DNA of 64,000 bases from Ideonella benzenivorans (GTDB taxonomy: Bacteria > Pseudomonadota > Gammaproteobacteria > Burkholderiales > Burkholderiaceae_C): positions 62,001 through 126,000 of the forward strand of contig NZ_JAGWCB010000001.1 in the NCBI RefSeq assembly GCF_020387415.1. Direction: 5' to 3'. The translations under genes were made by a program, and so were the position numbers. Below, in pieces: positions 1 to 64,000 of the stretch. Within the stretch, counting starts at the first letter, position 1. Each line of letters opens with the position of its first letter. The notes under the pieces were generated by a model. It made no database searches. It worked only from the letters and a program-made list of their open reading frames with translations, and had not been told where the DNA came from.

Positions 1-828
1 TTGCAGGACAGCGGTGAGTTCGGGGAGGGCAAGTCCGAGCCCTTGACGCTGCCGTCCTTCGTCAAGGGGCAGTTGGACATCAACTATGGATCGGATCCCG
101 CCCAGCGTCTGGACGTGTATCTGCCCGCCAACCGCAGTGGCAATGCGCCGCTGCCGGTGATCTTCATGGTGCACGGCGGTGCCTGGATGATCGGGGACAA
201 GTCCACCAGCAATGTGGTGATGAACAAGATCACCCACTGGATTCCCAAGGGCTATGTCGTCGTCTGCCCCAACTACCGGCTGCTGCCGAAGGCGGATGTG
301 CTGGCCCAGGCGGACGACGTCGTCAACGCCCTGGTCTATGCCCAGAAACACGCGGCCGACTGGGGCGGCGACCCCACCCGCTTTGTGCTGATGGGGCACT
401 CGGCCGGGGCCCATCTGGTGTCGCTGATCGCGTCCGACCCCGGCATGGCCTTGGGCAAGGGGGCACGGCCCTGGCTGGGCACAGTGTCGCTGGACAGTGC
501 GTCCATGGATGTGCCCCGCACCATGGAAGACAAGCACTACAGCTTCTATGACAAGGTGTTCGGCAGCGACCGCAATTTCTGGCGCCAGACCTCCCCCATC
601 GACCGTCTGCGCAAGGCGCCCGCACCGTTCATGCTGGTGTGTTCCACCAAGCGGTCCGATTCCTGTCCGCAGGCGCGCAGTTTTGCGGACCGGGTGATGT
701 CCCTGGGCGGCAAGGCCACGGTGCTGCCGCTGGACATGACCCATGCCGACGTCAACAAACGCCTGGGTGAGGCCGGGGCTTACACCGAGGCGGTGGACAG
801 CTTCCTGCACGGCATCGGCCTGAACTGA
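1..828 (+). CDS. Alpha/beta hydrolase (carboxylesterase type), 5' end possibly outside the window
   Basis: Esterase/lipase-like alpha/beta hydrolase, BD-FAE/Aes-like. The oxyanion-hole motif HGGAW is at residues 58-62, the nucleophile elbow GHSAG at 132-136 (Ser134), and a late catalytic His sits in DMTHAD near residue 248. The frame is open from the first base. The TTG there is only a nominal start; the real start and any signal peptide probably lie upstream. Substrate cannot be inferred. Its last 49 bases overlap, tail to tail, the convergent gene at 780-1901. Confidence 0.85.
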   Translation: MQDSGEFGEGKSEPLTLPSFVKGQLDINYGSDPAQRLDVYLPANRSGNAPLPVIFMVHGGAWMIGDKSTSNVVMNKITHWIPKGYVVVCPNYRLLPKADVLAQADDVVNALVYAQKHAADWGGDPTRFVLMGHSAGAHLVSLIASDPGMALGKGARPWLGTVSLDSASMDVPRTMEDKHYSFYDKVFGSDRNFWRQTSPIDRLRKAPAPFMLVCSTKRSDSCPQARSFADRVMSLGGKATVLPLDMTHADVNKRLGEAGAYTEAVDSFLHGIGLN

Positions 829-1901
829 ACTGGCGTCGCCGCAGCGACGTCGTCCACCCGACCCCGGCTGCCCAGGGCCCAGCCCTCGGTGGCGGCTGCT
901 TGGGCATGGCCGCACAGGCGCCGCCCGCTCAAGCCCAGGGTGACGGCCGAGTCGAGCAGCCGGTCGATGTCGGCCTGGCTCAGCGCTTGGGCAAGACGCC
1001 GCCATCGGCGCACCACGCGCTCGTCGCACCAGGCATCTTCCAGACGCTCCCGCAGGGTCTGGGCATCCAGCGGGCGTCCCGCCTGCCAGACCCGGGGCAG
1101 CAGCCCACCGACGAAGACCCGAAAGGCCGGACGGGCCGTCTCGGGCAGCAGGGTGGCGAAGCGGTTCATGCGCTGGCTCCAGCCATCCAACTCCACCTGC
1201 AACGTGACCCAGGCCTGCAGACCCTGGACCGGATTCAACACACGCACCCGGTTGGGCGGCAGAGCGCGCAAGGGCAGGGTGGCCGCCTGTTCCGGTGCCA
1301 AGGGCGTGGCCAGTGAGATCAGGGTGGCCAGGCGGTCCCACTCGGCCGCGCTCAACTGCTGGCACAGGCCGTCTTCCGCGGCACGAGCCTGCGCTGCGGT
1401 GGCTTGGGCCGTCGCCAGGTCCAGGCCTTCCAGCACCTTTGCCACCCGTTCAGAGAGCATCACCAGGTTGCCCGCGGCATAGCCAGCAGCCTGGTTCAGC
1501 CGGACCACCCGGCCCTGTCCGGCGGCGAGGGCCTCCCGGGCGACCGGGCACCGGGGCGTGACGAGTTGGGCCAGGAAGCGGGGCGTGACCAGCAGTTCCT
1601 CGAAGGCCAGGTTGCGCTCCCAGGCCTCCAGGCGCAGGCCCAGCCAGAGGGGCACGCCAGCGTGGGCGGCCAGCGTGCGGCGGGCAAAGGCGCGCCGCCC
1701 TGCCTGCCAACCCTGGCGAACCGGATGCCCGGGCAGCAGGTGCCGGGGCGGCGGCACCTGGCCGTGGCGGGCGTGGTCCCAGCCGATGCCGTAGCCGGTC
1801 TGGAAGGACGGATCGGCGATCTCCGCGGCGTCGGCCGGACGGGGGCGGCCAACAGGCGCGGTGACGGGCAGTTCGTCGAAAGCGAAAGAGGTCTGGGCCA
1901 T
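780..1901 (-). CDS. Hypothetical protein with a degenerate HNH-like motif
   Basis: A 373-residue protein of no assigned function. It is Ala/Leu/Arg rich with no signal peptide or membrane segment. Around residues 118-152 it has CPVAREAL followed by RLNQAAGYAAGNLVMLS. The GYxxGNLxxxS ending resembles the tail of HNH-type motifs in some phage and proteobacterial proteins, but no clear catalytic HNH triad is visible. That link is inference from memory. It is divergent from the WYL regulator at 2103 across a 201-bp spacer holding two palindromes, so it is a candidate target of that regulator. Its 3' end overlaps the upstream hydrolase by 49 bp. Confidence 0.6.
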   Translation of the reverse strand: MAQTSFAFDELPVTAPVGRPRPADAAEIADPSFQTGYGIGWDHARHGQVPPPRHLLPGHPVRQGWQAGRRAFARRTLAAHAGVPLWLGLRLEAWERNLAFEELLVTPRFLAQLVTPRCPVAREALAAGQGRVVRLNQAAGYAAGNLVMLSERVAKVLEGLDLATAQATAAQARAAEDGLCQQLSAAEWDRLATLISLATPLAPEQAATLPLRALPPNRVRVLNPVQGLQAWVTLQVELDGWSQRMNRFATLLPETARPAFRVFVGGLLPRVWQAGRPLDAQTLRERLEDAWCDERVVRRWRRLAQALSQADIDRLLDSAVTLGLSGRRLCGHAQAAATEGWALGSRGRVDDVAAATPVQFRPMPCRKLSTASV

Positions 1902-1994
1902 GGTGAGTGCTCCTTGGCAAGGTCTCGTCGGCGGTTCGGCCCGCCGGGCGGGTGGCGGACCCCATGTCCGTCAGCCTGGAGGTCAGTGTGCGAG

Positions 1995-2010
1995 GCCATG
2001 AGCTCATGGC
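1995..2010. repeat. Perfect 16-bp palindrome, possible operator
   Basis: GCCATGAGCTCATGGC reads identically on both strands. It lies between the divergent gene at 1901 and the WYL regulator at 2103. It shares the words ATGAGC and GCTCAT with the inverted repeat at 2081-2095. A binding site for the neighbouring regulator is an inference. Confidence 0.5.
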
Positions 2011-2080
2011 GTGAGCCTTGAAACCTCATTTCGCGGCCCTGCCGGCGGAAGGAAATCCCCTCTTTTGGGGTAAGCTGATG

Positions 2081-2095
2081 GCTCATCCCATGAGC
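2081..2095. promoter_or_regulatory. Inverted repeat before the WYL regulator
   Basis: GCTCAT-CCC-ATGAGC is a 6-bp inverted repeat ending 7 bases before the ATG at 2103. It overlaps the expected ribosome-binding region and reuses the half-sites of the palindrome at 1995-2010. Autoregulation of the WYL gene is a plausible inference. Confidence 0.45.
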
Positions 2096-2102
2096 TGAGA
2101 AC

Positions 2103-3095
2103 ATGAACCGGACCGAACGCTTCTACCGCATCGAACTGCTGATCAAGAGCCGCGGCGGGGTCAATTTCGAGACCCTGATGGACGAGCTGGAGGTGTCGCG
2201 CGCCACGCTCAAGCGTGACCTGCAGTACCTGCGCGACCGGATGGACGCCCCCATCGTCTATGACCGGTTCGACAACCTCTACAAGTTCGAAGGGGAGGCC
2301 GCCCTGGGCGAGACGGCCCACCAGTTGCCGGGGGTCTGGTTCAGCGAATCGGAGATCCTGGCCTTGCTGACCATGCACCAGCTGATCGCCGGGCTGGATG
2401 AAGGCGGGGTGCTGGGGCGGCATCTGCAGCCGCTGCTGGACAAGCTCAACGGCATGCTGGGCACCACGGCGTCCGAGTCCAAGGAGCTGATGAAGCGGGT
2501 CAAGATCGTCCATCCGGCCCGCCGGCCCGTGCCCAGCCGCTGGTTCGAGGCGATCGGCAGCGCCCTGCTGAAGCGCCGCCGGCTCGACATCGTCTATTTC
2601 ACCCGGGCCAAGCAGAGCGAATCGCAGCGCGAGGTGTCGCCGCAGCGCCTGATCCACTACCGCAACACCTGGTACCTGGATGCCTGGTGCCACCAGAGCG
2701 ATGGCCTGCGCCGCTTCGCGCTGGATGCGGTGCGCTCGGCCAAGGTGCTCGACAGCCGGGCCAAGGACGTGGCGGTGAAGACGGTCGAGACCGAGCTGGA
2801 CAGTGGCTACGGCATCTTCAGTGGCAAGGCCGTCCAGTGGGCGAACCTGGTGTTCACGCCCGAGGCGGCCCAGTGGGTGTCTCTGGAGGAATGGCACCCG
2901 CGGCAGACGCTGCGCACCCTGGCCGATGGCTGCCTGGAGATGAAGCTGCCGTTTGCGGACGCGACCGAGCTGGCCATGGACATCCTGCGGCATGGGCCCC
3001 AGGTGAAGGTGACGGCCCCGGCGGCGCTGGCGCGCCAGGTGGCACAGCGGCTGCGCGAAGCGGCGGCCCAGTACCCGCAAGCCGCCGGCAAATGA
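2103..3095 (+). CDS. WYL-domain transcriptional regulator
   Basis: Residues 4-57 form a DeoR/HTH_11-type winged helix (RFYRIELLIKSR, then VSRATLKRDLQYLRD). A WYL ligand-sensing domain starts near residue 150 (LKRRRLDIVYF) and contains RLIHYRNTWYLDAW and a WYL C-terminal extension. The 330-residue length is normal for the family. WYL domains are known to sense ligands such as nucleic acid or nucleotides and control varied systems including stress and defence genes. The stop overlaps the ATG of the bestrophin-like gene (ATGA at 3092-3095), so the two are translationally coupled. Confidence 0.88.
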   Translation: MNRTERFYRIELLIKSRGGVNFETLMDELEVSRATLKRDLQYLRDRMDAPIVYDRFDNLYKFEGEAALGETAHQLPGVWFSESEILALLTMHQLIAGLDEGGVLGRHLQPLLDKLNGMLGTTASESKELMKRVKIVHPARRPVPSRWFEAIGSALLKRRRLDIVYFTRAKQSESQREVSPQRLIHYRNTWYLDAWCHQSDGLRRFALDAVRSAKVLDSRAKDVAVKTVETELDSGYGIFSGKAVQWANLVFTPEAAQWVSLEEWHPRQTLRTLADGCLEMKLPFADATELAMDILRHGPQVKVTAPAALARQVAQRLREAAAQYPQAAGK

Positions 3096-4018
3096 TCGTT
3101 CGCGAGCGGCCGCACGGCCTGGCGCTGTTCTTCATCTTGCGTGGCTCGGTGCTGCCCAGCATCCTGCCCGCCTTGGCGGTGAATGTGCTGTTCGCCGTGC
3201 TGGTCACGGGGGTGCATGGCGAGTTCCTGGACCACAAGATCGAAGTCACCACGGCACCGTTCTCGCTGATCGGCCTGGCGCTGGCGATCTTCCTGGGCTT
3301 TCGCAACAGCGCGGCCTATGACCGCTACTGGGAAGGCCGCAAGCTCTGGGGCGAGATGGTCCACGCCTGCCGCAGCTGGGCCCGGGGCGTGATGACCTAT
3401 CCTGCGCCGGGCGAGGCCTCGGCCGGCCCGAGCCGGCGGCAACTGGTGATGACCGTGGCCGCCATGGTCCACGCCCTGCGGCACCAACTGCGTGGCAGTT
3501 CGGCCCGGGGTGATCTGGCCCGCTGTCTGGACGAGGCCGCCGCTGCGCGGCTGGCGGGCAAGCGCAATGTGCCGGCCGCCTTGTTGCAGGAAGCCGGACA
3601 GGGCCTGGGGCAGTGGGTGCGCGAGGGGCGGCTGGAACCCCAGTTGGCCGCCACGATGGAAAACCGGCTGGCCGAGCTGGCCGGCTGTGCGGCCGGCTGT
3701 GAGCGCATCGCCAGCACGCCCATCCCCTTCGCCTACACGCTGCTGCTGCACCGCACGGCCTACATTTACTGCTTCCTGCTGCCGTTCGGCCTGGTGGACA
3801 CCCTGCATGGCCTGACGCCGCTGGTGGTGGGGCTGGTGGCCTACACCTTCTTCGGGCTGGATGCGCTGGGTGACGAGATCGAAGACCCCTTTGGCACCCA
3901 GCTGAACCACCTGCCGTTGGACGCGCTCTGTGTCACCATCGAAACCAGCCTGCGCGAGGCCTTGGGGGAGACCGATCTGCCACCCGCCCCCCAGCCTGTG
4001 CGCTATGTCCTGACCTGA
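3092..4018 (+). CDS. Bestrophin-like anion channel (UPF0187/YneE family)
   Basis: A 308-residue membrane protein beginning MIVRERPHGLALFFILRGS. The diagnostic family motif LGFRNSAAYDRYWEGRKLWG is near residue 68, and a late stretch has TFFGLDALGDEIEDPFG, the bestrophin acidic motif. Four hydrophobic segments are expected: two near residues 18-40 and 52-72, two near 210-255. Bacterial members form pentameric ion channels. The ATG at 3092 was chosen because it overlaps the WYL gene stop and begins the conserved N-terminus; an upstream in-frame opening is only a shadow of the WYL gene. Confidence 0.85.
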   Translation: MIVRERPHGLALFFILRGSVLPSILPALAVNVLFAVLVTGVHGEFLDHKIEVTTAPFSLIGLALAIFLGFRNSAAYDRYWEGRKLWGEMVHACRSWARGVMTYPAPGEASAGPSRRQLVMTVAAMVHALRHQLRGSSARGDLARCLDEAAAARLAGKRNVPAALLQEAGQGLGQWVREGRLEPQLAATMENRLAELAGCAAGCERIASTPIPFAYTLLLHRTAYIYCFLLPFGLVDTLHGLTPLVVGLVAYTFFGLDALGDEIEDPFGTQLNHLPLDALCVTIETSLREALGETDLPPAPQPVRYVLT

Positions 4019-4032
4019 TTGTGAACCCTGAG

Positions 4033-4599
4033 ATGAGCAAGGCCTTCACCAAGGAGACCGATGGCGCCGATGACGACGACGACACCGGTGGCCTGCCCCC
4101 GCTGCCTGCGGGCACCAAGAACTACATCACGCCGGCTGGCTATGCCCGGCTGCGGGCCGAACTGCTGAACCTGATCGATGTCGAGCGCCCGAAAATCGTC
4201 GAGATCGTCCATTGGGCGGCCTCCAACGGGGACCGCTCCGAGAACGGCGACTATCTGTATGGCAAGAAACGCCTGCGCGAGATCGACCGCCGCATCCGCT
4301 TCCTGACCAAGCGCCTGGACCTGGCCGAGGTGGCCGATCCCTCCGCCCACCACGGCAACGACCAGATCTTCTTTGGCGCCACCGTGACCTACGCCAACAG
4401 CAAGGGCGAGGAGCGAACCATCACGATCAAGGGCGTGGACGAGGTGGACCAGTTGGCCGGCGAGGTCAGCTGGGTGTCGCCGATCGCCCGTGCGCTGCTG
4501 AAGGCCCGCGAGGGCGACGAGGTCACCCTGACCACCCCGGGCGGGCAGGAGACGCTGGAGGTGCTGGCGGTGCGGTATCCAGCCCCCGCGGCCGGCTGA
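4033..4599 (+). CDS. greB: Transcription elongation factor GreB
   Basis: GreA/GreB family factor that rescues backtracked RNA polymerase by stimulating transcript cleavage through the secondary channel. The N-terminal coiled coil (residues 30-105) contains NGDRSENGDYLYGKKRLREIDRR with the conserved acidic tip, and the C-terminal FKBP-like domain has ARALLKAREGDEVTL. KRLREIDRRIRFLTKRL is GreB-like. I chose ATG 4033 (MSKAFTKETD) over the in-frame GTG at 4021 because that N-terminus is typical of GreB in this group. An acidic insert DDDDD follows. It is convergent with spoT, 22 bp away. Confidence 0.93.
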   Translation: MSKAFTKETDGADDDDDTGGLPPLPAGTKNYITPAGYARLRAELLNLIDVERPKIVEIVHWAASNGDRSENGDYLYGKKRLREIDRRIRFLTKRLDLAEVADPSAHHGNDQIFFGATVTYANSKGEERTITIKGVDEVDQLAGEVSWVSPIARALLKAREGDEVTLTTPGGQETLEVLAVRYPAPAAG

Positions 4600-4621
4600 G
4601 CCGCCAAGGGCCGGTGCCGGT

Positions 4622-6913
4622 TCAGACCGGCTTGACCCGCTGGACCTTCAGCACGGCCGGGCTGCGCTTGAGGGTGCGCAGCACATCGGCCAGATGCTGG
4701 CGGTCCCGCACGCTCACCAGGATGCGCATCTCGGCAGTGGATCCCACGGCCTCGTCGCCCATGTCGATGTGGGTGATGTCCGCCTCGGCGCTGCTGATGG
4801 CCTGGGCGACCTGGGCCAGGGCGCCCTTGCCGTTGCGCATCACGATGCTGACCGCGGTCTCGAACAGGCGGGTGGGCTCCTCGCTCCACTCGACCTGCAT
4901 CCAGCGTTCGCGGTCGCGCTCGAACAGGCGCTTGCCGACCAGGCAGTCGGCCGTGTGCACCACCAGGCCTTCCCCCCGGCCCAGGTAGCCGACGATGGCA
5001 TCGCCCGGGATGGGGCGGCAGCAGTGGGCCAGCGTGATCGACGCGCCTTCGGAGCCGTCGATCACGACCAGCCCCTGGCTGGGGGCGTTGTCGTCGTTGC
5101 TGTAGCGGCCCAGGCTGAGCGTGACGGCGTCGGGCACCTGGCCCTGTTCACGCAACAACTGGGCAATGCGCTTGGCCACGATGGTGGCGATCTTCTTGCC
5201 GGTGCCGACGTCGGTCAGCAGGTCGGCCGGGGTGCGGTTGCCGCTCCAGCGCAGCAGCGTGGGCCAGACCGAGGGCTTGCCATTGTTCGGTTCCTGCGGC
5301 GGCAGGGGCAGGCCCTCGGCGCGCAGCGCCTGGGCCAGCATCTTCTGGCCCAGTGCCTGGGTTTCCTCGTTCTCCAGCGTCTTCAGGTAATGCCGGATCT
5401 TGGAGCGGGCGCGCCCAGTGCGCACGAAGTTCAGCCAGGCCGGGTTGGGGCGGGCGCTGCTGGCGGTGATGACCTCGACCACGTCACCGGTGTTGAGCGC
5501 GGTGCGCAGGGTGGCGGCCTCGCCGTTGATCTTGGCTGCCACGCAGCGGTCGCCCACGTCGGAGTGGATGGCGTAGGCGAAGTCCACCGGCGTGGCGCCC
5601 TTGGGCAGTGCCAGGATCTTGCTCTTGGGGGTGAAGACGTAGACCGCATCGGGGACCAGGTCGATCTTCACGTGCTCCAGGAATTCGCCGGCGTCGCGGG
5701 TCTCGTCCTGGATGTCCAGCAGGGACTTGAGCCACAGGGCGCCCAGGCGCTGGGCCACGTCGCTCGGGTTGGCCTCCTGGCCCACCTTGTAGAGCCAGTG
5801 CGCGGCAATGCCGGCCTCGGCAACGGCATGCATCTCCTCGGTGCGGATCTGGAACTCCACCGAGGTGCCCAAGGGGCTCACCAGCGTGGTGTGCAGCGAC
5901 TTGTAGCCATTGGGCTTGGGAATGGCGATGTAGTCCTTGAAGCGGCCCGGCACCGGCTTGTAGAGCTGGTGCAGCACGCCCAGGGCCAGGTAGCACTCCG
6001 GGAGGGTCTGCACGATGATGCGAAAGCCGAAGATGTCGTTGACCTTGGCGAAGCCCGAACGCTTCTCTTCCATCTTGCGGTAGATGGAATAGACGGTCTT
6101 CTCCCGGCCGCTGATCTCCGCCTTCATCTTGGCTTCGTTGAAGGCCTCGACCACGTCGTCATGCACTCGGGAGACGATGTCGCGCCGGTAGCCGCGGGCC
6201 CGCAGCACGGCCTTCTGCAGCGCCGCAAAGCGCCAGGGGTGGATGTAGGAGAAGGACAGCTCCTGCAACTCGCGGTAGGTCTGGTTCAGACCCAGCCGGT
6301 GGGCGATGGGGGCGTAGATGTCCAGCGTCTCGCGGGCGATGCGGCTGCGCTTGTCCGGGCGCATCGCATCCATGGTGCGCATGTTGTGCAACCGGTCGCA
6401 GAGCTTGATCAGGATGACGCGCACGTCACGCGACATCGCCAGCAGCATCTTGCGGAAGGACTCGGCCTGGCCTTCCTCGCGGGTCGAGAACTGCAGCTTG
6501 TCCAGCTTGGTCAGGCCGTCCACCAGTTCGGCGGTAGGCGCACCAAAGCGTTCGATCAACTCCACCTTGGTGACGCCGCAATCCTCCATCGCGTCGTGCA
6601 TCAGCGCGGCCATCAGGGCCTGGGCGTCGAGCTTCCAGTCGGCCACCAGTCCAGCGACCGCGATGGGATGGGTGATGTAGGGCTGGCCACTGGCCCGGTA
6701 TTGGCCGAGGTGGGCCTCGTCGGCGAACTTGTAGGCGTCGCGGACCTTCTTCAGGTCGGCCTTGCTCAGATAGCCGAGCTTGTCGGCCAGTTCGGCAAAG
6801 GTGGTGATCTCCTGCGGCTTGGCTCCCACGGCAGGGGCCAAGACTGGCAGCAGATGGGGCCGACCCAGCAGGGCGGCAGGCAACAGGTCAGCGGCGAAGG
6901 AACGAATGCCCAT
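4622..6913 (-). CDS. spoT: Bifunctional (p)ppGpp synthetase/hydrolase SpoT
   Basis: RelA/SpoT homologue of 763 residues that makes and degrades the alarmone ppGpp. The HD hydrolase domain is near residues 50-200 (HPIAVAG, MHDAMED). The synthetase domain is near 240-390 with GYKSLHTTL and RFKD, the RXKD signature of bifunctional SpoT-type enzymes rather than EXDD of RelA. A TGS domain follows (DAVYVFTPKSKILALPKGATP), then a C-terminal ACT domain (last 75 residues). Gene order yicC-gmk-rpoZ-spoT resembles the enterobacterial spoT locus. An intrinsic terminator at 6974-7005 separates it from rpoZ, so it may have its own promoter. The start is the only upstream Met; a later GTG is possible. Confidence 0.93.
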   Translation of the reverse strand: MGIRSFAADLLPAALLGRPHLLPVLAPAVGAKPQEITTFAELADKLGYLSKADLKKVRDAYKFADEAHLGQYRASGQPYITHPIAVAGLVADWKLDAQALMAALMHDAMEDCGVTKVELIERFGAPTAELVDGLTKLDKLQFSTREEGQAESFRKMLLAMSRDVRVILIKLCDRLHNMRTMDAMRPDKRSRIARETLDIYAPIAHRLGLNQTYRELQELSFSYIHPWRFAALQKAVLRARGYRRDIVSRVHDDVVEAFNEAKMKAEISGREKTVYSIYRKMEEKRSGFAKVNDIFGFRIIVQTLPECYLALGVLHQLYKPVPGRFKDYIAIPKPNGYKSLHTTLVSPLGTSVEFQIRTEEMHAVAEAGIAAHWLYKVGQEANPSDVAQRLGALWLKSLLDIQDETRDAGEFLEHVKIDLVPDAVYVFTPKSKILALPKGATPVDFAYAIHSDVGDRCVAAKINGEAATLRTALNTGDVVEVITASSARPNPAWLNFVRTGRARSKIRHYLKTLENEETQALGQKMLAQALRAEGLPLPPQEPNNGKPSVWPTLLRWSGNRTPADLLTDVGTGKKIATIVAKRIAQLLREQGQVPDAVTLSLGRYSNDDNAPSQGLVVIDGSEGASITLAHCCRPIPGDAIVGYLGRGEGLVVHTADCLVGKRLFERDRERWMQVEWSEEPTRLFETAVSIVMRNGKGALAQVAQAISSAEADITHIDMGDEAVGSTAEMRILVSVRDRQHLADVLRTLKRSPAVLKVQRVKPV

Positions 6914-6973
6914 GGACTGAATTTAGCCCATAACCCGCCACCTCGGCGGTTTGGGCCCTTGGTGGCGCAGCAC

Positions 6974-7005
6974 ACAAACAAAACGGGCGCCTTGCGGCGC
7001 CCGTT
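6974..7005 (-). terminator. Intrinsic terminator downstream of rpoZ
   Basis: Read on the minus strand, a perfect 10-bp stem AACGGGCGCC/GGCGCCCGTT (6982-6991 with 6996-7005) with a 4-base loop is followed by the U-rich run TTGTTTGT. It lies 25 bp past the rpoZ stop and before spoT. Confidence 0.8.
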
Positions 7006-7030
7006 GACGACGGGTTGACCCGATGCGGGC

Positions 7031-7234
7031 TCAGGTCGGAACCTTGCGCAGCATCTCCACGCCGACTTCGCCAGCGGCGATCTCGCGCAGCGCCGTCACG
7101 CTGGGCTTGTTCTTGGATTCGATCTTGGGCGCGTGGCCTTGGCTCAGCATGCGGGCCCGGTAGGTTGCTGCCAGCACCAGCTGGAAGCGGTTGGGGATCT
7201 TCTTCAGGCAATCTTCGACGGTGATGCGGGCCAT
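7031..7234 (-). CDS. rpoZ: RNA polymerase omega subunit
   Basis: A 67-residue omega subunit that helps assemble and stabilise the beta' subunit. It begins [20 protein letters not shown], the standard proteobacterial N-terminus, and carries RARMLSQG and [16 protein letters not shown]. The ATG at 7234 was chosen over an upstream in-frame ATG at 7261 because it begins the conserved sequence. It lies 42 bp after gmk in the same direction and is followed by a strong terminator. Confidence 0.95.
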
Positions 7235-7276
7235 GTGAATTCCTGATGGTGAATTCTGCAAACGGGATGCGGCTTC

Positions 7277-7909
7277 TCAGGCCAGATCGAGCGCGGTGAA
7301 CACGGCCGATTTGGCGCGCCGCTGCGTCACATACTTGAGACGCTGCGAATGGACGACGGTCTTGAGGTCAAAGAGCGCCGTCTCGAACAAGCCGTTGATT
7401 ATAACGTAGTCGAAATGCCGGGCCTGCGCCACCTCGATGCGCGCATTCACCATGCGCTGGGCGATCACGTCGGGGTGGTCTTCGCCACGTCGGCGCAGGC
7501 GCTGTTCCAGTTCCTGCCAACTGGGCGGCAGGATGAAGATCAGCACGGCGTTCGGGAAGATCTGCTTGATCTGCAGCGCGCCCTGGTAGTCGATCTCCAG
7601 CACCACGTCTTCGCCGGCCATCAGCCGCTGCTCGATGCCCACCCGCGACGTGCCGTAGCGGTTGCCGTGCACTTCCGCCCATTCGAAGAACTCGCCACGC
7701 GCGACCATGCCCTGGAATTCATCGGTGCCGATGAACCAGTATTCGCGGCCGTGCTGTTCCTGGCCGCGGGGCGCCCGGGTGGTGTGTGAGATGGACACCC
7801 GCAGGTGCGAATCCAGTTCCAGCAGGGCCTTGACCAGGCTGGACTTGCCGGCACCACTGGGTGCGGCCACCACGAAGAGGTTGCCGGGGGTTTCCATCGG
7901 GGCGCTCAT
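7277..7909 (-). CDS. gmk: Guanylate kinase
   Basis: Phosphorylates GMP to GDP with ATP. The 210-residue protein has the P-loop [15 protein letters not shown] (residues 15-29), the GMP-binding region [22 protein letters not shown], and the LID/CORE segments [15 protein letters not shown] and [17 protein letters not shown]. Length is normal. Its start overlaps the yicC stop by 4 bases, so the genes are coupled. GMP kinase next to omega and the ppGpp enzyme is a conserved proteobacterial arrangement. Confidence 0.96.
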
Positions 7910-8823
7910 TCAATGTTCTGGACCTGCTCGCGCATCTGCTCGATCAGGACCTTCATGTCCACGGAGATGCCGGTCAGCTCCAGCGCCGCCGACTTGGAGC
8001 CCAGGGTGTTGGCTTCGCGGTGCAGTTCCTGGATCAGGAAATCCAGGCGCTTGCCCAGCTCGCCGCCGGCCTTGAGCAGGCGTTCGATCTCGTCCAGGTG
8101 CGCCACCAGCCGGGTGAGCTCCTCGGCCACGTCGATGCGGATGGCGAAGGCTGCGGCTTCGCCCAGGGCCCGTTCACGGGCCGACTCGACGGACACGCCG
8201 TTGCCGCTGTCGCTCGCGCTGGCCAGGGCCTCCTGCCAGCGCTCCAGGAAGCGCTCCTGCTGTTTCTGCACAACCGCGGGCACCAGCGGTTCGGCCTGGG
8301 CGGCCAGTTCGCGCAGCGAGCCGATGCGGTCCAGCAGCATGGCCACCAGCCGCTTGCCTTCGCGGGCCCGGGCCTGCTTGAGGCTGTCGATCGCCGCCTT
8401 GGTGGCCTGTTGCACCAGTTCGTCCAGTGCGGCCGTCGGTGCCGCGCTGGTGCTGCCGCCACGGCACCACTGCAGCGCCTCATGGACGGAGAGCGGCTGG
8501 GCCTTGGGCAGCCAACCCTGAATGGTGGACTCCAGCCGCGACAGGCGGTTGAGCTGGTCCGTGCTGGGCTGGGGCAGGGCGTCGTCGGTGCCACGGCCCA
8601 CGGCCGCGCGCAACTCCACCTTGCCGCGGCGCAGCGCCGTGGTCAAGCGCTCGCGCAGCGCGGGTTCCGTCTGGCGCAGTTCGTCGGGCAGACGGAAGGC
8701 GATGTCGAGGAAACGGCTGTTGACCGTGCGGACCTCCACGGTCACGCTGGGAACGGCCGTGTCGCCGTCTGTAACCGGGCTTGCACTCGCGCTGGCGAAG
8801 CCGGTCATGCTGTAAACTGGCAT
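7906..8823 (-). CDS. yicC: YicC/YloC family endoribonuclease
   Basis: YicC-like protein of 305 residues. It starts [12 protein letters not shown], the usual family opening, then [26 protein letters not shown], and ends with the DUF1732 region [28 protein letters not shown]. Family members cleave RNA and affect stress and small-RNA turnover in E. coli. It is first in the yicC-gmk-rpoZ run and divergent from the Ser/Thr kinase at 8854 with only 30 bp between, so any promoter lies inside or over the kinase start. Confidence 0.92.
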
Positions 8824-8853
8824 GAAGCTTTTGCAGGAAGCAAAAACCCGATT

Positions 8854-9822
8854 ATGTCAAAGCCGAAACCCGCCCCGCTGCCTGCGGGCACCGTGGTCGG
8901 TGGCTACCAGATCGTCAAGAAGCTGGCCGCCGGCGGTTTTGGCGTGGTCTACCTCGCCGAGGATGAGAGCCGCCACCTGGTCGCGCTCAAGGAATACCTG
9001 CCGGCCTCGCTGGCCGAGCGGGCGCCTGGCGAACTGATCCCCCGCGTCAAACCCGAGAAGCAGCCGCTCTACCGGCTGGGCCTGAAGAGCTTCTTCGAGG
9101 AAGGCCGTTCACTGGCGCAGATCAGCCACCCCAGCGTCGTCTCGGTGCTGAACTTCTTTCGCGAGAACGAAACCGTCTACATGGTGATGAACTACCTGCA
9201 GGGCGACACCCTGCAGGACTTCATCGTCACCGCACGCGACCTGAAGCGCGACAAGGTGTTCCGCGAGTCGACCATCCGCTCGCTGTTCGACGAGATCCTG
9301 CGCGGGCTGCGCATCGTGCACCAGCACAAGATGCTGCATCTGGACATCAAGCCGGCCAACGTCTTCATCACCAACGACAACAAGGCCGTGCTGCTGGACT
9401 TCGGCGCGGCGCGCGAGGTGCTGAGCAAGGAAGGCAACTTCATCCGGCCGATGTACACGCCCGGTTTTGCCGCCCCCGAGATGTACCGCCGTGACGGCTC
9501 ACTGGGCCCGTGGACCGACATCTACGCCATCGGCTCCTGCATCTATGCCTGCATGCAGGGCTACCCGCCCAACGATGCGCCGCAGCGCATTGAGAAGGAC
9601 CGCCTGCAGCTGTCGCTCTCGCGCATGCGCAACGTCTACTCCGACAATCTGATCGAGGTCACCGAGTGGTGCATGTCGCTCGACCCGCTGTCGCGCCCGC
9701 AAAGCGTGTTTGCACTGCAGAAGGAGCTCTCGCGCGAGACCGAGCGCCGCTACACCTCGCTCGGCTTCACCGAGCGCCTGAAGCTGCAGATCGAGAACCT
9801 CAAGAGCAGCAGCCGCGCCTGA
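8854..9822 (+). CDS. Serine/threonine protein kinase
   Basis: A 322-residue cytoplasmic Hanks-type kinase. It shows the glycine-rich loop LAAGGFGVVY (about 24-33), the ATP Lys in VALKEYL, the catalytic loop HLDIKPAN at 162-169 (HLD in place of HRD, Asp164), the DFG motif at 182-184 and the APEMY motif. There is no transmembrane or extracellular sensor domain, so it is a bare kinase. The PP2C phosphatase gene follows after 31 bp, giving a matched kinase/phosphatase pair in one transcription unit. Substrates are not evident; nothing in the sequence identifies them. Confidence 0.92.
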   Translation: MSKPKPAPLPAGTVVGGYQIVKKLAAGGFGVVYLAEDESRHLVALKEYLPASLAERAPGELIPRVKPEKQPLYRLGLKSFFEEGRSLAQISHPSVVSVLNFFRENETVYMVMNYLQGDTLQDFIVTARDLKRDKVFRESTIRSLFDEILRGLRIVHQHKMLHLDIKPANVFITNDNKAVLLDFGAAREVLSKEGNFIRPMYTPGFAAPEMYRRDGSLGPWTDIYAIGSCIYACMQGYPPNDAPQRIEKDRLQLSLSRMRNVYSDNLIEVTEWCMSLDPLSRPQSVFALQKELSRETERRYTSLGFTERLKLQIENLKSSSRA

Positions 9823-9853
9823 TGGCGCGCCCCAGACCAGCACAGGTGCCGTG

Positions 9854-10768
9854 ATGAGGTTTTCCGTCTACCAGATCAGCCGCAAGGGCGGGCGCGAGAA
9901 GAACGAGGACCGGATGGGCTACTGCTACACGCGGGAGTCCGGCCTGTTCGCGCTGGCCGACGGCATGGGTGGCCACCCCGAAGGGGAGGTGGCGTCGCAG
10001 CTGGCGCTGCAGGCGCTGGCCGCCGCCTTTCAGCGCGAGGCCAAGCCCTCGTTGAAGAACCCGATCCGGTTCCTGCAGGAGGCCATCCTGTCAGGTCACC
10101 ACCAGCTGCTGCGCTACGCGACCGAGCGGGCCCTGGTGGACACCCCGCGCACCACGGTCGTGGCCTGCGTGCTGCAGGGCAACGCGGCCTACTGGGCGCA
10201 CTGCGGCGATTCGCGCCTGTACCTGGTGCGCAAGGGCCAGTTGCAGGCCCGCACCCGTGACCACTCCTACATGGAGCTGCAGGAAAGCCTGGCCCATGTG
10301 GTGCCCATCGACGCGCGCTTCAACCGCTCGGTGCTGTTCACTTGCCTGGGCAGCCCCGGCAAGCCGGTGGTGGACACGGTGGGGCCGGTGCCGCTGCTGC
10401 CGGGCGACCGCATCGTCGTCTGCTCTGACGGCCTGTGGAGCAGTGTGAGCGACGAGGTCATCGTCGACATGCTCAGCACCCGGGCGCTGCAGGATGCGGT
10501 GCCGGATCTGGTCGAGGAGGCCTTGCGCAACGGTGGCCCCCATTCCGACAACGTCACGCTGTTGGGCGTGGAGTGGGAAACCGTGGAGGACGCCGACTCC
10601 ACCGTCGGCATCTCCACCCGCTCGCTGGGCGAGGACGTCTTTGCCTCGACCATCCAGGCTACCTTGGGTGACAGCGCGACCGGTGATCTCGACGAGGCCG
10701 AGATCGAGCGTTCGATCCGCGAGATCAACGAGGCCATCCGCCGCACCTCGCGCAAGCCGAACGACTGA
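9854..10768 (+). CDS. PP2C-family protein phosphatase
   Basis: Metal-dependent Ser/Thr phosphatase of 304 residues. It has the PP2C motifs REKNEDRMG (about 15-22), [28 protein letters not shown] and [11 protein letters not shown], plus a late [10 protein letters not shown], giving the metal-binding Asp residues. The N-terminus [19 protein letters not shown] fits the family; a GTG three bases upstream is an equally readable start. It presumably reverses the kinase encoded immediately upstream (inference from pairing). About 60 residues after the catalytic domain are acidic and of unknown role. A terminator follows. Confidence 0.92.
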
Positions 10769-10788
10769 TCGGCTCCCCGCCCTTTTCT

Positions 10789-10822
10789 GCGGCCGCCTCG
10801 CCTGGGGCGGCCGCTTTCTTTC
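10789..10822 (+). terminator. Intrinsic terminator after the phosphatase gene
   Basis: Perfect 9-bp arms GCGGCCGCC (10789-10797) and GGCGGCCGC (10806-10814) are followed by TTTCTTT. It ends the kinase-phosphatase unit 17-25 bp before rph. Confidence 0.75.
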
Positions 10823-10838
10823 AGAAGGATCCGAATCC

Positions 10839-11582
10839 ATGAGCTACCAACGAACCCTGGGCCGTGCCGCCGATGCACTGCGTCCGGTGCGCATCACCCG
10901 CGGCTACACCCGCCATGCCGAGGGCTCGGTGCTGATCGAGTTCGGCCAGACCCGCGTGCTGTGCACCGCCTCGGTCGAGGAGAAGGTGCCGCCGCACAAG
11001 AAGGGCAGCGGCGAGGGCTGGGTGACGGCCGAGTACGGCATGCTGCCGCGCGCCACCCACACCCGCAGCGCCCGCGAGGCCGCCAAGGGCAAGCAGACCG
11101 GCCGCACGCAGGAGATCCAGCGCCTGATCGGCCGCTCGCTGCGCGCGGTGTTCGACCTGGCGGCGCTGGGCGAGCGCACCATCACGCTGGACTGCGATGT
11201 GCTGCAGGCCGATGGCGGCACCCGCACCGCGGCCATCACCGGCGCTTTCGTGGCTGCGCAGGATGCGGTGCAGACGCTGATCGCCCAAGGGCTGCTGCAG
11301 GCTTCGCCCATCCGTGACCAGGTGGCCGCGATCTCGGTCGGCATCGTCGAGGGCACGCCGCTGCTGGACCTGGAGTATGTTGAGGACTCCGCCTGCGACA
11401 CCGACATGAACGTGGTGATGACCGGCGCCGGCGGCTTCGTTGAGATCCAGGGCACCGCCGAGGGCGTGCCCTTCACCCGGGCCGAGATGGACCGGCTGCT
11501 GGGCCTGGCCACGGCCGGCATCGGCGAGCTGGTGGGCCTGCAGAAGGCGGCGCTGGCCCAGCCGCTGCCCAAGGAGGCTTGA
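10839..11582 (+). CDS. rph: Ribonuclease PH
   Basis: Phosphorolytic 3'-to-5' exoribonuclease that trims tRNA 3' ends. The 247-residue protein starts [19 protein letters not shown], has the conserved [12 protein letters not shown], [21 protein letters not shown], [17 protein letters not shown] (with phosphate-binding Arg) and [20 protein letters not shown], and the catalytic-site [13 protein letters not shown]. It is full length with no truncation of the kind seen in some E. coli K-12 strains. rdgB follows after 4 bp. Confidence 0.96.
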
Positions 11583-11586
11583 GACC

Positions 11587-12234
11587 ATGAGCGCGCCACT
11601 GCGTCTGGTGCTGGCCTCCAACAACGCCAAGAAGCTCAAGGAGCTGGGGACGTTGTTCGGCAGCCTGCCGATCGAGCTGGTGACCCAGGGCTCGCTGGGG
11701 GTCAGCGAGGCCGAGGAGCCGCACATCACCTTCATCGAGAACGCGCTGGCCAAGGCGCGCCACGCGGCCCAGGCCACCGGGCTGCCGGCCATTGCCGATG
11801 ATTCGGGCCTGTGCGTCGACGCGCTGGGTGGCGAGCCGGGCGTGCAGAGCGCGGTGTTCGCGCCGCTGGAAGCTGACGCCGGGCTGGAACGCGAAGCCCG
11901 CCGGGCGTTGCAGGACCAGGCCAACAACGCCTTGCTGCTGCAGCGGCTGCACAGCGTCACCGACCGGCGAGCCGCCTTCGTGTGCACACTGGTGGCGGTG
12001 CGCTCGGCGGCCGATCCGGAGCCGCTGATCGCCTTCGGCCGCTGGGGCGGCGAGATCCTGACCGCGCCGCAAGGGCAGGGCGGTTTTGGCTACGACCCGC
12101 TGATGTTCATCCCGGCCTTCGGCTGCACCGTGGCCGCGCTGCCGGCCGAGACCAAGAACGCGCACAGCCACCGCGCCTTGGCCGCGGCCCAGATGGTCGA
12201 GCGCCTGCGCCGCGACTGGCACCTGGGCGCATGA
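11587..12234 (+). CDS. rdgB: Non-canonical purine NTP pyrophosphatase (RdgB/HAM1)
   Basis: Hydrolyses dITP, XTP and ITP to monophosphates, keeping deaminated purines out of DNA. The 215-residue protein has the HAM1 N-terminus LVLASNNAKKLKEL, TFIENALAKARHAA, the catalytic ADDSGLCVDALGGEPGVQSA, and GFGYDPLMFIP near residue 165. It overlaps hemW by 4 bases (ATGA at 12231-12234) and follows rph, an arrangement common in betaproteobacteria. Confidence 0.95.
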   Translation: MSAPLRLVLASNNAKKLKELGTLFGSLPIELVTQGSLGVSEAEEPHITFIENALAKARHAAQATGLPAIADDSGLCVDALGGEPGVQSAVFAPLEADAGLEREARRALQDQANNALLLQRLHSVTDRRAAFVCTLVAVRSAADPEPLIAFGRWGGEILTAPQGQGGFGYDPLMFIPAFGCTVAALPAETKNAHSHRALAAAQMVERLRRDWHLGA

Positions 12235-13463
12235 CGCGCGACACCTCGCCGTCGCCGGGCGCGGCCAGCGCGCTCAGCCTGACCGACCGCTACCTGCGCC
12301 CGGGCACCCTGCAGCTGGGCGCGCCGCCGCCGCTGTCGGTCTATGTGCACCTGCCCTGGTGCCTGCAGAAGTGCCCCTACTGCGATTTCAATTCGCACGC
12401 GGCGGTCGGTGAGATGCCGGAGTCGCGCTACCTGGACGCGCTGCGCGCCGACCTGGAGGCCAGCCTGCCGCTGGTCTGGGGGCGCCCGGTGCACAGCGTG
12501 TTCCTGGGCGGGGGCACGCCCAGCCTGTTCTCGCCGGAGGGCATCGCCCGCCTGCTGGACGATCTGCGTCTGCTGCTGCCGCTGCAACCCGGCTGCGAGG
12601 TGACGATGGAAGCCAACCCTGGCACCTTCGAGGCCGGGCGCTTCCGGGCCTTCCGTGCCGCGGGCGTGACGCGGCTGTCGATCGGGGTGCAGAGCTTTGA
12701 CGACGCCAAGCTGAAGGCCCTGGGCCGGGTGCACGACCGTGCCCAGGCCCTGGCCGCTGCCGAGCTCGCCGGGCAGGTGTTCGACACCTTCAACCTCGAC
12801 CTGATGTATGCGCTGCCCGGGCAGGACCTGGCCGGGCTGGAGACCGACCTGCGCACCGCGCTGGCCTTCCAGCCGCCGCACCTGTCGCTCTACCACCTGA
12901 CGTTGGAGCCGAACACCCAGTTCGCCAACCGGCCGCCGGTGCTGCCCGACGAGGACACCAGTGCCGAGATGCTGGACCGGCTGGTCGAGCTCACCGCCGA
13001 GGCGGGGCTGGAACGCTACGAGGTGTCGGCCTACGCCCGCCCTGGCCACCGTTGCGCGCACAACCTCAACTACTGGCAGTTCGGTGACTACCTGGGCCTG
13101 GGCGCCGGCGCGCATGGCAAGCTGAGCTTCCCGCACCGGGTGCTGCGCCAGGTGAAGTGGCGCGAGCCCGCTGCCTACATGCGCGAGGCCCTGGCAGGCC
13201 GGGCCGTCTCCAACGAGGAGGAGGTGAGCCGCAAGGCGCTGCCCTTCGAGTTCATGCTCAACGCGCTGCGTCTGCGCGAGGGCTTTGACGAGGCCCTGTT
13301 CGGTGAACGCACCGGCCTGCCACCCTCGGCCATCGCCCGCCCCGTGGAAGCGGCCGTGGCCCGCGGCTTGCTAGAACGACGGGACAGCCCGCAGGGGCCG
13401 CTGTTGCGGCCGACCGCGCGGGGTTTCGACTTCCTCAGCGATCTGCAGGAACTCTTCCTCTGA
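12231..13463 (+). CDS. hemW: Radical SAM heme chaperone HemW
   Basis: A 410-residue radical SAM protein of the HemN/HemW group. The 4Fe-4S motif CxxxCxxC is at Cys44, Cys48 and Cys51 (CLQKCPYCDF). The SAM-binding FLGGGTPSLF and the EANPGTF and RLSIGVQSF segments follow, with a HemN C-terminal domain. HemW lacks the extra Cys of true coproporphyrinogen dehydrogenase HemN (CPYCDF rather than CxxxCxxCxC) and is known as a heme chaperone in E. coli and Lactococcus. It is coupled to rdgB. Confidence 0.92.
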   Translation: MTRDTSPSPGAASALSLTDRYLRPGTLQLGAPPPLSVYVHLPWCLQKCPYCDFNSHAAVGEMPESRYLDALRADLEASLPLVWGRPVHSVFLGGGTPSLFSPEGIARLLDDLRLLLPLQPGCEVTMEANPGTFEAGRFRAFRAAGVTRLSIGVQSFDDAKLKALGRVHDRAQALAAAELAGQVFDTFNLDLMYALPGQDLAGLETDLRTALAFQPPHLSLYHLTLEPNTQFANRPPVLPDEDTSAEMLDRLVELTAEAGLERYEVSAYARPGHRCAHNLNYWQFGDYLGLGAGAHGKLSFPHRVLRQVKWREPAAYMREALAGRAVSNEEEVSRKALPFEFMLNALRLREGFDEALFGERTGLPPSAIARPVEAAVARGLLERRDSPQGPLLRPTARGFDFLSDLQELFL

Positions 13464-13491
13464 CCTTGCCGCCCGCCCGCCGGGCCATCCC

Positions 13492-14838
13492 ATGTCCACC
13501 ACCCCTGTGCCCGACGACCTCCTGCAACGCTTTCGCACGGAGGGCGTGCGGGACGTGGAGTGCCTGTTCCCCGATGTGTCCGGCTACCCGCGCGGCAAGC
13601 TGATGCCGGCCGCGGCCTTTGCCCGCGGGCAGGAGCTGCGCATCGCCCAGGCCATCTCGATGCAGTGCGTCACGGGCGAGTACTCCTACGACGAGATCTT
13701 CCCCGACGAGGACCCGGATGTGCGCCTGGTGCCCGACCTGCGCACGCTGCGGCCGGCCCCCTGGGCCAGCGTGCCGCGCTACCTGGCGGTGCACGACTGT
13801 GTCGAGCTGACTGGCGAGCTGTGCGCTTTTGCGCCGCGTTCGGTGCTGAAGAACGTGCTGGCGCGCTATGCGGCCCGGGGGCTGGCCCCGGTGGTGGCGC
13901 CGGAGATCGAGTTCTACCTGACCGCCGCCGTGACCGACCCGGCCCAGCCGCTGCGCCCGCCGGCCGGACGCGCCGGCCAGGCCGAGGTGGGGCAGTCGGC
14001 CTTCAGCATGAACCAGCTGAACGCGCTGGCGCCGTTCTGGGACGAGTTCCACGCCGCGATCGAGACGCTGGGCATTGCCGCCGACACCTGGATCCACGAG
14101 GTGGGCACCAGCCAGTACGAAATCAACCTGCTGCACGGCGACCCGTTGCAGGTGGCCGACCAGGCCTTTCTGTTCAAGTACGCCGCCAAGGAGATCGCGC
14201 TGCGCCATGGCATGAACGCCGTGTTCATGGCCAAGCCGATGGCTGGCGAGGCGGGCAGCAGCATGCACCTGCACCAGAGCGTGGTGGATGCCCAGGGCCA
14301 GAACATCTTCAGCGATGCCGACGGGGCCGCCACACCGGTGTTCAGCCACTTCATCGGGGGCTTGCAGGCCCATCTGCCCGACCTGATGCTGGTCTTCGCG
14401 CCCTTCGTCAATTCCTACCGCCGCTATGTCAGCGGCAGCCAGGCGCCGATCAACCTGCAATGGGGCCCCGACAACCGCACGGCCGGATTGCGCGTGCCCA
14501 CCAGCGCGCCCGCGGCCCGGCGGGTGGAGAACCGCATCGCCGGGGCCGACGCCAACCCCTACCTGGCGATCGCGGCCTCGCTGGCGGCGGGGCTGGCCGG
14601 CATCGAGCAGGGCCTGGCGCCCAGCGAGCCCCTGGTGGGGGATGGCTACGACCAGGCGCATGACCTGCCGCGCACCTTCATGGTGGCCTACGAGCGCATG
14701 GCGGGCAGCCCCCATGCGGCCACGCTGCTGGGGGCGGACTTCGTGCGGGCCTACCTGGCGGTCAAGCTGCTGGAGCACGACCACTACCTGGCGGAAATCT
14801 CCGCCTGGGAGCGGCGCTACCTGGTGCCGCAGGCCTGA
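13492..14838 (+). CDS. Glutamine synthetase family protein (PuuA-like)
   Basis: A 448-residue glutamine-synthetase-fold ligase of the gamma-glutamyl-polyamine/amine type rather than housekeeping GlnA. It has the N-terminal VECLFPDVSGYPRGKLMP, metal and glutamate-site motifs APEIEFYL and GTSQYEIN, the His segment SSMHLHQS, the substrate Arg region and GADANPYLAIAA. Such enzymes attach glutamate to amines such as putrescine or ethanolamine. A second, divergent paralogue is at 61403-62737, where it sits with an aminotransferase and a GntR regulator. Here it stands alone, convergent with cheB, so the substrate is unclear. Confidence 0.85.
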   Translation: MSTTPVPDDLLQRFRTEGVRDVECLFPDVSGYPRGKLMPAAAFARGQELRIAQAISMQCVTGEYSYDEIFPDEDPDVRLVPDLRTLRPAPWASVPRYLAVHDCVELTGELCAFAPRSVLKNVLARYAARGLAPVVAPEIEFYLTAAVTDPAQPLRPPAGRAGQAEVGQSAFSMNQLNALAPFWDEFHAAIETLGIAADTWIHEVGTSQYEINLLHGDPLQVADQAFLFKYAAKEIALRHGMNAVFMAKPMAGEAGSSMHLHQSVVDAQGQNIFSDADGAATPVFSHFIGGLQAHLPDLMLVFAPFVNSYRRYVSGSQAPINLQWGPDNRTAGLRVPTSAPAARRVENRIAGADANPYLAIAASLAAGLAGIEQGLAPSEPLVGDGYDQAHDLPRTFMVAYERMAGSPHAATLLGADFVRAYLAVKLLEHDHYLAEISAWERRYLVPQA

Positions 14839-14859
14839 GCCGGCGCGGCACCGGCGGGT

Positions 14860-15999
14860 TCAGACCCGGTGCAGCAGGGCGCCATGGGTCTGGCGCAGCT
14901 TGTCCATCAGGTGCGGGGCGATCTGGGTGAGCGGCAGCACCTCGTGCGCGGCGCCGGCCTCGATGGCCTCGCGTGGCATGCCGAACACGACGCAACTGGC
15001 CTCGTCCTGGCAGTAGTTGTAGGACCCGGCGTCCCGCATCATCCGCATGGCCTTGGCGCCATCGGCCCCCATGCCGGTCAGCATGATGCCGAAGGCATTG
15101 GGCCCGACCACCCGGGCGGCAGATTCGAACAGCACTTCCACCGAGGGCTTGTGGCGGTTCACCGGCTCGCCGTCACGCACGCGGGCGATGTAGTTGGCGC
15201 CGGAGCGCTCCACGCTCAGGTGCAGGCCCCCCGGGGCGATGTAGGCGTGGCCCGGCAGGATGCGTTCGCCATCGGTCGCTTCCTTGACCCGGATGCGGCA
15301 CAGCCCGTCCAGGCGGGCGGCGTAGCTGCGGGTGAAGCCCGGTGGCATGTGCTGGGTGATGACCACGGCCGGGGCATCGGGCGGCAGGCCCAGCAGCACT
15401 TCCTTGGTGGCCTCGGTGCCGCCGGTGGAGGCGCCGATGAAGATGAGCTTTTCGGTCGAGATGCGCCCCAGGCCGGAGGACACGGCCGGGCGGGCGGTGC
15501 CACTGACGGCACCGGACGCCACGGCAGACACTGCCGCCACCGCGCCACCGGCTGCCGCCGGGCGGGCCGGGGTGGTGGGCTGCACCATGCGCTTGATGTG
15601 GGCCTTGGACGCGATGCGGACCTTCTCGGTGATCTCCTCGGCCAGTTGCTTGAGGCCGTCGGCGATGCCGATCTTCGGCTTGGCGACGAAGTCCACCGCG
15701 CCCAGCTCCAGCGCCTTGAGGGTCACTTCCGCGCCGCGTTCGGTCAGCGTGGAGACCATCACCACCGGCATCGGACGCAGGCGCATCAGCTTGGAGAGGA
15801 AGTCGATGCCATCCATGCGCGGCATCTCCACATCCAGCGTGATCACGTCCGGGTTCAGGTTGCGGATCATCTCGCGCGCGGCATACGGATCCGCAGCGGC
15901 GCCAATGCAGGTCATGTCCGGCTGGTGGTTGATGATCTCAGCCAACAGGCTGCGCACCAGGGCCGAGTCGTCCACCACCACGACGGTCGTCTTGGGCAT
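14860..15999 (-). CDS. cheB: Chemotaxis protein-glutamate methylesterase CheB
   Basis: A 379-residue two-domain protein. The receiver domain (1-120) has DD at 10-11, phospho-acceptor Asp56 in [10 protein letters not shown] and the Lys in AKP. An Ala/Pro-rich linker (about 150-180) leads to the methylesterase domain with [11 protein letters not shown] (catalytic Ser), [10 protein letters not shown] (His) and [12 protein letters not shown] (Asp). It removes methyl groups from chemoreceptors and deamidates them. The ATG at 15999 begins [14 protein letters not shown]; upstream in-frame codons overlap cheD. It is last in the order cheR-cheD-cheB. Confidence 0.95.
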
Positions 16000-16039
16000 G
16001 TCAGGCGTCCTCCTAGAAGAGTTTTGTTGGTATGGGGGG

Positions 16040-16723
16040 TCAGAACAGGTCGATGGAGCCGCCGCCGGTGGCCACCGGCACCGCCCGCTGGGCGGCCAGG
16101 CGGTCCTGGGCCACCAGGGCATCGGCGCTGGCCGGGGCCAGGCGCTTGACCATGGCCTTGCCGCTGGCCGGCAGGAAGCAGACCTTGCGTGGGTAGATGT
16201 CCAGCACGTCCTTCGAGACGATGGGAATGCGCTCGGTGGCCAGGAAGTCCGTCACGAACTTGGTGTTGCGCTCGCCCACGTTGATCGTGTTCATGCCGCT
16301 GATCACCGCACCGCCGCCGAAGATCTTGGCCTCCATCGTCATGCGCGAGGCGCCGCGCTTCATCATCTCGTTGATCAGCAGTTCCATCGCGTAGCTGCCA
16401 TAGCGGCCGGAGTCGCCGGCACCCTCGGGCAGCATGAAGTGGTTCATGCCGCCGACGCGGGCGTTGCGGTCCCACAGGCAGGCGGCGATGCAGGAGCCCA
16501 GCGTGGTCATCACGAGGATGTCCTCGTTGTCCACGTAGTACTCGCCGGGCAGCACCTTCACCGCTTCATTCTTGAAATGGGCGTCGTAGAAGAAGAACGA
16601 GGCTTCACCCGGCTTGCGGGGCTGGGCCTTGAGCCGTTCCAGGCGGGCGGTGCGGGTCCCACCCCCGGAAGGCACCAGGGGGGGCACGCTGCTGCGGGCC
16701 GCGGGGAGGGAAGAGGTGACCAT
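16040..16723 (-). CDS. cheD: Chemoreceptor glutamine deamidase CheD
   Basis: Deamidates receptor glutamines to glutamates and tunes chemoreceptor signalling. The 227-residue protein has [29 protein letters not shown], containing the catalytic Cys in GSCI, then [11 protein letters not shown] with the catalytic His, and KIFGGGAVI. The first 45 residues are low in complexity and may not fold. It lies 13 bp after cheR and 40 bp before cheB in the same direction. No cheA, cheW or cheY is inside the window. Confidence 0.94.
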
Positions 16724-16736
16724 GGGGCGGCTCCGT

Positions 16737-17606
16737 TCAGACGCGCTGATAGATCGTCTTGCCGCGCAGAACGAACAGCTCGCGTGCGTCGGTGAAATTC
16801 TCGGAATGACCGACGAACAGCAGCCCGCCGGGGCGCATCACGCCGTGGATGCGGCGCAGCACCTGACGTTGGGTGTCATGGTCGAAATAGATCATCACGT
16901 TGCGGCAGAACACCATGTCGAAGGGCTCGCCCATCGACCAGTTCGGCGTCATCAGGTTGAAGGGGCGGAAGTCGATCATCCGCGCCAGGTCCGGCTTGAT
17001 CCGGATGAAGCCGGCGTTGGCGCCAGTGCCGCGCAGGAAGTGGCGCTTGAGGCGCTCGGGCGACAGCCCGCGGGCATCGGCCGTGTAGACGCCGCGCCGC
17101 GCGGTGGACAGCACCTTGGTGTCGATGTCGCTGGCGATCAGGCGGGCGCCGGAGTGCTCGCCCAGTTCCTCGGCCAGCACCATCGCGATGGAGTAGGGCT
17201 CCTCGCCGGTCGACGCGGCATTGCACCAGACCCGTGGTGGCTTGCCCTTGAAGGCCTTGAGGGCCTCGGCAAAGGCCAGGAAATGGTGTTCCTCGCGGAA
17301 GAAGGCCGTCAGGTTGGTGGTCAGGCTGTTGACGAACTGCTCCCACTCCTGATCGGCGGCCGGGCCGGTGGCGCTCTCCAGCCACTGCAGGTAGTCCTTG
17401 AAGCTGCGATGGCCGGTCTCGCGCAGCCGGCGCGAGAGCCGGCTGTAGACCATGGCCCGCTTGCCTTCATGCAGGCTGATGCCGGCGCGCTGGTAGATCA
17501 GCTTGCGCACCCGGTCGAAATCCGCCGGGCCGAAGCTGAACTCGTGGTCCACGATGTCGCCGTCGATGGCCGTGGGGTTGCGCGGTGCGTCGAGGAAAGC
17601 GTTCAT
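16737..17606 (-). CDS. cheR: Chemotaxis protein methyltransferase CheR
   Basis: SAM-dependent methyltransferase of chemoreceptor glutamates. The 289-residue protein has the all-alpha CheR N domain (residues 25-95, FDRVRKLIYQRAGISLHEGKRAMVYSRLSRRLR) and the methyltransferase domain with TNLTAFFREEHHF, NAASTGEEPYSIAM, ASDIDTKVLSTARRGVY and FCRNVMIYFD. ATG 17606 (MNAFLDAP) was preferred over an in-frame ATG 78 bases upstream, which adds a non-conserved tail. It is first of cheR-cheD-cheB and divergent from the diguanylate cyclase gene over about 210 bp. Confidence 0.94.
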   Translation of the reverse strand: MNAFLDAPRNPTAIDGDIVDHEFSFGPADFDRVRKLIYQRAGISLHEGKRAMVYSRLSRRLRETGHRSFKDYLQWLESATGPAADQEWEQFVNSLTTNLTAFFREEHHFLAFAEALKAFKGKPPRVWCNAASTGEEPYSIAMVLAEELGEHSGARLIASDIDTKVLSTARRGVYTADARGLSPERLKRHFLRGTGANAGFIRIKPDLARMIDFRPFNLMTPNWSMGEPFDMVFCRNVMIYFDHDTQRQVLRRIHGVMRPGGLLFVGHSENFTDARELFVLRGKTIYQRV

Positions 17607-17818
17607 GTGGGAATAGGCTTGGGCAAACGGACACGCTCGGACCGGCTCACCCGGGTGGGATGGGCCGATGGGGGCTGATGGCAATGGTGCGAAATTGGCT
17701 GTCCCATGAGGTCCGGAGTTGAGGGGGGTTCACCACGCTATTTCGGCATCTGGCGCCCCGATTTGCGCTGCTAGACTGCTCCGAAACCCCTACAGACGTC
17801 AGCCATTTCACATACTCT

Positions 17819-18550
17819 GTGAATACCACCACCGAACACCGCATGCTTGCGGATCCGAACGCCTTGCGGCTGGACCATGCGATGCAGTTGCTGCAGCAGT
17901 CCGGCCATGGCGAGTTGCGCGGTGCACCGGGCAGCGCGGTCTGGCTGCAGGGGCTGATCGACGCCTTGTGCGATCTTTCCAGCCGGGACGCCCTGTCCGG
18001 GCTGCCCAACCGGCGGGCCTTCGAATCGGCCCTGCTGCGGGAGATCGACCGGGTCGCGCGCTCGGGGGAGCCCGCCTTGCTGCTGATCCTGGACATCGAC
18101 CACTTCAAGCGGGTCAACGACACCCATGGCCACCGGGTTGGCGATCTGGTGATCAAGGCCGTGGCCGACACCCTGCAGGAATGCGTGCGGCCGATGGACC
18201 TGCCGGCCCGTATTGGCGGCGAAGAATTCGCGGTGATCCTGCCCAACTGCGCGCCAGCCTTCGCCCACACTGTGGCCGAGCGCTTGCGCACCCGCATCGA
18301 GGGGCGCTCCATCGACACCGGCCCGGATCAGCGGCTGGGTGTCACTGTGAGCATCGGCGGCGCCTTCGCGCCGCAATGGGTGCGGTCGACCGCCTCGCTC
18401 TGGGTTGAGCGGGCCGACCTGCAGCTCTACCGGGCCAAGTCCGAGGGGCGCAACCGCACTTGTCTGGAACCGACGCCTGTTTCCACGGTGAGTGCCGAGG
18501 AAAAAGGCCTGCTCTTCGGCGGCGCCGTGCCGGAGGACGACGACGCATGA
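17819..18550 (+). CDS. Diguanylate cyclase (GGDEF domain)
   Basis: A 243-residue protein with a short alpha-helical N-terminus (1-60) and a GGDEF domain. The signature is GGEEF at 133-137, which is active in the family. The product-inhibition I-site RxxD (RPMD) lies exactly five residues before it. The substrate region LDIDHFKRVNDTHGH is intact. It should make c-di-GMP and be feedback inhibited. No sensor domain or membrane segment is seen. The GTG start at 17819 is nominal; an ATG at 17843 is a shorter option. The stop overlaps the FlhG-like ATPase start (ATGA). Confidence 0.9.
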   Translation: MNTTTEHRMLADPNALRLDHAMQLLQQSGHGELRGAPGSAVWLQGLIDALCDLSSRDALSGLPNRRAFESALLREIDRVARSGEPALLLILDIDHFKRVNDTHGHRVGDLVIKAVADTLQECVRPMDLPARIGGEEFAVILPNCAPAFAHTVAERLRTRIEGRSIDTGPDQRLGVTVSIGGAFAPQWVRSTASLWVERADLQLYRAKSEGRNRTCLEPTPVSTVSAEEKGLLFGGAVPEDDDA

Positions 18551-19338
18551 CTTCATTTGCACCTTCCTCCGCGGGGACCTCACGGCAGGCCCGCATCACC
18601 GCCATCACCAGCGGCAAGGGCGGGGTGGGCAAGACCTTCTCGTCCGCCAACCTGGCCGCCGCCCTGGCGCGGCAGGGGCAGCGCGTGCTGGTGCTGGATG
18701 CCGACCTCGGGCTGGCCAACCTGGACGTGGTGCTCAACCTTTATCCCAAGATCACGCTGCACGACGTGTTCACCGGCAAGCATTCGCTCGAGGAGGCCGT
18801 GATGCCGGCGCCGGGCGGTTTCTCGGTGCTGCTGGCGGGCTCCGGCATGGTCGAGTATTCCCGCCTGACGCCCGATGTGCGCGAAAAGCTGCTGGATGTC
18901 ATCCGCCAGATGCGGCCGCACTTCGACCGCATCCTGCTGGACACGGGGGCAGGCATTTCCGATGTGGTGCTGTTCACCGTCTCGCTGGCCGACGAGGTGC
19001 TGATCGTCAGCACCCCTGAGCCCACCGCGCTGACCGATGCCTATGCCACGATCAAGGTGCTGGCCACGGCCCATGGGCGGCGCGATCTGCGCCTGCTGAT
19101 CAACCAGGTCATCCGGCCTGGCGAAGGGCGGGCCATCCGCGGCCAGCTGCAGCAGGTGGTGGACCGCTACGTCTCACCGGGGCTGGATGCGCCGGTCAAG
19201 CTGGAGTTCGTCGGCGAAGTGCCGTCCGACCCGGCGGTGCGGGACGCGGTCACTCGGCGACAATTGCTGCTGGAATGCTATCCCGGCAGCCCGGCCGCGC
19301 AGGCCATCGTGGCGGCCGCCACCCGCCTGAGCGCCTGA
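18547..19338 (+). CDS. MinD/ParA-type ATPase, FlhG/FleN-like
   Basis: A 263-residue deviant Walker A ATPase. The P-loop is TSGKGGVGKTFSSANLA (about 22-38), followed by VLVLDADLGLANLDVVLNL, LLDTGAGISDVVLF and STPEPTALTDAYATIK. This sequence style matches FlhG/FleN, which controls flagellar number and opposes FlhF, rather than MinD itself. Nearby cheR/cheD/cheB support a motility role. It is coupled to the diguanylate cyclase upstream and the truncated haemoglobin downstream by 4- and 1-base overlaps. Confidence 0.85.
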   Translation: MTSFAPSSAGTSRQARITAITSGKGGVGKTFSSANLAAALARQGQRVLVLDADLGLANLDVVLNLYPKITLHDVFTGKHSLEEAVMPAPGGFSVLLAGSGMVEYSRLTPDVREKLLDVIRQMRPHFDRILLDTGAGISDVVLFTVSLADEVLIVSTPEPTALTDAYATIKVLATAHGRRDLRLLINQVIRPGEGRAIRGQLQQVVDRYVSPGLDAPVKLEFVGEVPSDPAVRDAVTRRQLLLECYPGSPAAQAIVAAATRLSA

Positions 19339-19754
19339 TGAGTACCGACGACGTCGAAGAATCTCCCACCCCCGGCCCCACCCCGTTCGAGCAATTGGGC
19401 GGTGAGCCGGTCATCCGGGCCCTGGTCGACCGCTTCTACGACCTGATGGACCTGGAGCCCGCGTACGCGCTGTTGCGCTCCCGGCACGGCAGCACGCTGG
19501 ACGAGGCACGCGACAAGTTGTTCTGGTTCCTCTGCGGCTGGCTGGGCGGGCCCAACCACTACATCGAGCGCTTTGGCCATCCGCGTCTGCGGGCCCGGCA
19601 CCTGCCGTTCTCGATCGGGGTCGAGGAGCGCAACCAGTGGCTGACGTGCATGTTCCAGGCCATGGAAGAGCAGGGCATCGCCCCTGAGATGCGGGCCCGG
19701 CTGGAGCGCTCGCTGTTCGACACCGCCGACTGGATGCGCAACCGCGCCGACTGA
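19338..19754 (+). CDS. Group II truncated haemoglobin
   Basis: A 138-residue truncated globin of the YjbI/group II (TrHbO) type. It shows PFEQLGGEPVIRALVDRFYDLMD (A/B helices), the FLCGWLGGPNHYIERFGHPRLRARHLPFSIG segment with the proximal His in RARHLPF, and the conserved ERNQWLTCM. Such proteins bind oxygen or NO and take part in redox or nitrosative protection. Its start overlaps the FlhG-like stop by one base. Confidence 0.9.
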   Translation: MSTDDVEESPTPGPTPFEQLGGEPVIRALVDRFYDLMDLEPAYALLRSRHGSTLDEARDKLFWFLCGWLGGPNHYIERFGHPRLRARHLPFSIGVEERNQWLTCMFQAMEEQGIAPEMRARLERSLFDTADWMRNRAD

Positions 19755-19757
19755 GCC

Positions 19758-20423
19758 TCAGCCGCCGCTGGCCGGTGTGCCGCCATGGCGGCGGCTGCCC
19801 AGCAGCACGATCAGCGCCCCGGCGCCGCCCTGCGGCCCGCTGGCCTGGGTGAAGGCGATCACCTCCTGGCGCTGGGCCAGCCAGCGCTGCACCTTGGACT
19901 TGAGCACCGGTTCCCGCCCGGGCGAGCCCAACCCCTTGCCATGCACCACCCGCAGGCAGCGGCGGCTGTGCTGGTGGGCCTGGCGGATGAACGCCGACAG
20001 CACCTCGCGGGCCTCGTCACGGCGCAGGCCATGCAGGTCCAGCTCGCCCTGGATGCTCCAGTGCCCCCGGCGCAGCTTGCTCACCACGTCGGGGCCGATG
20101 TCGGGCCGGCGAAAGCTCAGGCCGTCATCGGTCAGCAGCAGCGACTCGACATCCACCTCGTCCGAGAGCGCGGCCTTCAGCGCGGCCTGCTCATCCAGCT
20201 CGCGCTGGCGGGGGATGGGGGCGGGCAGCGGGCGGCTGGCGACGGCGCGGTTGTCCATCTTCAAAGGCTGGACCGGCCCGACCGCGTGGCTGAACAAATG
20301 GCGCTCAGCCTCGGCCCGGGCCTGCTCGGCCGCCTGGCGGGCCCGTTCGGCCGCCGCCTCGGCCTGGGCACGGCGCAGCTCGGCGCGCAAGCGGCCCAGG
20401 TCCTGCAGTCCGTGTCCCTTCAT
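19758..20423 (-). CDS. Smr domain protein
   Basis: A 221-residue protein ending in a small MutS-related (Smr) domain. Residues about 125-215 have ELDLHGLRRDEAREVLSAFI (DLHG) and LRVVHGKGLGSPGREPVLKSKVQRWL (HGKG), the two Smr signatures associated with endonuclease activity on RNA or DNA. The N-terminal 50 residues are a charged Ala/Glu/Arg coiled coil. This layout matches the YdaL/SmrA family. It is convergent with the truncated haemoglobin gene. Confidence 0.88.
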   Translation of the reverse strand: MKGHGLQDLGRLRAELRRAQAEAAAERARQAAEQARAEAERHLFSHAVGPVQPLKMDNRAVASRPLPAPIPRQRELDEQAALKAALSDEVDVESLLLTDDGLSFRRPDIGPDVVSKLRRGHWSIQGELDLHGLRRDEAREVLSAFIRQAHQHSRRCLRVVHGKGLGSPGREPVLKSKVQRWLAQRQEVIAFTQASGPQGGAGALIVLLGSRRHGGTPASGG

Positions 20424-20471
20424 CGTCTCTCTCTGGCTCAGGTGCTCAAGCGGGCCCCAAGCCTACAACAG

Positions 20472-21146
20472 CTACAGCAGTCCGCGTTCCGCGAAGCTCA
20501 CCACCTCGCCGGCGCCCACCACCAGATGGTCCAGCACCCGCACGTCCACCATCTGCAGCGCGGTCTTCAGGGATTGGGTCAGGAACTCGTCGGCCTTGGA
20601 GGGCTCGGCCAGGCCGGAGGGGTGGTTGTGGGCCAGGATGACGGCCCCGGCGTTCAGGTCCATGGCCTGGCGCAGCACCTCACGGGGGTAGACGCTCGTC
20701 TGTGTGAGGGTGCCGGCAAACAGCTCACGCCATTCGATCAGCCGATGCTGGGCGTCCAGAAAGAGGACGCCGAAGACCTCCTTCTCGCGCCGCGCCAGGT
20801 GCAGGCTGACGTAGTCCTTGACGGTGCGGGGCGAATCGAACACCGGGCCCCGCTCCAGCGGCTGGCGCAGGGCGCGGCGGGCCATTTCCATCACCGCGGC
20901 CAGTTCGGCCCGCTTGGCCGGGCCCAGGCCCTTGACGCGGCGGAAGTCCTCCGCCCGGGCCTGCAGCAGGCCGCCGAAACCGGCGAAGCTGGCCAACAGC
21001 TCGTCGGCCAGCATCAGCACCCCCTTGCCCTTCAGCCCGGTGCGCAGCAGCAGCGCCAGCAGTTCCGCATCGGCCAGGGCCGCCGGGCCCTGCGCCAGCA
21101 GCTTCTCCCGCGGGCGCAGGGCCGCAGGCAGATCCTTCAATGACAT
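20472..21146 (-). CDS. radC: RadC family JAB-domain protein
   Basis: A 224-residue RadC/YsxA protein. An N-terminal helix-hairpin-helix-like region ([38 protein letters not shown]) precedes an MPN+/JAB domain with the metalloenzyme motif [16 protein letters not shown] near residue 175. The zinc-binding residues of JAMM are present. Its cellular role is unsettled. It is divergent from slpA. Confidence 0.93.
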
Positions 21147-21216
21147 CCACGCCTCCCCGGGGGCGATCCGGCCGCCCCGTAAAATCGGCGCAGACTATCA
21201 GCGCGAGCTTCACCCT

Positions 21217-21660
21217 GTGAATACCATCCAGCCGGGATCCTTCCTCACCTTGCACTACCGTCTGGCCGGGCCGGACGGTGCGGACGTGGTGACCACCTTC
21301 AACGACCAGCCGGCGACCCTGACGCTGGGCACGGGGCAACTGGCGCCGGCCATCGAAACCCGGCTGCTGGGGCTGGCGGAGGGCACGCGCACCAGCTTCA
21401 CGCTGGCGCCGGGCGAGGCCTTTGGCGAGCGCAACCCGGAGATGATCCAGCGGGTGAGCCTGGCGCTGCTGCGCGAACATGGCGACCCGGAGGCTGAATA
21501 CCAGGTGGGTGACGTGGTGGAGTTCCCGACCCCCGACGGCCAGGGCCGCTTTGCCGGGGTGGTGCGCGAGGTCGGCGCGGACAACGCGGTGTTCGACTTC
21601 AACCACCCGCTGGCGGGCCAGGCTGTGACCTTCGAGGTCCAGGTGATCGGGGTGCTCTGA
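21217..21660 (+). CDS. slpA: FKBP-type peptidyl-prolyl isomerase (SlpA/FkpB)
   Basis: A 147-residue FKBP-like isomerase with an inserted-in-flap domain. It has [44 protein letters not shown], and [20 protein letters not shown]. Adjacency to ispH (1 bp gap) is the classical fkpB-ispH arrangement. The GTG at 21217 gives the standard N-terminus; a TAAAAT hexamer at 21180-21185 could be its -10 box. Confidence 0.92.
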
Positions 21661-21661
21661 G

Positions 21662-22651
21662 ATGAGCCCCATCGCAGCCCTGAACCTTCAACCGGGTGAC
21701 ATCGTGCTGGCCGAGCCGCGTGGTTTTTGCGCTGGCGTGGACCGGGCCATCGAGATCGTCGAGCGCGCGCTGAAGATCCATGGCGCCCCCATCTACGTGC
21801 GCCACGAGATCGTGCACAACACCTACGTGGTCAACGATCTGAAGGCCAAGGGCGCGATCTTCATCGAGGACCTGGCCGAGGTGCCGGCCGGCGCGACGCT
21901 GGTGTTCTCGGCCCACGGCGTGCCCAAGGCGGTGGAGGACGAAGCCGCGGCGCGCGGCTTCCGTGTCTTCGACGCCACCTGCCCGCTGGTGACCAAGGTG
22001 CATGTGGAAGTGGCCAAGCTCTCCAAGGAGGGCTACCAGTTCATCATGATCGGCCACAAGGGCCACCCCGAGGTGGAAGGCACCATGGGCCAGTTGCACG
22101 AGGGCATCTTCCTGGTGGAAGACGTGGCCGATGTGGCGACCGTGCCGGTGACCCGGCCGGACAAGCTGGCGGTGGTCACCCAGACCACGCTGAGCGTGGA
22201 CGACGCGGCCGAGATCCTGGCCGCGGTGAAGCTCCGTTTCCCGCTGGTGCGCGAGCCCAAGAAGCAGGACATCTGCTACGCCACGCAGAACCGGCAGGAC
22301 GCGGTCAAGGTGCTGGCGCCGGCTGTGGACGTGGTGATCGTGGTGGGTAGCCCCACCAGCTCCAACAGCAACCGGCTGCGCGAACTGGCCCAGCGTCTGG
22401 GCACGCCGGCCTACATGGTCGATTCGGCGGCCGACCTGCGCACCGAATGGCTGGTCGACCGGCCCCGCGTGGGGCTGACCGCGGGGGCCTCGGCACCCGA
22501 CGTGCTGGTGCAGGCCGTGATCGCCCGGCTCAAGAGCCTGGGCTCGGTGTCGGTGCGGCACATGCCGGGCGTCAAGGAGACCACCGAGTTCCCGCTGCCC
22601 AAGGGCCTAGGGGACAAGTCCATGGCCGAGTTCGTCGCGTCGCGATCCTGA
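21662..22651 (+). CDS. ispH: 4-hydroxy-3-methylbut-2-enyl diphosphate reductase
   Basis: Last step of the MEP isoprenoid pathway, converting HMBPP to IPP and DMAPP with an iron-sulfur cluster. The 329-residue protein has the three cluster cysteines in [12 protein letters not shown] (Cys23), [12 protein letters not shown] and [13 protein letters not shown], plus [12 protein letters not shown]. Together with ispA and dxs at 54538-57368 the window carries three MEP/isoprenoid genes. Confidence 0.96.
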
Positions 22652-22673
22652 GCGCTGTCGCCGCCGATCGTGA

Positions 22674-24062
<1,389 letters not shown>

Positions 24063-24069
24063 GCCCCGC

Positions 24070-27000
24070 TTGTCCGACGTGGTGCCGCTGAACGCTGACG
24101 CCCACACCGCGCTGCCGCCGCTGGCGCGCGTGGTGCTGGCGGCGTTGGCACTGGGCGCCGTTCCGCGCCCGCGCACCTGGGTCTTCGAGGCCCTGGCCGA
24201 GCCGGGCCTGCGCGAACCCGACACCCGCCGCCCCACCCAGGAGCAGGTGCGCGAAGCCCTGCAGACCCTGGCCCAGGGCGGCTGGGCGGCGCAGGACCTG
24301 CGCCGCACCGGTTACTGGTCGCCCACCTCGGCGGCGCTGCCGCTGGCCTGGCGCGCCCTGCTGGACCAGGCGCGGGCCGAGACGCTGCGGGACACCCTGG
24401 CCCGCTGTGATGGCTACCCCTTGCTGGCCCTCAGCCGCTACGGCCCCAGCCAACTGCCGTCGGTGGATGCCGCGGTGGCGCGCCTGCGGCTGGAGGCCCT
24501 GACCGGCGCCGGGCTGACCGAGCTGAGCACCCTGGAGACCCGTCTGCCCTGGGGCTGCGAACGGCTGGACCAGATCCTGCCGTTGGCCGTGGGGCCGGTG
24601 CTGGTCGATGGCTTGGCCGAACTGTTGGCACCGGAGGTCTGCGCGATCGCCCTGCAAGAGGTCGTGGCCGGCTGCCTGAACCTGCTGCCACCGCCGGAGG
24701 GCCTGGACCTGGACGCCCTGGTGGCCCGGCTGCTGACGGCCTCCGGCCCGGGGGAGGCGGCCGACCTCGGGGTGCTGCGCTGGACCTATGCCGAATGGCT
24801 GTGCGCCCAGGGCCAGGCCGATGCGCTGGACCCCTGGCTGGCGCCCGCGCTGCAGCCCACCCACCGTCCGGACGACGCCGCCTTGCCGGGTCGCCAGGCC
24901 ATGCGTACCGCGCTGGCGGCCGTGGCGCAGGCCCAGGCCGGGCACTGGGACGCCTGCATCAACCTGGCCGAGCAAGCCCTGGTCGAGCTGCGCAAGCTGA
25001 CCGGCCGCCGCACCCGGCTGCTGCCGGCGCAGGCCGGCACCGCCTATGCCCTGGCCCTGCTGGCGCGCGGCACGCCCACCGACTGGGAGACTGCGCTCAA
25101 GTTCTGCCTGGGCGAAGGCGGCAAGCGCGAGCCCGTGCTGGACACGCCCTTCGGGTTCGTCGCCTTGGCCATCCAGATGCGCCGGGGCGACACCCGCCGC
25201 GAACCGGGGCCGTTCCGGCCTTACACCTTGGGCGGGCGGGTGCAGGTCTCTCCGCTGGACCTGTGGCGCTGGCTGATGCGCGCCTGGTTGAAGGAGGGCG
25301 TCCAGCCCGAGGCCTTGTCCCTGGCCGAGCTGGAAGCTGCCGGCCAGCTGCGCCAGCGCCTGCTGGCGGCGCGGCTGACGGTGGCGGTGGGGCAGCTGGA
25401 GGGCGCTTTGTGCGTGCTGCAGGGCGAGTCGCCACCCGCCGGCTTTTTCATCGCCGGCCCGCGCGAACACTGGCAGCAGGCCCTGGAGGCCTTGCGCGGC
25501 ATCGTCGCGCCTGCACCCGCCGAGGCCGCGCCCTCGGCTGAAACCCGGCTGCGCTGGGTGCTGGAGCTGGACGCTCGCGGCGGGGTGCTGGACCTGCTGG
25601 CGATGGAGCAGCGGCATGGCGCGCGCGGCTGGGGCAAGCTCAAGGAGGTGCCGCTGTCGCGCCTGCAGCGCGGTGCGGAATCCCTGTCCCCGGCCGATGC
25701 GGCGGTGGCCCGCACCCTGCAGCAGGAGAGCTATGGCCGGACGGTGCGCTTTGATCTGCCGGCGGCCGTCGCGGCCCTGGTGGGCCACCCCTCGCTGGCA
25801 CTGGCCGATGATCCCGAGCAACTGGTGGATCTGCAGGAGGCCGGGGCCGAGCTGGAGGTGCTGCGCGAGGGCGAACGGCTGCGCGTGCGCCTGTGGCCGC
25901 CCATGCAGGTGGGCAGCGACGAAGCCCAGCCCCGCTGGGGGGGCAGTGCGGCCGAGCAGAAGCAATTGGAGGCTTTGCGGCTGATCTGCGTGGTGCGGGA
26001 CGGCCCCCACCGGGCCCGGCTGGTGCGGCTCACGCCGGCCCAGAAGCGCGTGGCCCAGCTGCTGGGGCCCGAGGGCTTGGACATTCCGCCGCAAGGGGCC
26101 GATCAGCTGCAGCAGGTGCTGACCGGCCTGGGCTCGCACTTCCGCATCCACAGCGACGATGCCCAGACCGCCCAGGCTGCCCGCGAGGTGCCGGCCGACG
26201 CCCGGCTGCGGGCCGAATTGGTGCCCGTGGGCGAAGGTCTGCAGCTGCGCCTGGTGGCCGCGCCGTTCGGGCCGGCCTGGGCGGCCGAAGGCCCGCGGCT
26301 GGTGCCGGGGGCGGGCCGGGCCCGGCTGGTGGCCACCCTGGGCGGTGAATCTTTGGGCGTGCAGCGGGACCTGGCGGCCGAGCGGGCCCATCTGGACACC
26401 GTGCTGCAGGCCTGCCCGCCGCTGTCCGCGGCTGCGGACGAGGCGCCGTGTGAATGGTCGCTGGACGATCCCGAACAGGCCCTGGCCGTGGTGGAGCGCC
26501 TGGGCACGCTCCACGCGCTGCAGGCCCTGGACTGGCCACAGGGCAAGGCCCTGAAGGTCGAGGGCAGTGGCCTGTCCGCGCTGACCCTGCGGGTGCACAC
26601 CCGCCAGGAGTGGCTGGCGCTGGAGGGCGAGCTGGCCGTGGACGAGGAACTGGTGCTGGGCTTGCAACAGCTGCTGGCCTTGCAGAAGGGGCGCAAGAGC
26701 CGCTTCGTGCCGCTGGGGGAGGGCCGCTTTCTGGCGCTGACCCAGGAACTGCGCGAGCGGCTGGAGGCGCTGGCCACCGTGGCCGAAGCCCGCGCCGGCA
26801 AGGAGGGGCTGGCCAGCCTGCGCATTCCCAAGGTGGCCGCGCCCTGGCTGCAGCAGCTGACCCAGGACCTGGCCGTCACGGTGGACGAAGCCTTCGCCGC
26901 GCAGCTGGCCCGGCTGGACGAAGCCCGGGCCTGGGTGCCGGCGCTGCCGCGCACGCTGCAGGCCACCCTGCGGCCTTACCAGGAAGAGGGCTTCGAGTGG

Positions 27001-28362
27001 GCGATGCGCCTGTCCTATGCCGGCCTGGGTGCCTGCCTGGCCGACGACATGGGATTGGGCAAGACGCTGCAGGCCCTGGCCGTGCTGCTGGCCCGCGCGG
27101 GCCAGGGCGCGGCGCTGGTGGTGGCGCCCACCTCGCTGGTGGGCAACTGGCGGGCCGAGGCGCGGCGCTTTGCCCCTTCGCTGGATGTGCAGGTCTATGG
27201 CGAGCCCGGCGCCGACCGAGCGGCCCAGCGGGCGCTGGACCGGCCGGGCCAGGTGCTGCTGGTGTCCTACGCCCTGCTGCAGCCGGAGGCCGAGGCCTTT
27301 GCCGCCCGGCCCTGGGCCACGCTGGTGCTGGACGAGGCGCAGGCGATCAAGAACGCCGCCGCCAAGCGCACCCAGGCCGTGTTCGGCCTGCAGGCCGGGT
27401 TCCGGCTGGCGCTGTCGGGCACCCCGATCGAGAACCGGCTGGGCGAGCTGTGGTCGGTGATGCAGGCCTGCAACCCCGGCCTGCTGGGCACGCAGGCCCG
27501 CTTCAATGAACGTTTTGCCGGCCCCATCGAACGCCAGCGCGACAAGACCGCGCGCCGGCAGCTGAGCCGGCTGATCGCCCCCTTCATCCTGCGCCGCACC
27601 AAGGCTCAGGTGCTGGACGATCTGCCACCACGCACCGAGCTGGTTCTGAAGGTCCAGCCCGATGCGGCTGAGCAGGCGCACTACGAGGCCTTGCGGCGTG
27701 ACGCCCTGGTGGCGGCCGAGCGCAGCCTGTCGGGCGATGCGCCTGGCCAGGCCCAGTTCAACATCCTGGCTGGGCTGACCCGGTTGCGCCGCGCGGCCTG
27801 TGACCCGCGGCTGGTCACGCCGTCACTGAGCCTGGTGGGGGCCAAGGTGCAGGCCTTTGGCGAGCTGGCCGCCGAGCTGGTGGCCAATGGCCACAAGGCG
27901 CTGGTGTTCAGCCAGTTCGTCGATTTCCTGACCCTGTTGAAGGGGCCGCTCGACGCGGCCGGCATCGCCTACCAGTACCTGGACGGCAGCACCCCGGCCG
28001 CCGAGCGCATGCAGCGGGTGGATGCCTTCCAGGCTGGGCAAGGCGATTTGTTCCTGATCAGCCTGAAGGCTGGCGGCTTCGGTCTGAACCTGACCGTGGC
28101 GGACTACGTGGTGATCGCCGACCCCTGGTGGAACCCGGCCGTGGAAGACCAGGCGACCGGCCGCGCCCACCGCATCGGCCAGCAGCGGCCGGTGACGGTC
28201 TACCGGCTGGTCTGTGAAGGCACGCTGGAAGAAAAGATCCTCACCCTGCACCGCGACAAGCGGGAGCTGGCCGAGATGCTGCTGGCCGGGGAGGAGGGCA
28301 GCGCCATGCCTTCGTGCGACGAACTGGTGGCGCTGATGCGCGAGGAAGCGCTGCCGGAGTGA
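24070..28362 (+). CDS. Very large SNF2-family helicase (SWI2/SNF2 ATPase)
   Basis: A 1430-residue protein. The C-terminal third is an SNF2 ATPase: Walker A LADDMGLGKTLQALA near residue 990-1003, the DEAQ box VLDEAQAIKN near 1088, LSGTPIENRLGELWSV, and the helicase C-terminal domain ending QATGRAHRIGQQRPVTVYRL near 1361. The first 950 or so residues match no domain I can name; they are Leu/Ala rich and may include helical repeats. TTG 24070 is the probable start, 7 bp past serS. Housekeeping-style HepA/RapA is shorter, so this is a different SNF2 subgroup, of unknown role. Confidence 0.85.
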   Translation: MSDVVPLNADAHTALPPLARVVLAALALGAVPRPRTWVFEALAEPGLREPDTRRPTQEQVREALQTLAQGGWAAQDLRRTGYWSPTSAALPLAWRALLDQARAETLRDTLARCDGYPLLALSRYGPSQLPSVDAAVARLRLEALTGAGLTELSTLETRLPWGCERLDQILPLAVGPVLVDGLAELLAPEVCAIALQEVVAGCLNLLPPPEGLDLDALVARLLTASGPGEAADLGVLRWTYAEWLCAQGQADALDPWLAPALQPTHRPDDAALPGRQAMRTALAAVAQAQAGHWDACINLAEQALVELRKLTGRRTRLLPAQAGTAYALALLARGTPTDWETALKFCLGEGGKREPVLDTPFGFVALAIQMRRGDTRREPGPFRPYTLGGRVQVSPLDLWRWLMRAWLKEGVQPEALSLAELEAAGQLRQRLLAARLTVAVGQLEGALCVLQGESPPAGFFIAGPREHWQQALEALRGIVAPAPAEAAPSAETRLRWVLELDARGGVLDLLAMEQRHGARGWGKLKEVPLSRLQRGAESLSPADAAVARTLQQESYGRTVRFDLPAAVAALVGHPSLALADDPEQLVDLQEAGAELEVLREGERLRVRLWPPMQVGSDEAQPRWGGSAAEQKQLEALRLICVVRDGPHRARLVRLTPAQKRVAQLLGPEGLDIPPQGADQLQQVLTGLGSHFRIHSDDAQTAQAAREVPADARLRAELVPVGEGLQLRLVAAPFGPAWAAEGPRLVPGAGRARLVATLGGESLGVQRDLAAERAHLDTVLQACPPLSAAADEAPCEWSLDDPEQALAVVERLGTLHALQALDWPQGKALKVEGSGLSALTLRVHTRQEWLALEGELAVDEELVLGLQQLLALQKGRKSRFVPLGEGRFLALTQELRERLEALATVAEARAGKEGLASLRIPKVAAPWLQQLTQDLAVTVDEAFAAQLARLDEARAWVPALPRTLQATLRPYQEEGFEWAMRLSYAGLGACLADDMGLGKTLQALAVLLARAGQGAALVVAPTSLVGNWRAEARRFAPSLDVQVYGEPGADRAAQRALDRPGQVLLVSYALLQPEAEAFAARPWATLVLDEAQAIKNAAAKRTQAVFGLQAGFRLALSGTPIENRLGELWSVMQACNPGLLGTQARFNERFAGPIERQRDKTARRQLSRLIAPFILRRTKAQVLDDLPPRTELVLKVQPDAAEQAHYEALRRDALVAAERSLSGDAPGQAQFNILAGLTRLRRAACDPRLVTPSLSLVGAKVQAFGELAAELVANGHKALVFSQFVDFLTLLKGPLDAAGIAYQYLDGSTPAAERMQRVDAFQAGQGDLFLISLKAGGFGLNLTVADYVVIADPWWNPAVEDQATGRAHRIGQQRPVTVYRLVCEGTLEEKILTLHRDKRELAEMLLAGEEGSAMPSCDELVALMREEALPE

Positions 28363-28387
28363 GCCGCGACGGCGACTTCGCGATTGC

Positions 28388-28417
28388 TTGCCGAAAGCGA
28401 AAAGCTTGCGCTAGAAT
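28388..28417 (+). promoter_or_regulatory. Promoter of the tRNA-Ser gene
   Basis: TTGCCG at 28388-28393 and TAGAAT at 28412-28417 with an 18-bp spacer form a sigma-70-like promoter. The mature tRNA begins 58 bases after the -10 box. Confidence 0.55.
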
Positions 28418-28475
28418 GCACAGCTTCACTCGAGGGCTTTGCAGTTTGGCAAAACCGGGTGAAAAGCCGCTTTCA

Positions 28476-28568
<93 letters not shown>

Positions 28569-28572
28569 GATC

Positions 28573-28597
28573 GTTCCGGCAAGGTCCGTCAAGGTCC
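28573..28597 (+). repeat. 25-bp direct repeat, copy 1 (putative integrase arm site)
   Basis: The 25 bases here match 22 of 25 bases at 28647-28671; the shared core is CAAGGTCCGTyAAGGTyC. The two copies sit 74 bp apart between the tRNA end and the integrase gene, the usual place for integrase arm-type binding sites. Confidence 0.5.
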
Positions 28598-28610
28598 ACC
28601 GGGACGGCAT

Positions 28611-28636
28611 AAAGCCCCGCCAGTCGGGGCTTTTTT
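28611..28636 (+). terminator. Intrinsic terminator after tRNA-Ser, carried by the element
   Basis: AAAGCCCCG (28611-28619) pairs with CGGGGCTTT (28625-28633), followed by TTT. It would stop tRNA transcription at the element border, replacing the terminator displaced to 41363. Confidence 0.8.
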
Positions 28637-28646
28637 GCGTCTGGAC

Positions 28647-28671
28647 GTTCCGCCAAGGTCCGTTAAGGTTC
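28647..28671 (+). repeat. 25-bp direct repeat, copy 2 (putative integrase arm site)
   Basis: Second copy of the repeat at 28573-28597 (22 of 25 bases identical). Confidence 0.5.
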
Positions 28672-28690
28672 GGCAAGAGCCGGGACTTTT

Positions 28691-28749
28691 TGGGGGCACA
28701 TTTGGGGGCAGGGAAGGGACTATGCTGGGGGCACGCTTCATGCCCCCAG
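28691..28749. repeat. TGGGGGCA repeat cluster before the integrase
   Basis: TGGGGGCA occurs at 28691, 28703 and 28726, and inverted as TGCCCCCA at 28741. The last two form the inverted repeat CTGGGGGCA/TGCCCCCAG (28725-28733, 28741-28749) ending 9 bases before the integrase ATG. CTGGGGGCACGC at 28725-28736 recurs exactly at 41272-41283 near the right end. Confidence 0.55.
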
Positions 28750-28758
28750 GAACAGCCC

Positions 28759-30042
28759 ATGCCCCTGACTGACACCGAGTGCCGTGCCGCCAAGTGCCCC
28801 GAGGACCGTGCTTTCATTCGCCTAGCCGATGCCGGCGGCCTCTACCTGGAAGTCACCAGGCCGGGGCCCCGCAATCCTGGTGGCTCCAAGCTGTGGCGCT
28901 GGAAGTACCGCTTCCTCGGCAAAGAGAAGCGCCTGGCCCTGGGCCACTATCCGCAGGTCAGCCTGGCTGAGGCACGGCGCGAGCACGCCAAGGCCCGGGA
29001 CACCCTGGCCCATGGCGTGGACCCTGGCGCCATGCGGCGGGAGGCCAAGGAAGCGCGCCTGCTGGCCATGGAGAACTCGTTTGAGTCGGTCGCCCGGCGC
29101 TGGTGGGAGAACTGGCGCAAGGGCGTGACCGAGCGCTACGGCAATTACGTGCTGGCCAGGCTGGAGGCGGATGCTTTCCCGGAGATCGGCGCTAAGCCGG
29201 TGGCCGACCTGAAGGCATCGGACTTCATCCGCATGGCCAAGAAGACCGAGGCACGCGGCGCCCCCGAGCTGGCCCGGCGGGTGCTGCAGTCCTCGGGGCT
29301 GGTGATGCGTTGGGCCATTGCCCACGAGTTGGCCCAGCGCAACCCAGTGACCGACGTGAAGCCGGGCGACTTCCTCCAGCCGCGGGAGGTTCGCAACTTC
29401 GCCCGGGTGGGGGCGGCGGATCTGCCGGACCTGATGCAGCGGATCAACGCCTATCAGGGGGCGGTGTTCACCCGCCTGGCCTTGAAGCTGATGGCGCTGA
29501 CCTTCGTTCGCACCTCGGAGCTAATCGAGGCCCAGTGGCAGGAGTTCGACCTGGAGGCGGCCGAGTGGCTGATTCCTCCGGAGCGCACCGGTCGCAAGGG
29601 ACGCAAGGGCGACCGCCGGCCGCACCTGGTGCCCTTGTCACCTCAGGCGCTGGAGGTGCTGCGCTTGCTGCAGGTGGCGCGCGGCGGGGCCGACTGCTGC
29701 ACCGGGCCGGCTCGCCTGTTCCCTGGTGAGCGCGACCACGACAAGCCCATGTCCAACGGCACCATCCTGAAGGCCCTGAAGGTGATGGGCTACCAAGGGC
29801 GGCAGACCGGCCACGGCTTCCGTGGCATCGCCTCCACGGCCCTCTATGAGATGGGCTACCGGGGCGAGGTGATTGAGGCCCAGCTGTCGCACGTGGACCC
29901 GAACAAGGTGCGGGCCGCCTACAACCATGCCCAGTACCTGGAAGAGCGCCGGCAGATGATGGGCGGCTGGGCCGACTACCTGGACCAGGTGCAGCGAGGT
30001 GGCAAGGTGATCCCGTTCCGGCAGGCGCGCAGCGCGGCCTGA
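28759..30042 (+). CDS. Tyrosine integrase (P4 type, DUF4102 arm-binding domain)
   Basis: A 427-residue site-specific recombinase. The N-terminal DUF4102 arm-binding domain (1-90: MPLTDTECRAAKCP, GGLYLEV, LWRWKYRFLGKEKRLALGHYPQVSLAEAR) is followed by a core-binding domain and the catalytic domain. Active-site residues are visible as Arg in LTFVRTSELIEAQW, HGFRG, His in QLSHVDPN and the Tyr nucleophile in RAAYNHAQYLEER. It should catalyse integration at and excision from tRNA-Ser. ATG 28759 begins the conserved N-terminus; upstream in-frame sequence is the tRNA. Confidence 0.95.
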   Translation: MPLTDTECRAAKCPEDRAFIRLADAGGLYLEVTRPGPRNPGGSKLWRWKYRFLGKEKRLALGHYPQVSLAEARREHAKARDTLAHGVDPGAMRREAKEARLLAMENSFESVARRWWENWRKGVTERYGNYVLARLEADAFPEIGAKPVADLKASDFIRMAKKTEARGAPELARRVLQSSGLVMRWAIAHELAQRNPVTDVKPGDFLQPREVRNFARVGAADLPDLMQRINAYQGAVFTRLALKLMALTFVRTSELIEAQWQEFDLEAAEWLIPPERTGRKGRKGDRRPHLVPLSPQALEVLRLLQVARGGADCCTGPARLFPGERDHDKPMSNGTILKALKVMGYQGRQTGHGFRGIASTALYEMGYRGEVIEAQLSHVDPNKVRAAYNHAQYLEERRQMMGGWADYLDQVQRGGKVIPFRQARSAA

Positions 30043-30142
30043 GTGTGCGGGGATTTTTGACCAAGGTGCCGCACGCTAGGTGCAGAAGTTCTAACTTTTG
30101 CGCCACCCACGCCAACCGCTCCAGAATTGGCTCTAAACATAC

Positions 30143-30172
30143 TTGCAATGCATTGTGAGCTAGGATCATAAT
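30143..30172 (+). promoter_or_regulatory. Promoter and palindrome of the serine recombinase gene
   Basis: TTGCAA (30143-30148) and CATAAT (30167-30172), 18 bp apart, make a good sigma-70 promoter in an AT-rich patch. The palindrome CAATGCATTG (30146-30155) overlaps the -35 box. Since an in-frame ATG at 30171 falls inside the -10 box, translation must start at 30207. Confidence 0.6.
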
Positions 30173-30206
30173 GAATACATATCAATTGAGCCAGACGGGG
30201 CACCCC

Positions 30207-30782
30207 ATGAGCCGCATCGCCTACTACCGCGTCTCCACCACGGACCAAAGCATCGAGAGCCAGCGCAATGCGCTGGGCGGTGGGTTCGCCAAGGAGTTCA
30301 GCGACGAAGGCATCAGCGGCGCCGTGCCGGCGGCCAAGCGCCCCGGCTTTGCAGCGCTGCTGCAGTACGCCCGGGAGGGCGACACCGTGTGTGTCTACGC
30401 CGTGGACCGCCTGGGCCGTGATGCCCTGGACGTGCAGGCCACCGTGCGCGGCCTGATCGAGCGTGGCGTGACGCTGGAGGTGCGCGGCCTGGGCACCATT
30501 GCCAAGGGCGTGGGCGAGCTGGTGCTGGCCGTGCTGGCCCAGGTGGCCGACATGGAGCGCCAGCGCATCGTGGAGCGCACCGAGCAGGGCAGGGCCACCG
30601 CCCGCCAGGCGCTGGCCAGCACCGGCCTGACACATCGGGGCAAGACCTCGCTGGGCCGGCCGGCCAAGGCGGACGCTGCTGCCGTGCGCACCTGGCGCCA
30701 GGACAACCGGGCCAGCATCGCCACCACCGCGGCGCACTTCGGCCTGAGCACGGCCACCGTCAAGCGCTACTGCACCGCCTGA
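30207..30782 (+). CDS. Serine recombinase (resolvase/invertase family)
   Basis: A 191-residue small serine recombinase. The catalytic domain starts SRIAYYRVSTTDQS (Ser nucleophile in YRVST) and has SDEGISGAVPAAKRPGF, VYAVDRLGRDALD (conserved Arg) and VLAQVADMERQRIVERT; the E helix leads to a C-terminal HTH (SIATTAAHFGLSTATVKRYC). It could resolve dimers of the excised element or invert a segment. ATG 30207 begins the conserved sequence and lies downstream of the promoter at 30143-30172. Confidence 0.93.
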   Translation: MSRIAYYRVSTTDQSIESQRNALGGGFAKEFSDEGISGAVPAAKRPGFAALLQYAREGDTVCVYAVDRLGRDALDVQATVRGLIERGVTLEVRGLGTIAKGVGELVLAVLAQVADMERQRIVERTEQGRATARQALASTGLTHRGKTSLGRPAKADAAAVRTWRQDNRASIATTAAHFGLSTATVKRYCTA

Positions 30783-31567
30783 GGCGCAGGCACACCCTCA
30801 GCCCGGCGACCGCCGGGCTTCGTCCATCTAGCTTTGATCCAGGGCCCGCAGGGGCCCTTTGTCATTGGGCGGCCGGCTTGGCCGGTGGCGGGGAGGGGAC
30901 TACGTTCGCGCTGCCCAGGGGTAGGGCTCCAGGGCAGGAACAGGCGGCGGCGTACCACGTAGGGCGGGACGGCGGGAACACCCACACCGTTCAGAGGAAA
31001 AGTGCAGGTGTGGCTAGCCTCAATGGGCGGACGACAGGCGACGGAATGACGGGACGGCACCGTGAACAGGACGGGAACGGCGGGAACAGGAGAGAGTGAG
31101 AGAGTCCTTCAGTTCAAGTCACTGCTTCAGCTTCAGCACCAGGCCCGATGGCTCGCCTGGTCGATAGGCCAGCCCTATGGCCATGCACGGCCAGGCAAGG
31201 GCAGGGGGGGAGTCAAAGTCTGCGGCCCATGGCCCGGAAACCGATCCCCCAGCCAAATTTTTGGGCGCGGGGGTTTCGGGGTGGGGGGGTACAGCGGGAA
31301 TTTCAGGGGGTGGGGCGTTGTCTGGACATCGTCAGCCCGTCGCCGAACCGCTGCGGCCCTCGCCGGTCTTCCCTGGAATGCTGCGGCGAAGGGTTCACCC
31401 GTGCCGCCAACCAGCGGCGGCGAGCGAGTGCGGACGTCCGCTTTGAGGATCAGTTGATGAGCCTTAGGATGGCAGCGCACCACGCCACCGCCCGCTGATC
31501 ACGGGCGGCCAGTCCGGCCCCCGCCCGGCGGCGAGGTGCACTCACCTTGCGGGGCTGTGGGGAATCC
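30783..31567. other. 785-bp region without a convincing gene; left iteron cluster
   Basis: Short open frames here on both strands lack conserved features and compatible starts. The region contains hairpins at 30800-30819 (AGCCCGGC/GCCGGGCT) and 30841-30858 (AGGGCCC/GGGCCCT, then TTT), which may end the recombinase transcript. It also has a hairpin CCACACC/GGTGTGG (30982-31013), CGGGAAC iterons at 30973, 31072 and 31081, and a copy of GCGGACGTCCGC at 31430. It may include an origin or regulatory locus. Confidence 0.5.
30964..31090. repeat. Left iteron cluster sharing 19 bp with the right end
   Basis: GCGGGACGGCGGGAACACC (30964-30982) is found exactly, inverted, at 41170-41188. CGGGAAC also occurs at 31072-31078 and 31081-31087. 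The paired distant clusters recall the P4 ori and crr loci; that function is inference. Confidence 0.55.
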
Positions 31568-32377
31568 ATGTCGGAACAGGTTAAACGCACAACCTCTCTC
31601 TACCTCAGGGCCGATGACTCGCCCGATGGCGCACTGGCTCGCCTGGCAGATGTGGTGCGCCACGTCATGCGCGAAAAGGGCATCCCGCTGCGGCCTGCCG
31701 CGCGCTTGATTGCCGAGCGACTTGGCGACCACTGGAAGGTGGCCACGGTACTGGCAAGCGATCAGGCCGCCAACAACGCGCCTTCGTTTTTGCATTTCAT
31801 GGACAGGGACTTTGACCGCAGCTATCGAACATGGGTCGAGGAGCAGACCGAGCGCGCCGAATTTTTCGCTGCCTCGCGTGCGGACACGGCTAGGAGGCTC
31901 CCCTGTGGCCGGAGCACATTGCATCCTGTCCTATGGAAGAGTCGGCATCATCTCTTCGACTGGACCGATGAGCTAACGAGACTGCTGCCGCCAGTCATCT
32001 GGATCGCTGAAATGTGGGGAGGTAGGGCCACGCGAATTGAAGACCTCTATCTTTCATCCGCATCCACATGGTGCATCCGCGCAAGCCTGGCGGCCGAGCT
32101 GTTCGGGTACGGTGACCATCAGATGGACGCCGGCACCGGGCCCGATGAAGGCGAGCTCACTGGCGTCGATCGGGAAGTTCGGATCGTGCAGGATTACTGG
32201 ACTGAGAAAGAGCGTGGAACGAAGAGCGCCAGTGGGGTGGTCGGCGAGCGCTATGGCATTTCCGGCAGGTGGGTCACATCGCTGGCGAAGAAGCACGCCG
32301 ATGTGCCGGGCGGCAAGGCGGCTGCGCCAGAGACGCTGGAGCAGGCGTGGCACGCCAAGCCGCGCAAGTCGGCTTGA
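31568..32377 (+). CDS. Element-encoded hypothetical protein, possible DNA-binding C-terminus
   Basis: A 269-residue protein I do not recognise. It starts MSEQVKRTTSLYLRAD after a weak ribosome site (in-frame ATG 31547 is less likely). The middle has aromatic-rich segments (WTDELTRLLPPVIWIAEMWGG). Near residues 220-250, DYWTEKERGTKSASGVVGERYGISGRWVTSLAKKH resembles a helix-turn-helix (GVVGERYGISGRWVTSLAK). Placement next to the AlpA-like gene and iterons would fit a regulator or replication accessory, but this is only inference. Confidence 0.6.
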   Translation: MSEQVKRTTSLYLRADDSPDGALARLADVVRHVMREKGIPLRPAARLIAERLGDHWKVATVLASDQAANNAPSFLHFMDRDFDRSYRTWVEEQTERAEFFAASRADTARRLPCGRSTLHPVLWKSRHHLFDWTDELTRLLPPVIWIAEMWGGRATRIEDLYLSSASTWCIRASLAAELFGYGDHQMDAGTGPDEGELTGVDREVRIVQDYWTEKERGTKSASGVVGERYGISGRWVTSLAKKHADVPGGKAAAPETLEQAWHAKPRKSA

Positions 32378-32383
32378 TCTAAC

Positions 32384-32505
32384 GGGGCCAGCACTTCCCG
32401 GGACTTCCCGCCCGCCTTCTACTCGGGCGGTCTTCACAGAGTGACAGCGGACCGCCACGTCTCACGGCGGAATCGGGAAGTTGTCGGGAAGTGCTTCCCG
32501 GCCCC
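32384..32505. repeat. Iteron-bearing inverted repeat and hairpin upstream of the AlpA-like gene
   Basis: ACTTCCCG occurs at 32393 and 32403, and inverted (CGGGAAGT) at 32474 and 32485. The outer arms begin GGGGCC (32384) and end GGCCCC (32505), so the whole is a large imperfect inverted repeat. Between them a 7-bp hairpin CCGCCCG/CGGGCGG (32408-32430) could act as a terminator for the upstream gene. Operator or origin are the likely roles. Confidence 0.5.
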
Positions 32506-32576
32506 ATCGTTCCTTCCAAGCCCGCCGCGGTCCGAAGCGTTCCGGCGGGTTCCGTCTCAACTTGGAAGGAGCCCTC

Positions 32577-32825
32577 ATGTCCTCTCTTGTCGCTTTGGCC
32601 TCGGTGAAGCAGGCGCCTGAAGCCGCAAACCGTGACCGTCTCATTCGCCGTCCCGAGGTGCTGCGCATCCTTGGGGTGAGCAAGACCACTTGGTATGGCA
32701 TGGTGGCCCGTGGTGAAGCGCCACGCGGGTTTCGCATCAGCGCCCGTTGCGTGGGGTGGAGTGAGCGGGCCATCTATGACTTCGTGAAGCAGCGGCAGCA
32801 GGGCGCTGGGCCGAGGGAGGTCTGA
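32577..32825 (+). CDS. AlpA-like small regulator/excisionase (MerR-type HTH)
   Basis: An 82-residue protein with the AlpA-type fold: NRDRLIRRPEVLRILGVSKTTWYGMVARGEAPRGFRISARCVGWSERAIYDFVKQR. In phage P4-type elements AlpA-like proteins switch on integrase expression and aid excision. The strong site GGAAGGAG six bases before ATG 32577 supports this start. The tape-measure gene follows after 2 bp, so both are on one transcript. Confidence 0.85.
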   Translation: MSSLVALASVKQAPEAANRDRLIRRPEVLRILGVSKTTWYGMVARGEAPRGFRISARCVGWSERAIYDFVKQRQQGAGPREV

Positions 32826-32827
32826 CC

Positions 32828-34990
32828 ATGCCCATTGCAAAGCTGACCATCGACCTGGAAGCCCGCCTGGCCAACTTCCAGTACAACCTCGACAAGGCCG
32901 GCCACATCGCCGAACAACACGCCGCCGCTATCCAGGCTGATTGGGAGCGGATGCAGAAGACGGCCGAGTCTCTTGGCGTGGCCATTGGCAGTGCCTTCTC
33001 CTTGGGAACCATCGCGGCCTTCATCCGCAACAACGCCAACGCGGTGGACGCGCTCAATGACGTGGTGGACGCCACGGGTAGCACGGTGGAGAGCATCAGC
33101 GCCCTGGAGGCCCTGGCCCTGCGCACTGGCGATAACCTGGATCTGGTCTCCGACGTTCTGGTGAAGTTCAACGGCGTGCTGAAGGACGCGGACGGCAAGA
33201 ACGGCGTGAGCCAGGCCCTGGAAGCCATCGGCTTGCACGCCGAAGAGCTGCGCCAGCTGGACCCGGCCGAGGCGCTGCGCCAGACCGCGGTAGCGCTGTC
33301 TCGCTACGCTGACGATGGCGACAAGGCCCGCCTCATCCAAGAGCTGTTCGGCAAGAGCGCCAAGGAAGCAGCCCACTTCCTGCACGACCTAGCAGATGCC
33401 GGTCAGCTGGTGGCCACAACCACGGCCGAGGAAGCTGCACGGGCCGAGGAGTTCAACAAGAAGCTGGCGCAGTTTCAGACGAACGTCACTCTCTCGGCCC
33501 GGGCCATCGTGACTGAGATGCTGCCGGCACTGAACGATTGGGCAGAGAAGCTCAACAAGGTGACGTCCGGCAAGGCCAACTTCTGGGACACCTACACCAC
33601 GGAGATGGGATCTGAGGTGTCTTCTCTGAAGCTGCAGGCAGCTGTGAGCCAATTGGAGGACTTGTCTGACGCGCTGAACAAGGACCCAGGCAACAGCGCG
33701 CTGCAGAAGCGGGTAGCCGAGCTGCGGGCCGAGATCCCCGGTCTGCAACGTGAGGCCGCCCAGGCCAACGAAGCGCTGAAGCGTCTGGTGGGGCAGGACG
33801 CCCCGGCCGACTACAGCCACGAGGGACGCAACGCGCCCAAGCTGTCGCTGGCCGGTGTGACGTTTGGCGGGGCCGGTGGCGCCGGGGGCCGGACAGGCGG
33901 CGGCAAGGCCAAGACCGAGAAGCCTGACTTTGTGGGGCCGGAGATTCCCGAGAGCTACGTCCAGGCCTTGCGCGCGCTGGAGCAAACCGACTCGGTGAAG
34001 ATTGAAAACCTGCGTCTGCAGCTGCAGTACCTGGCGAACCTCAAGTCCAGCGGGGACAACCGCTTGGGTATTGATGAGGCCATCCTCAACCTGGAGCAGA
34101 GTATCCAGAACCTCGACCCGGCACAGAAGCACCTGCAGGATCTGAATGCAGCCGTTGACCAGCTGCTGTACGGCAAGGCCGACAAGGTGGCTGAGCTGAA
34201 TGAACAGCTGTCCATCCTGCAGGAGCGGCTGAGCAGCGGGGCGATTTCCGAAGGGCAGTTCGACCAAGCCGCCAAGTCGATCTATGGCGACATGGACCAG
34301 TTGAACCCACAGGTGAAGAAACAAGCCGACGAGTGGACCACCTTCACCGACCAGGCGCAGCGCAACATCCAGAACAGTATGAGCGGCTTCCTCTCCAAGG
34401 CGATGAAGGGCGACTTCAAGAGCATCGAGACCAGCTTCGTGGACATGCTGAACAACATGGCGGCGGAGGCCCTGGCTGCAAAGATCGGCAATGCCATCTT
34501 CGGCACAGGCGGTGTGGCTGGCGCTGGTGCAGCCGGGGCCGGTGGCTCCTGGTTGAGCAGCGCCATTGGCTGGGGCGCTTCGCTCTTCGGGGGCTTTTCC
34601 ACGTCCTCGGGTGCTGCCGTGGCCAACGCGCTGCCGGGCGACTCGCTGGACAACTTCATCGGTGTGATGGGGCTTGGGCTGGCCAACGGCGGGCCTGCGC
34701 AGGCCGGTGGGATCCACCCCATCGTGGAGCGAAATGAGCCTGAGGTTCTCGGCATCGGCAACAAGAGCTACCTGCTCATGCCGCAGAAGGCAGGCCTCGT
34801 GACACCGCTGCAGCCTGCCCGCAGCAGCGGTGCCGATGGCAGCGGGGGCCGTGCGGACGTCCGCAACGGCGGCACCATCAACCTGACGCAGCACATCACC
34901 ACGCCACCCGGTACCAGCCGCGCCATGCAAGAGCAGATGGCGACGCGGGCTTATGCCGCCTCGGTGCGCGCCTTCTCTCGCCACGGGTGA
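32828..34990 (+). CDS. Phage tail tape-measure-like protein
   Basis: A 720-residue protein. The N-terminal half matches tape-measure style: helical MPIAKLTIDLEARLANFQYNLDKAG, SISALEALALRTGDNLDLVSDVLVKFNGVLKD, EALRQTAVALSRYADDGDKARLIQELFGKSAKEAA. A central coiled coil spans about 280-330 and 380-500. A Gly/Ala-rich hydrophobic stretch at about 555-605 is the kind that inserts in membranes. The C-terminus has NGGPAQAGGIHPIVERNEPEVLGI, typical of tape-measure tails. Such proteins set tail length and help DNA entry. No other virion gene is present in the element. Alternatively it could be a tape-derived effector. Confidence 0.8.
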   Translation: MPIAKLTIDLEARLANFQYNLDKAGHIAEQHAAAIQADWERMQKTAESLGVAIGSAFSLGTIAAFIRNNANAVDALNDVVDATGSTVESISALEALALRTGDNLDLVSDVLVKFNGVLKDADGKNGVSQALEAIGLHAEELRQLDPAEALRQTAVALSRYADDGDKARLIQELFGKSAKEAAHFLHDLADAGQLVATTTAEEAARAEEFNKKLAQFQTNVTLSARAIVTEMLPALNDWAEKLNKVTSGKANFWDTYTTEMGSEVSSLKLQAAVSQLEDLSDALNKDPGNSALQKRVAELRAEIPGLQREAAQANEALKRLVGQDAPADYSHEGRNAPKLSLAGVTFGGAGGAGGRTGGGKAKTEKPDFVGPEIPESYVQALRALEQTDSVKIENLRLQLQYLANLKSSGDNRLGIDEAILNLEQSIQNLDPAQKHLQDLNAAVDQLLYGKADKVAELNEQLSILQERLSSGAISEGQFDQAAKSIYGDMDQLNPQVKKQADEWTTFTDQAQRNIQNSMSGFLSKAMKGDFKSIETSFVDMLNNMAAEALAAKIGNAIFGTGGVAGAGAAGAGGSWLSSAIGWGASLFGGFSTSSGAAVANALPGDSLDNFIGVMGLGLANGGPAQAGGIHPIVERNEPEVLGIGNKSYLLMPQKAGLVTPLQPARSSGADGSGGRADVRNGGTINLTQHITTPPGTSRAMQEQMATRAYAASVRAFSRHG

Positions 34991-34994
34991 CACC

Positions 34995-35378
34995 ATGACA
35001 TTTGACGCAACCTTTGATCCCTATTTCGACGGGACACCGGATGTGCCCGCGCCTGCGCAGGGCGCACCCCGCTACATGCACGACCTGGTGGACCGCGCCG
35101 CGGCGATCTTGCGGGCGCGCTGGCCTGCCACGGTGGGCCACTTCTCCCTGTGGGCCGATGGCGAGGAGCGGCAGTACGTCGCCCGCATGGAGTGGCCGGC
35201 CGATCAGCCGGGCCCGCGTGTCCTGGTGTTCGATGGCCGCAGCGGCAACTACGTGTGCCGCTCGCTGCCTGCGGAGGACGAGCTGACCACGCTGGATCTG
35301 TCCTTCCTGGACACCACGGCCTATCCCCACGACCTGGTGGACCTGCATCTCCACGAAGAGCGGCAGGCGGGGGGCTGA
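34995..35378 (+). CDS. Element-encoded hypothetical protein
   Basis: A 127-residue acidic protein starting MTFDATFDPYFDGTPDVP, 4 bp after the tape-measure stop. It has a mixed pattern FSLWADGEERQYVARMEWPADQPGPRVLVFDGRSGNYVCRSL that suggests a small beta-rich domain. I do not recognise the family. Tight spacing suggests co-expression with AlpA and the tape-measure gene, and it may act with the latter. Confidence 0.6.
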   Translation: MTFDATFDPYFDGTPDVPAPAQGAPRYMHDLVDRAAAILRARWPATVGHFSLWADGEERQYVARMEWPADQPGPRVLVFDGRSGNYVCRSLPAEDELTTLDLSFLDTTAYPHDLVDLHLHEERQAGG

Positions 35379-35514
35379 ACATGCGGCACGCTGCAGCCAG
35401 CGCCAGCGCTTCCTTGCGCCTTGGCTTTGCCCTACACTGCCTGCAACCGCTGCACATGCAGTGGCCACTGGCGAAAGCCAGCGGGATTGGCGTCCCGGAA
35501 AACGAAGGCGCGCG

Positions 35515-35536
35515 GCCGCCTCAAGAGCGGCTTTTT
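35515..35536 (+). terminator. Leader terminator between seqA and the C4-like RNA
   Basis: A 5-bp stem GCCGC/GCGGC (35515-35519, 35527-35531) followed by TTTTTCTTT. In P4, CI RNA pairing favours termination in the leader; position here is the same. Confidence 0.55.
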
Positions 35537-35568
35537 CTTTGCGCGCAGCGCTCAGGCTCCAATTCCAT

Positions 35569-35642
35569 GGCGGCCCGGGTGGGGGCACCTTCGGGTGCGC
35601 CGGTCCCTTCGTTCCGGTACGCCAACCCTGCTTTGGGCCGCC
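35569..35642 (+). ncRNA. Putative C4/CI-like antisense RNA
   Basis: A 74-nt segment closed by a perfect 8-bp stem, with an internal GCACC-UUCG-GGTGC hairpin and an exposed seqB block (35606-35625). seqB can pair with upstream seqA and downstream seqC on the same transcript. This is the known design of P4 CI and P1/P7 C4 RNAs, which cause premature termination or block translation to hold the element quiescent. Assignment to the Rfam C4 family is from memory. Confidence 0.7.
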
Positions 35643-35684
35643 GCCCTTCATTGGCGTGGAGGGTGGCGGTTGATGACCGCAACG

Positions 35685-35690
35685 AAGGAG
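35685..35690 (+). promoter_or_regulatory. Shine-Dalgarno site inside seqC
   Basis: AAGGAG, 8 bases before ATG 35699, overlaps the AACGAAGG block that pairs with seqB of the C4-like RNA. Pairing would hide the site. Confidence 0.65.
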
Positions 35691-35698
35691 CCAACATC

Positions 35699-36010
35699 AT
35701 GGCTGGTAATCCCCTGGGCGCCGCTGCGCCTGTCCTCACCCCTGGCGCCACGCTGCGCCCTTTCTATCGCGTCCCCGCGTCCACCCGCACCCGTCGCTTG
35801 CAAGGCGTCTGCCTGGCTGGTGACCTGCTGCTGAGCGTGTACAGCTCGCGCCAGGCCGGCGAGCCGCTGGCCGTGTCCATTGCGCTGCAGGACACCGACA
35901 GCGAGCGCATCAGCCGCATCACCGCCGCCCAGGCCCGCGCACTGGCGCAGGCTTTCGAGCAGGCCGCCGATGCGGCCGAGTCCACCACCAGCGCCAGCCG
36001 GGGGGACTGA
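35699..36010 (+). CDS. Element-encoded hypothetical protein, first gene under C4-like RNA control
   Basis: A 103-residue protein with no recognised family. It starts MAGNPLGAAAPVLTPG with AAGGAG at an 8-base spacing. A compact beta region TRTRRLQGVCLAGDLLLSVYSSRQAGEPLAVSIALQDTD is followed by a C-terminal helix ARALAQAFEQAADAAE. It is the first reading frame after seqC, the place held by short leader genes such as kil/eip in P4-type elements, but sequence does not support naming it. The next gene starts 2 bp later. Confidence 0.65.
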   Translation: MAGNPLGAAAPVLTPGATLRPFYRVPASTRTRRLQGVCLAGDLLLSVYSSRQAGEPLAVSIALQDTDSERISRITAAQARALAQAFEQAADAAESTTSASRGD

Positions 36011-36012
36011 CC

Positions 36013-36522
36013 ATGGCCATCACCAAGACACCCGGGGCAAGCGCCACCGGTGAAGCCGCTGCATTGCCTCGCCTCGCCTCGGTGCAGGCCCCGAATCCGT
36101 CTGCGCAAGGTGAACATGACATGCGCCCGAAGACTGCTTCCAGGCTGGTGGGCACCTTCGACCTGCCCAGGTTGATGGACAGCCTGCTGGACCGTGCCAG
36201 CGAAAACCTCACCGACGAGGATCTGGAGAGCCTTGAGGGCCACGCAGAGCAGGCTGAGAACCTGATGGGGCACATCGCTGCCTTCACCAATGGGCTGGCC
36301 TGCATGGTGGCGAGCGACGACCGCGACGGAAGGAGGGGCAGCGGTTCGTTCCAGACCGGTGCAGACCTGGCTGATCTGCTCTTCTGCGTGTCCGCCTTGG
36401 CGGAACAAGCGGGGGCTCTGTCCCGCGTCGCTGGCTGGGCAGATGGCCAACGATTCCTGCGAGCACATGCCGCTCGGCATGGCATTTCAACCCTGTCCAA
36501 CTCTCAAGGAGAACTGCAATGA
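36013..36522 (+). CDS. Element-encoded hypothetical protein
   Basis: A 169-residue, mostly helical protein. After a low-complexity first 35 residues, DLPRLMDSLLDRASENLTDEDLESLEGHAEQAENLMGHIAAFTNGLACMVASD and LADLLFCVSALAEQAGALSRVAGWADGQRFL give a predicted helical bundle. ATG 36121 (MRPKTASR) is an alternative start that would remove the disordered part. The stop overlaps the next start (ATGA at 36519). No family recognised. Confidence 0.6.
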   Translation: MAITKTPGASATGEAAALPRLASVQAPNPSAQGEHDMRPKTASRLVGTFDLPRLMDSLLDRASENLTDEDLESLEGHAEQAENLMGHIAAFTNGLACMVASDDRDGRRGSGSFQTGADLADLLFCVSALAEQAGALSRVAGWADGQRFLRAHAARHGISTLSNSQGELQ

Positions 36523-36875
36523 AGCGAGACATCCCCCGTGACTTGGCCGCAGCGGCAGAAGCCAAGCCGGCCCCCACTGTTCAAGCGCTGGGCAACGCCC
36601 TGCAGAACGCTGATGGCCTGGTGCAAGAGGCGGCCGACGTGGTTAGTGCCCTGGCCTATGCGCAGCGGCTCATGCTCGCTGATCCGTGGCTGCGGGCCAG
36701 GCCCCGCGTCCTGGAGAAGCATGTCGGCGTGCTGGCGCAGCTGATGGAGGACAAGGTAGCCCATCAGGTCAGCGACCTGATCAACATCGAAGCCGAAGGC
36801 CTCGGTTGCGCGTGGACCGAGGAAGGGCGGTCGGGCCGGCCCACAGTTTCGTTTCAGCAGGGGGCACGCGCATGA
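36519..36875 (+). CDS. Element-encoded hypothetical protein
   Basis: A 118-residue helical protein: KPAPTVQALGNALQNADGLVQEAADVVSALAYAQRLMLADPWLRARPRVLEKHVGVLAQLMEDKVAHQVSDLINIEAE. Its helix pattern (repeated hydrophobics, no membrane segment) resembles the protein just upstream in style. AAGGAG lies 8-13 bases before ATG 36519. It overlaps both neighbours by 4 bases. Function unknown. Confidence 0.6.
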   Translation: MKRDIPRDLAAAAEAKPAPTVQALGNALQNADGLVQEAADVVSALAYAQRLMLADPWLRARPRVLEKHVGVLAQLMEDKVAHQVSDLINIEAEGLGCAWTEEGRSGRPTVSFQQGARA

Positions 36876-37387
36876 CTGGACTGCAGGCACAGGGCCGCCT
36901 GAAGGCCTATGGCGTGAAGTTGACGGGCACCCATGAGCACGTGGCTGTCGCTGTGAATAGCGCGCCGGCCACCCTGGCTGTGCTGGACTCCGATGGGGGC
37001 ATCGTGTGCCAGGGCGAGGTTGTGGCGGCCGTGGCGGCCTTGGTGAGTGTCAATGGCTACAGGCAGTTCCTGCGTGCAAAGGGCTGGGAGCGCATCGGCT
37101 CTGAGATCAAGGAGCCCGCTGCCCTGTTTGCTGTCGCGCGAATCAGCACCGTTTCCCACGAGGGTTTGCGGGTGGAGCTGCTCGATCCCTCTGGTGGTGT
37201 GAGCTCATGCCCTGGCGCGCTGGCCATCCTTGATGGAACAGGGCGAGTGATCGTGTCCGGTCAGGACGTCGCGGACGAGGTTGAGGCCGTCATGGTCAGA
37301 GGCTATCGGGACTACTTGAAAGCCGGCGGCTGGCTCAGGACCCTTTCCGCCCCGCCCGCGCAGCCTGCGCAAGACACCGAAGGCTGA
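36872..37387 (+). CDS. Element-encoded hypothetical protein with two copies of a 38-residue unit
   Basis: A 171-residue protein containing a repeated unit. Copy 1 is about residues 34-72 (LAVLDSDGGIVCQGEVVAAV..NGYRQFLRAKGW) and copy 2 about 117-156 (LAILDGTGRVIVSGQDVADEV..RGYRDYLKAGGW). It starts MTGLQAQGRLKAYGVKL, matching the opening of the next gene's product (MKTGRLQAHGIDVAV). It is coupled to the previous gene by ATGA. The repeat looks like a small beta-hairpin plus helix; function unknown. Confidence 0.65.
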   Translation: MTGLQAQGRLKAYGVKLTGTHEHVAVAVNSAPATLAVLDSDGGIVCQGEVVAAVAALVSVNGYRQFLRAKGWERIGSEIKEPAALFAVARISTVSHEGLRVELLDPSGGVSSCPGALAILDGTGRVIVSGQDVADEVEAVMVRGYRDYLKAGGWLRTLSAPPAQPAQDTEG

Positions 37388-37454
37388 TCGCTGATCGACC
37401 CGGCTAACCCTGTCACGTCGAACCGTGGCCCCAAAACCTGAAGGAGAGAGAACG

Positions 37455-37949
37455 ATGATCGGACCCATGAAAACAGGGCGCCTGCAGGCCCATGGCATCG
37501 ATGTGGCGGTGTCGTTGGAGGGGCAGTTGACCCTGACAGCCCAAGGCCGGCCTGCAGAGGTGGCAGTGCTCAACGATGCCGGTGCCGTGGTGGCTCGCGG
37601 CACCGTGGTTGCCAACACGGCCGCCTTCGCCACCTTCAGAGCCTACTGGCTGTTTCTGTGCGGCAAGCCGCTGGCCGAGGGTGGCCCGCCTCCCCTGGCG
37701 CCTGTGGACGTTGTTGCCTTGCTCCAGCTCATGGAGGGTCGGCCGCCGCTGGAATCCCTGGGCGCGGTGGCCGCTCTGCCCGGGCAATGGGCCGTGCTCG
37801 GGGCCGATGACCAGGTGCTGGCATCCGGCCTCTTGGTTGCCGAGGAGCTCGAAGCTCACTTTGCCAATGCCATGCGTGCGCGGCTGATCGCGCAGGGGCC
37901 GCTGATGCCCGACCAGCCCGTGGCACCAACACCGAAGAACTACCACTGA
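37455..37949 (+). CDS. Element-encoded hypothetical protein, paralogue of the upstream gene
   Basis: A 164-residue protein paralogous to that at 36872-37387. It shares the start GRLQAHGIDVAV and unit 1 EVAVLNDAGAVVARGTVVANTAAFATFRAYWLFL, and has a more divergent unit 2 (QWAVLGADDQVLASGLLVAEELEAHFANAMRARL). ATG 37455 was chosen because AAGGAGAGAG lies 5-14 bases upstream; an in-frame ATG at 37425 lacks a site. It precedes the primase-helicase by 36 bp. Confidence 0.65.
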   Translation: MIGPMKTGRLQAHGIDVAVSLEGQLTLTAQGRPAEVAVLNDAGAVVARGTVVANTAAFATFRAYWLFLCGKPLAEGGPPPLAPVDVVALLQLMEGRPPLESLGAVAALPGQWAVLGADDQVLASGLLVAEELEAHFANAMRARLIAQGPLMPDQPVAPTPKNYH

Positions 37950-37985
37950 CCAGCGTCCGCAGCTGGCGGCCACCCCCCCACACCC

Positions 37986-40900
37986 ATGTCCAACAGCAAG
38001 CCCAAAGGCGCTGCAACACCGCGCCACCCCATCACCCCCGAGCTGGTGCGCCAGGCACTGGGCCACATCCCGCCAGACGTGGACCGGGACACCTGGGCCA
38101 GGTTGGCCATGGCCATCAAGAGCGAATTCCCGGACGTCGCCGGCTTTGACCTGTGGAACGACTGGAGCGCCCAGGGCCAGGGCTATGACGAGCACGCCGC
38201 CCGGGACACCTGGCGCAGCGTCAAGGCAGGCGGCAAGGTGACCATTGGCACGCTGTTCGGCATGGCCAAGGACCGAGGCTTTAGCTTCCCGGCGGCGGGG
38301 GATGCGCGGACGTCCGCAGAACTGCAGGACGAAGCCGAGCGGGCCCGCTTGGCTGAGCAGAAGCGCCAGCAGCGCGAGGCCGAGGAGGCCGAGTACAGCC
38401 GCCGCGCCGACCAGGCCGCGCGGGATGCGGTGAAGCTGTGGGCCAGCGCCAGCGAGCAGGGCGCCAGCCCCTACCTGCAGCGCAAGGGCGTGGCAGGCCA
38501 CGGCGTGCGCTACCTGGTGGACGGGACGCTGCTGGTGCCCATGCGCGACCAGGCGGGCCAGTTGCAGAACCTGCAGCGCATCGCGCCGGCCAGGCCCACG
38601 GCCGAGCAGGAAGCCCGCGGCATGCGGGAAAAGCGCTTCATGGCTGGGGGCCGCAAGACGGGCCTGTGGCACCTCATCGGCCAGGTGCAGACGCCCGCAG
38701 AGGGGCAAGCCGCACCGCCCGTGCTGCTGCTGGCCGAGGGCTACGCCACGGCCGCCAGCCTGCATGAGGCCACTGGGCATCCTGTGGCAGTGGCCTTCGA
38801 CGCCGGCAACCTGGTGCACGTGGCCAAGGCGCTGCGCGCTCTTCACCCCGGGGCCCTGCTGCTGGTGTGCGGTGACGATGACCACGACACAGAGACCCGC
38901 ACCGGCAAGAACCCCGGCCGAGAGAAGGCCGCCAGCGCGGCGCGGGCGGTGGCGGTGGAAGGCGCTGCACTGGCTGGCGCTGTTTTCCCGGATGGCCTGC
39001 CCGAGGGCGGCAGCGACTTCAACGACCTGGCGCAGCATGCCGGCGCGGCCGAGGTGGCCCGCCAGGTGGCTGCGGCCCTGGCGCACCCGACCGTGCCAGG
39101 GCCCCGCCGTGGCACCAGGCCGGCCGCAGGCGGCCCGAACGGGGCCGAGGATGAGGCCAGGGTGCTGGATGGCGACGCCAGCGCCACAGCCCAGGACCGG
39201 GACGATGACCAGGACGGCGAGCAGACCGAAGCCGGTGGCGGCCAGCCTGATCCCTTCGTGTTGGATGAGCGGGGTGTGTGGCACGTACCCCGCGATGCCG
39301 AAGGCAACACCAAGCGGCCGGTGTGGCTGTGTGCTCCGCTGCGCATCACCGCCCGCACCCGGGCCGACGATGCCAACGGCTGGGGCCTGCTGCTGGAGTT
39401 CGCCGACCTCGACGGCAACGCCAAGACCTGGGCCATGCCCTCGGCGCTGCTGAGCGGGGAGGGGGCCGAGTGGGCCGCCCGCCTGCGGGACATGGGCCTG
39501 GACATGGGCCATGGCACCCGGGTGCGCAACCTGGTGGGCCAGTACATCAACAGCCGGTATCCGGCCGACCGGGTGACCTGCACCGACCGCCTGGGCTGGC
39601 ATGCTGGCGGGGTGTTCGTGCTGCCCACCCGGTGCATCAGCGCCAGCCCGGAGCGGCGCTACGTCTATCAAAGCGAGTCCGGCATTGATGACCAATACCG
39701 GCGGGCCGGCGAGCTGGGCGACTGGCAGCGCACCGTGGCCGCCCTGTGCGAGCACAACAGCCGGCTGGCCTTCGGGGTGTGTGCGGCCCTGGCCGGCGCG
39801 CTGCTGCAGCCCACGGGCGCCGAAAGCGGCGGCTTCCATTTCCGGGGCGGCTCCAGCCAGGGCAAGACCACCACACTGCGGGTGGCCGCCAGCGTGTGGG
39901 GCCGCCCCACCTACATGCAGACATGGCGGGCCACCTCCAACGCCATCGAGGGCACAGCCATGCAGCACTGCGACGGCGTGCTGATCCTGGACGAGATTGG
40001 CCAGGTGGACGGCCGCGAGCTGGGGGAGACGGTCTACATGCTGGGTAACGCCCAGAACAAGAACCGCAGCACAGCCAAGGGCTTCAACCGGCGCCGGCTG
40101 AGCTGGCGCATCCTGTGGCTGTCGTCAGGCGAGAAGAGCATGGCGGACCACATGGCCGAGGCTGGCAAGCGAGCCATGGCGGGCCAGGAAGTGCGGATGG
40201 TGGACATCCCGCTGGATGCTGGCGCTGGCATGGGGGGCATTGAGGAACTCCACGGCCACGAGGGCGCGGGCGACCTGGCCGAGTCGATCACCAAGGGCGC
40301 GGCGCGGGTCTACGGCAGCGCGGGCCGGGCCTGGCTGGAATGGCTGGCCCCGCGATTCGAGGGGCTGCCGCAGCTGCTGGCCCCGCAGATCGAGCGCCAG
40401 CGGGCGGCCCTGGTGCCCGAAGTGGCCAGCGAACAGGTGCGCCGCGTGGGCGGGCGCTTTGCACTGGTGGCGGTGGCGGGCGAGCTGGCCATTGAAGCCG
40501 GCATCCTGCCGTGGCCGGTGGGCCACGCGGCATGGGCGGTGCGTGAGTGCTTCAACGCCTGGCTGGCGGCCCGTGGCCACCTGGACAACGGCGAAGAGGT
40601 GGCCATGTTGCGCCAGGTGCGTGCCTTCCTGGAGACGAATGGCGAAGCGCTGTTCACCTGGCACCACCGGGGCATGGAGGACCACAAGCCCAACACCCCA
40701 CTGCGCGCCGGCTTCAGGATCATGATGGGCGGCGATGGCGAGCCGATCAAAGCCGACTCGGCCACCGACTATCTGGAGCGCACCGGCAGCGCCAGCCAGG
40801 AGCGCAAGGAAGCGCTGGTGGACTACATGATTTTCCGCGAGCGGTTCCGGGAGATCTGCAAGGGCTTCGACCCCTCGGCCGTGGCCACATTGCTGCGCCA

Positions 40901-41015
40901 GCGCGGCCACCTGGTGCACGAGAAGGACCGGCTGATGAACAAGCGTCGCCTGCCCGGGATGGGCCTGACGGCGTACTACCACGTCAAGGCGTCGATCTTC
41001 GCCGACACCCTGTGA
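37986..41015 (+). CDS. Replication primase-helicase (PriCT-2, Toprim-like, DUF927)
   Basis: A 1009-residue replication protein. Residues about 15-85 form a PriCT-2 domain (VDRDTWARLAMAIKSEFPDVAGFDLWNDWS). A Toprim-like domain is near 243-300 (LLLAEGYATAASLHEATG, VCGDDDHDT). After a linker, a DUF927 superfamily helicase domain contains Walker A GGSSQGKTTTL near residue 621 and Walker B VLILDEIGQVD near 664. This plays the part of the P4 alpha protein: origin binding, priming and unwinding. The C-terminal 200 residues could bind the iterons. Last gene of the element. Confidence 0.9.
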   Translation: MSNSKPKGAATPRHPITPELVRQALGHIPPDVDRDTWARLAMAIKSEFPDVAGFDLWNDWSAQGQGYDEHAARDTWRSVKAGGKVTIGTLFGMAKDRGFSFPAAGDARTSAELQDEAERARLAEQKRQQREAEEAEYSRRADQAARDAVKLWASASEQGASPYLQRKGVAGHGVRYLVDGTLLVPMRDQAGQLQNLQRIAPARPTAEQEARGMREKRFMAGGRKTGLWHLIGQVQTPAEGQAAPPVLLLAEGYATAASLHEATGHPVAVAFDAGNLVHVAKALRALHPGALLLVCGDDDHDTETRTGKNPGREKAASAARAVAVEGAALAGAVFPDGLPEGGSDFNDLAQHAGAAEVARQVAAALAHPTVPGPRRGTRPAAGGPNGAEDEARVLDGDASATAQDRDDDQDGEQTEAGGGQPDPFVLDERGVWHVPRDAEGNTKRPVWLCAPLRITARTRADDANGWGLLLEFADLDGNAKTWAMPSALLSGEGAEWAARLRDMGLDMGHGTRVRNLVGQYINSRYPADRVTCTDRLGWHAGGVFVLPTRCISASPERRYVYQSESGIDDQYRRAGELGDWQRTVAALCEHNSRLAFGVCAALAGALLQPTGAESGGFHFRGGSSQGKTTTLRVAASVWGRPTYMQTWRATSNAIEGTAMQHCDGVLILDEIGQVDGRELGETVYMLGNAQNKNRSTAKGFNRRRLSWRILWLSSGEKSMADHMAEAGKRAMAGQEVRMVDIPLDAGAGMGGIEELHGHEGAGDLAESITKGAARVYGSAGRAWLEWLAPRFEGLPQLLAPQIERQRAALVPEVASEQVRRVGGRFALVAVAGELAIEAGILPWPVGHAAWAVRECFNAWLAARGHLDNGEEVAMLRQVRAFLETNGEALFTWHHRGMEDHKPNTPLRAGFRIMMGGDGEPIKADSATDYLERTGSASQERKEALVDYMIFRERFREICKGFDPSAVATLLRQRGHLVHEKDRLMNKRRLPGMGLTAYYHVKASIFADTL

Positions 41016-41082
41016 TCTGACCCGCACGCCGGCCAGCCGGCGCCATCAGCAGGGCCCGAAAGCCGGGCCTCAAGCCCCGAAG

Positions 41083-41122
41083 GGGTGTTCCCGTCCAAAC
41101 AGGGCGACGGGAACACCCTTTT
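41083..41122 (+). terminator. Intrinsic terminator after the primase-helicase gene
   Basis: Perfect 13-bp arms GGGTGTTCCCGTC (41083-41095) and GACGGGAACACCC (41106-41118), then TTTT. Both arms also contain the iteron word. Confidence 0.8.
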
Positions 41123-41196
41123 GCATTGGCGGGAACGGAAAACTCTTTTGCTGACAGTGGGTTACTGAAGGTGTTCCCGCCGTCCCGCTGTTCCCG
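41087..41196. repeat. Right iteron cluster (CGGGAAC)
   Basis: CGGGAAC at 41108 and 41130; inverted GTTCCCG at 41087, 41173 and 41190. 41170-41188 is the exact inverted copy of 30964-30982. Confidence 0.55.
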
Positions 41197-41271
41197 TCGA
41201 TTCTGAAGCCAAGTCGAAATGGAAAAAGAGGAACAGGACGCAAAATACACGAAACATGGATCGGGGCACGG

Positions 41272-41283
41272 CTGGGGGCACGC
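41272..41283 (+). repeat. Right-end copy of CTGGGGGCACGC
   Basis: This 12-mer is identical to 28725-28736 upstream of the integrase. It lies about 70 bp inside the right attachment repeat. A shorter GGGGCAC precedes it at 41263. Confidence 0.5.
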
Positions 41284-41350
41284 GACTTCCTGATACCCCG
41301 GAAACCCGCGCCAATGCTGGGTTTCCAGCCTTTTTACAGCTGACTCCCTC

Positions 41351-41358
41351 CCGCCAAA
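41351..41358 (+). other. Right attachment site core candidate
   Basis: CCGCCAAA matches the tRNA-Ser 3' end plus two bases. The 5 bases following lead straight into a strong terminator, as expected of DNA that originally followed the tRNA. Confidence 0.55.
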
Positions 41359-41362
41359 TGAG

Positions 41363-41391
41363 AACGCCACCGCAGCCGCGGTGGCGTTTTT
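41363..41391 (+). terminator. Displaced native terminator of tRNA-Ser
   Basis: 11-bp arms AACGCCACCGC (41363-41373) and GCGGTGGCGTT (41378-41388) with a 4-base loop, then TTTC. It also lies just past the convergent histidine kinase gene. Confidence 0.75.
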
Positions 41392-41406
41392 CTTGGTGCG
41401 TCCGAC

Positions 41407-43947
41407 TCAAGCCGCCAGCGGCTGACTCGGCAGTTCAAGCCAGAAGCGGCATCCTGAGCCGGCGGGGTTGTCCTCCAGGCCGATTTGGCCCTGCATGGCT
41501 TCCATCAGCCGCCGGGAGATGGCCAGCCCCATGCCATGGCCTTCGACGGGGCGGGCCTCCAGGTGCAGGCGCGAGAAGGGGCGGAACAGGCGCTCCCGGT
41601 ATTCCACCGGGATGCCGGGGCCATCGTCGGTGACGGTGATGCGGATGCTCGGCGGGGTCGACCAGGTCTCCAGCAGCACCATGCCCCCCGTCCGCCCGTA
41701 CTTGATGGCGTTGGACAGCAGGTTGATCAGCACCTGCTTCAGCCGGGTGCGGTCCGCAAACAGGGTGGGCGGGACGTCGCACGCCGGCTGCAGGCGGATC
41801 TGCCGCGCCTCGGCCAGCGGGCTGACCAAGCTCAGGCATTCGCGCAGCAGTTCGGGCAAGACCAGTAACTGGCGCGACACCTTGACCTGACCGGACTCGA
41901 TGGCGGAGAGGTCCAGCACGTCGTTGATCAGCGCGTGCAGGTGGCGGCCCGCGGTGACGATCTCGCGCACGTACTGGCCGTGCGGCGTGGTGTTGGGCAG
42001 GTCCAGTTCCATCAGCTGGGCAAAGCCCAGGATCGCGTTGAGGGGCGTCCGGAGTTCGTGGCTGACGCGCGACAGGAACGCCGTTTTGGCCTCGTTGGCC
42101 CGCTCGGCCGCCAGCTTGGCCTCCAGCAGTTCCTCGTGGTGCCGCAGTTCCTGCGCGCAGTCCTGGAACAGGTGGTAGTAGTAACGGGCCTGGCCTTGCG
42201 GCGCGGTGATCGAGCCGGTTTCGTGCCGGATGTCGAAGGCCTGGCCATTCAGCCGCTGAGCCCGCAGCAGGCCGCTCCAGTGACCGCCATGCTGGGCCAG
42301 ATGTTGCCATTGCCGGGTGGCTTCCTCGCGCTGGGCGGGGGCGATGAACTCTTCCAGTCGGCGTGACAGCAGCTGGGTCACCGGCAGGCCCAGCACCTGG
42401 CTGGCCGCTCGGTTGGCGTGCTGGATGGTTCCGCCCAGGTCCGAGATGCAGACGCCCCGGTCGGTGTGGTCGAACACCTGGGCCAGTTGGCGCACCCGTT
42501 CCTCCGCCTGGCGCAAGGGGGTCAGGTCCTGCAGGGTGCCGATCCAGCGTCGGGGTTGGTGGGGGAGGGTCTCTGCCGTGGCGGTGGCGTGCAGATGCCG
42601 CAGGGCCTGGTGGGGGGCCTGGTAGCGGAAGCTGATGGCGGCAGCGCCAGTGCGGCGCAGAGCCGCCAGGCTGCGCAGGACGGTGAACCGGTCTTCGGGC
42701 CGCACGTGCCGGTACAGCGTCGCCAGGTCTGCTGGGGTCTGGGCGTCGCTCAGCCCCAGCAGCTCGCCCAGGCCTTCGCTGCCGGCCAGACGCTGGCAGT
42801 GGGCGTCGTAGCGCCAGTGGGCCAGGCGGGCCATGCGCTGCGCTTGCAGCAGCCGCGCCTGGGTGCGGTGCAGGGCTTCGCGCTGGCGTTGGCTTTCGGT
42901 GATGTCCTCTACCAGCACCAGCCCATGGGTGGCCACCCCTTGGTCGTCATGGATGGGGCTCAGCCGCAGTTCGTACACCCGACCGGCCTCGGTGTGCACC
43001 GGAAACGGAGCGCCGTCGAGGTCGCGGGCCTGGATCTGAAGACGCAGCCGACGTCGCAGGGCCGAGCTGGCGTCGGGGGGCGCGTCGGAGGGGGCATCGT
43101 CTGCGGTCAGTTGGCGGGCGGCCTCGTTGGACCAGACCACCGGCGTGTCCGGGTGGCACAGGTCGACCACGAGCATGCCGGTGCGGCTGCCCTGGGCAGC
43201 CCGGTCCAGCAGGTGCAGACGCTCCTCGATCTCCTTGAGGGCGGTGACATCCGTGCGCACCGAGATGAACTCGACCACCGCGCCCTGGGCATCAGGCACT
43301 GGCACGATGGTGGACTTCACCCAGTAGTAGCCCCCGTCCTTGCTGCGGTTGCACAGCACCCCTTGCCAGACCTGGCCGCGCACGATCGTGCCCCACATGT
43401 CCCGGTAGAAGCTGTCGGGATGGCGCCCGGAGCGCAGCAGGCCATGGGTCCGCCCCAGCAGTTCATCCCGCCGGTAGCCGCTGATGTGGCAGAACCGGTC
43501 GTTCACCTCGGTGATCACGCCGCGGCGATCGGTCACGCTGACGATGGCATGCTCATCCAGCGCCAGGCGCTGGAGATGGGCCTCTCGCGGGGCGTCCGAC
43601 GGCAAGCCGAGCGCGGGGATCGATTGCACAGGGTTGGCCAAGGGCGGTGGGGTCAACTGGGCGTGCCAGCCTTGCAGCAGGGCCAACAGCTCCTGGCGTG
43701 TGCTCTGGTGTTCCCGGGATGGGGCGGGGAGGCGCAGCCGCTCGGCATGACGCTCCAGCACCCGTCCCGCTTCGGCCCAGTGCGGTCCGCCGTGCTGGGC
43801 CATCCACTGGCCCAGGGTGAGCAGATGCGTCACCACGGTGGGGAGCCGGTCGGGGGCGGCCTGGCTCAGGGCCAGCAGGCTGATGGCGCTTTCCAGCGTG
43901 TCCAGCAGGGTGTCGGCTGGAAAGGGGGACGGCAAATCTTGTGTCAT
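41407..43947 (-). CDS. Multi-PAS sensor histidine kinase
   Basis: An 846-residue soluble kinase. About 130 helical residues precede PAS/PAC modules near 135-245 (ITEVNDRFCHISGYRRDELLG), 255-355, 370-480 and 490-605. The HisKA domain has FLSRVSHELRTPLNAILGF with phospho-acceptor His630; the ATPase domain has NLLSNAIKYG, DDGPGI and GHGMGL. There is no membrane segment and no receiver domain, so it must signal to a separate regulator, not adjacent. It is the first host gene to the right of the element and convergent with it. Confidence 0.9.
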   Translation of the reverse strand: MTQDLPSPFPADTLLDTLESAISLLALSQAAPDRLPTVVTHLLTLGQWMAQHGGPHWAEAGRVLERHAERLRLPAPSREHQSTRQELLALLQGWHAQLTPPPLANPVQSIPALGLPSDAPREAHLQRLALDEHAIVSVTDRRGVITEVNDRFCHISGYRRDELLGRTHGLLRSGRHPDSFYRDMWGTIVRGQVWQGVLCNRSKDGGYYWVKSTIVPVPDAQGAVVEFISVRTDVTALKEIEERLHLLDRAAQGSRTGMLVVDLCHPDTPVVWSNEAARQLTADDAPSDAPPDASSALRRRLRLQIQARDLDGAPFPVHTEAGRVYELRLSPIHDDQGVATHGLVLVEDITESQRQREALHRTQARLLQAQRMARLAHWRYDAHCQRLAGSEGLGELLGLSDAQTPADLATLYRHVRPEDRFTVLRSLAALRRTGAAAISFRYQAPHQALRHLHATATAETLPHQPRRWIGTLQDLTPLRQAEERVRQLAQVFDHTDRGVCISDLGGTIQHANRAASQVLGLPVTQLLSRRLEEFIAPAQREEATRQWQHLAQHGGHWSGLLRAQRLNGQAFDIRHETGSITAPQGQARYYYHLFQDCAQELRHHEELLEAKLAAERANEAKTAFLSRVSHELRTPLNAILGFAQLMELDLPNTTPHGQYVREIVTAGRHLHALINDVLDLSAIESGQVKVSRQLLVLPELLRECLSLVSPLAEARQIRLQPACDVPPTLFADRTRLKQVLINLLSNAIKYGRTGGMVLLETWSTPPSIRITVTDDGPGIPVEYRERLFRPFSRLHLEARPVEGHGMGLAISRRLMEAMQGQIGLEDNPAGSGCRFWLELPSQPLAA

Positions 43948-44027
43948 GCACCGACGCGGAACTGCTTCGCCGGGAGGTGCCCTGCCAGTTCAGCCTTCCA
44001 AGGGGTAAGGAGCTTGTCAGATCCAAG

Positions 44028-44039
44028 CGTACGCGTACG
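44028..44039. promoter_or_regulatory. 12-bp palindrome, candidate TetR operator
   Basis: CGTACGCGTACG is a perfect palindrome in the 236-bp gap between the divergent kinase and TetR genes. TetR-family regulators often bind such sites next to their own gene; the link is inference. Confidence 0.45.
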
Positions 44040-44183
44040 GCGGGTGGCCCGCCCCCCCTTGTTTGCAGGGTGTGGCGAAAACCCCAGGCCGGGTGTGCCT
44101 TCCTGCACGGAATCCGCCCTCGGGTGCGATGCTCGGCGCGATGCATCGTCCCTCCGGTTTCCTTGATCCAGTGCCTGCGCGTG

Positions 44184-44840
44184 ATGGCTGACAACGCTTG
44201 CCCCGAGGTCGGCCCGCGCTCCCGCCGACGCTGTGGCGCGGAACGCGAGGCGCTGCGCGAGCAGATCATCGCCGCCGCCTGGGCCTTGTTTCGGGCGGGC
44301 GGGGAACCGGCCGTGTCGATGCGCACCTTGGCGCGCTGTGTCGGGCTCTCGCCGATGGCCCTGTATGCCTATTTCCCGACCAAGGCCCATTTGATGCGCC
44401 ATGTCTGGGTCGGCATCCTTGATGCGGCCTGCGCCCAGGAGCGGCCTTCGGGATGGGACGAGCGGCCCGTCTGGGAGCAGATCGACGGCTGCCTGCGCGG
44501 CTTCCTGTCCTACTGGGTGGATCACCCCGATCATCTGCAGACCATCCTCACGGCGCTGCAGCAGGAGACCCGGGGGGGCGGCTTGCCGCCGTGGTTCCAG
44601 GAGCGGCTGTCCCACCTGGAGGAACTGCTCAGGCCCTTGCCAGGGCTGTCTCAGGACACTGAGCTGCAACTCGTCTGCCGCGATCTGCTGACGACCCAGG
44701 TGCTCGGGACCCAGATGTTGCTGATGGCCCGCGCGGAAGCTCCACGGGAGGTGCGCCAGCAATTCTGCGACCGCATGGCGTGCGAGATGATGGTGCCTCT
44801 GCGCCGCCTGCTGGAGCCGGGCACGGTGGTCGCGGGCTGA
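44184..44840 (+). CDS. TetR-family transcriptional regulator
   Basis: A 218-residue regulator. The N-terminal HTH is EALREQIIAAAWALFRAGGEPAVSMRTLARCVGLSPMALYAYFPTKAHLM, the TetR signature (residues 20-70). The rest is a helical ligand domain of the WHG/TetR_C type. ATG 44184 begins just before the conserved part; more upstream in-frame codons overlap the promoter region. The divergent gene is the PAS kinase; the next gene downstream is the Spy-like protein. Its target is unknown. Confidence 0.88.
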   Translation: MADNACPEVGPRSRRRCGAEREALREQIIAAAWALFRAGGEPAVSMRTLARCVGLSPMALYAYFPTKAHLMRHVWVGILDAACAQERPSGWDERPVWEQIDGCLRGFLSYWVDHPDHLQTILTALQQETRGGGLPPWFQERLSHLEELLRPLPGLSQDTELQLVCRDLLTTQVLGTQMLLMARAEAPREVRQQFCDRMACEMMVPLRRLLEPGTVVAG

Positions 44841-44853
44841 AGGCCTCGGGCGG

Positions 44854-44868
44854 TTTACCCATCTTTAC
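44854..44868 (-). promoter_or_regulatory. CpxR-type box (GTAAA-N5-GTAAA)
   Basis: On the minus strand GTAAAGATGGGTAAA fits the known CpxR consensus GTAAA-N5-GTAAA exactly. It lies 76 bp before the start of the CpxP/Spy-like gene and its downstream two-component system, so it is a likely autoregulatory site. Confidence 0.65.
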
Positions 44869-44904
44869 GGTGCGGCCAACTCGGCCTAACGGGTCAAGGC
44901 GACG

Positions 44905-44937
44905 ATCCCTCCATCGCGAAACCGACGAGGGAGGGAT
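44905..44937 (+). promoter_or_regulatory. Hairpin sequestering the Spy-like gene's ribosome site
   Basis: ATCCCTCC (44905-44912) pairs perfectly with GGAGGGAT (44930-44937), which contains the Shine-Dalgarno sequence for the start at 44944. Inner bases TCG/CGA extend the stem. It could act as a translational switch such as a thermosensor (inference). Confidence 0.5.
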
Positions 44938-44943
44938 GCCGTG

Positions 44944-45567
44944 ATGACACGTTCGAGCTTCAGTACCAAACAGATCCGGCTGGCCGCGGCAGGCCTGGCA
45001 TTGGCTGTGGGGGGAAGCCTGGGCCTGGTGGCCCTGGCATCCGCCCAGGAAGATGCGCCGCCGCCGCAGGCCGGGGGGCAACCGATGCCACCTGCGCCTG
45101 CCATGGGGGAAGCCCCGTCGCCGATGGAAGGCCTGTGGCATGGTCATTTCCCGCCGGAGTTGCAGCTTACCGATGCGCAGAAAGACAAGCTGCGCCAGAT
45201 TGGCGAGGCCACTCGGCGCGACCTGCAGAAGCAGCATGAGGCACGGCGTGCCGAGGCCGGCGAATGGGAAAAGCTGCTGACCGCGCCCAAGGTCGACGTA
45301 AAGGCGGCCGAGGCGCTGCGCGTCAGGATGGAGGCGGCCCATGATGTGACGAGCCGCCGTCTGCTGCAATCGACCCTGGAGGCTGCAGCGGTGTTGAGCC
45401 CGGAACAGCGGGCCCGGTTGGTGACCCAGTGGAAGGCCCGCTGCGAGGCGGATCGCCCCTTCGGCCGGCCGGGGGTGGCCGGTCCCCACGGGGGGCGCCG
45501 CGGTATGCCGCACGCGCCGATGGTTCCTGCGCCGGACCGGGCCTCCGGGCCGCAGGCCGGTCAATGA
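44944..45567 (+). CDS. CpxP/Spy-like periplasmic LTxxQ protein
   Basis: A 207-residue exported protein. Residues 1-35 are a signal peptide (MTRSSFSTKQIRLAAAGLALAVGGSLGLVALASA, cleavage before QED). A Pro-rich spacer follows, then a helical LTxxQ domain with LQLTDAQKDKLRQIGEAT and VLSPEQRARLVTQW, the two motifs of CpxP/Spy/ZraP. Such proteins are chaperones or feedback sensors in the periplasm. The two-component system downstream and the CpxR-type box upstream indicate a Cpx-like module. A GTG three bases upstream is an alternative start. Confidence 0.85.
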   Translation: MTRSSFSTKQIRLAAAGLALAVGGSLGLVALASAQEDAPPPQAGGQPMPPAPAMGEAPSPMEGLWHGHFPPELQLTDAQKDKLRQIGEATRRDLQKQHEARRAEAGEWEKLLTAPKVDVKAAEALRVRMEAAHDVTSRRLLQSTLEAAAVLSPEQRARLVTQWKARCEADRPFGRPGVAGPHGGRRGMPHAPMVPAPDRASGPQAGQ

Positions 45568-45593
45568 GCCGTGGTGCCGAGGAGGGGGGTACC

Positions 45594-46361
45594 ATGCTGA
45601 CGTTTCAGTCTTCCCGTCGGACGTTTGAATCGACGTCCGGCCCGATGCTCGAGATGGCCGTTTCCAAGCTGCTGCTGATCGACGACGACTCCCGCCTGAC
45701 CGCCATGGTGGGGGACTACCTGCGGGGCCATGGCTTTGACGTGGACACGGCCGGGTCGCTGGCCGAGGGGCGCACGCGGCTGCAACTGGGCACCTACGAT
45801 GCCCTGGTGCTGGACCTGATGCTGCCCGATGGCGATGGCCTGGATCTGACGCGGGAGTTGCGGGCCGATGCCCGGCTGCGGCGTCTGCCGCTGCTGATGC
45901 TGACGGCCCGGGGCGAACCGATGGACCGCATCGTGGGCCTGGAGCTGGGGGCGGATGACTACCTGCCCAAGCCCTTCGAGCCGCGCGAGTTGCTGGCCCG
46001 CATCAAGGCATTGTTGCGCAGGGCCACCCCGGAGCCGGTGGTCGAGGATGTGCTGCAGTTCGGTCGGCTGGAGATCGACCTGGGGGCCCGCGAAGCCCGG
46101 CTGGACGGCCTGCGCTGTGAGCTGACCAGCCACCAGTTCGATCTGCTGGCCGTGCTGGCCCAGAGCCCGGGCCGGGTGCTCAGCCGCGACCAGATCATGG
46201 ATGCCCTCAAAGGCCATCCGCTGGAGGCCTTTGACCGGTCGATCGACGTGCACGTCTCGCGCATCCGCGCGGTGATTGAGGACGATCCCAAGAATCCCAA
46301 GCGGGTGCTCACCGTGCGGGGTTCCGGCTACGTCTTTGCGCGCCGGCAGGACTCGGATTGA
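45594..46361 (+). CDS. OmpR/CpxR-family response regulator
   Basis: A 255-residue regulator with a receiver domain (LLLIDDDSRLTAMVGDYL, phospho-Asp74 in LVLDLMLPDGDG, ADDYLPKPF) and an OmpR-type winged helix (LTSHQFDLLAVLAQSPGRVLSRDQIMDALKG). ATG 45594 follows the strong site GGAGGGGGG, but adds about 20 non-conserved residues; ATG 45654 (MAVSKLLLIDDD) is the alternative, with a weaker site. Its kinase gene overlaps its stop. With the Spy-like gene it forms a Cpx-like system. Confidence 0.92.
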   Translation: MLTFQSSRRTFESTSGPMLEMAVSKLLLIDDDSRLTAMVGDYLRGHGFDVDTAGSLAEGRTRLQLGTYDALVLDLMLPDGDGLDLTRELRADARLRRLPLLMLTARGEPMDRIVGLELGADDYLPKPFEPRELLARIKALLRRATPEPVVEDVLQFGRLEIDLGAREARLDGLRCELTSHQFDLLAVLAQSPGRVLSRDQIMDALKGHPLEAFDRSIDVHVSRIRAVIEDDPKNPKRVLTVRGSGYVFARRQDSD

Positions 46362-47833
46362 AGTCGCTCTACCTGCGCATCTGGCTCACGGTGATCGCGG
46401 CGTTGGCGCTGTTTGCGCTGGCGTCGGGGTGGCTGTTGGAACGCCATCTGGCCCAGGAGCGCGCCCGAGCCGACGCCATGCTCACCGAGCGTCTGGCCGG
46501 CTGGGCCTCGCTGGTGCAGAACTCGCTGCCGGCGCGCAGCGCGCCGTTGCAGACCCAGGCCGAGGCGCTGGACGAGTGGACGCGCCGCCTGCACACGCCG
46601 CTGGCGCTCACCGACGCCCACGGGCTGCGCATCGCTGCCTCACGGCGCTACCAGGAACTGGAGGCCGAAGGACGGGGGCGGCCCTTGTCCGTTCCCCTGG
46701 ACGACGGCCGCCGGCTGTCGATCATGCGCCCCGAACCCCACCTGTTGCCGCTGCGGCGGATGCCGCCGGTGCAGGAGGCCTCGGCACCGCAACGCGGCCC
46801 GGAAGGGGAGTGGGGGGGGCCGCCCGAGCGCGAGGGCCGCATGCCCGCCCCGCCAGGCCAGGCCGGTGCAGACGATGGCGGACGGGAAGAGCGCCCGCCC
46901 TTGCCGCCGCCGGGCTTCCTGCTGGGCCCCGCCGGTGAATGGCCGGCGAGCCTGGGGCTGGTGGTGCTGCTGGCCATGCTGTTCATCGCGGTGGCGGCCG
47001 GGGCCTATCCGGTGGTGCGCAGCCTGACGGGGCGCTTGGAGCGGCTCAAGCAGGGCGTGGAGGCCTTTGGGGCCGGCGCTTTGGCACAGCGTGTGCCGGA
47101 GGAGGGCCGTGACGAGGTGGCGACCCTGGCCATCAGCTTCAACCAAGCCGCTGACCGCATCCAGACGCTGGTGCAGTCGCACCAGACCTTGCTGGCCAAT
47201 GCCAGCCACGAACTGCGCTCGCCGCTGGCCCGCTTGAAGATGGCGGTCTCGATGCTGGAGGACGCGCCCGAGGCCATGCGTGTCTCCTTGCGCCAGGAGA
47301 TCAACGTCAACATCCGTGAGCTGGATGCACTGGTCGAAGAGGTGCTGTTGTCCAGCCGGCTGGAGGCCGGTGTGGCCATGGAGCTGGACGACCCGGTGGA
47401 TGTGCTGGCTGTGCTGGCCGAGGAAGGCAGTCGGGTCGGCGCGCAGGTGGAAGGCCCCTCCGTTGCGGTGCAGGGCAGTGAGCGGCTGCTGCGGCGGGCG
47501 CTGCGCAACCTGCTGGAGAACGCCTGTCGCTATGGTGGCGCGGACATCCTGGCCCAGGTGGTGCCGCAGCCGGACGGTGAGCTGGCGCTGCGCATCTGTG
47601 ACCGCGGGCTTGGCGTACCGCCAACCGAGCGGGAGCGCATCTTCGAGCCTTTCTACCGCATGGCCGGCCATGCCGAACGCGAAGGCGGCGTGGGCCTGGG
47701 CCTGGCCCTGGTGCGTCAGATCGCCCGACGCCATGGCGGGCGGGTGCGCTGCGAGGGCCGCGAAGGCGGTGGCAGCTGCTTCGTGCTGACCCTGCCGGCC
47801 AGCCGGGTTCAGGCCGACGCGGCCACGGCCTGA
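46358..47833 (+). CDS. CpxA-like membrane sensor histidine kinase
   Basis: A 491-residue kinase. TM1 is near residues 9-27 and TM2 near 195-216, enclosing a periplasmic domain of about 165 residues that is Pro/Gly rich at its end. A HAMP domain leads to HisKA with ANASHELRSPLARLK (His284) and an ATPase domain (NLLENACRYGG, CDRGLGVP, GVGLGLALV). The start is TTG 46358, overlapping the regulator stop by 4 bases. This arrangement with a Spy-like protein is that of envelope-stress kinases. Its last 25 bp overlap the convergent MATE gene. Confidence 0.9.
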   Translation: MKSLYLRIWLTVIAALALFALASGWLLERHLAQERARADAMLTERLAGWASLVQNSLPARSAPLQTQAEALDEWTRRLHTPLALTDAHGLRIAASRRYQELEAEGRGRPLSVPLDDGRRLSIMRPEPHLLPLRRMPPVQEASAPQRGPEGEWGGPPEREGRMPAPPGQAGADDGGREERPPLPPPGFLLGPAGEWPASLGLVVLLAMLFIAVAAGAYPVVRSLTGRLERLKQGVEAFGAGALAQRVPEEGRDEVATLAISFNQAADRIQTLVQSHQTLLANASHELRSPLARLKMAVSMLEDAPEAMRVSLRQEINVNIRELDALVEEVLLSSRLEAGVAMELDDPVDVLAVLAEEGSRVGAQVEGPSVAVQGSERLLRRALRNLLENACRYGGADILAQVVPQPDGELALRICDRGLGVPPTERERIFEPFYRMAGHAEREGGVGLGLALVRQIARRHGGRVRCEGREGGGSCFVLTLPASRVQADAATA

Positions 47834-49248
47834 GGCCGGCGCCGCAGCACCCAGCCCTGCAGGGCCGTGAGGCCGGTGCCGGCCACCAGCAGCCCGACGG
47901 TGGCCGCCGTCCAGAAGCCGGGGGCGCCCTGCAGGCGGTCCGGCACCTGCCCCAGGACATTGAAGGCCAGCAGATAGCCGCCTCCCAGCCCGACGCCCCA
48001 CAGCGACACGGCATACACCACCATCGGCGCCGTGGCGACCCGCCAAGCCCGCAGCGTGAAGGCGACGACCGTCTGCATCGCATCCGCCACATGGAAGATG
48101 GCCAGCCAGGCCAGCAGGGGCAGGGTGGCGGCCACCACCTGGGCATCGTCGGTGTAGAGCTGCAGCACCGGGGTGCGGGCCAGGTAGACCGCGCTGCCGA
48201 CGATGACCGCCAGGCCGCAGCCCAGCCACAGGCCGTGCCAGCCCAGGCGGCGGGCGTCCTTCAGCTCGCCGGCGCCGATCTGCTGCGCGACCAGGGTGCT
48301 GGTGGCATTGCCCAGCGACATCGGCAGCATGAACATCAACGAGATCAGGTTCATCGCAATCTGGTGCCCGGCCACCGGCGTGGTGCCCAGGCGGGCGATG
48401 AACAAGGCCATGAAGCTGAAGCCGGTCACCTCAATCAGAAAGCCCGCGCCCATGGGCAGGCCCAGGCGCAACAAGCCCCACAGCGCGGGACGGTGCGGCG
48501 GCCGCAGACCCTCGCCGAACAGGCGAAAGCGGGCATAGAACCCGTCCCGGCGCAGCCACAGCCAGGCCCCCAGCACCTGCAACCAAAGCACCGCGGCCGT
48601 GGCCCAGCCGCAGCCGGCCACGCCCAGAGCGGGCAGGTGCAGGGCCGGCACGCCCGCCACCAGGGCCACCGTCAGCGGCACCTTCAGCAACAGACCGCCC
48701 AACTGCAGCAACATCACCGGCTTGGGGCGCGAGACCGCCGTGCTGAAGGCGCGGAACACCGCGAAGATCAGCGCGGCCGGCAAGGCCCAGGCCAGTGCAT
48801 GCAGGTAGCCCCGGGTGCGCTCCGCGACCTCCGGCGTGGCCTGGGCCATCCACAGGAAGGGCTCGGGCTGCCAGAGCAGCAGCGCGCCCAGGGCCGACAA
48901 CACCAGGGCCAGCCAGATGCCCTGGTGGGCCTGGTCGCCGGCGGCCTCATGCCGGCCGGCGCCGTGCAGTTGACCGGTGACGGGGGAGACCGCCAGCACC
49001 ACGCCCATGAAGCCGATGATCACCGTCATGTAGGCCGCCGAACCGACGGCGAAGGCCGCCAGGTCCACCGCCGAGTGGCGGGCCACGACCAGGGTGTCCA
49101 CGGTGTTGAAGGCAAGCACCGCCAGCTGACCGATGTAGACCGGCCAGGCCAGGGGCAGGATGCGCCGCACGCTCGCCAGCCAGCGCTGCAGCGGCGAGGC
49201 GACGGGGCGCGCGGTGGTGGCGACGTCGGTCACGGAGGGCGCGCTCAT
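47809..49248 (-). CDS. MATE-family multidrug efflux transporter
   Basis: A 479-residue inner-membrane transporter with 12 predicted segments, of the NorM/MATE type: LAWPVYIGQLAVLAFNTVDTLVVARHSAVDLAAFAVGSA at the start and the matching repeat RLGLPMGAGFLIEVTGFSFMALFIARLGTTPVAGHQIAMNL halfway. It exports cationic drugs by Na+ or H+ antiport. ATG 49248 overlaps the stop of the upstream DUF3717/DUF1289 gene (ATGA), so they are an operon. Upstream in-frame codons are shadows of that gene. Confidence 0.92.
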   Translation of the reverse strand: MSAPSVTDVATTARPVASPLQRWLASVRRILPLAWPVYIGQLAVLAFNTVDTLVVARHSAVDLAAFAVGSAAYMTVIIGFMGVVLAVSPVTGQLHGAGRHEAAGDQAHQGIWLALVLSALGALLLWQPEPFLWMAQATPEVAERTRGYLHALAWALPAALIFAVFRAFSTAVSRPKPVMLLQLGGLLLKVPLTVALVAGVPALHLPALGVAGCGWATAAVLWLQVLGAWLWLRRDGFYARFRLFGEGLRPPHRPALWGLLRLGLPMGAGFLIEVTGFSFMALFIARLGTTPVAGHQIAMNLISLMFMLPMSLGNATSTLVAQQIGAGELKDARRLGWHGLWLGCGLAVIVGSAVYLARTPVLQLYTDDAQVVAATLPLLAWLAIFHVADAMQTVVAFTLRAWRVATAPMVVYAVSLWGVGLGGGYLLAFNVLGQVPDRLQGAPGFWTAATVGLLVAGTGLTALQGWVLRRRPQAVAASA

Positions 49249-49667
49249 GCCACCCCTGGCGTGCGGCCGCCCGCGCGTTCGGCATAACGGTTGAAGCGCC
49301 AGGCGGTGCCCTCGGCGGTGATGCGCTGCCAGACCTCGCGCTTCTCGGCCGGGCTCAGCACCGGCCAGTGCTGGACTTCGTCTTCGGTGCGGCCGCAGCC
49401 CTTGCAGATGGCATCGCCCTGCGCCGTGGAGCAGATGGCGATGCAGGGGGCGTCGGGCGTGCTGTCGTACCAGGCCAGCCACGCAGCACGTGCGGCAGAC
49501 GTCAGGGCCGCCTCGTCGATCCGGCGCTGCTGGCGGTAGACCAGCTGGGCATAGGGTTCGCCCAGCGCGCGAACTTCGGCACAGGCGGCCACGCCGTCGG
49601 GCGACGGGGAGCGTTCACGCCACCAGTTGATGGCGGCTTCGAGGTCGGAAAGGTGGATGCTGGCCAT
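49245..49667 (-). CDS. DUF3717-DUF1289 fusion protein
   Basis: A 140-residue protein of two small domains. Residues 3-65 (IHLSDLEAAINWWRERSPSPDGVAACAEVRALGEPYAQLVYRQQRRIDE) look like DUF3717, a Burkholderiales family. Residues 73-125 (DAPCIAICSTAQGDAICKGCGRTEDEVQHWPVLSPAEKREVWQRI) are DUF1289, with the conserved CxxxC..CxGCxR Cys set likely to bind metal. The fusion in one reading frame is unusual. It is coupled to the MATE gene. Roles of both domains are unknown. Confidence 0.82.
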   Translation of the reverse strand: MASIHLSDLEAAINWWRERSPSPDGVAACAEVRALGEPYAQLVYRQQRRIDEAALTSAARAAWLAWYDSTPDAPCIAICSTAQGDAICKGCGRTEDEVQHWPVLSPAEKREVWQRITAEGTAWRFNRYAERAGGRTPGVA

Positions 49668-49680
49668 GGCCGTGTCGCGC

Positions 49681-49714
49681 AAGAAAAAGAGAGGCCGCCG
49701 CTGGGGCGGCGGTC
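49681..49714 (-). terminator. Intrinsic terminator after the small membrane protein gene
   Basis: On the minus strand the stem CCGCCGC/GCGGCGG (with GU/GC extension, 49693-49714) is followed by TCTCTTTTTCTT. It lies between the small gene at 49741-49938 and the DUF3717/DUF1289 gene. Confidence 0.7.
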
Positions 49715-49740
49715 CTTGCGGACAGGTCAGCCAGCGGCGT

Positions 49741-49938
49741 TCAGGTGGGCGTGCGGGCGGTCGGGGGCGCCGACCAGGCCGAGGCTCCCTGGGGCAGGTG
49801 AGTGGCCGCCGGGGCGGCATGGGCCTGCCGCCACTCGCGGACCCACAGGCCCCCCACCACACCCGCCACGGCCAGCACCAACAGGATGCAGGCGGCCCAG
49901 AGGCTCATTTGCGAACCGACTTCCAGATCCTCGAACAT
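49741..49938 (-). CDS. Small single-pass membrane protein
   Basis: A 65-residue protein: MFEDLEVGSQ, then one hydrophobic segment (about 12-32, SLWAACILLVLAVAGVVGGLWV), a basic stop-transfer WREWRQ-like region and a polar Ala/Pro tail. GGAGGA precedes the ATG by 4 bases on the minus strand. A TACAAT -10 box lies upstream and a terminator downstream, so it seems to be its own transcription unit. No family recognised. Confidence 0.6.
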   Translation of the reverse strand: MFEDLEVGSQMSLWAACILLVLAVAGVVGGLWVREWRQAHAAPAATHLPQGASAWSAPPTARTPT

Positions 49939-49970
49939 GGCGTCCTCCGGGTCTTGGCGGGTGAGCGGCC

Positions 49971-49976
49971 ATTGTA
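49971..49976 (-). promoter_or_regulatory. Candidate -10 box for the small membrane protein
   Basis: TACAAT on the minus strand, 33 bp before the ATG at 49938. No clear -35 at standard spacing. Confidence 0.35.
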
Positions 49977-50015
49977 GGAGACCGGCAGCCGCAACCGGTC
50001 ACAGAGGAGATGAGG

Positions 50016-52715
50016 CTACAGAAGTTGGGTGCACAGGCGGAAGTCGGGATCTTCCGGATAGGGTTTGACCTCGAAGTGCAGGCCGCGCATCAGCCGCAGC
50101 ATGCTGTCGTTGTTGGTCAGCACCAGGCCCTGGATCTCGCTCAGGCCCTTGGCCCGCGCCACATCCATGATGGAGAGCATCAGCCGCGAGCCCAGCCCCT
50201 GGCCGGCCATGTTGTCCGCCACCACCAGCGAGAACTCGCAGGTCGTCTGGTCCGGGTTGGTGATGTAGCGGGAGACGCCGATGATCTCCTCGCGGTCACT
50301 GAAACTGCCGTCGTCGTTCGCCTGGCGGTGGTGCCGGATGGCCACCAAGGCCATCTCGCGGTCGTAGTCGATCAGGGTGTAGCGGGCCAGCATGCGGGCC
50401 GGCATCTCCTGCATCGCGCTGACGAAGCGGAAATAGCGGCTTTCCGACGAGAGGCCGCGCACCAGGGCCTGCAGCATCTCGGCGTCGTCGGGCCGGATGG
50501 GGCGGATGGTGCACAGCCCGCCGCCCTTGAGCGGCCATTCCTTCTCCAGGCCGGCCGGGTAGGGCAGGATGGCCAGATGGTGGTAGGGCTGGCTGGCCGA
50601 AGGGGCGGCCTGGTCCACCACCACGCGGGCGTCGACCGCGATACCGCCGTGCTCGTCGACGATGATGGGGTTGATGTCCATCTCGCGCAGTTGGGGCAGG
50701 GCGCAGACCATCTCCGAGACCCGCAGCAGCACCTGCTCCAGCGCCTCGATGTCCACGGCCGGGGCGCCGCGCCAGGGCCCCAGGGTCTCCGCCACGCGGG
50801 CCCGTTCGATCAGCCGGCGGGCCAGGAACTGGTTCAGGGGCGGCAACTCCATCGCCCGGTCGGCGATCAGCTCGATCATCGTGCCGCCCGCGCCGAAGGT
50901 GATCACCGGGCCGAAGGGGTCGTCGGTGGTCATGCCGATGTAGAGCTCGCGGCCGTTGGGCTTGCCGCTCATGGGCTGGATGGTGACGCCGTGGATGCGG
51001 GCCCCGGGCTGCGCCTTGGCCACGGCCGCCAGCATGTCGTTGAAAGTGTCGCGCACCTGGGTGGCGGTCATCACGTTCAGGGCCACGCCGCGCACATCGC
51101 TCTTGTGGCTGATGTCCGGCGAATCGATCTTCAGCGCCACCGGGTAGCCCAGCTGGCTGGCGATCAGCATGGCCTCGTTGGCGCTGCGGGCCAGCATGGT
51201 GCGGGTGACCGGGATGTGGAAGGCGGCCAGCAAGGCCTTGGATTCCATCTCGGTGAGCACCTGGCGGCGCTCGGCCAGCACGCTCTCGATCAGCAGCCGG
51301 GCGCCTTCGGCATCCGGGCTGTCCAGGGTGCTCAGGGGCGGCGGGGTCTGCTGCAGCAACTGCTGGTTCTGGTAGAAGCTGGCCAGGTTGCCGAAGGCCT
51401 CGACGGCGGACTCCGGCGTGCGGAAGTTCGCCACCGCGTGCTGGGCCAGCAGGGTCCGCGCGCCACGCACGGTCTCGTCGCCCATCCAGCAGGCCACCAC
51501 CGGTTTGCCTTGAGCGTGGGCCACGTCGGCCACCGCCTGCGCCACGGTGTCCGGCTCGGTGCCCGGCAGGCCGCCGGGCTTGGGCGAATAGATCACCAGA
51601 GCGCCGTCCACCCCCGTGTCGGCACTGGCCACCTGCAGCGCGGCGGCGTAGTGGGTGCCGGTGGCTTCCTCGCCCAGGTCGATGACCTGCCCCAGGGCGG
51701 CCTGCGGGCCCAGTTGCGGGGCCAGCTGGATGCGGCTGCTGTCGCCCAGGTGCGCCACTTCCAGGCCGATCTCGTTGGCCCAGTCGGCCGCCAGCACGGC
51801 GGGGCCACCGCCGTTGGTGATGATGGACAGCCGCTTGCCCACCGGTCGGTAGCGTGAGGCCAGGCACTTGGCGGCGGAGAACAGCTGCGTGAAGGCCCGC
51901 ACCCGCACCACGCCGGCGCGGCGCAGCGCCGCCTCGAACACATCGTCCGACCCGACGATGGCGGCCGAGTGGGTGCGTGCGGCATGGGTGCCGGCCGGCT
52001 TGCGCCCGGCCTTCATCACCACCACGGGCTTGATCGAGGCGGCGGCCCGCAGCGCGCTCATGAAGCGCCGCGCGTTGCGGATGCCCTCCATGTAGACCAG
52101 GATGCTGTGGGTGGCGCTGTCGTTGGCCAGGTAGTCCAGCACCTCGGCCAGGCCCAGCGCGCTGTTCGCCCCCAGCGAGACGACGGTGGAGAAGCCCACG
52201 CCGTTGTGGCGGGCCCAGTCGACGATGGAGGTGGTGAGTGCCCCGGACTGCGACACCAGGGCCAGCGGGCCGGTCTGGCTCAGCGGGCCGGTGGCGCCGG
52301 CGTTGAGGTGGGCCGACGGCCGCTGGAAGCCCAGGCTGTTCGGGCCCAGCAGCGGCATGCCATGCCGGCGGGCGACGGCATGCAGGGTGGCACAGGTGCT
52401 CTGCGGCAGGCCGGAGGACAGCACCAGCGCAGCGCGGCAGCGGATGCGCCCGGCGATCTCCAGCGCGGCTTCGATCTGGGCGTCGGGCAGCGCGATGATG
52501 GCCAGATCGGCCCGGGTCTGGGCCAGCTCCGAGAGCTTGGCGGTGATCTCGCCCTCGATGTCCAGGCGGGTGATGGGGCCGCTGAAGCCGCTGTCTTCCA
52601 GCGATTGCAGCAGCACCCGCGCCAGCGGCATCGCGCTGTCAGGATGGGCCGCATCGCCAGCGAAGACCACCAGGGAACGGGGGGTGAAGAGCGGGGTCAG
52701 AAAGTGCTTGTCCAC
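50016..52715 (-). CDS. Pat-type protein lysine acetyltransferase (acyl-CoA synthetase-like plus GNAT)
   Basis: An 899-residue protein like PatZ/YfiQ. Residues 1-470 are NDP-forming acyl-CoA synthetase-like: CoA-binding (FTPRSLVVFAGD), LLGPNSLGF, LVSQSGALTTSIVDWA, and a ligase-CoA-like domain. An ATP-grasp domain spans about 485-720. The C-terminal GNAT domain (about 740-890) has TIRPIRPDDAEMLQALVRGLS and VADNMAGQGLGSRLMLSIMDVARAKG with the acetyl-CoA loop QGLGSRL. Family members acetylate acetyl-CoA synthetase and other proteins in response to carbon status. Confidence 0.9.
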   Translation of the reverse strand: MDKHFLTPLFTPRSLVVFAGDAAHPDSAMPLARVLLQSLEDSGFSGPITRLDIEGEITAKLSELAQTRADLAIIALPDAQIEAALEIAGRIRCRAALVLSSGLPQSTCATLHAVARRHGMPLLGPNSLGFQRPSAHLNAGATGPLSQTGPLALVSQSGALTTSIVDWARHNGVGFSTVVSLGANSALGLAEVLDYLANDSATHSILVYMEGIRNARRFMSALRAAASIKPVVVMKAGRKPAGTHAARTHSAAIVGSDDVFEAALRRAGVVRVRAFTQLFSAAKCLASRYRPVGKRLSIITNGGGPAVLAADWANEIGLEVAHLGDSSRIQLAPQLGPQAALGQVIDLGEEATGTHYAAALQVASADTGVDGALVIYSPKPGGLPGTEPDTVAQAVADVAHAQGKPVVACWMGDETVRGARTLLAQHAVANFRTPESAVEAFGNLASFYQNQQLLQQTPPPLSTLDSPDAEGARLLIESVLAERRQVLTEMESKALLAAFHIPVTRTMLARSANEAMLIASQLGYPVALKIDSPDISHKSDVRGVALNVMTATQVRDTFNDMLAAVAKAQPGARIHGVTIQPMSGKPNGRELYIGMTTDDPFGPVITFGAGGTMIELIADRAMELPPLNQFLARRLIERARVAETLGPWRGAPAVDIEALEQVLLRVSEMVCALPQLREMDINPIIVDEHGGIAVDARVVVDQAAPSASQPYHHLAILPYPAGLEKEWPLKGGGLCTIRPIRPDDAEMLQALVRGLSSESRYFRFVSAMQEMPARMLARYTLIDYDREMALVAIRHHRQANDDGSFSDREEIIGVSRYITNPDQTTCEFSLVVADNMAGQGLGSRLMLSIMDVARAKGLSEIQGLVLTNNDSMLRLMRGLHFEVKPYPEDPDFRLCTQLL

Positions 52716-52911
52716 GGGCTGATGTCCGCGAGCGCGGTGCAGGTTCTGGAGATGGGCGCAGCATACGATGCCGGGCCCGGCTTTCGGGGGAAATGCGCGT
52801 CAGGGTTGCCCCCGATCAAGCGGGCGCCTGGGGCGATCCCTGAAAACAGCACGGGCGACCCGCAGGTCGCCCGTGGGCGGTGCCGGCGGGGCGGCCGGCA
52901 CCAGTGGGGGC

Positions 52912-54033
52912 TCACCAGGAGGCGCGGCCCATGCCCATGACGCGGCGGTACCACTCATGGAAGTGCTGCATGCCATCCTCCATCGGGCTCTGGTACGGGC
53001 CGACTTCGTCGTCGCCGCGCTCGAACAGCGCCTTGCGGCCCAGGTCCATGCGTTCGGCGATCTCGTCGTCCTCGATGCAGGTCTCCATGTAGGCGGCCCG
53101 CTGGGCCTGGCAGAACTCCGGCTCGAACGCAGCGATCTCTTCGGGGTAGTAAAACTCCACCACGTTGAGCGTCTTCTGCGTGCTGACCGGGTACAGGGTC
53201 GAGACGGTCAGCACCTTCGGGTACCACTCGATCATGATGTTCGGGTAGTAGGTCAGCCAGATGGCACCCTGCTTGGGCGGCTGGCCGTCGTGGGCCTTGA
53301 GCACCTGTTCGCGCCAGCGTTCATACACCGGCGAGCCCGACTTGCTCAGGCCATCGAACACGCCCACCGTCTGCACCGAGTGGTGCTTGCCGAACTCCCA
53401 GCGCAGGTCGTCACAGGTGACGAACTGGCCCAGGCCGGGGTGGAAGGGGCCGACGTGGTAGTCCTCCAGGTAGACCTCGATGAAGGTCTTCCAGTTGTAG
53501 TCGCACTCGTGCATCTCGACGTGGTCGAGCACGTAGCCGGAGAAGTCCAGGTCGGCGCGCGGCCCCAGGTTGCCCAGGTCGGCGGCGATGTCGCGGCCGT
53601 TGTCCTCGAACACCATGCCGTTCCAGGTCCGCACCTTGTAGTTGTTCAGGTGCAGGCAGGGGTCGTGGTCGAAGTGCGGCGCACCCACCAGCCGGCCGCC
53701 GAGGTCGTAGGTCCAGCGGTGCAGCGGGCAGACGATGTTGGCCTGCGTGTTGCCGCGCCCGCGCAGCATGATGGCCTGGCGGTGGCGGCAGACGTTGGAG
53801 ACGAGTTCGACGCCTTTGCTGGTGCGAACCAGCGCGCGACCTTCGCCTTCCTGCGGCAGGGCGTAGTAATCGCCCACGTGCGGAACGGACAGTTCATGCG
53901 CCAGGTAGCGCGGTCCGTGCTGAAAAATGAGTTCCTGCTCGCGGCGGAACAGGTCCTCGTCGAAATAGGTGCTGACAGAGAGTTGAGAGCGCGCGCGCTC
54001 CAGAGCTTCCAGCGTGATGCTCAGGTTCGACAT
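52912..54033 (-). CDS. Rieske non-heme iron oxygenase, alpha-type subunit
   Basis: A 373-residue ring-hydroxylating-type oxygenase. The Rieske 2Fe-2S motif is C82-R-H84 and C102-P-L-H105. The catalytic domain has CDYNWKTFIEVYLEDYHVGPFHPGL with the two iron-binding His residues and bridging acidic residue. Substrate is unknown; close relatives sit next to xseB-ispA-dxs in Burkholderiales. No ferredoxin or reductase gene is adjacent. ATG 54033 (MSNLSITLEA) was chosen over one 42 bases upstream because AGGAG-like TTGGAGATCC precedes it. The leader is structured (54071-54128). Confidence 0.9.
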   Translation of the reverse strand: MSNLSITLEALERARSQLSVSTYFDEDLFRREQELIFQHGPRYLAHELSVPHVGDYYALPQEGEGRALVRTSKGVELVSNVCRHRQAIMLRGRGNTQANIVCPLHRWTYDLGGRLVGAPHFDHDPCLHLNNYKVRTWNGMVFEDNGRDIAADLGNLGPRADLDFSGYVLDHVEMHECDYNWKTFIEVYLEDYHVGPFHPGLGQFVTCDDLRWEFGKHHSVQTVGVFDGLSKSGSPVYERWREQVLKAHDGQPPKQGAIWLTYYPNIMIEWYPKVLTVSTLYPVSTQKTLNVVEFYYPEEIAAFEPEFCQAQRAAYMETCIEDDEIAERMDLGRKALFERGDDEVGPYQSPMEDGMQHFHEWYRRVMGMGRASW

Positions 54034-54070
54034 GATCCCCAGGATCTCCAAAAAACATGTCTTCAAACCC

Positions 54071-54141
54071 CCCACCCGGTGGCCCCGCGGGTGGGAATGA
54101 AAAAGCCCCCACCGGTCAGGGTGAGGGCAAATTTCATTCTA
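54071..54141 (-). promoter_or_regulatory. Structured leader of the Rieske gene with terminator-like hairpin
   Basis: On the minus strand, extended -10 TGTTAGAAT (TAGAAT at 54136-54141) is followed at once by a 9-bp hairpin GCCCTCACC/GGTGGGGGC (54120-54128 with 54105-54113) and TTTTT. A second hairpin CCCACCCG/CGGGTGGG (54071-54095) follows. CCGGTGG of the first and CCACCGG of the second are complementary, so the two states may be exclusive. Confidence 0.5.
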
Positions 54142-54270
54142 ACAAATTTGGGTGAGGACGTGCCGCGGCAGTCATTGATGGTGATCAATGCGGCCGACGA
54201 ATTGCACCTTGTTTGCCGCCGTGTTTCTGTTTGGTTGCTGCTCGTTTTCCTGGGGTGGGCCCGCCCTGAC

Positions 54271-54276
54271 TACAAT
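54271..54276 (+). promoter_or_regulatory. Candidate -10 box for xseB-ispA
   Basis: TACAAT lies 26 bp before the xseB ATG. The -35 region is poor. Confidence 0.35.
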
Positions 54277-54301
54277 TCATGACCGAATTTCCACTGCGTC
54301 C

Positions 54302-54541
54302 ATGTCATCTTCCCGTACCGCCACCAAGGCCGCCGACCCTGCCAGCTATGAAGAAGCGTTGGCCGAACTGGACCGCCTGCTGCAGGCGATGGAAGGCGGC
54401 CAGTTGCCGCTGGACCGGTTGCTGGAAAGCTATCAGCGCGGCAGCCAGTTGTTGACGTTTTGTCGTGAACGGCTGCAGGCGGTGGAGGATCAAATCAAGG
54501 TCCTGGAGGAAGGGCAGCTCAAGCCCTGGACAACGGAATGA
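54302..54541 (+). CDS. xseB: Exodeoxyribonuclease VII small subunit
   Basis: A 79-residue helical subunit that joins XseA to degrade single-stranded DNA. It has the family core [57 protein letters not shown] 54302 starts [12 protein letters not shown], after a promoter-like TACAAT. Its stop overlaps the ispA ATG (54538-54541). xseB-ispA-dxs is a widespread proteobacterial operon. Confidence 0.94.
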
Positions 54542-55422
54542 CTGTGAAAGAACCGGAGAGTTGGGTCCGCGAGACCCTGGCGTCCGTCGAGCGGGCGCTG
54601 GAGCGTTTCGTGCCGGCCGATGCCCCCGCGGGCCTGGGTGAGGCCATGCGCTATGCCGTGCTGGAAGGTGGCAAACGCCTGCGTCCCTTGCTCGTGATGG
54701 CCGCTTGCGAGGCCGTCCATGGCGACTGCGAGGCCGCCTTGCGTTCGGCGGTGGCGGTGGAGCTGATCCACGCCTATTCGCTGGTGCATGACGACATGCC
54801 CTGCATGGACAACGACATGCTGCGCCGCGGCAAGCCCACCGTCCATGTGCAGTTCGGCGAGGCCCAGGCCATGCTGGCGGGCGACGCGATGCAGGCCCTG
54901 GCCTTCGAGGTGCTGACCCCGGACGAAGGGGTGGATCCGGCGCTGCAGGCCTGCCTGGTGCGTCTGCTGGCCCGCGCCGCCGGCCACAAGGGCATGGCCG
55001 GTGGCCAGGCCATCGACCTGGCCAGCGTGGGCAAGCCGCTGTCCGAAGCCGTGCTGCGCGACATGCACCGTCGCAAAACCGGTGCGCTGCTGCAATGCAG
55101 CGTGCTGATGGGCGCGGCCTGCGGTCGGCCGGCCGAGCCGGTCTGGCAGGCCCTGAGCGACTTCGGTGCGGCCATCGGCCTGGCCTTCCAGGTCATGGAC
55201 GACATCCTGGACTGCACGCAGGAATCGGCCGTGCTGGGCAAGACCGCCGGCAAGGACGAGGACGCCAACAAGCCCACCTATGTCTCCGTGCTGGGGCTGG
55301 ACGCCGCGCGCACCTACGCGATGGACCTGCATGCGCAGGCCCTGGCCGCGTTGCAGCGCTCCGGCCTGCCGGGCGAGCGGCTGGGCTGGCTGGCGGGGCT
55401 GGTCGTGGACCGTCAAAGCTGA
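54538..55422 (+). CDS. ispA: Farnesyl diphosphate synthase (polyprenyl synthetase)
   Basis: Condenses IPP with DMAPP and GPP to farnesyl diphosphate. The 294-residue protein has GGKRLRPLL, the first Asp-rich motif [12 protein letters not shown] near residues 84-92, [10 protein letters not shown], and the second motif FQVMDDILD. Lengths and spacing fit short-chain E-type synthases. It is coupled to xseB and upstream of dxs. Confidence 0.95.
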
Positions 55423-55472
55423 TCCCGGTCACCATGGAACGCACCCTCGTGCCGGTTTCGGAGCATCCCCTG

Positions 55473-57368
55473 ATGAGCAAAACCTCTGTGCTGGACCAGG
55501 TCCAGAGCCCCGACGACCTGCGCAAGCTGTCCCGGCCCCAGCTCAAGCAGCTGGCCGATGAACTGCGCCACTTCCTGCTGCGCTCGGTCAGCAGCACCGG
55601 GGGCCATCTGTCGTCCAACCTGGGGACGGTGGAGCTGACGATTGCGCTGCACTACGTGTTCCACACGCCCTATGACCGCCTGGTCTGGGACGTGGGCCAC
55701 CAGGCCTATCCGCACAAGATCCTGACCGGCCGCCGCGAGGCCATGGCCTCGCTCAAGCAGCTGGGCGGCATCAGCGGCTTCCCGCGCCGCAGCGAGAGCG
55801 AGTACGACACCTTCGGCACCGGACACTCGTCCACGTCGATCTCCGCCGCGCTGGGCATGGCCCATGCGGCCCGGCTCAAGGGCGAGGACCGCAAGGCGGT
55901 CGCCATCATCGGCGACGGCGCCCTGACCGGGGGCATGGCCTTCGAGGCCTTGAACCACGGCGGCTTCCAGGGCTCGGCCGGCCTGCCCGACATGCTGGTG
56001 ATCCTGAACGACAACGACATGTCGATCTCGCCGCCGGTAGGGGCGCTCAACCGCTACCTGGCCCGGCTGATGAGCGGCCGTTTCTACGCCGCAGCCCGGC
56101 AGGGCGCCAAGACGGTGCTGAAGAACACGCCGCTCTACGGTCTGGCCAAGCGCTTCGAGGAGCACACCAAGGCCATGGTGGTGCCCGAGGGCACGATCTT
56201 CGAGGAATTCGGCTTCAACTACGTTGGCCCGATCGACGGCCATGACCTGGACGCGCTGATCCCGACGCTGGAGAACCTGCGCGAGGCCAAGGGTCCGCAG
56301 TTCCTGCACGTGGTGACCAAGAAGGGCTGCGGCTACAGCCCGGCCGAGGAAGACCCGATCAAGTACCACGGCCCGGGCAAGTTCGACCCGGCCGTCGGCC
56401 TGGTCAAGCCGGTCACCCCCGCGGCCCTGACCTTCACCCAGGTCTTCGGCCAATGGCTGTGCGACATGGCTGCCGCCGACGAGCGCCTGGTGGGCATCAC
56501 GCCCGCGATGCGCGAAGGCTCGGGCATGGTCGAGTTCGAGCGCCGGTTCCCCACCCGTTACCACGATGTGGGCATCGCCGAGCAGCATGCGGTCACCTTT
56601 GCCGGTGGCCTGGCCTGCGAGGGGCTCAAGCCCGTCGTGGCCATCTACAGCACCTTTTTGCAGCGTGGCTACGACCAACTGATCCACGACGTGGCGCTGC
56701 AGAACCTGCCGGTGGTGTTCGCGCTGGACCGGGCCGGCCTGGTGGGGGCCGATGGCGCCACCCACGCCGGGGCCTACGACATCGCCTTCCTGCGCTGCAT
56801 CCCGAACATGAGCGTGCTGACGCCGGCCGACGAGGCCGAGTGCCGGCGCGCACTGACCACGGCCTTCCGCCAGAACCACCCGGTGGCCGTGCGCTACCCA
56901 CGTGGCGCGGGGGTGGGCACGGTGCCCGTTGCGGAACTGGATGAACTGCCCTGGGGCAAGGGCGAGGTGCGCCGCGAAGGCCGCGGCGTGGCCATCCTGG
57001 CCTTCGGCACGCTGCTCTACCCGGCGCTGAAGGCGGCCGAGACGCTGGACGCCACCGTGGCCAACATGCGCTTTGCCAAGCCGCTGGACAAGGCGCTGGT
57101 GCTGGACCTGGCCCGCCGTCACGAGGGCCTGGTGACGGTGGAAGAGGGCTGCATCGCCGGCGGCGCCGGCAGCGCGGTGATGGAGGCGCTGGCCGAGGCC
57201 GGCGTCACCGTGCCGGTGCTGCAGCTGGGCCTGCCCGACGAGTTCATCGAGCATGGCGACCATGGCAAGCTGCTGGCCCTGTGCGGGCTGGATGCCGCCG
57301 GCATCGAAGCCGCCGTGCGCCGCCGTTTCGGCGCCCCGCTGGCGCTGGTGAAACCCGCTGCGGCCTGA
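55473..57368 (+). CDS. dxs: 1-deoxy-D-xylulose-5-phosphate synthase
   Basis: First, thiamine-diphosphate-dependent step of the MEP pathway. The 631-residue protein has [20 protein letters not shown], the ThDP-binding [16 protein letters not shown] with [29 protein letters not shown] and [18 protein letters not shown] 55473 ([16 protein letters not shown]) gives the usual length; an in-frame ATG at 55434 adds 13 residues. It is 50 bp after ispA and in the same operon. Confidence 0.95.
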
Positions 57369-57400
57369 GTTCCTTCGGCTCATAGCACAATCCAGGGTGG

Positions 57401-57433
57401 CCGGCATCAACCCTGCGTCTGCAGGGATGCCGG
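57401..57433 (+). other. Strong hairpin between dxs and folE2
   Basis: CCGGCAT/ATGCCGG (57401-57407, 57427-57433) encloses CCCTG/CAGGG (57411-57415, 57422-57426). No U-run follows, so a factor-assisted terminator or folE2 leader structure are both possible. Confidence 0.45.
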
Positions 57434-57473
57434 TTCGCTGTCACATTGGCAGCCTGAATCCCCTGCCGTTCCC

Positions 57474-58274
57474 ATGAATACCCTGACCGACGCCCTGCAC
57501 ATTCCCGACACCCAGAGCGAGCGCGATGAGCGCCATCTCGCGATCCAGCGCGTGGGCGTGAAGGACGTTCGCTACCCGCTGAACCTGCGGGTGGCGGGGG
57601 CGGTGCAGTCCACCGCGGCGCTGTGGAATCTGGACGTGGCGCTGCCGGCCGACAAGAAGGGCACCCACATGTCGCGCTTCGTCGCCTGGCTGGACGCTCA
57701 GCACGAGCCGCTGGACGCCGCCGGCCTGGCCCGCCAGCTCGACGTGATGCTGGACAAGCTGGGGGCCAGCGACGGCCGCATCGAGGCCCGCTTTTCCTTC
57801 TTCATCCGCAAGAAGGCCCCGGTGTCGGGTGTGCAGAGCCTGCTGGACTACGCCGGTGCCTTCATCGCCGAGCGCCAGGCCGGCCGCACGGCCATCTGGG
57901 CCGAGGTGGGCGTGCCGGTCAAGAGCCTGTGCCCCTGCTCGAAGGAGATCTCCGATTACGGCGCGCACAACCAGCGTTCGCTGGTGACCATCCGCGTCGA
58001 GCTGAAGGACCCGGTGGCCGGTGCCATCGAGTGGCAGGAGCTGGTGCGCTTTGCCGAGGAATCGGCCTCCAGCGAGATCTGGCCCATGCTCAAGCGGGCC
58101 GATGAAAAGTGGGTGACCGAGCGCGCCTACGAGAACCCCAAGTTCGTCGAGGACCTGGTGCGTGACGTGGCGCTGCGCCTGAATGCCGATGCCCGCATCG
58201 GCCACTACCGGGTGGATGTCGAGAACTTCGAGTCCATCCACAACCACTCGGCCTGGGCGCGCATCGAGCGCTGA
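57474..58274 (+). CDS. folE2: GTP cyclohydrolase IB (FolE2)
   Basis: First step of folate and related pterin synthesis, by the zinc-independent type that replaces FolE under metal limitation. The 266-residue protein has the family features IQRVGVKDVRYPLNLRV, GTHMSRFVAWL, the Cys site VKSLCPCSKEISDYGAHNQRS, and ENFESIHNHSAWA. The start is ATG 57474 with an upstream hairpin (57401-57433). Confidence 0.94.
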   Translation: MNTLTDALHIPDTQSERDERHLAIQRVGVKDVRYPLNLRVAGAVQSTAALWNLDVALPADKKGTHMSRFVAWLDAQHEPLDAAGLARQLDVMLDKLGASDGRIEARFSFFIRKKAPVSGVQSLLDYAGAFIAERQAGRTAIWAEVGVPVKSLCPCSKEISDYGAHNQRSLVTIRVELKDPVAGAIEWQELVRFAEESASSEIWPMLKRADEKWVTERAYENPKFVEDLVRDVALRLNADARIGHYRVDVENFESIHNHSAWARIER

Positions 58275-58293
58275 ACCCGCCTGGCCCCCCGGG

Positions 58294-59229
58294 TCAGAAC
58301 AGCGACTGCCCCGTCAGGGTGGTGAAGCGCTCCAGCGCGTAGCTGCCGGCCAGCGAGTTGCCAGAGGGCTCCAGCTCGGGCGACCAGACGCACACCCCCA
58401 GCTGGCCCGGGATGTGGCCCACGATGCCGCCGCCCACGCCGCTCTTGGCCGGAATGCCCACGCGGAAGGCGAAGTCCCCCGCGGCGTCGTAGGTGCCGCA
58501 GGTCAGCATCAACGCCGAGAGCCGCTTGGCGGTGCTGGCGCTGACCACCTGCTCGCCGTTCCAGGGGTTCACCCCGCCGTGCGCCAGGAAGGCCACGGCC
58601 CGCGCCAGGTCCACCGCGTCCATGCGGATGGCGCAGTGCCGGCAATAGGCCGCGATCACCTCGTCCACCGGGTTCACCAGGTTGCCGAAGCTGCGCATGA
58701 AGTGGCCCATGGCGCGGTTGCGCTCGGCGGTGGCCATCTCGCTGCGGGCCACCCGGTCGTCGTACTGCAGGCCGGCATTGCCCGAGAGCCGGCGCACAAA
58801 CTCCAGCAGCGCGATCTCCGGGTTGACGAAACGGGTGCACAGCACGTCGGTGACCACCAGTGCGCCGGCGTTGATGAAGGGGTTGCGCGGCTTGCCCTGC
58901 TCGGATTCCAGCTGCACCAGCGAGTTGAAGGGGTTGCCCGAAGGCTCGCGGCCCACCCGCCGCCACAGCGCGTCGCCCACACACTGGTAGGCCAGCGTCA
59001 GCGCGAACAGCTTGGAGACCGACTGGATCGAGAAGGGCAGGCGGGCATCGCCGCAGGTGCTGACCGCGCCGTCCAGCGTCACCACCGCCATGCCGAACTG
59101 GTCCCCCCGCACCTTGGCCAGTTCGGGGATGTAGTCGGCCACCTGGCCCTGGCCCAGCAGGGGCTGGATCTCGGTGTGGATCTGGGCGAGGACGGTCGGG
59201 TAGTCGTGGGCCGGGGCGCTCTGGGACAT
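58294..59229 (-). CDS. glsA: Glutaminase A
   Basis: Hydrolyses glutamine to glutamate and ammonia. The 311-residue serine-type enzyme has FSIQSVSKLFALTLA (Ser and Lys of the SxxK motif), the EPSGNPFNSLVQLE and NPFINAGALVVTD stretches, and GVGGGIVGHIPGQLGVCVWSPEL. It is the last gene of a minus-strand run with GS-like enzyme, aminotransferase and GntR (gaps 36, 36 and 28 bp), suggesting a role in amino-nitrogen use. Confidence 0.93.
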   Translation of the reverse strand: MSQSAPAHDYPTVLAQIHTEIQPLLGQGQVADYIPELAKVRGDQFGMAVVTLDGAVSTCGDARLPFSIQSVSKLFALTLAYQCVGDALWRRVGREPSGNPFNSLVQLESEQGKPRNPFINAGALVVTDVLCTRFVNPEIALLEFVRRLSGNAGLQYDDRVARSEMATAERNRAMGHFMRSFGNLVNPVDEVIAAYCRHCAIRMDAVDLARAVAFLAHGGVNPWNGEQVVSASTAKRLSALMLTCGTYDAAGDFAFRVGIPAKSGVGGGIVGHIPGQLGVCVWSPELEPSGNSLAGSYALERFTTLTGQSLF

Positions 59230-59265
59230 GGACAGCAGAAAGGGCGAGAAGGGATGAGGCCCAGT

Positions 59266-59961
59266 CTAGCCTCGCCCCTTGTCCGAAGCCCGCAGGCTGC
59301 GGCGCAGGAACTGCCCGGCCACGAAGATGTCCTGCTCCACCGCCCGGCGCGCCCCGGCGCTGTCGCCGCGTGCCAGGGCCTTCACCAGCGCCTCGTGCGC
59401 GTCGTTCAGCACCGCGCCCGCCTCGGGCGTGTCGAACAGCCGGTTGGAGATGGGGCCGGCCTTGAGCCACAGCGTGTCGATCAGGCCGAACAGTGTGGGT
59501 GAGCCGGCGGCCTTGTACAGCAGCACATGAAAGTCCTCGTTGGCGGCCAGGTAGTCATCGCCGTCGCCGCGGGCCAGGGCCTGGGCCATGCGCTGGCTCA
59601 GCGCCTGCAGCCGGGCCTGTCCCTCGGCGTCCAGGCGCAGCGCGCCGCGCTCGGCAGCCTCGCCTTCCAGCAGCATGCGCATCTGCAGCAGGTCGTCGAA
59701 CTCCGGCACCGAGAGCTTGGGCACCGTCACGCCGGCGTTCGGCACGTTGACCAGCGCCCCCTCGGCGGCCAGACGCTGCAGCGCCGCCCGCACGGGCATC
59801 TGGCCCACGCCCATGTCGGCCGCCACGGTGCGGATCTTCAGCCGCTCGCCGGGCAGGAAGCGGCCCACGGTCACCCACTGCCGCAGCGTGGCGTAGATCG
59901 CGTCCTGGTGGGTGGCGGCCACCGGCGGGGCGGGGGTGTCGTTGTCGGCGGCGGTGGGCAT
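59266..59961 (-). CDS. GntR-family regulator (FCD subfamily)
   Basis: A 231-residue regulator. The winged HTH is IYATLRQWVTVGRFLPGERLKIRTVAADMGVGQMPVRAALQRLAAEGAL (residues 22-70), with the FCD effector domain following (LLQMRMLLEGEAAERGAL, NEDFHVLLYKAAGSPTL, AHEALVKALARGDSAGA). FCD regulators sense small acids and amino acids. It lies in one run with the GS-like enzyme and aminotransferase; the TGTGATCACA at 62787 upstream of the run is a plausible site. Confidence 0.9.
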   Translation of the reverse strand: MPTAADNDTPAPPVAATHQDAIYATLRQWVTVGRFLPGERLKIRTVAADMGVGQMPVRAALQRLAAEGALVNVPNAGVTVPKLSVPEFDDLLQMRMLLEGEAAERGALRLDAEGQARLQALSQRMAQALARGDGDDYLAANEDFHVLLYKAAGSPTLFGLIDTLWLKAGPISNRLFDTPEAGAVLNDAHEALVKALARGDSAGARRAVEQDIFVAGQFLRRSLRASDKGRG

Positions 59962-59997
59962 GGCAGCGGGGCAGGGCGGGGACGCGCAGTGTAGGGC

Positions 59998-61374
59998 TCA
60001 GCCCGGCCGGGTCTCGCCGACGAAGGCGTCGAAGGTGTCCACCAGGCGGTCCACATCCGCCGCGGCGGTGTCGGGGCAGACCAGCATCATGTTGTGGAAG
60101 GGCGTGATCAGCAGGCCGCGGTTGAGCAGGTACAGGTGGACGATCTGCTCCAGCGCCGGGTCGAGGATGGCATCGGCCTGGCTGCCGTTGCGCGGCGGCG
60201 TGGGCGTGAACTGGAACTCGGTGCGGGCGCCCACCTGGGTCACGCACCAGGGCAGGCCATGGCGGGCGATGACCTTGCGCAGGCCGTCGGCCAGGCGCTC
60301 GGCCAGCGTGGCCATGCGGGCGTAGGCGGCCTCGGTCATCACCTCGGCCAGGTTGGCGCGCATCGCGGCCAGGGCCAGCAGATTGGCCGTCAGCGTGGTG
60401 CCGATGCCGCTGTGGCCGGGCGGGGCGTTGCGCTTGGCCTGCTCGGCGCGGCGGGCCGCCTCGGCCGAGAAGCCGTAGACCGCGCAGGGCACGCCACCGG
60501 CCACCGGCTTGCCCAGCACCAGCAGGTCCGGCTGCAGGCCGTGGGCCCGGGTGTAGCCGCCGGGGCCGGTGCTGATGGTGTGGGTCTCGTCGATCAGCAG
60601 CAGCGTGCCGTGGCGCCGGCACAGGGCCTGGGCCGCCTCCCAGAAGCCGGGCTCGGGCAGCACCATGCCGATGTTGGTCATGGCCGGCTCGGCCAGCAGA
60701 CAGGCCACCTGGCCGTCGGCCAGTGCGGCCTCCAGCGCGGCCAGGTCGTTGAACTCGACGCTGCGGGTGGTGCGGGTGATGTCCACCACCTGGCCCAGCA
60801 GGCTGTCGCGGGTGCGGGGCTGGCCGTCCACCAGGTCGACGAACACGTCATCCACGGTGCCGTGGTAGCAGCCGTTGAAGATCAGCACCTGCTCGCGGCC
60901 GGTCAGCGCCCGGGCCCAGCGGATGGCGAAGCGGTTGGCATCCGAGGCGCTGAGCGCGAACTGCCAGATGGGCAGGCCGAAGCGCCGGGCCAGTTCCTCA
61001 CCCACCCAGACCGCGTCCTCGCCGGGCAGCATGGCGGTGATGCCCTGGGCTGCCTGGCGCGCCAACGCGGCGGCCACCGGCGCCGGGCTGTGGCCGAACA
61101 TGGCGCCGGTGTCGCCCAGGCAGAAGTCGGCGTAGGCGTGGCCGTCCACGTCCTGCAGCCGCGCGCCCTGGGCGCTGGCCACATGCAGGGGAAAGGGGGT
61201 GGACCAGTCGTTCATCCAGTGCAGCGGCACGCCGAACATCAGGTGCCGGGCGGCGCGCTGCGCCAGGGCCTGGCTGCGCGGGCGGGCGGCGGCGTAGGCG
61301 GCGCGCTCGCGCTGCTGCAGGGTGGACAGGCGGGCTGGGTCCAGGCCGGCGCGCAGGGTCGGGGCAGTGTTCAT
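59998..61374 (-). CDS. Class III aminotransferase (GSA-aminomutase-like)
   Basis: A 458-residue PLP enzyme of fold type I. It has the N-terminal ARLQDVDGHAYADFCLGDTGAMFGHSPAPV, NGCYHGTVDDVFVDL (PLP-phosphate/aromatic region), LLIDETHTISTGPGGYTR (Asp) and LVLGKPVAGGVPCAVYG with the Schiff-base Lys. The style is nearest glutamate-1-semialdehyde aminomutase-like enzymes, but it is not the standard HemL. It lies 28 bp after the GS-like gene, so they probably act in one catabolic route. Confidence 0.85.
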   Translation of the reverse strand: MNTAPTLRAGLDPARLSTLQQRERAAYAAARPRSQALAQRAARHLMFGVPLHWMNDWSTPFPLHVASAQGARLQDVDGHAYADFCLGDTGAMFGHSPAPVAAALARQAAQGITAMLPGEDAVWVGEELARRFGLPIWQFALSASDANRFAIRWARALTGREQVLIFNGCYHGTVDDVFVDLVDGQPRTRDSLLGQVVDITRTTRSVEFNDLAALEAALADGQVACLLAEPAMTNIGMVLPEPGFWEAAQALCRRHGTLLLIDETHTISTGPGGYTRAHGLQPDLLVLGKPVAGGVPCAVYGFSAEAARRAEQAKRNAPPGHSGIGTTLTANLLALAAMRANLAEVMTEAAYARMATLAERLADGLRKVIARHGLPWCVTQVGARTEFQFTPTPPRNGSQADAILDPALEQIVHLYLLNRGLLITPFHNMMLVCPDTAAADVDRLVDTFDAFVGETRPG

Positions 61375-61402
61375 GTCGGTGGGCGTCAGGGTGTCTCGGG
61401 CC

Positions 61403-62737
61403 TCAGACCAGCAGCAGCAGGTGCTCGCGCTCCCAGGAGCTGATCACCCGGTTGTAGGTGGCGTACTCCAGCTCCTTCACGGCGCAGAAGGCGTCGACGA
61501 AGCTGTCGCCCAGCACCTCGCGCATGGGGGTGCAGGCGCGCATGCGCTCGATCGCATCCTCCAGGTGGCGGGGCAGTTCGTGCGCCACATTCCAGGCGCT
61601 GTCGCGGGTGGGCTCGGAGGGCGTCAGCCGCTGCACCATGCCCAGGTAGCCGCAGGCCAGGGTGGCGGCCATGGCCAGGTAGGGGTTCACGTCCACGCCG
61701 GGCACGCGGTTCTCCACCCGGCGCGCGGCCGGGCCGGACTTGGGCACCCGGATGCCGCAGGTGCGGTTGTCGTAGCCCCAGCGCACGTTGATGGGCGCCG
61801 ACATGAAGGGCGCCAGCCGCCGGTACGAGTTCACATAGGGCGCGAACATGGGCATCAGCTGCGGGATGTAGGTCTGCAGCCCCGCGATGTAGTGGGCGAA
61901 CAGCGGGCTGGCGCTGCCGTCGGGCTGGCTGAAGATGTTGCGTTCCTGGTCGTCGTGGATGCTCTGGTGGATGTGCATCGCGCTGCCGGGCTCGGCCTCC
62001 ATCGGCTTGGCCATGAAGGTGGCGAAGATGCCGTGGCGCAGCGCCGTCTCGCGCACCGTGCGTTTGAACAGGAAGACCCGATCGGCCAGCTCCAGCGGTT
62101 CGCCGTGGCTGAAGTTGATCTCCATCTGGCCCGGGCCGGCCTCGTGGATCAGGGTCTCGACGCCCAGCTGGTGCAGCTCGCAGAAGTTGGAGAGCTCCAT
62201 GAAGAAGGGGTCGAAGTCGTTGACCGCGTCGATCGAGTAGCTCTGCCGTCCGGCCTCGGGCTTGCCGGTGCGGCCCAGCGGCGGCTGCAGCGGCTCGTGC
62301 GGGTTCTGCTGGCGGGCCACCAGGTAGAACTCCATCTCCGGCGCGACGATGGGCTTCCAGCCACGGTCGGCGTACAGCTTGAGCACCCGGCGCAGCACGC
62401 CGCGCGGCGACAGCGCCACCGGCGAGCCGTCCCATTCCTGGCAGTCGTGGATGACCACCGCCACCGGTTCGGCCGCCCAGGGCACCAGGCGCACGGTGGC
62501 GGCGTCGGGCACGCAGACCATGTCCGGGTCGGTGTCGCCGACGAAGGGGCCGTTGTCCGGCTGCTGGCCGTTGACGGTGTTGAGCAGCACGCTCTTGGGC
62601 AGGCGCATCTCGCCGGCGGCCTGGAACAGGTCGCGCGGCAGGATCTTGCCGCGGGCGATGCCGGTCATGTCGGGGATCACGCACTCCACCTCGTGGATGC
62701 GGTGCTGGGCGAGGAAGCTGTCGAGCAAGGACACCAT
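61403..62737 (-). CDS. Glutamine synthetase family protein, polyamine/amine type
   Basis: A 444-residue GS-fold ligase like PuuA. It has HEVECVIPDMTGIARGKILPR, APEMEFYLVARQQ, GPGQMEINFSHG, EPGSAMHIHQSIHDD, SAPINVRWGYDNRTCGIRVP and GVDVNPYLAMAATL. It is the first gene of the run GS-aminotransferase-GntR-glsA, so is best read as a gamma-glutamyl-amine synthetase; its partners would then use the product. Divergent from aroQ, with the regulatory site TGTGATCACA between. The paralogue at 13492-14838 is alone. Confidence 0.87.
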   Translation of the reverse strand: MVSLLDSFLAQHRIHEVECVIPDMTGIARGKILPRDLFQAAGEMRLPKSVLLNTVNGQQPDNGPFVGDTDPDMVCVPDAATVRLVPWAAEPVAVVIHDCQEWDGSPVALSPRGVLRRVLKLYADRGWKPIVAPEMEFYLVARQQNPHEPLQPPLGRTGKPEAGRQSYSIDAVNDFDPFFMELSNFCELHQLGVETLIHEAGPGQMEINFSHGEPLELADRVFLFKRTVRETALRHGIFATFMAKPMEAEPGSAMHIHQSIHDDQERNIFSQPDGSASPLFAHYIAGLQTYIPQLMPMFAPYVNSYRRLAPFMSAPINVRWGYDNRTCGIRVPKSGPAARRVENRVPGVDVNPYLAMAATLACGYLGMVQRLTPSEPTRDSAWNVAHELPRHLEDAIERMRACTPMREVLGDSFVDAFCAVKELEYATYNRVISSWEREHLLLLV

Positions 62738-62786
62738 GGGCCGGTCCGGAGTCGCGAAGGCGGCATGCTAGCAGCAACCGCAAAAA

Positions 62787-62796
62787 TGTGATCACA
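62787..62796. promoter_or_regulatory. TGTGATCACA palindrome, candidate GntR-type operator
   Basis: A perfect 10-bp palindrome in an AT-rich stretch 50 bp upstream of the GS-like start. A half-copy TGTGATC is at 62839-62845. The run encodes its own GntR/FCD regulator. Confidence 0.5.
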
Positions 62797-62935
62797 AATA
62801 AAAGATTGGAATGATTTTTAGCCAGATTCAGGCTCGGGTGTGATCGAAACTGGCGGCGGCTCGCGGATCGCTCGCTGAGCGTCGTCGGGCGGGCGACAAT
62901 CACCGCCTGTCCCTGACCCTTGCACGCCGCCACCC

Positions 62936-63385
62936 ATGTCCATCCTCGTCCTCAATGGCCCGAACCTGAACCTGCTGGGCACCCGTGAACCCCACATCTA
63001 CGGGGCGCAGACGCTGGCGGATGTCGAGCAGCGGCTGGCCGCCGAGGCCCAGGCGCTGGGCGTGGGCCTGCAGTGCTTCCAGAGCAACCACGAGGGCGCG
63101 CTGATCGACCGCGTCCATGCCGCCCGGCTGGATGGCACGCGCGGCATCGTCATCAACCCGGGCGGTCTGACGCACACCAGCGTGTCGCTGCGCGATGCGC
63201 TCTCCGGTGTGGCGCTGCCGGTGGTGGAGGTGCACATCAGCAACATCCACCGGCGCGAGGAATTCCGCCACCACTCCTTCATCTCCGGCATCGCCGAGGG
63301 CGTGATTGCCGGCCTGGGCACCGAGGGCTACAGCGCCGCGCTGCGCTACCTGGTGCGCACCTTGGGGCCCGCGCCCACCGCCTGA
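62936..63385 (+). CDS. aroQ: Type II 3-dehydroquinate dehydratase
   Basis: Third step of the shikimate pathway. The 149-residue dodecameric enzyme has [18 protein letters not shown], with the catalytic Tyr and Arg, [33 protein letters not shown] and [18 protein letters not shown] with the active-site His. The start is ATG 62936. In betaproteobacteria it often stands before accBC; here a response regulator follows instead. Confidence 0.95.
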
Positions 63386-63438
63386 CCCGGGTTTTCCCGG
63401 ATTCACCCCTGACCGGCCGGGGACGAAGTGTCAGGAAA

Positions 63439-63463
63439 GGATGACGGCCATTCGGCCTCATCC
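63439..63463. other. Hairpin between aroQ and the response regulator
   Basis: GGATGA/TCATCC (63439-63444, 63458-63463) and inner GGCC/GGCC with a bulged C, flanked by GGAAA and CCTTCC. No U-run, so terminator function is uncertain. Confidence 0.4.
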
Positions 63464-63491
63464 GATCCTTCCACGCTTCGCAGCCCCTGCC

Positions 63492-64000
63492 ATGACGAGC
63501 GCCGTCCCCACCTTCTCTCTGGAGTCTCGCGCCCCGTCCGGTGGCGCAACGCTGCTGTTGGTTGACGACGAGTCCGGCGTGCTCAACGCGCTGCGCCGCC
63601 TGTTCCGCCCGCAGGGCTACACCGTGCTGCTGGCTGGCAGCGGGGCGGAAGGGCTGCAGATCCTGGCCGAGCAGCCGGTGGACCTGGTGCTGTCGGACAT
63701 GCGCATGCCGGGCATGGATGGCGCGCAGTTCCTGGCCGAGGTGCGCCAGCGCCATCCGCAGGCGATGCGGCTGCTGCTGACCGGCTACGCCGACATCGGC
63801 GCCACGATCGCGGCCATCAACACCGGCGAGATCCACCGCTACATCGCCAAGCCCTGGCACGACCCCGACCTGCTGCTGACCGTGCAGGAGGCCTTGCAGC
63901 GGCGTGCGCTGGAGCAGGAGAACCAGCAGCTGCTGGGACAGGTCCAGGCGCAGAACCAGGCGCTGTCCCAGCTCAACCAGACGCTGGAGCAGCGCGTCCA
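63492..64000 (+). CDS. Response regulator, 3' end outside the window
   Basis: The first 169 residues are present. A receiver domain (20-140) has LLVDDESGVLNALRRLF, phospho-Asp69 in VLSDMRMPGMDG and the Lys in YIAKPW. A coiled coil begins near residue 148 (EQENQQLLGQVQAQNQALSQL). The HRYIAKPWHDPDLLLTVQEAL ending is typical of regulators with HD-GYP or histidine-kinase-type outputs, but the output domain lies past base 64000. ATG 63492 has no strong ribosome site. Confidence 0.88.
   Translation, partial: MTSAVPTFSLESRAPSGGATLLLVDDESGVLNALRRLFRPQGYTVLLAGSGAEGLQILAEQPVDLVLSDMRMPGMDGAQFLAEVRQRHPQAMRLLLTGYADIGATIAAINTGEIHRYIAKPWHDPDLLLTVQEALQRRALEQENQQLLGQVQAQNQALSQLNQTLEQRV

Follow-up and report, generated by a model that had tools for sequence, protein, structure and literature searches.

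The window, the 64,000-nucleotide stretch of DNA analysed here, very probably carries, as far as the identity and design of the locus go, the C4 antisense-RNA immunity switch belonging to a P4/AH14b-like satellite element. The C4 switch in the window clearly adds one more example to an established system and RNA family, its biology being already explained by P1, P4 and AH14b; it also puts such a switch at the satellite-like replication operon of a relative within the Burkholderiales. C4-type antisense switches are thought to keep satellite-like elements of this kind silent. Beyond the plain new example, two observations are less expected: the two-block codes of C4 loci are near-unique, and one relative has four cassettes in series before its DUF927 gene. 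At the sequence level the switch is supported by a covariance-model match, four-block complementarity, coevolution of code and targets, and a spacing nearly equal to that of P1. The locus has the following components:

35433-35438, + strand: TACACT, a possible (weak) -10 box of a leader promoter, with similar hexamers in relatives
35465-35537, + strand: isrK-like leader RNA with a1 in a hairpin loop, b1 and a terminator (RF01394, 41.1 bits)
35487-35493, + strand: target block a1, TTGGCGT, complement of C4 a' (ACGCCAA), placed like the annotated a1 of P1
35501-35508, + strand: target block b1, AACGAAGG, complement of C4 b' (CCTTCGTT)
35514-35532, + strand: terminator-like hairpin followed by a T run (terminator scan)
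35563-35648, + strand: C4 antisense RNA (Rfam RF01695, 73.1 bits, cutoff 45, E 2.3e-12 in 64 kb)
35606-35625, + strand: seqB of the C4 RNA, CCTTCGTTCCGGTACGCCAA, with the recognition blocks b' (CCTTCGTT) and a' (ACGCCAA)
35651-35657, + strand: target block a2, TTGGCGT, within a predicted hairpin; the 3' end of C4 forms its 5' arm
35681-35688, + strand: target block b2, AACGAAGG, overlapping the Shine-Dalgarno sequence

The match to RF01695 lies 28 bits above the curated cutoff and covers the whole model (1-87). The RNA is closed by a perfect 8-bp stem between 35569-35576 (GGCGGCCC) and 35635-35642 (GGGCCGCC). The C4 fold by itself is unexceptional given its composition: z is -1.62, and equally good folds arise in 15 of 200 shuffles. 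The a' and b' blocks have perfect 7-8 nt matches to all of a1, b1, a2 and b2, and b2 overlaps AAGGAG, the ribosome-binding site of the gene that comes next (ATG at 35699). In exact-match scans of the 4.49-Mb host genome, the pattern TTGGCGT-N0-30-AACGAAGG occurs three times, as a1/b1, as a2/b2 and as seqB read reversed; the backwards control of the pattern has no occurrence, and trans targets with both blocks were found nowhere else in that genome.

The first-pass annotation, made from this DNA by eye, had described an RNA closed by a perfect 8-bp stem, a terminator hairpin between seqA and the RNA, and a position before a DUF927 helicase operon, all of which we recover. Its seqC, said to pair with seqB and to overlap AAGGAG, likewise holds, as the two blocks a2 and b2. 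Its count of 19 of 20 seqB bases paired by seqA (35487-35508) is right; the pairing is, however, not one uninterrupted run, having one mismatch and a two-base bulge (7+6+6). The C4-type assignment is supported by the Rfam model match and by target blocks that track the C4 loop across relatives (see below), which are two of the checks it had named.

The leader resembles isrK, although its 41.1 bits (E 1.5e-7 in 501 bases) miss the RF01394 cutoff of 50; the c4-a1b1 model RF03163 gives 15.5 bits in the 501 bases around C4, against a cutoff of 46.7. The 1.2 kb scanned contain two terminator-like sites versus 0.6 expected. A consensus scan finds no sigma-70 promoter in the window leader. In a separate scoring its best promoter-like score is 7.0, below the shuffled mean of 7.5, and the 93 loci scored average 8.75. 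Several relatives have hexamers of the TACACT/TACATT type some 30-34 nt ahead of a1; in the window the distance is 48 nt. Downstream, the region of the a2 hairpin (35640-35710) has a predicted fold with z -3.03, and in the predicted cis fold of 35560-35720 b2 is buried, its probability of being unpaired lying between 0 and 0.15.

The locus lies in an inserted element next to a tRNA gene. In two congeners (L109, L110) the tRNA-Ser(cga), its terminator and a kinase gene are adjacent; in the window about 12.7 kb lie between. Its principal features are:

28476-28566: tRNA-Ser(cga)
28650-41395: approximate extent of the inserted element, a bracket without exact junctions, about 12.7 kb relative to the two congeners
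28759-30042, + strand: tyrosine integrase beside tRNA-Ser (Pfam)
32577-32825, + strand: AlpA-like regulator (PF05930, 3.4e-7)
32828-34990: tape-measure-like gene, 720 aa, next after the AlpA-like gene (PHROG tail length tape measure, 6.5e-14)
35699-36010, + strand: first gene behind C4, 103 aa, with relatives behind C4
36013-36522, 36519-36875, 36872-37387 and 37425-37949, + strand: four further small genes (open frames)
37986-41015, + strand: replication gene, 1009 aa, with PriCT_2, Toprim_3 and DUF927 domains (Pfam, PHROG)

The gene order is: integrase, resolvase, an uncharacterised gene, the AlpA-like gene, the tape-measure-like gene, another uncharacterised gene, the C4 locus, five small genes, and the DUF927/PriCT_2/Toprim_3 gene, which matches DUF927 at 2.2e-86 (Pfam) and DNA primase at 1.3e-99 (PHROG). 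As in P4-like satellites, there is an integrase at a tRNA, an AlpA regulator, a primase/helicase and no complete virion gene set; besides the tape-measure-like gene, PHROG recognises no virion gene among the ten of twelve element genes searched. Host-like terminator sequence runs on to about 28650. Repeats of TGGGGGCA stand on both sides of the element (28691-28736 and 41271-41283), and are possibly integrase arm sites. A 13-base repeat (28724, 41271) looks more like an integrase arm site than like the attachment core.

The 103-aa gene has no Pfam, NCBIfam or PADLOC match and one weak PHROG match without known function (0.0097). Relatives of it stand directly behind C4 elsewhere: in L105/L163 (84% over 75 aa, 77% over 100 aa), L011/L146 (51-52%) and L168 (57% over 56 aa). 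As to the four further small genes, the first two lack a Pfam or PHROG match, none matches NCBIfam, and there is one weak PADLOC match (0.0045). The tape-measure match recurs in 31 of 299 family genomes, the window's own included; there are no relatives in the phage collection and none confirmed in the general genome contigs. The best tape-measure relatives (L135-L137) sit beside frames that resemble tail genes by eye.

Close DUF927 relatives with a C4 upstream are found in a genus-mate (L102), in a contig of Methylibium rhizosphaerae, a Burkholderiales species (L167), and in a Pseudomonadota MAG (L168). The genus-mate reaches the RF03163 c4-a1b1 cutoff (48.9 bits), and the test for all four blocks is positive also for L167, L168 and L169. 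A Pfam scan of 43 of the 52 large frames behind C4, from 23 loci, has DUF927 in 6 of the 43, among the matches listed (the best 25 of 54 families). DUF927 is seen at 21 loci in viral contigs, the matches spanning no more than about 340 residues, at 29-44%. The C4-DUF927 element of L168 (5556-14470) lies beside a tmRNA gene and has a major head protein gene (PHROG 4.3e-50) and a tape-measure gene, the latter a 37% relative of the window's that is also behind C4 and DUF927; this could be a capsid-encoding satellite.

By the Rfam model C4 is present in 7 of 16 genomes of the genus, in 39 of 299 genomes of the family sample (38 over the cutoff) and in 18 of 274 of the class sample. From 102 distinct C4 rows we used 100, leaving out a partial one (G053:C20:5613-5685, 31.2 bits) and G569:C9:1700-1785, which was examined only with the L101 cassette array, outside the 100-locus set. 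The swap tests cover 90 of the 100 loci, after 7 near-duplicates and 3 with short flanks were dropped, and count as a block match a perfect one of at least 7 nt. All four blocks fit their own C4 at 50 of the 90 loci, versus 6 of 8010 swapped pairs; therefore, code and targets coevolve. Block by block, own matches are seen at 85 (a1), 67 (b1), 83 (a2) and 67 (b2) loci, and among the 8010 swapped pairs at 1473 (18%), 1102 (14%), 620 (8%) and 356 (4%), respectively. The downstream blocks a2 and b2 jointly match their own C4 at 74 of 100 loci, versus 43 of 9900 swaps. The codes themselves vary, for example CTTCCAA/TTGGAAG and CCTGTGT/ACACAGG at L002 and TCGCCAA/TTGGCGA at L003.

When each locus is tested with the loops of the 89 others, a median of 1 foreign loop binds its upstream 180 nt as well as the own loop does, and a median of 7 its downstream 90 nt; two or fewer foreign loops equal the own loop at 57 of 90 loci upstream and 27 of 90 downstream. 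For the window these numbers are 0/89 upstream and 7/89 downstream, and its four blocks rank at 0.08, 0.04, 0.16 and 0.13 among the swaps (best 4-16%). The window's own ranks being modest (0.04-0.16), the strength therefore lies in the set of loci.

At 84 of 99 loci C4 is followed, after 40-65 nt, by a start codon with a Shine-Dalgarno-like site. The 150 nt preceding C4 contain a terminator-like hairpin at 43 of 90 loci, versus 17 of 354 control stretches. Of the 85 loci with a1, 61 have it in the loop of a hairpin whose perfect stem measures 4 bp or more, a count without a control. The arms of the a2 hairpin (83 loci) have mean energies of -19.5 kcal/mol with their own partner, -15.1 when swapped and -11.1 when shuffled; per locus the median fraction of equally good swaps is 0.12, with 5% or less at 33 of 83 loci. 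A fold of the alignment recovers three inner pairs of this hairpin, with covariation, and the outer stem rests on the energy comparison; a simple test for the presence of the hairpin is unspecific, as 367 of 449 shuffled controls also pass. In these predicted structures the C4 3' strand has two possible partners, from which we infer that C4 folding and a2 presentation would compete.

The 74 loci with readable a2 and b2 form 71 groups by reciprocal cross-matching, and 27 groups by a'; a one-way match to at least one other locus is seen for 18 of the 74. A direct block count, which depends on block boundaries, gives 73 distinct pairs and 35 a' blocks among the 74. The large natural code set predicts which elements should be mutually immune. 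In the literature searched we found no publication on C4 code diversity across many loci or on tandem C4 cassettes, an absence that is no proof. We also considered whether shared codes are depleted among C4 loci of one genome, and this is unsupported: cross-matches number 2 of 220 ordered pairs within genomes (one pair, the near-duplicates L041/L059) versus 41 of 9680 between genomes, so that co-resident codes differ no more than codes elsewhere. In one 2.7-Mb genome (G053) eleven C4 loci, of twelve rows, were examined (L015, L066, L069, L071, L072, L075, L082, L083, L087, L091 and L096), and no pair among them cross-matches in both a' and b'.

The array in L101 (G569:C9, 1700-3092) lines up four C4 cassettes in tandem, every one with an a1/b1-like leader and a2/b2 of its own; no two have the same a', and three have the same b'. 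A DUF927 gene lies behind it (3350-5062, 1.6e-46) and an AlpA gene ahead (953-1147, 1.4e-13). It is conceivable, if short of probable, that the two-block code (a', b') is fast-changing, with almost one immunity type per element; that stacked cassettes with different codes, as in G569:C9, could silence several rivals in trans; and that, as the C4 3' arm pairs either inside C4 or with the a2-presenting strand, maturation and target presentation may exclude each other.

For the window we infer by analogy that the C4 RNA would stop leader transcription and hide the ribosome site of the first gene. Transcription would start upstream of a1 and the C4 RNA would be cut out of the leader transcript; its a'/b' would pair at two places, with a1/b1 of the next leader transcript, which would favour premature termination at or close to the hairpin 35514-35532, and with a2/b2, which would mask the ribosome site ahead of the first gene. 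The replication operon, whose last gene is the DUF927 gene, would be kept off; a newly arriving element of identical code would be silenced in trans. The promoter, expression, RNA processing, the balance of termination versus translation block, and immunity itself are here modelled on P1, P4 and Gifsy-1, and may be taken as presumptive. Weighing against this reading are the c4-a1b1 and isrK scores under their cutoffs, the lack of promoter support in the window, the modest ranks of the window's own pairings, and the terminator-like hairpin seen at just 43 of 90 loci.

The main rival for the sign of the leader's action, again by analogy, comes from Gifsy-1: as with IsrK, the terminated a1/b1 RNA might act in trans on the read-through mRNA and turn translation on, the whole being an activator circuit. 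We regard this as unlikely, while allowing that the a1/b1 effect may differ in sign. The isrK model covers 35465-35537, though under its cutoff; activation by a short leader RNA is reported for IsrK in Salmonella (PMC4825925); and b2, buried in the predicted cis fold, could be relieved by free a1/b1 RNA that occupies C4. However, C4/CI is described as repressing P1 and P4, whose layout is the same (PMC12197685, PMC4825925), and activation and repression could coexist.

Retaining C4-mediated repression as the preferred reading, one might still ask whether the element has decayed and the locus is a remnant in it, matching in sequence but no longer operating as a switch. The lack of a supported promoter in the window, the mismatch and bulge in the A-B pairing and the lone tape-measure-like gene point that way; against them stand the perfect fit of all four blocks to C4 and the integrase, AlpA and 1009-aa replication genes, all still open frames, and we consider decay distinctly improbable. 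That the locus is a chance GC-rich structure without relation to C4 could draw on the unremarkable C4 fold, but it has practically no probability, being contradicted by the model score, the four-block statistics and the uniqueness of the two-block pattern to this locus in the genome.

The prototypes compared by sequence are P1, P4 and AH14b. The P1 record (NC_005856) has a1 at 48255-48261, b1 at 48269-48276, C4 at 48343-48419, a2 at 48423-48429, b2 at 48452-48459 and icd from 48470, hence the same order of a1, b1, C4, a2, b2 and start codon as the window, with b2 just before the start codon. The spacings in the window and P1 are 14 and 14 from a1 to b1 (start to start), 30 and 29 from a2 to b2 (start to start), and 11 and 11 from the end of b2 to the ATG. 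P1 scores 68.8 bits for C4, 51.0 for c4-a1b1 (over the cutoff) and 35.1 for isrK, which like that of the window is under the cutoff. Its a2 hairpin region folds similarly but more weakly, and its recognition letters differ. Further, the C4 of P1 controls icd-ant (antirepressor), whereas the operon in the window consists of small uncharacterised genes and the DUF927/Toprim replication gene.

P4 (NC_001609; C4 74.9 bits, c4-a1b1 44.1, under the cutoff, isrK 60.8, over it) resembles the window in that the four-block test is positive, that b2 falls on a Shine-Dalgarno-like site, and that the element has an integrase, a primase and an excisionase/regulator gene. It differs in having the alpha primase where the window has the DUF927 gene, and in carrying psu, sid and delta, no such family being among the matches of the ten window proteins searched. 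The Gifsy-1 IsrK/STnc1160 pair comprises a leader with a terminator and then a stable RNA sharing complementary sequence, IsrK being called a structural homologue of P4 SeqA (PMC4825925); it shares with the window the a1/b1-type leader with terminator, but controls orf45-anrP, its reported action being activation.

AH14b, a Pseudomonas satellite (KU708005; C4 89 bits; c4-a1b1 28.8 and isrK 48.8, both under the cutoff), shares with the window an integrase, AlpA, C4, small genes, a Toprim primase, a helicase and, by the same test, all four blocks. Its helicase is related to the window's replication protein (36% over 67%); primase and helicase are, however, two genes in AH14b and one in the window, and AH14b has a tail-assembly-like gene where the window has a tape-measure-like one. 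The AH14b paper describes induction, by mitomycin, and shared capsids, and the word 'antisense' is absent from its main text (PMC4936722). In AH14b (L195) the C4 match (3957-4043, 89 bits) lies inside a frame annotated as hypothetical protein AH14b_p06 (3771-4253), which may be an immunity leader and not a gene. The first-pass annotation had placed the locus outside enterobacteria, which is so; as a novelty this does not stand, given AH14b of Pseudomonas and a 2010 survey that lists c4 (RF01695) in 'Proteobacteria, phages' (PMC2864571). It had also called the locus P4-type while likening it to the P1/P7 design, and both fit: P1, P4 and AH14b share the four-block result of the window, and 'P4-type' and 'P1/P7-type' therefore name the same design here.
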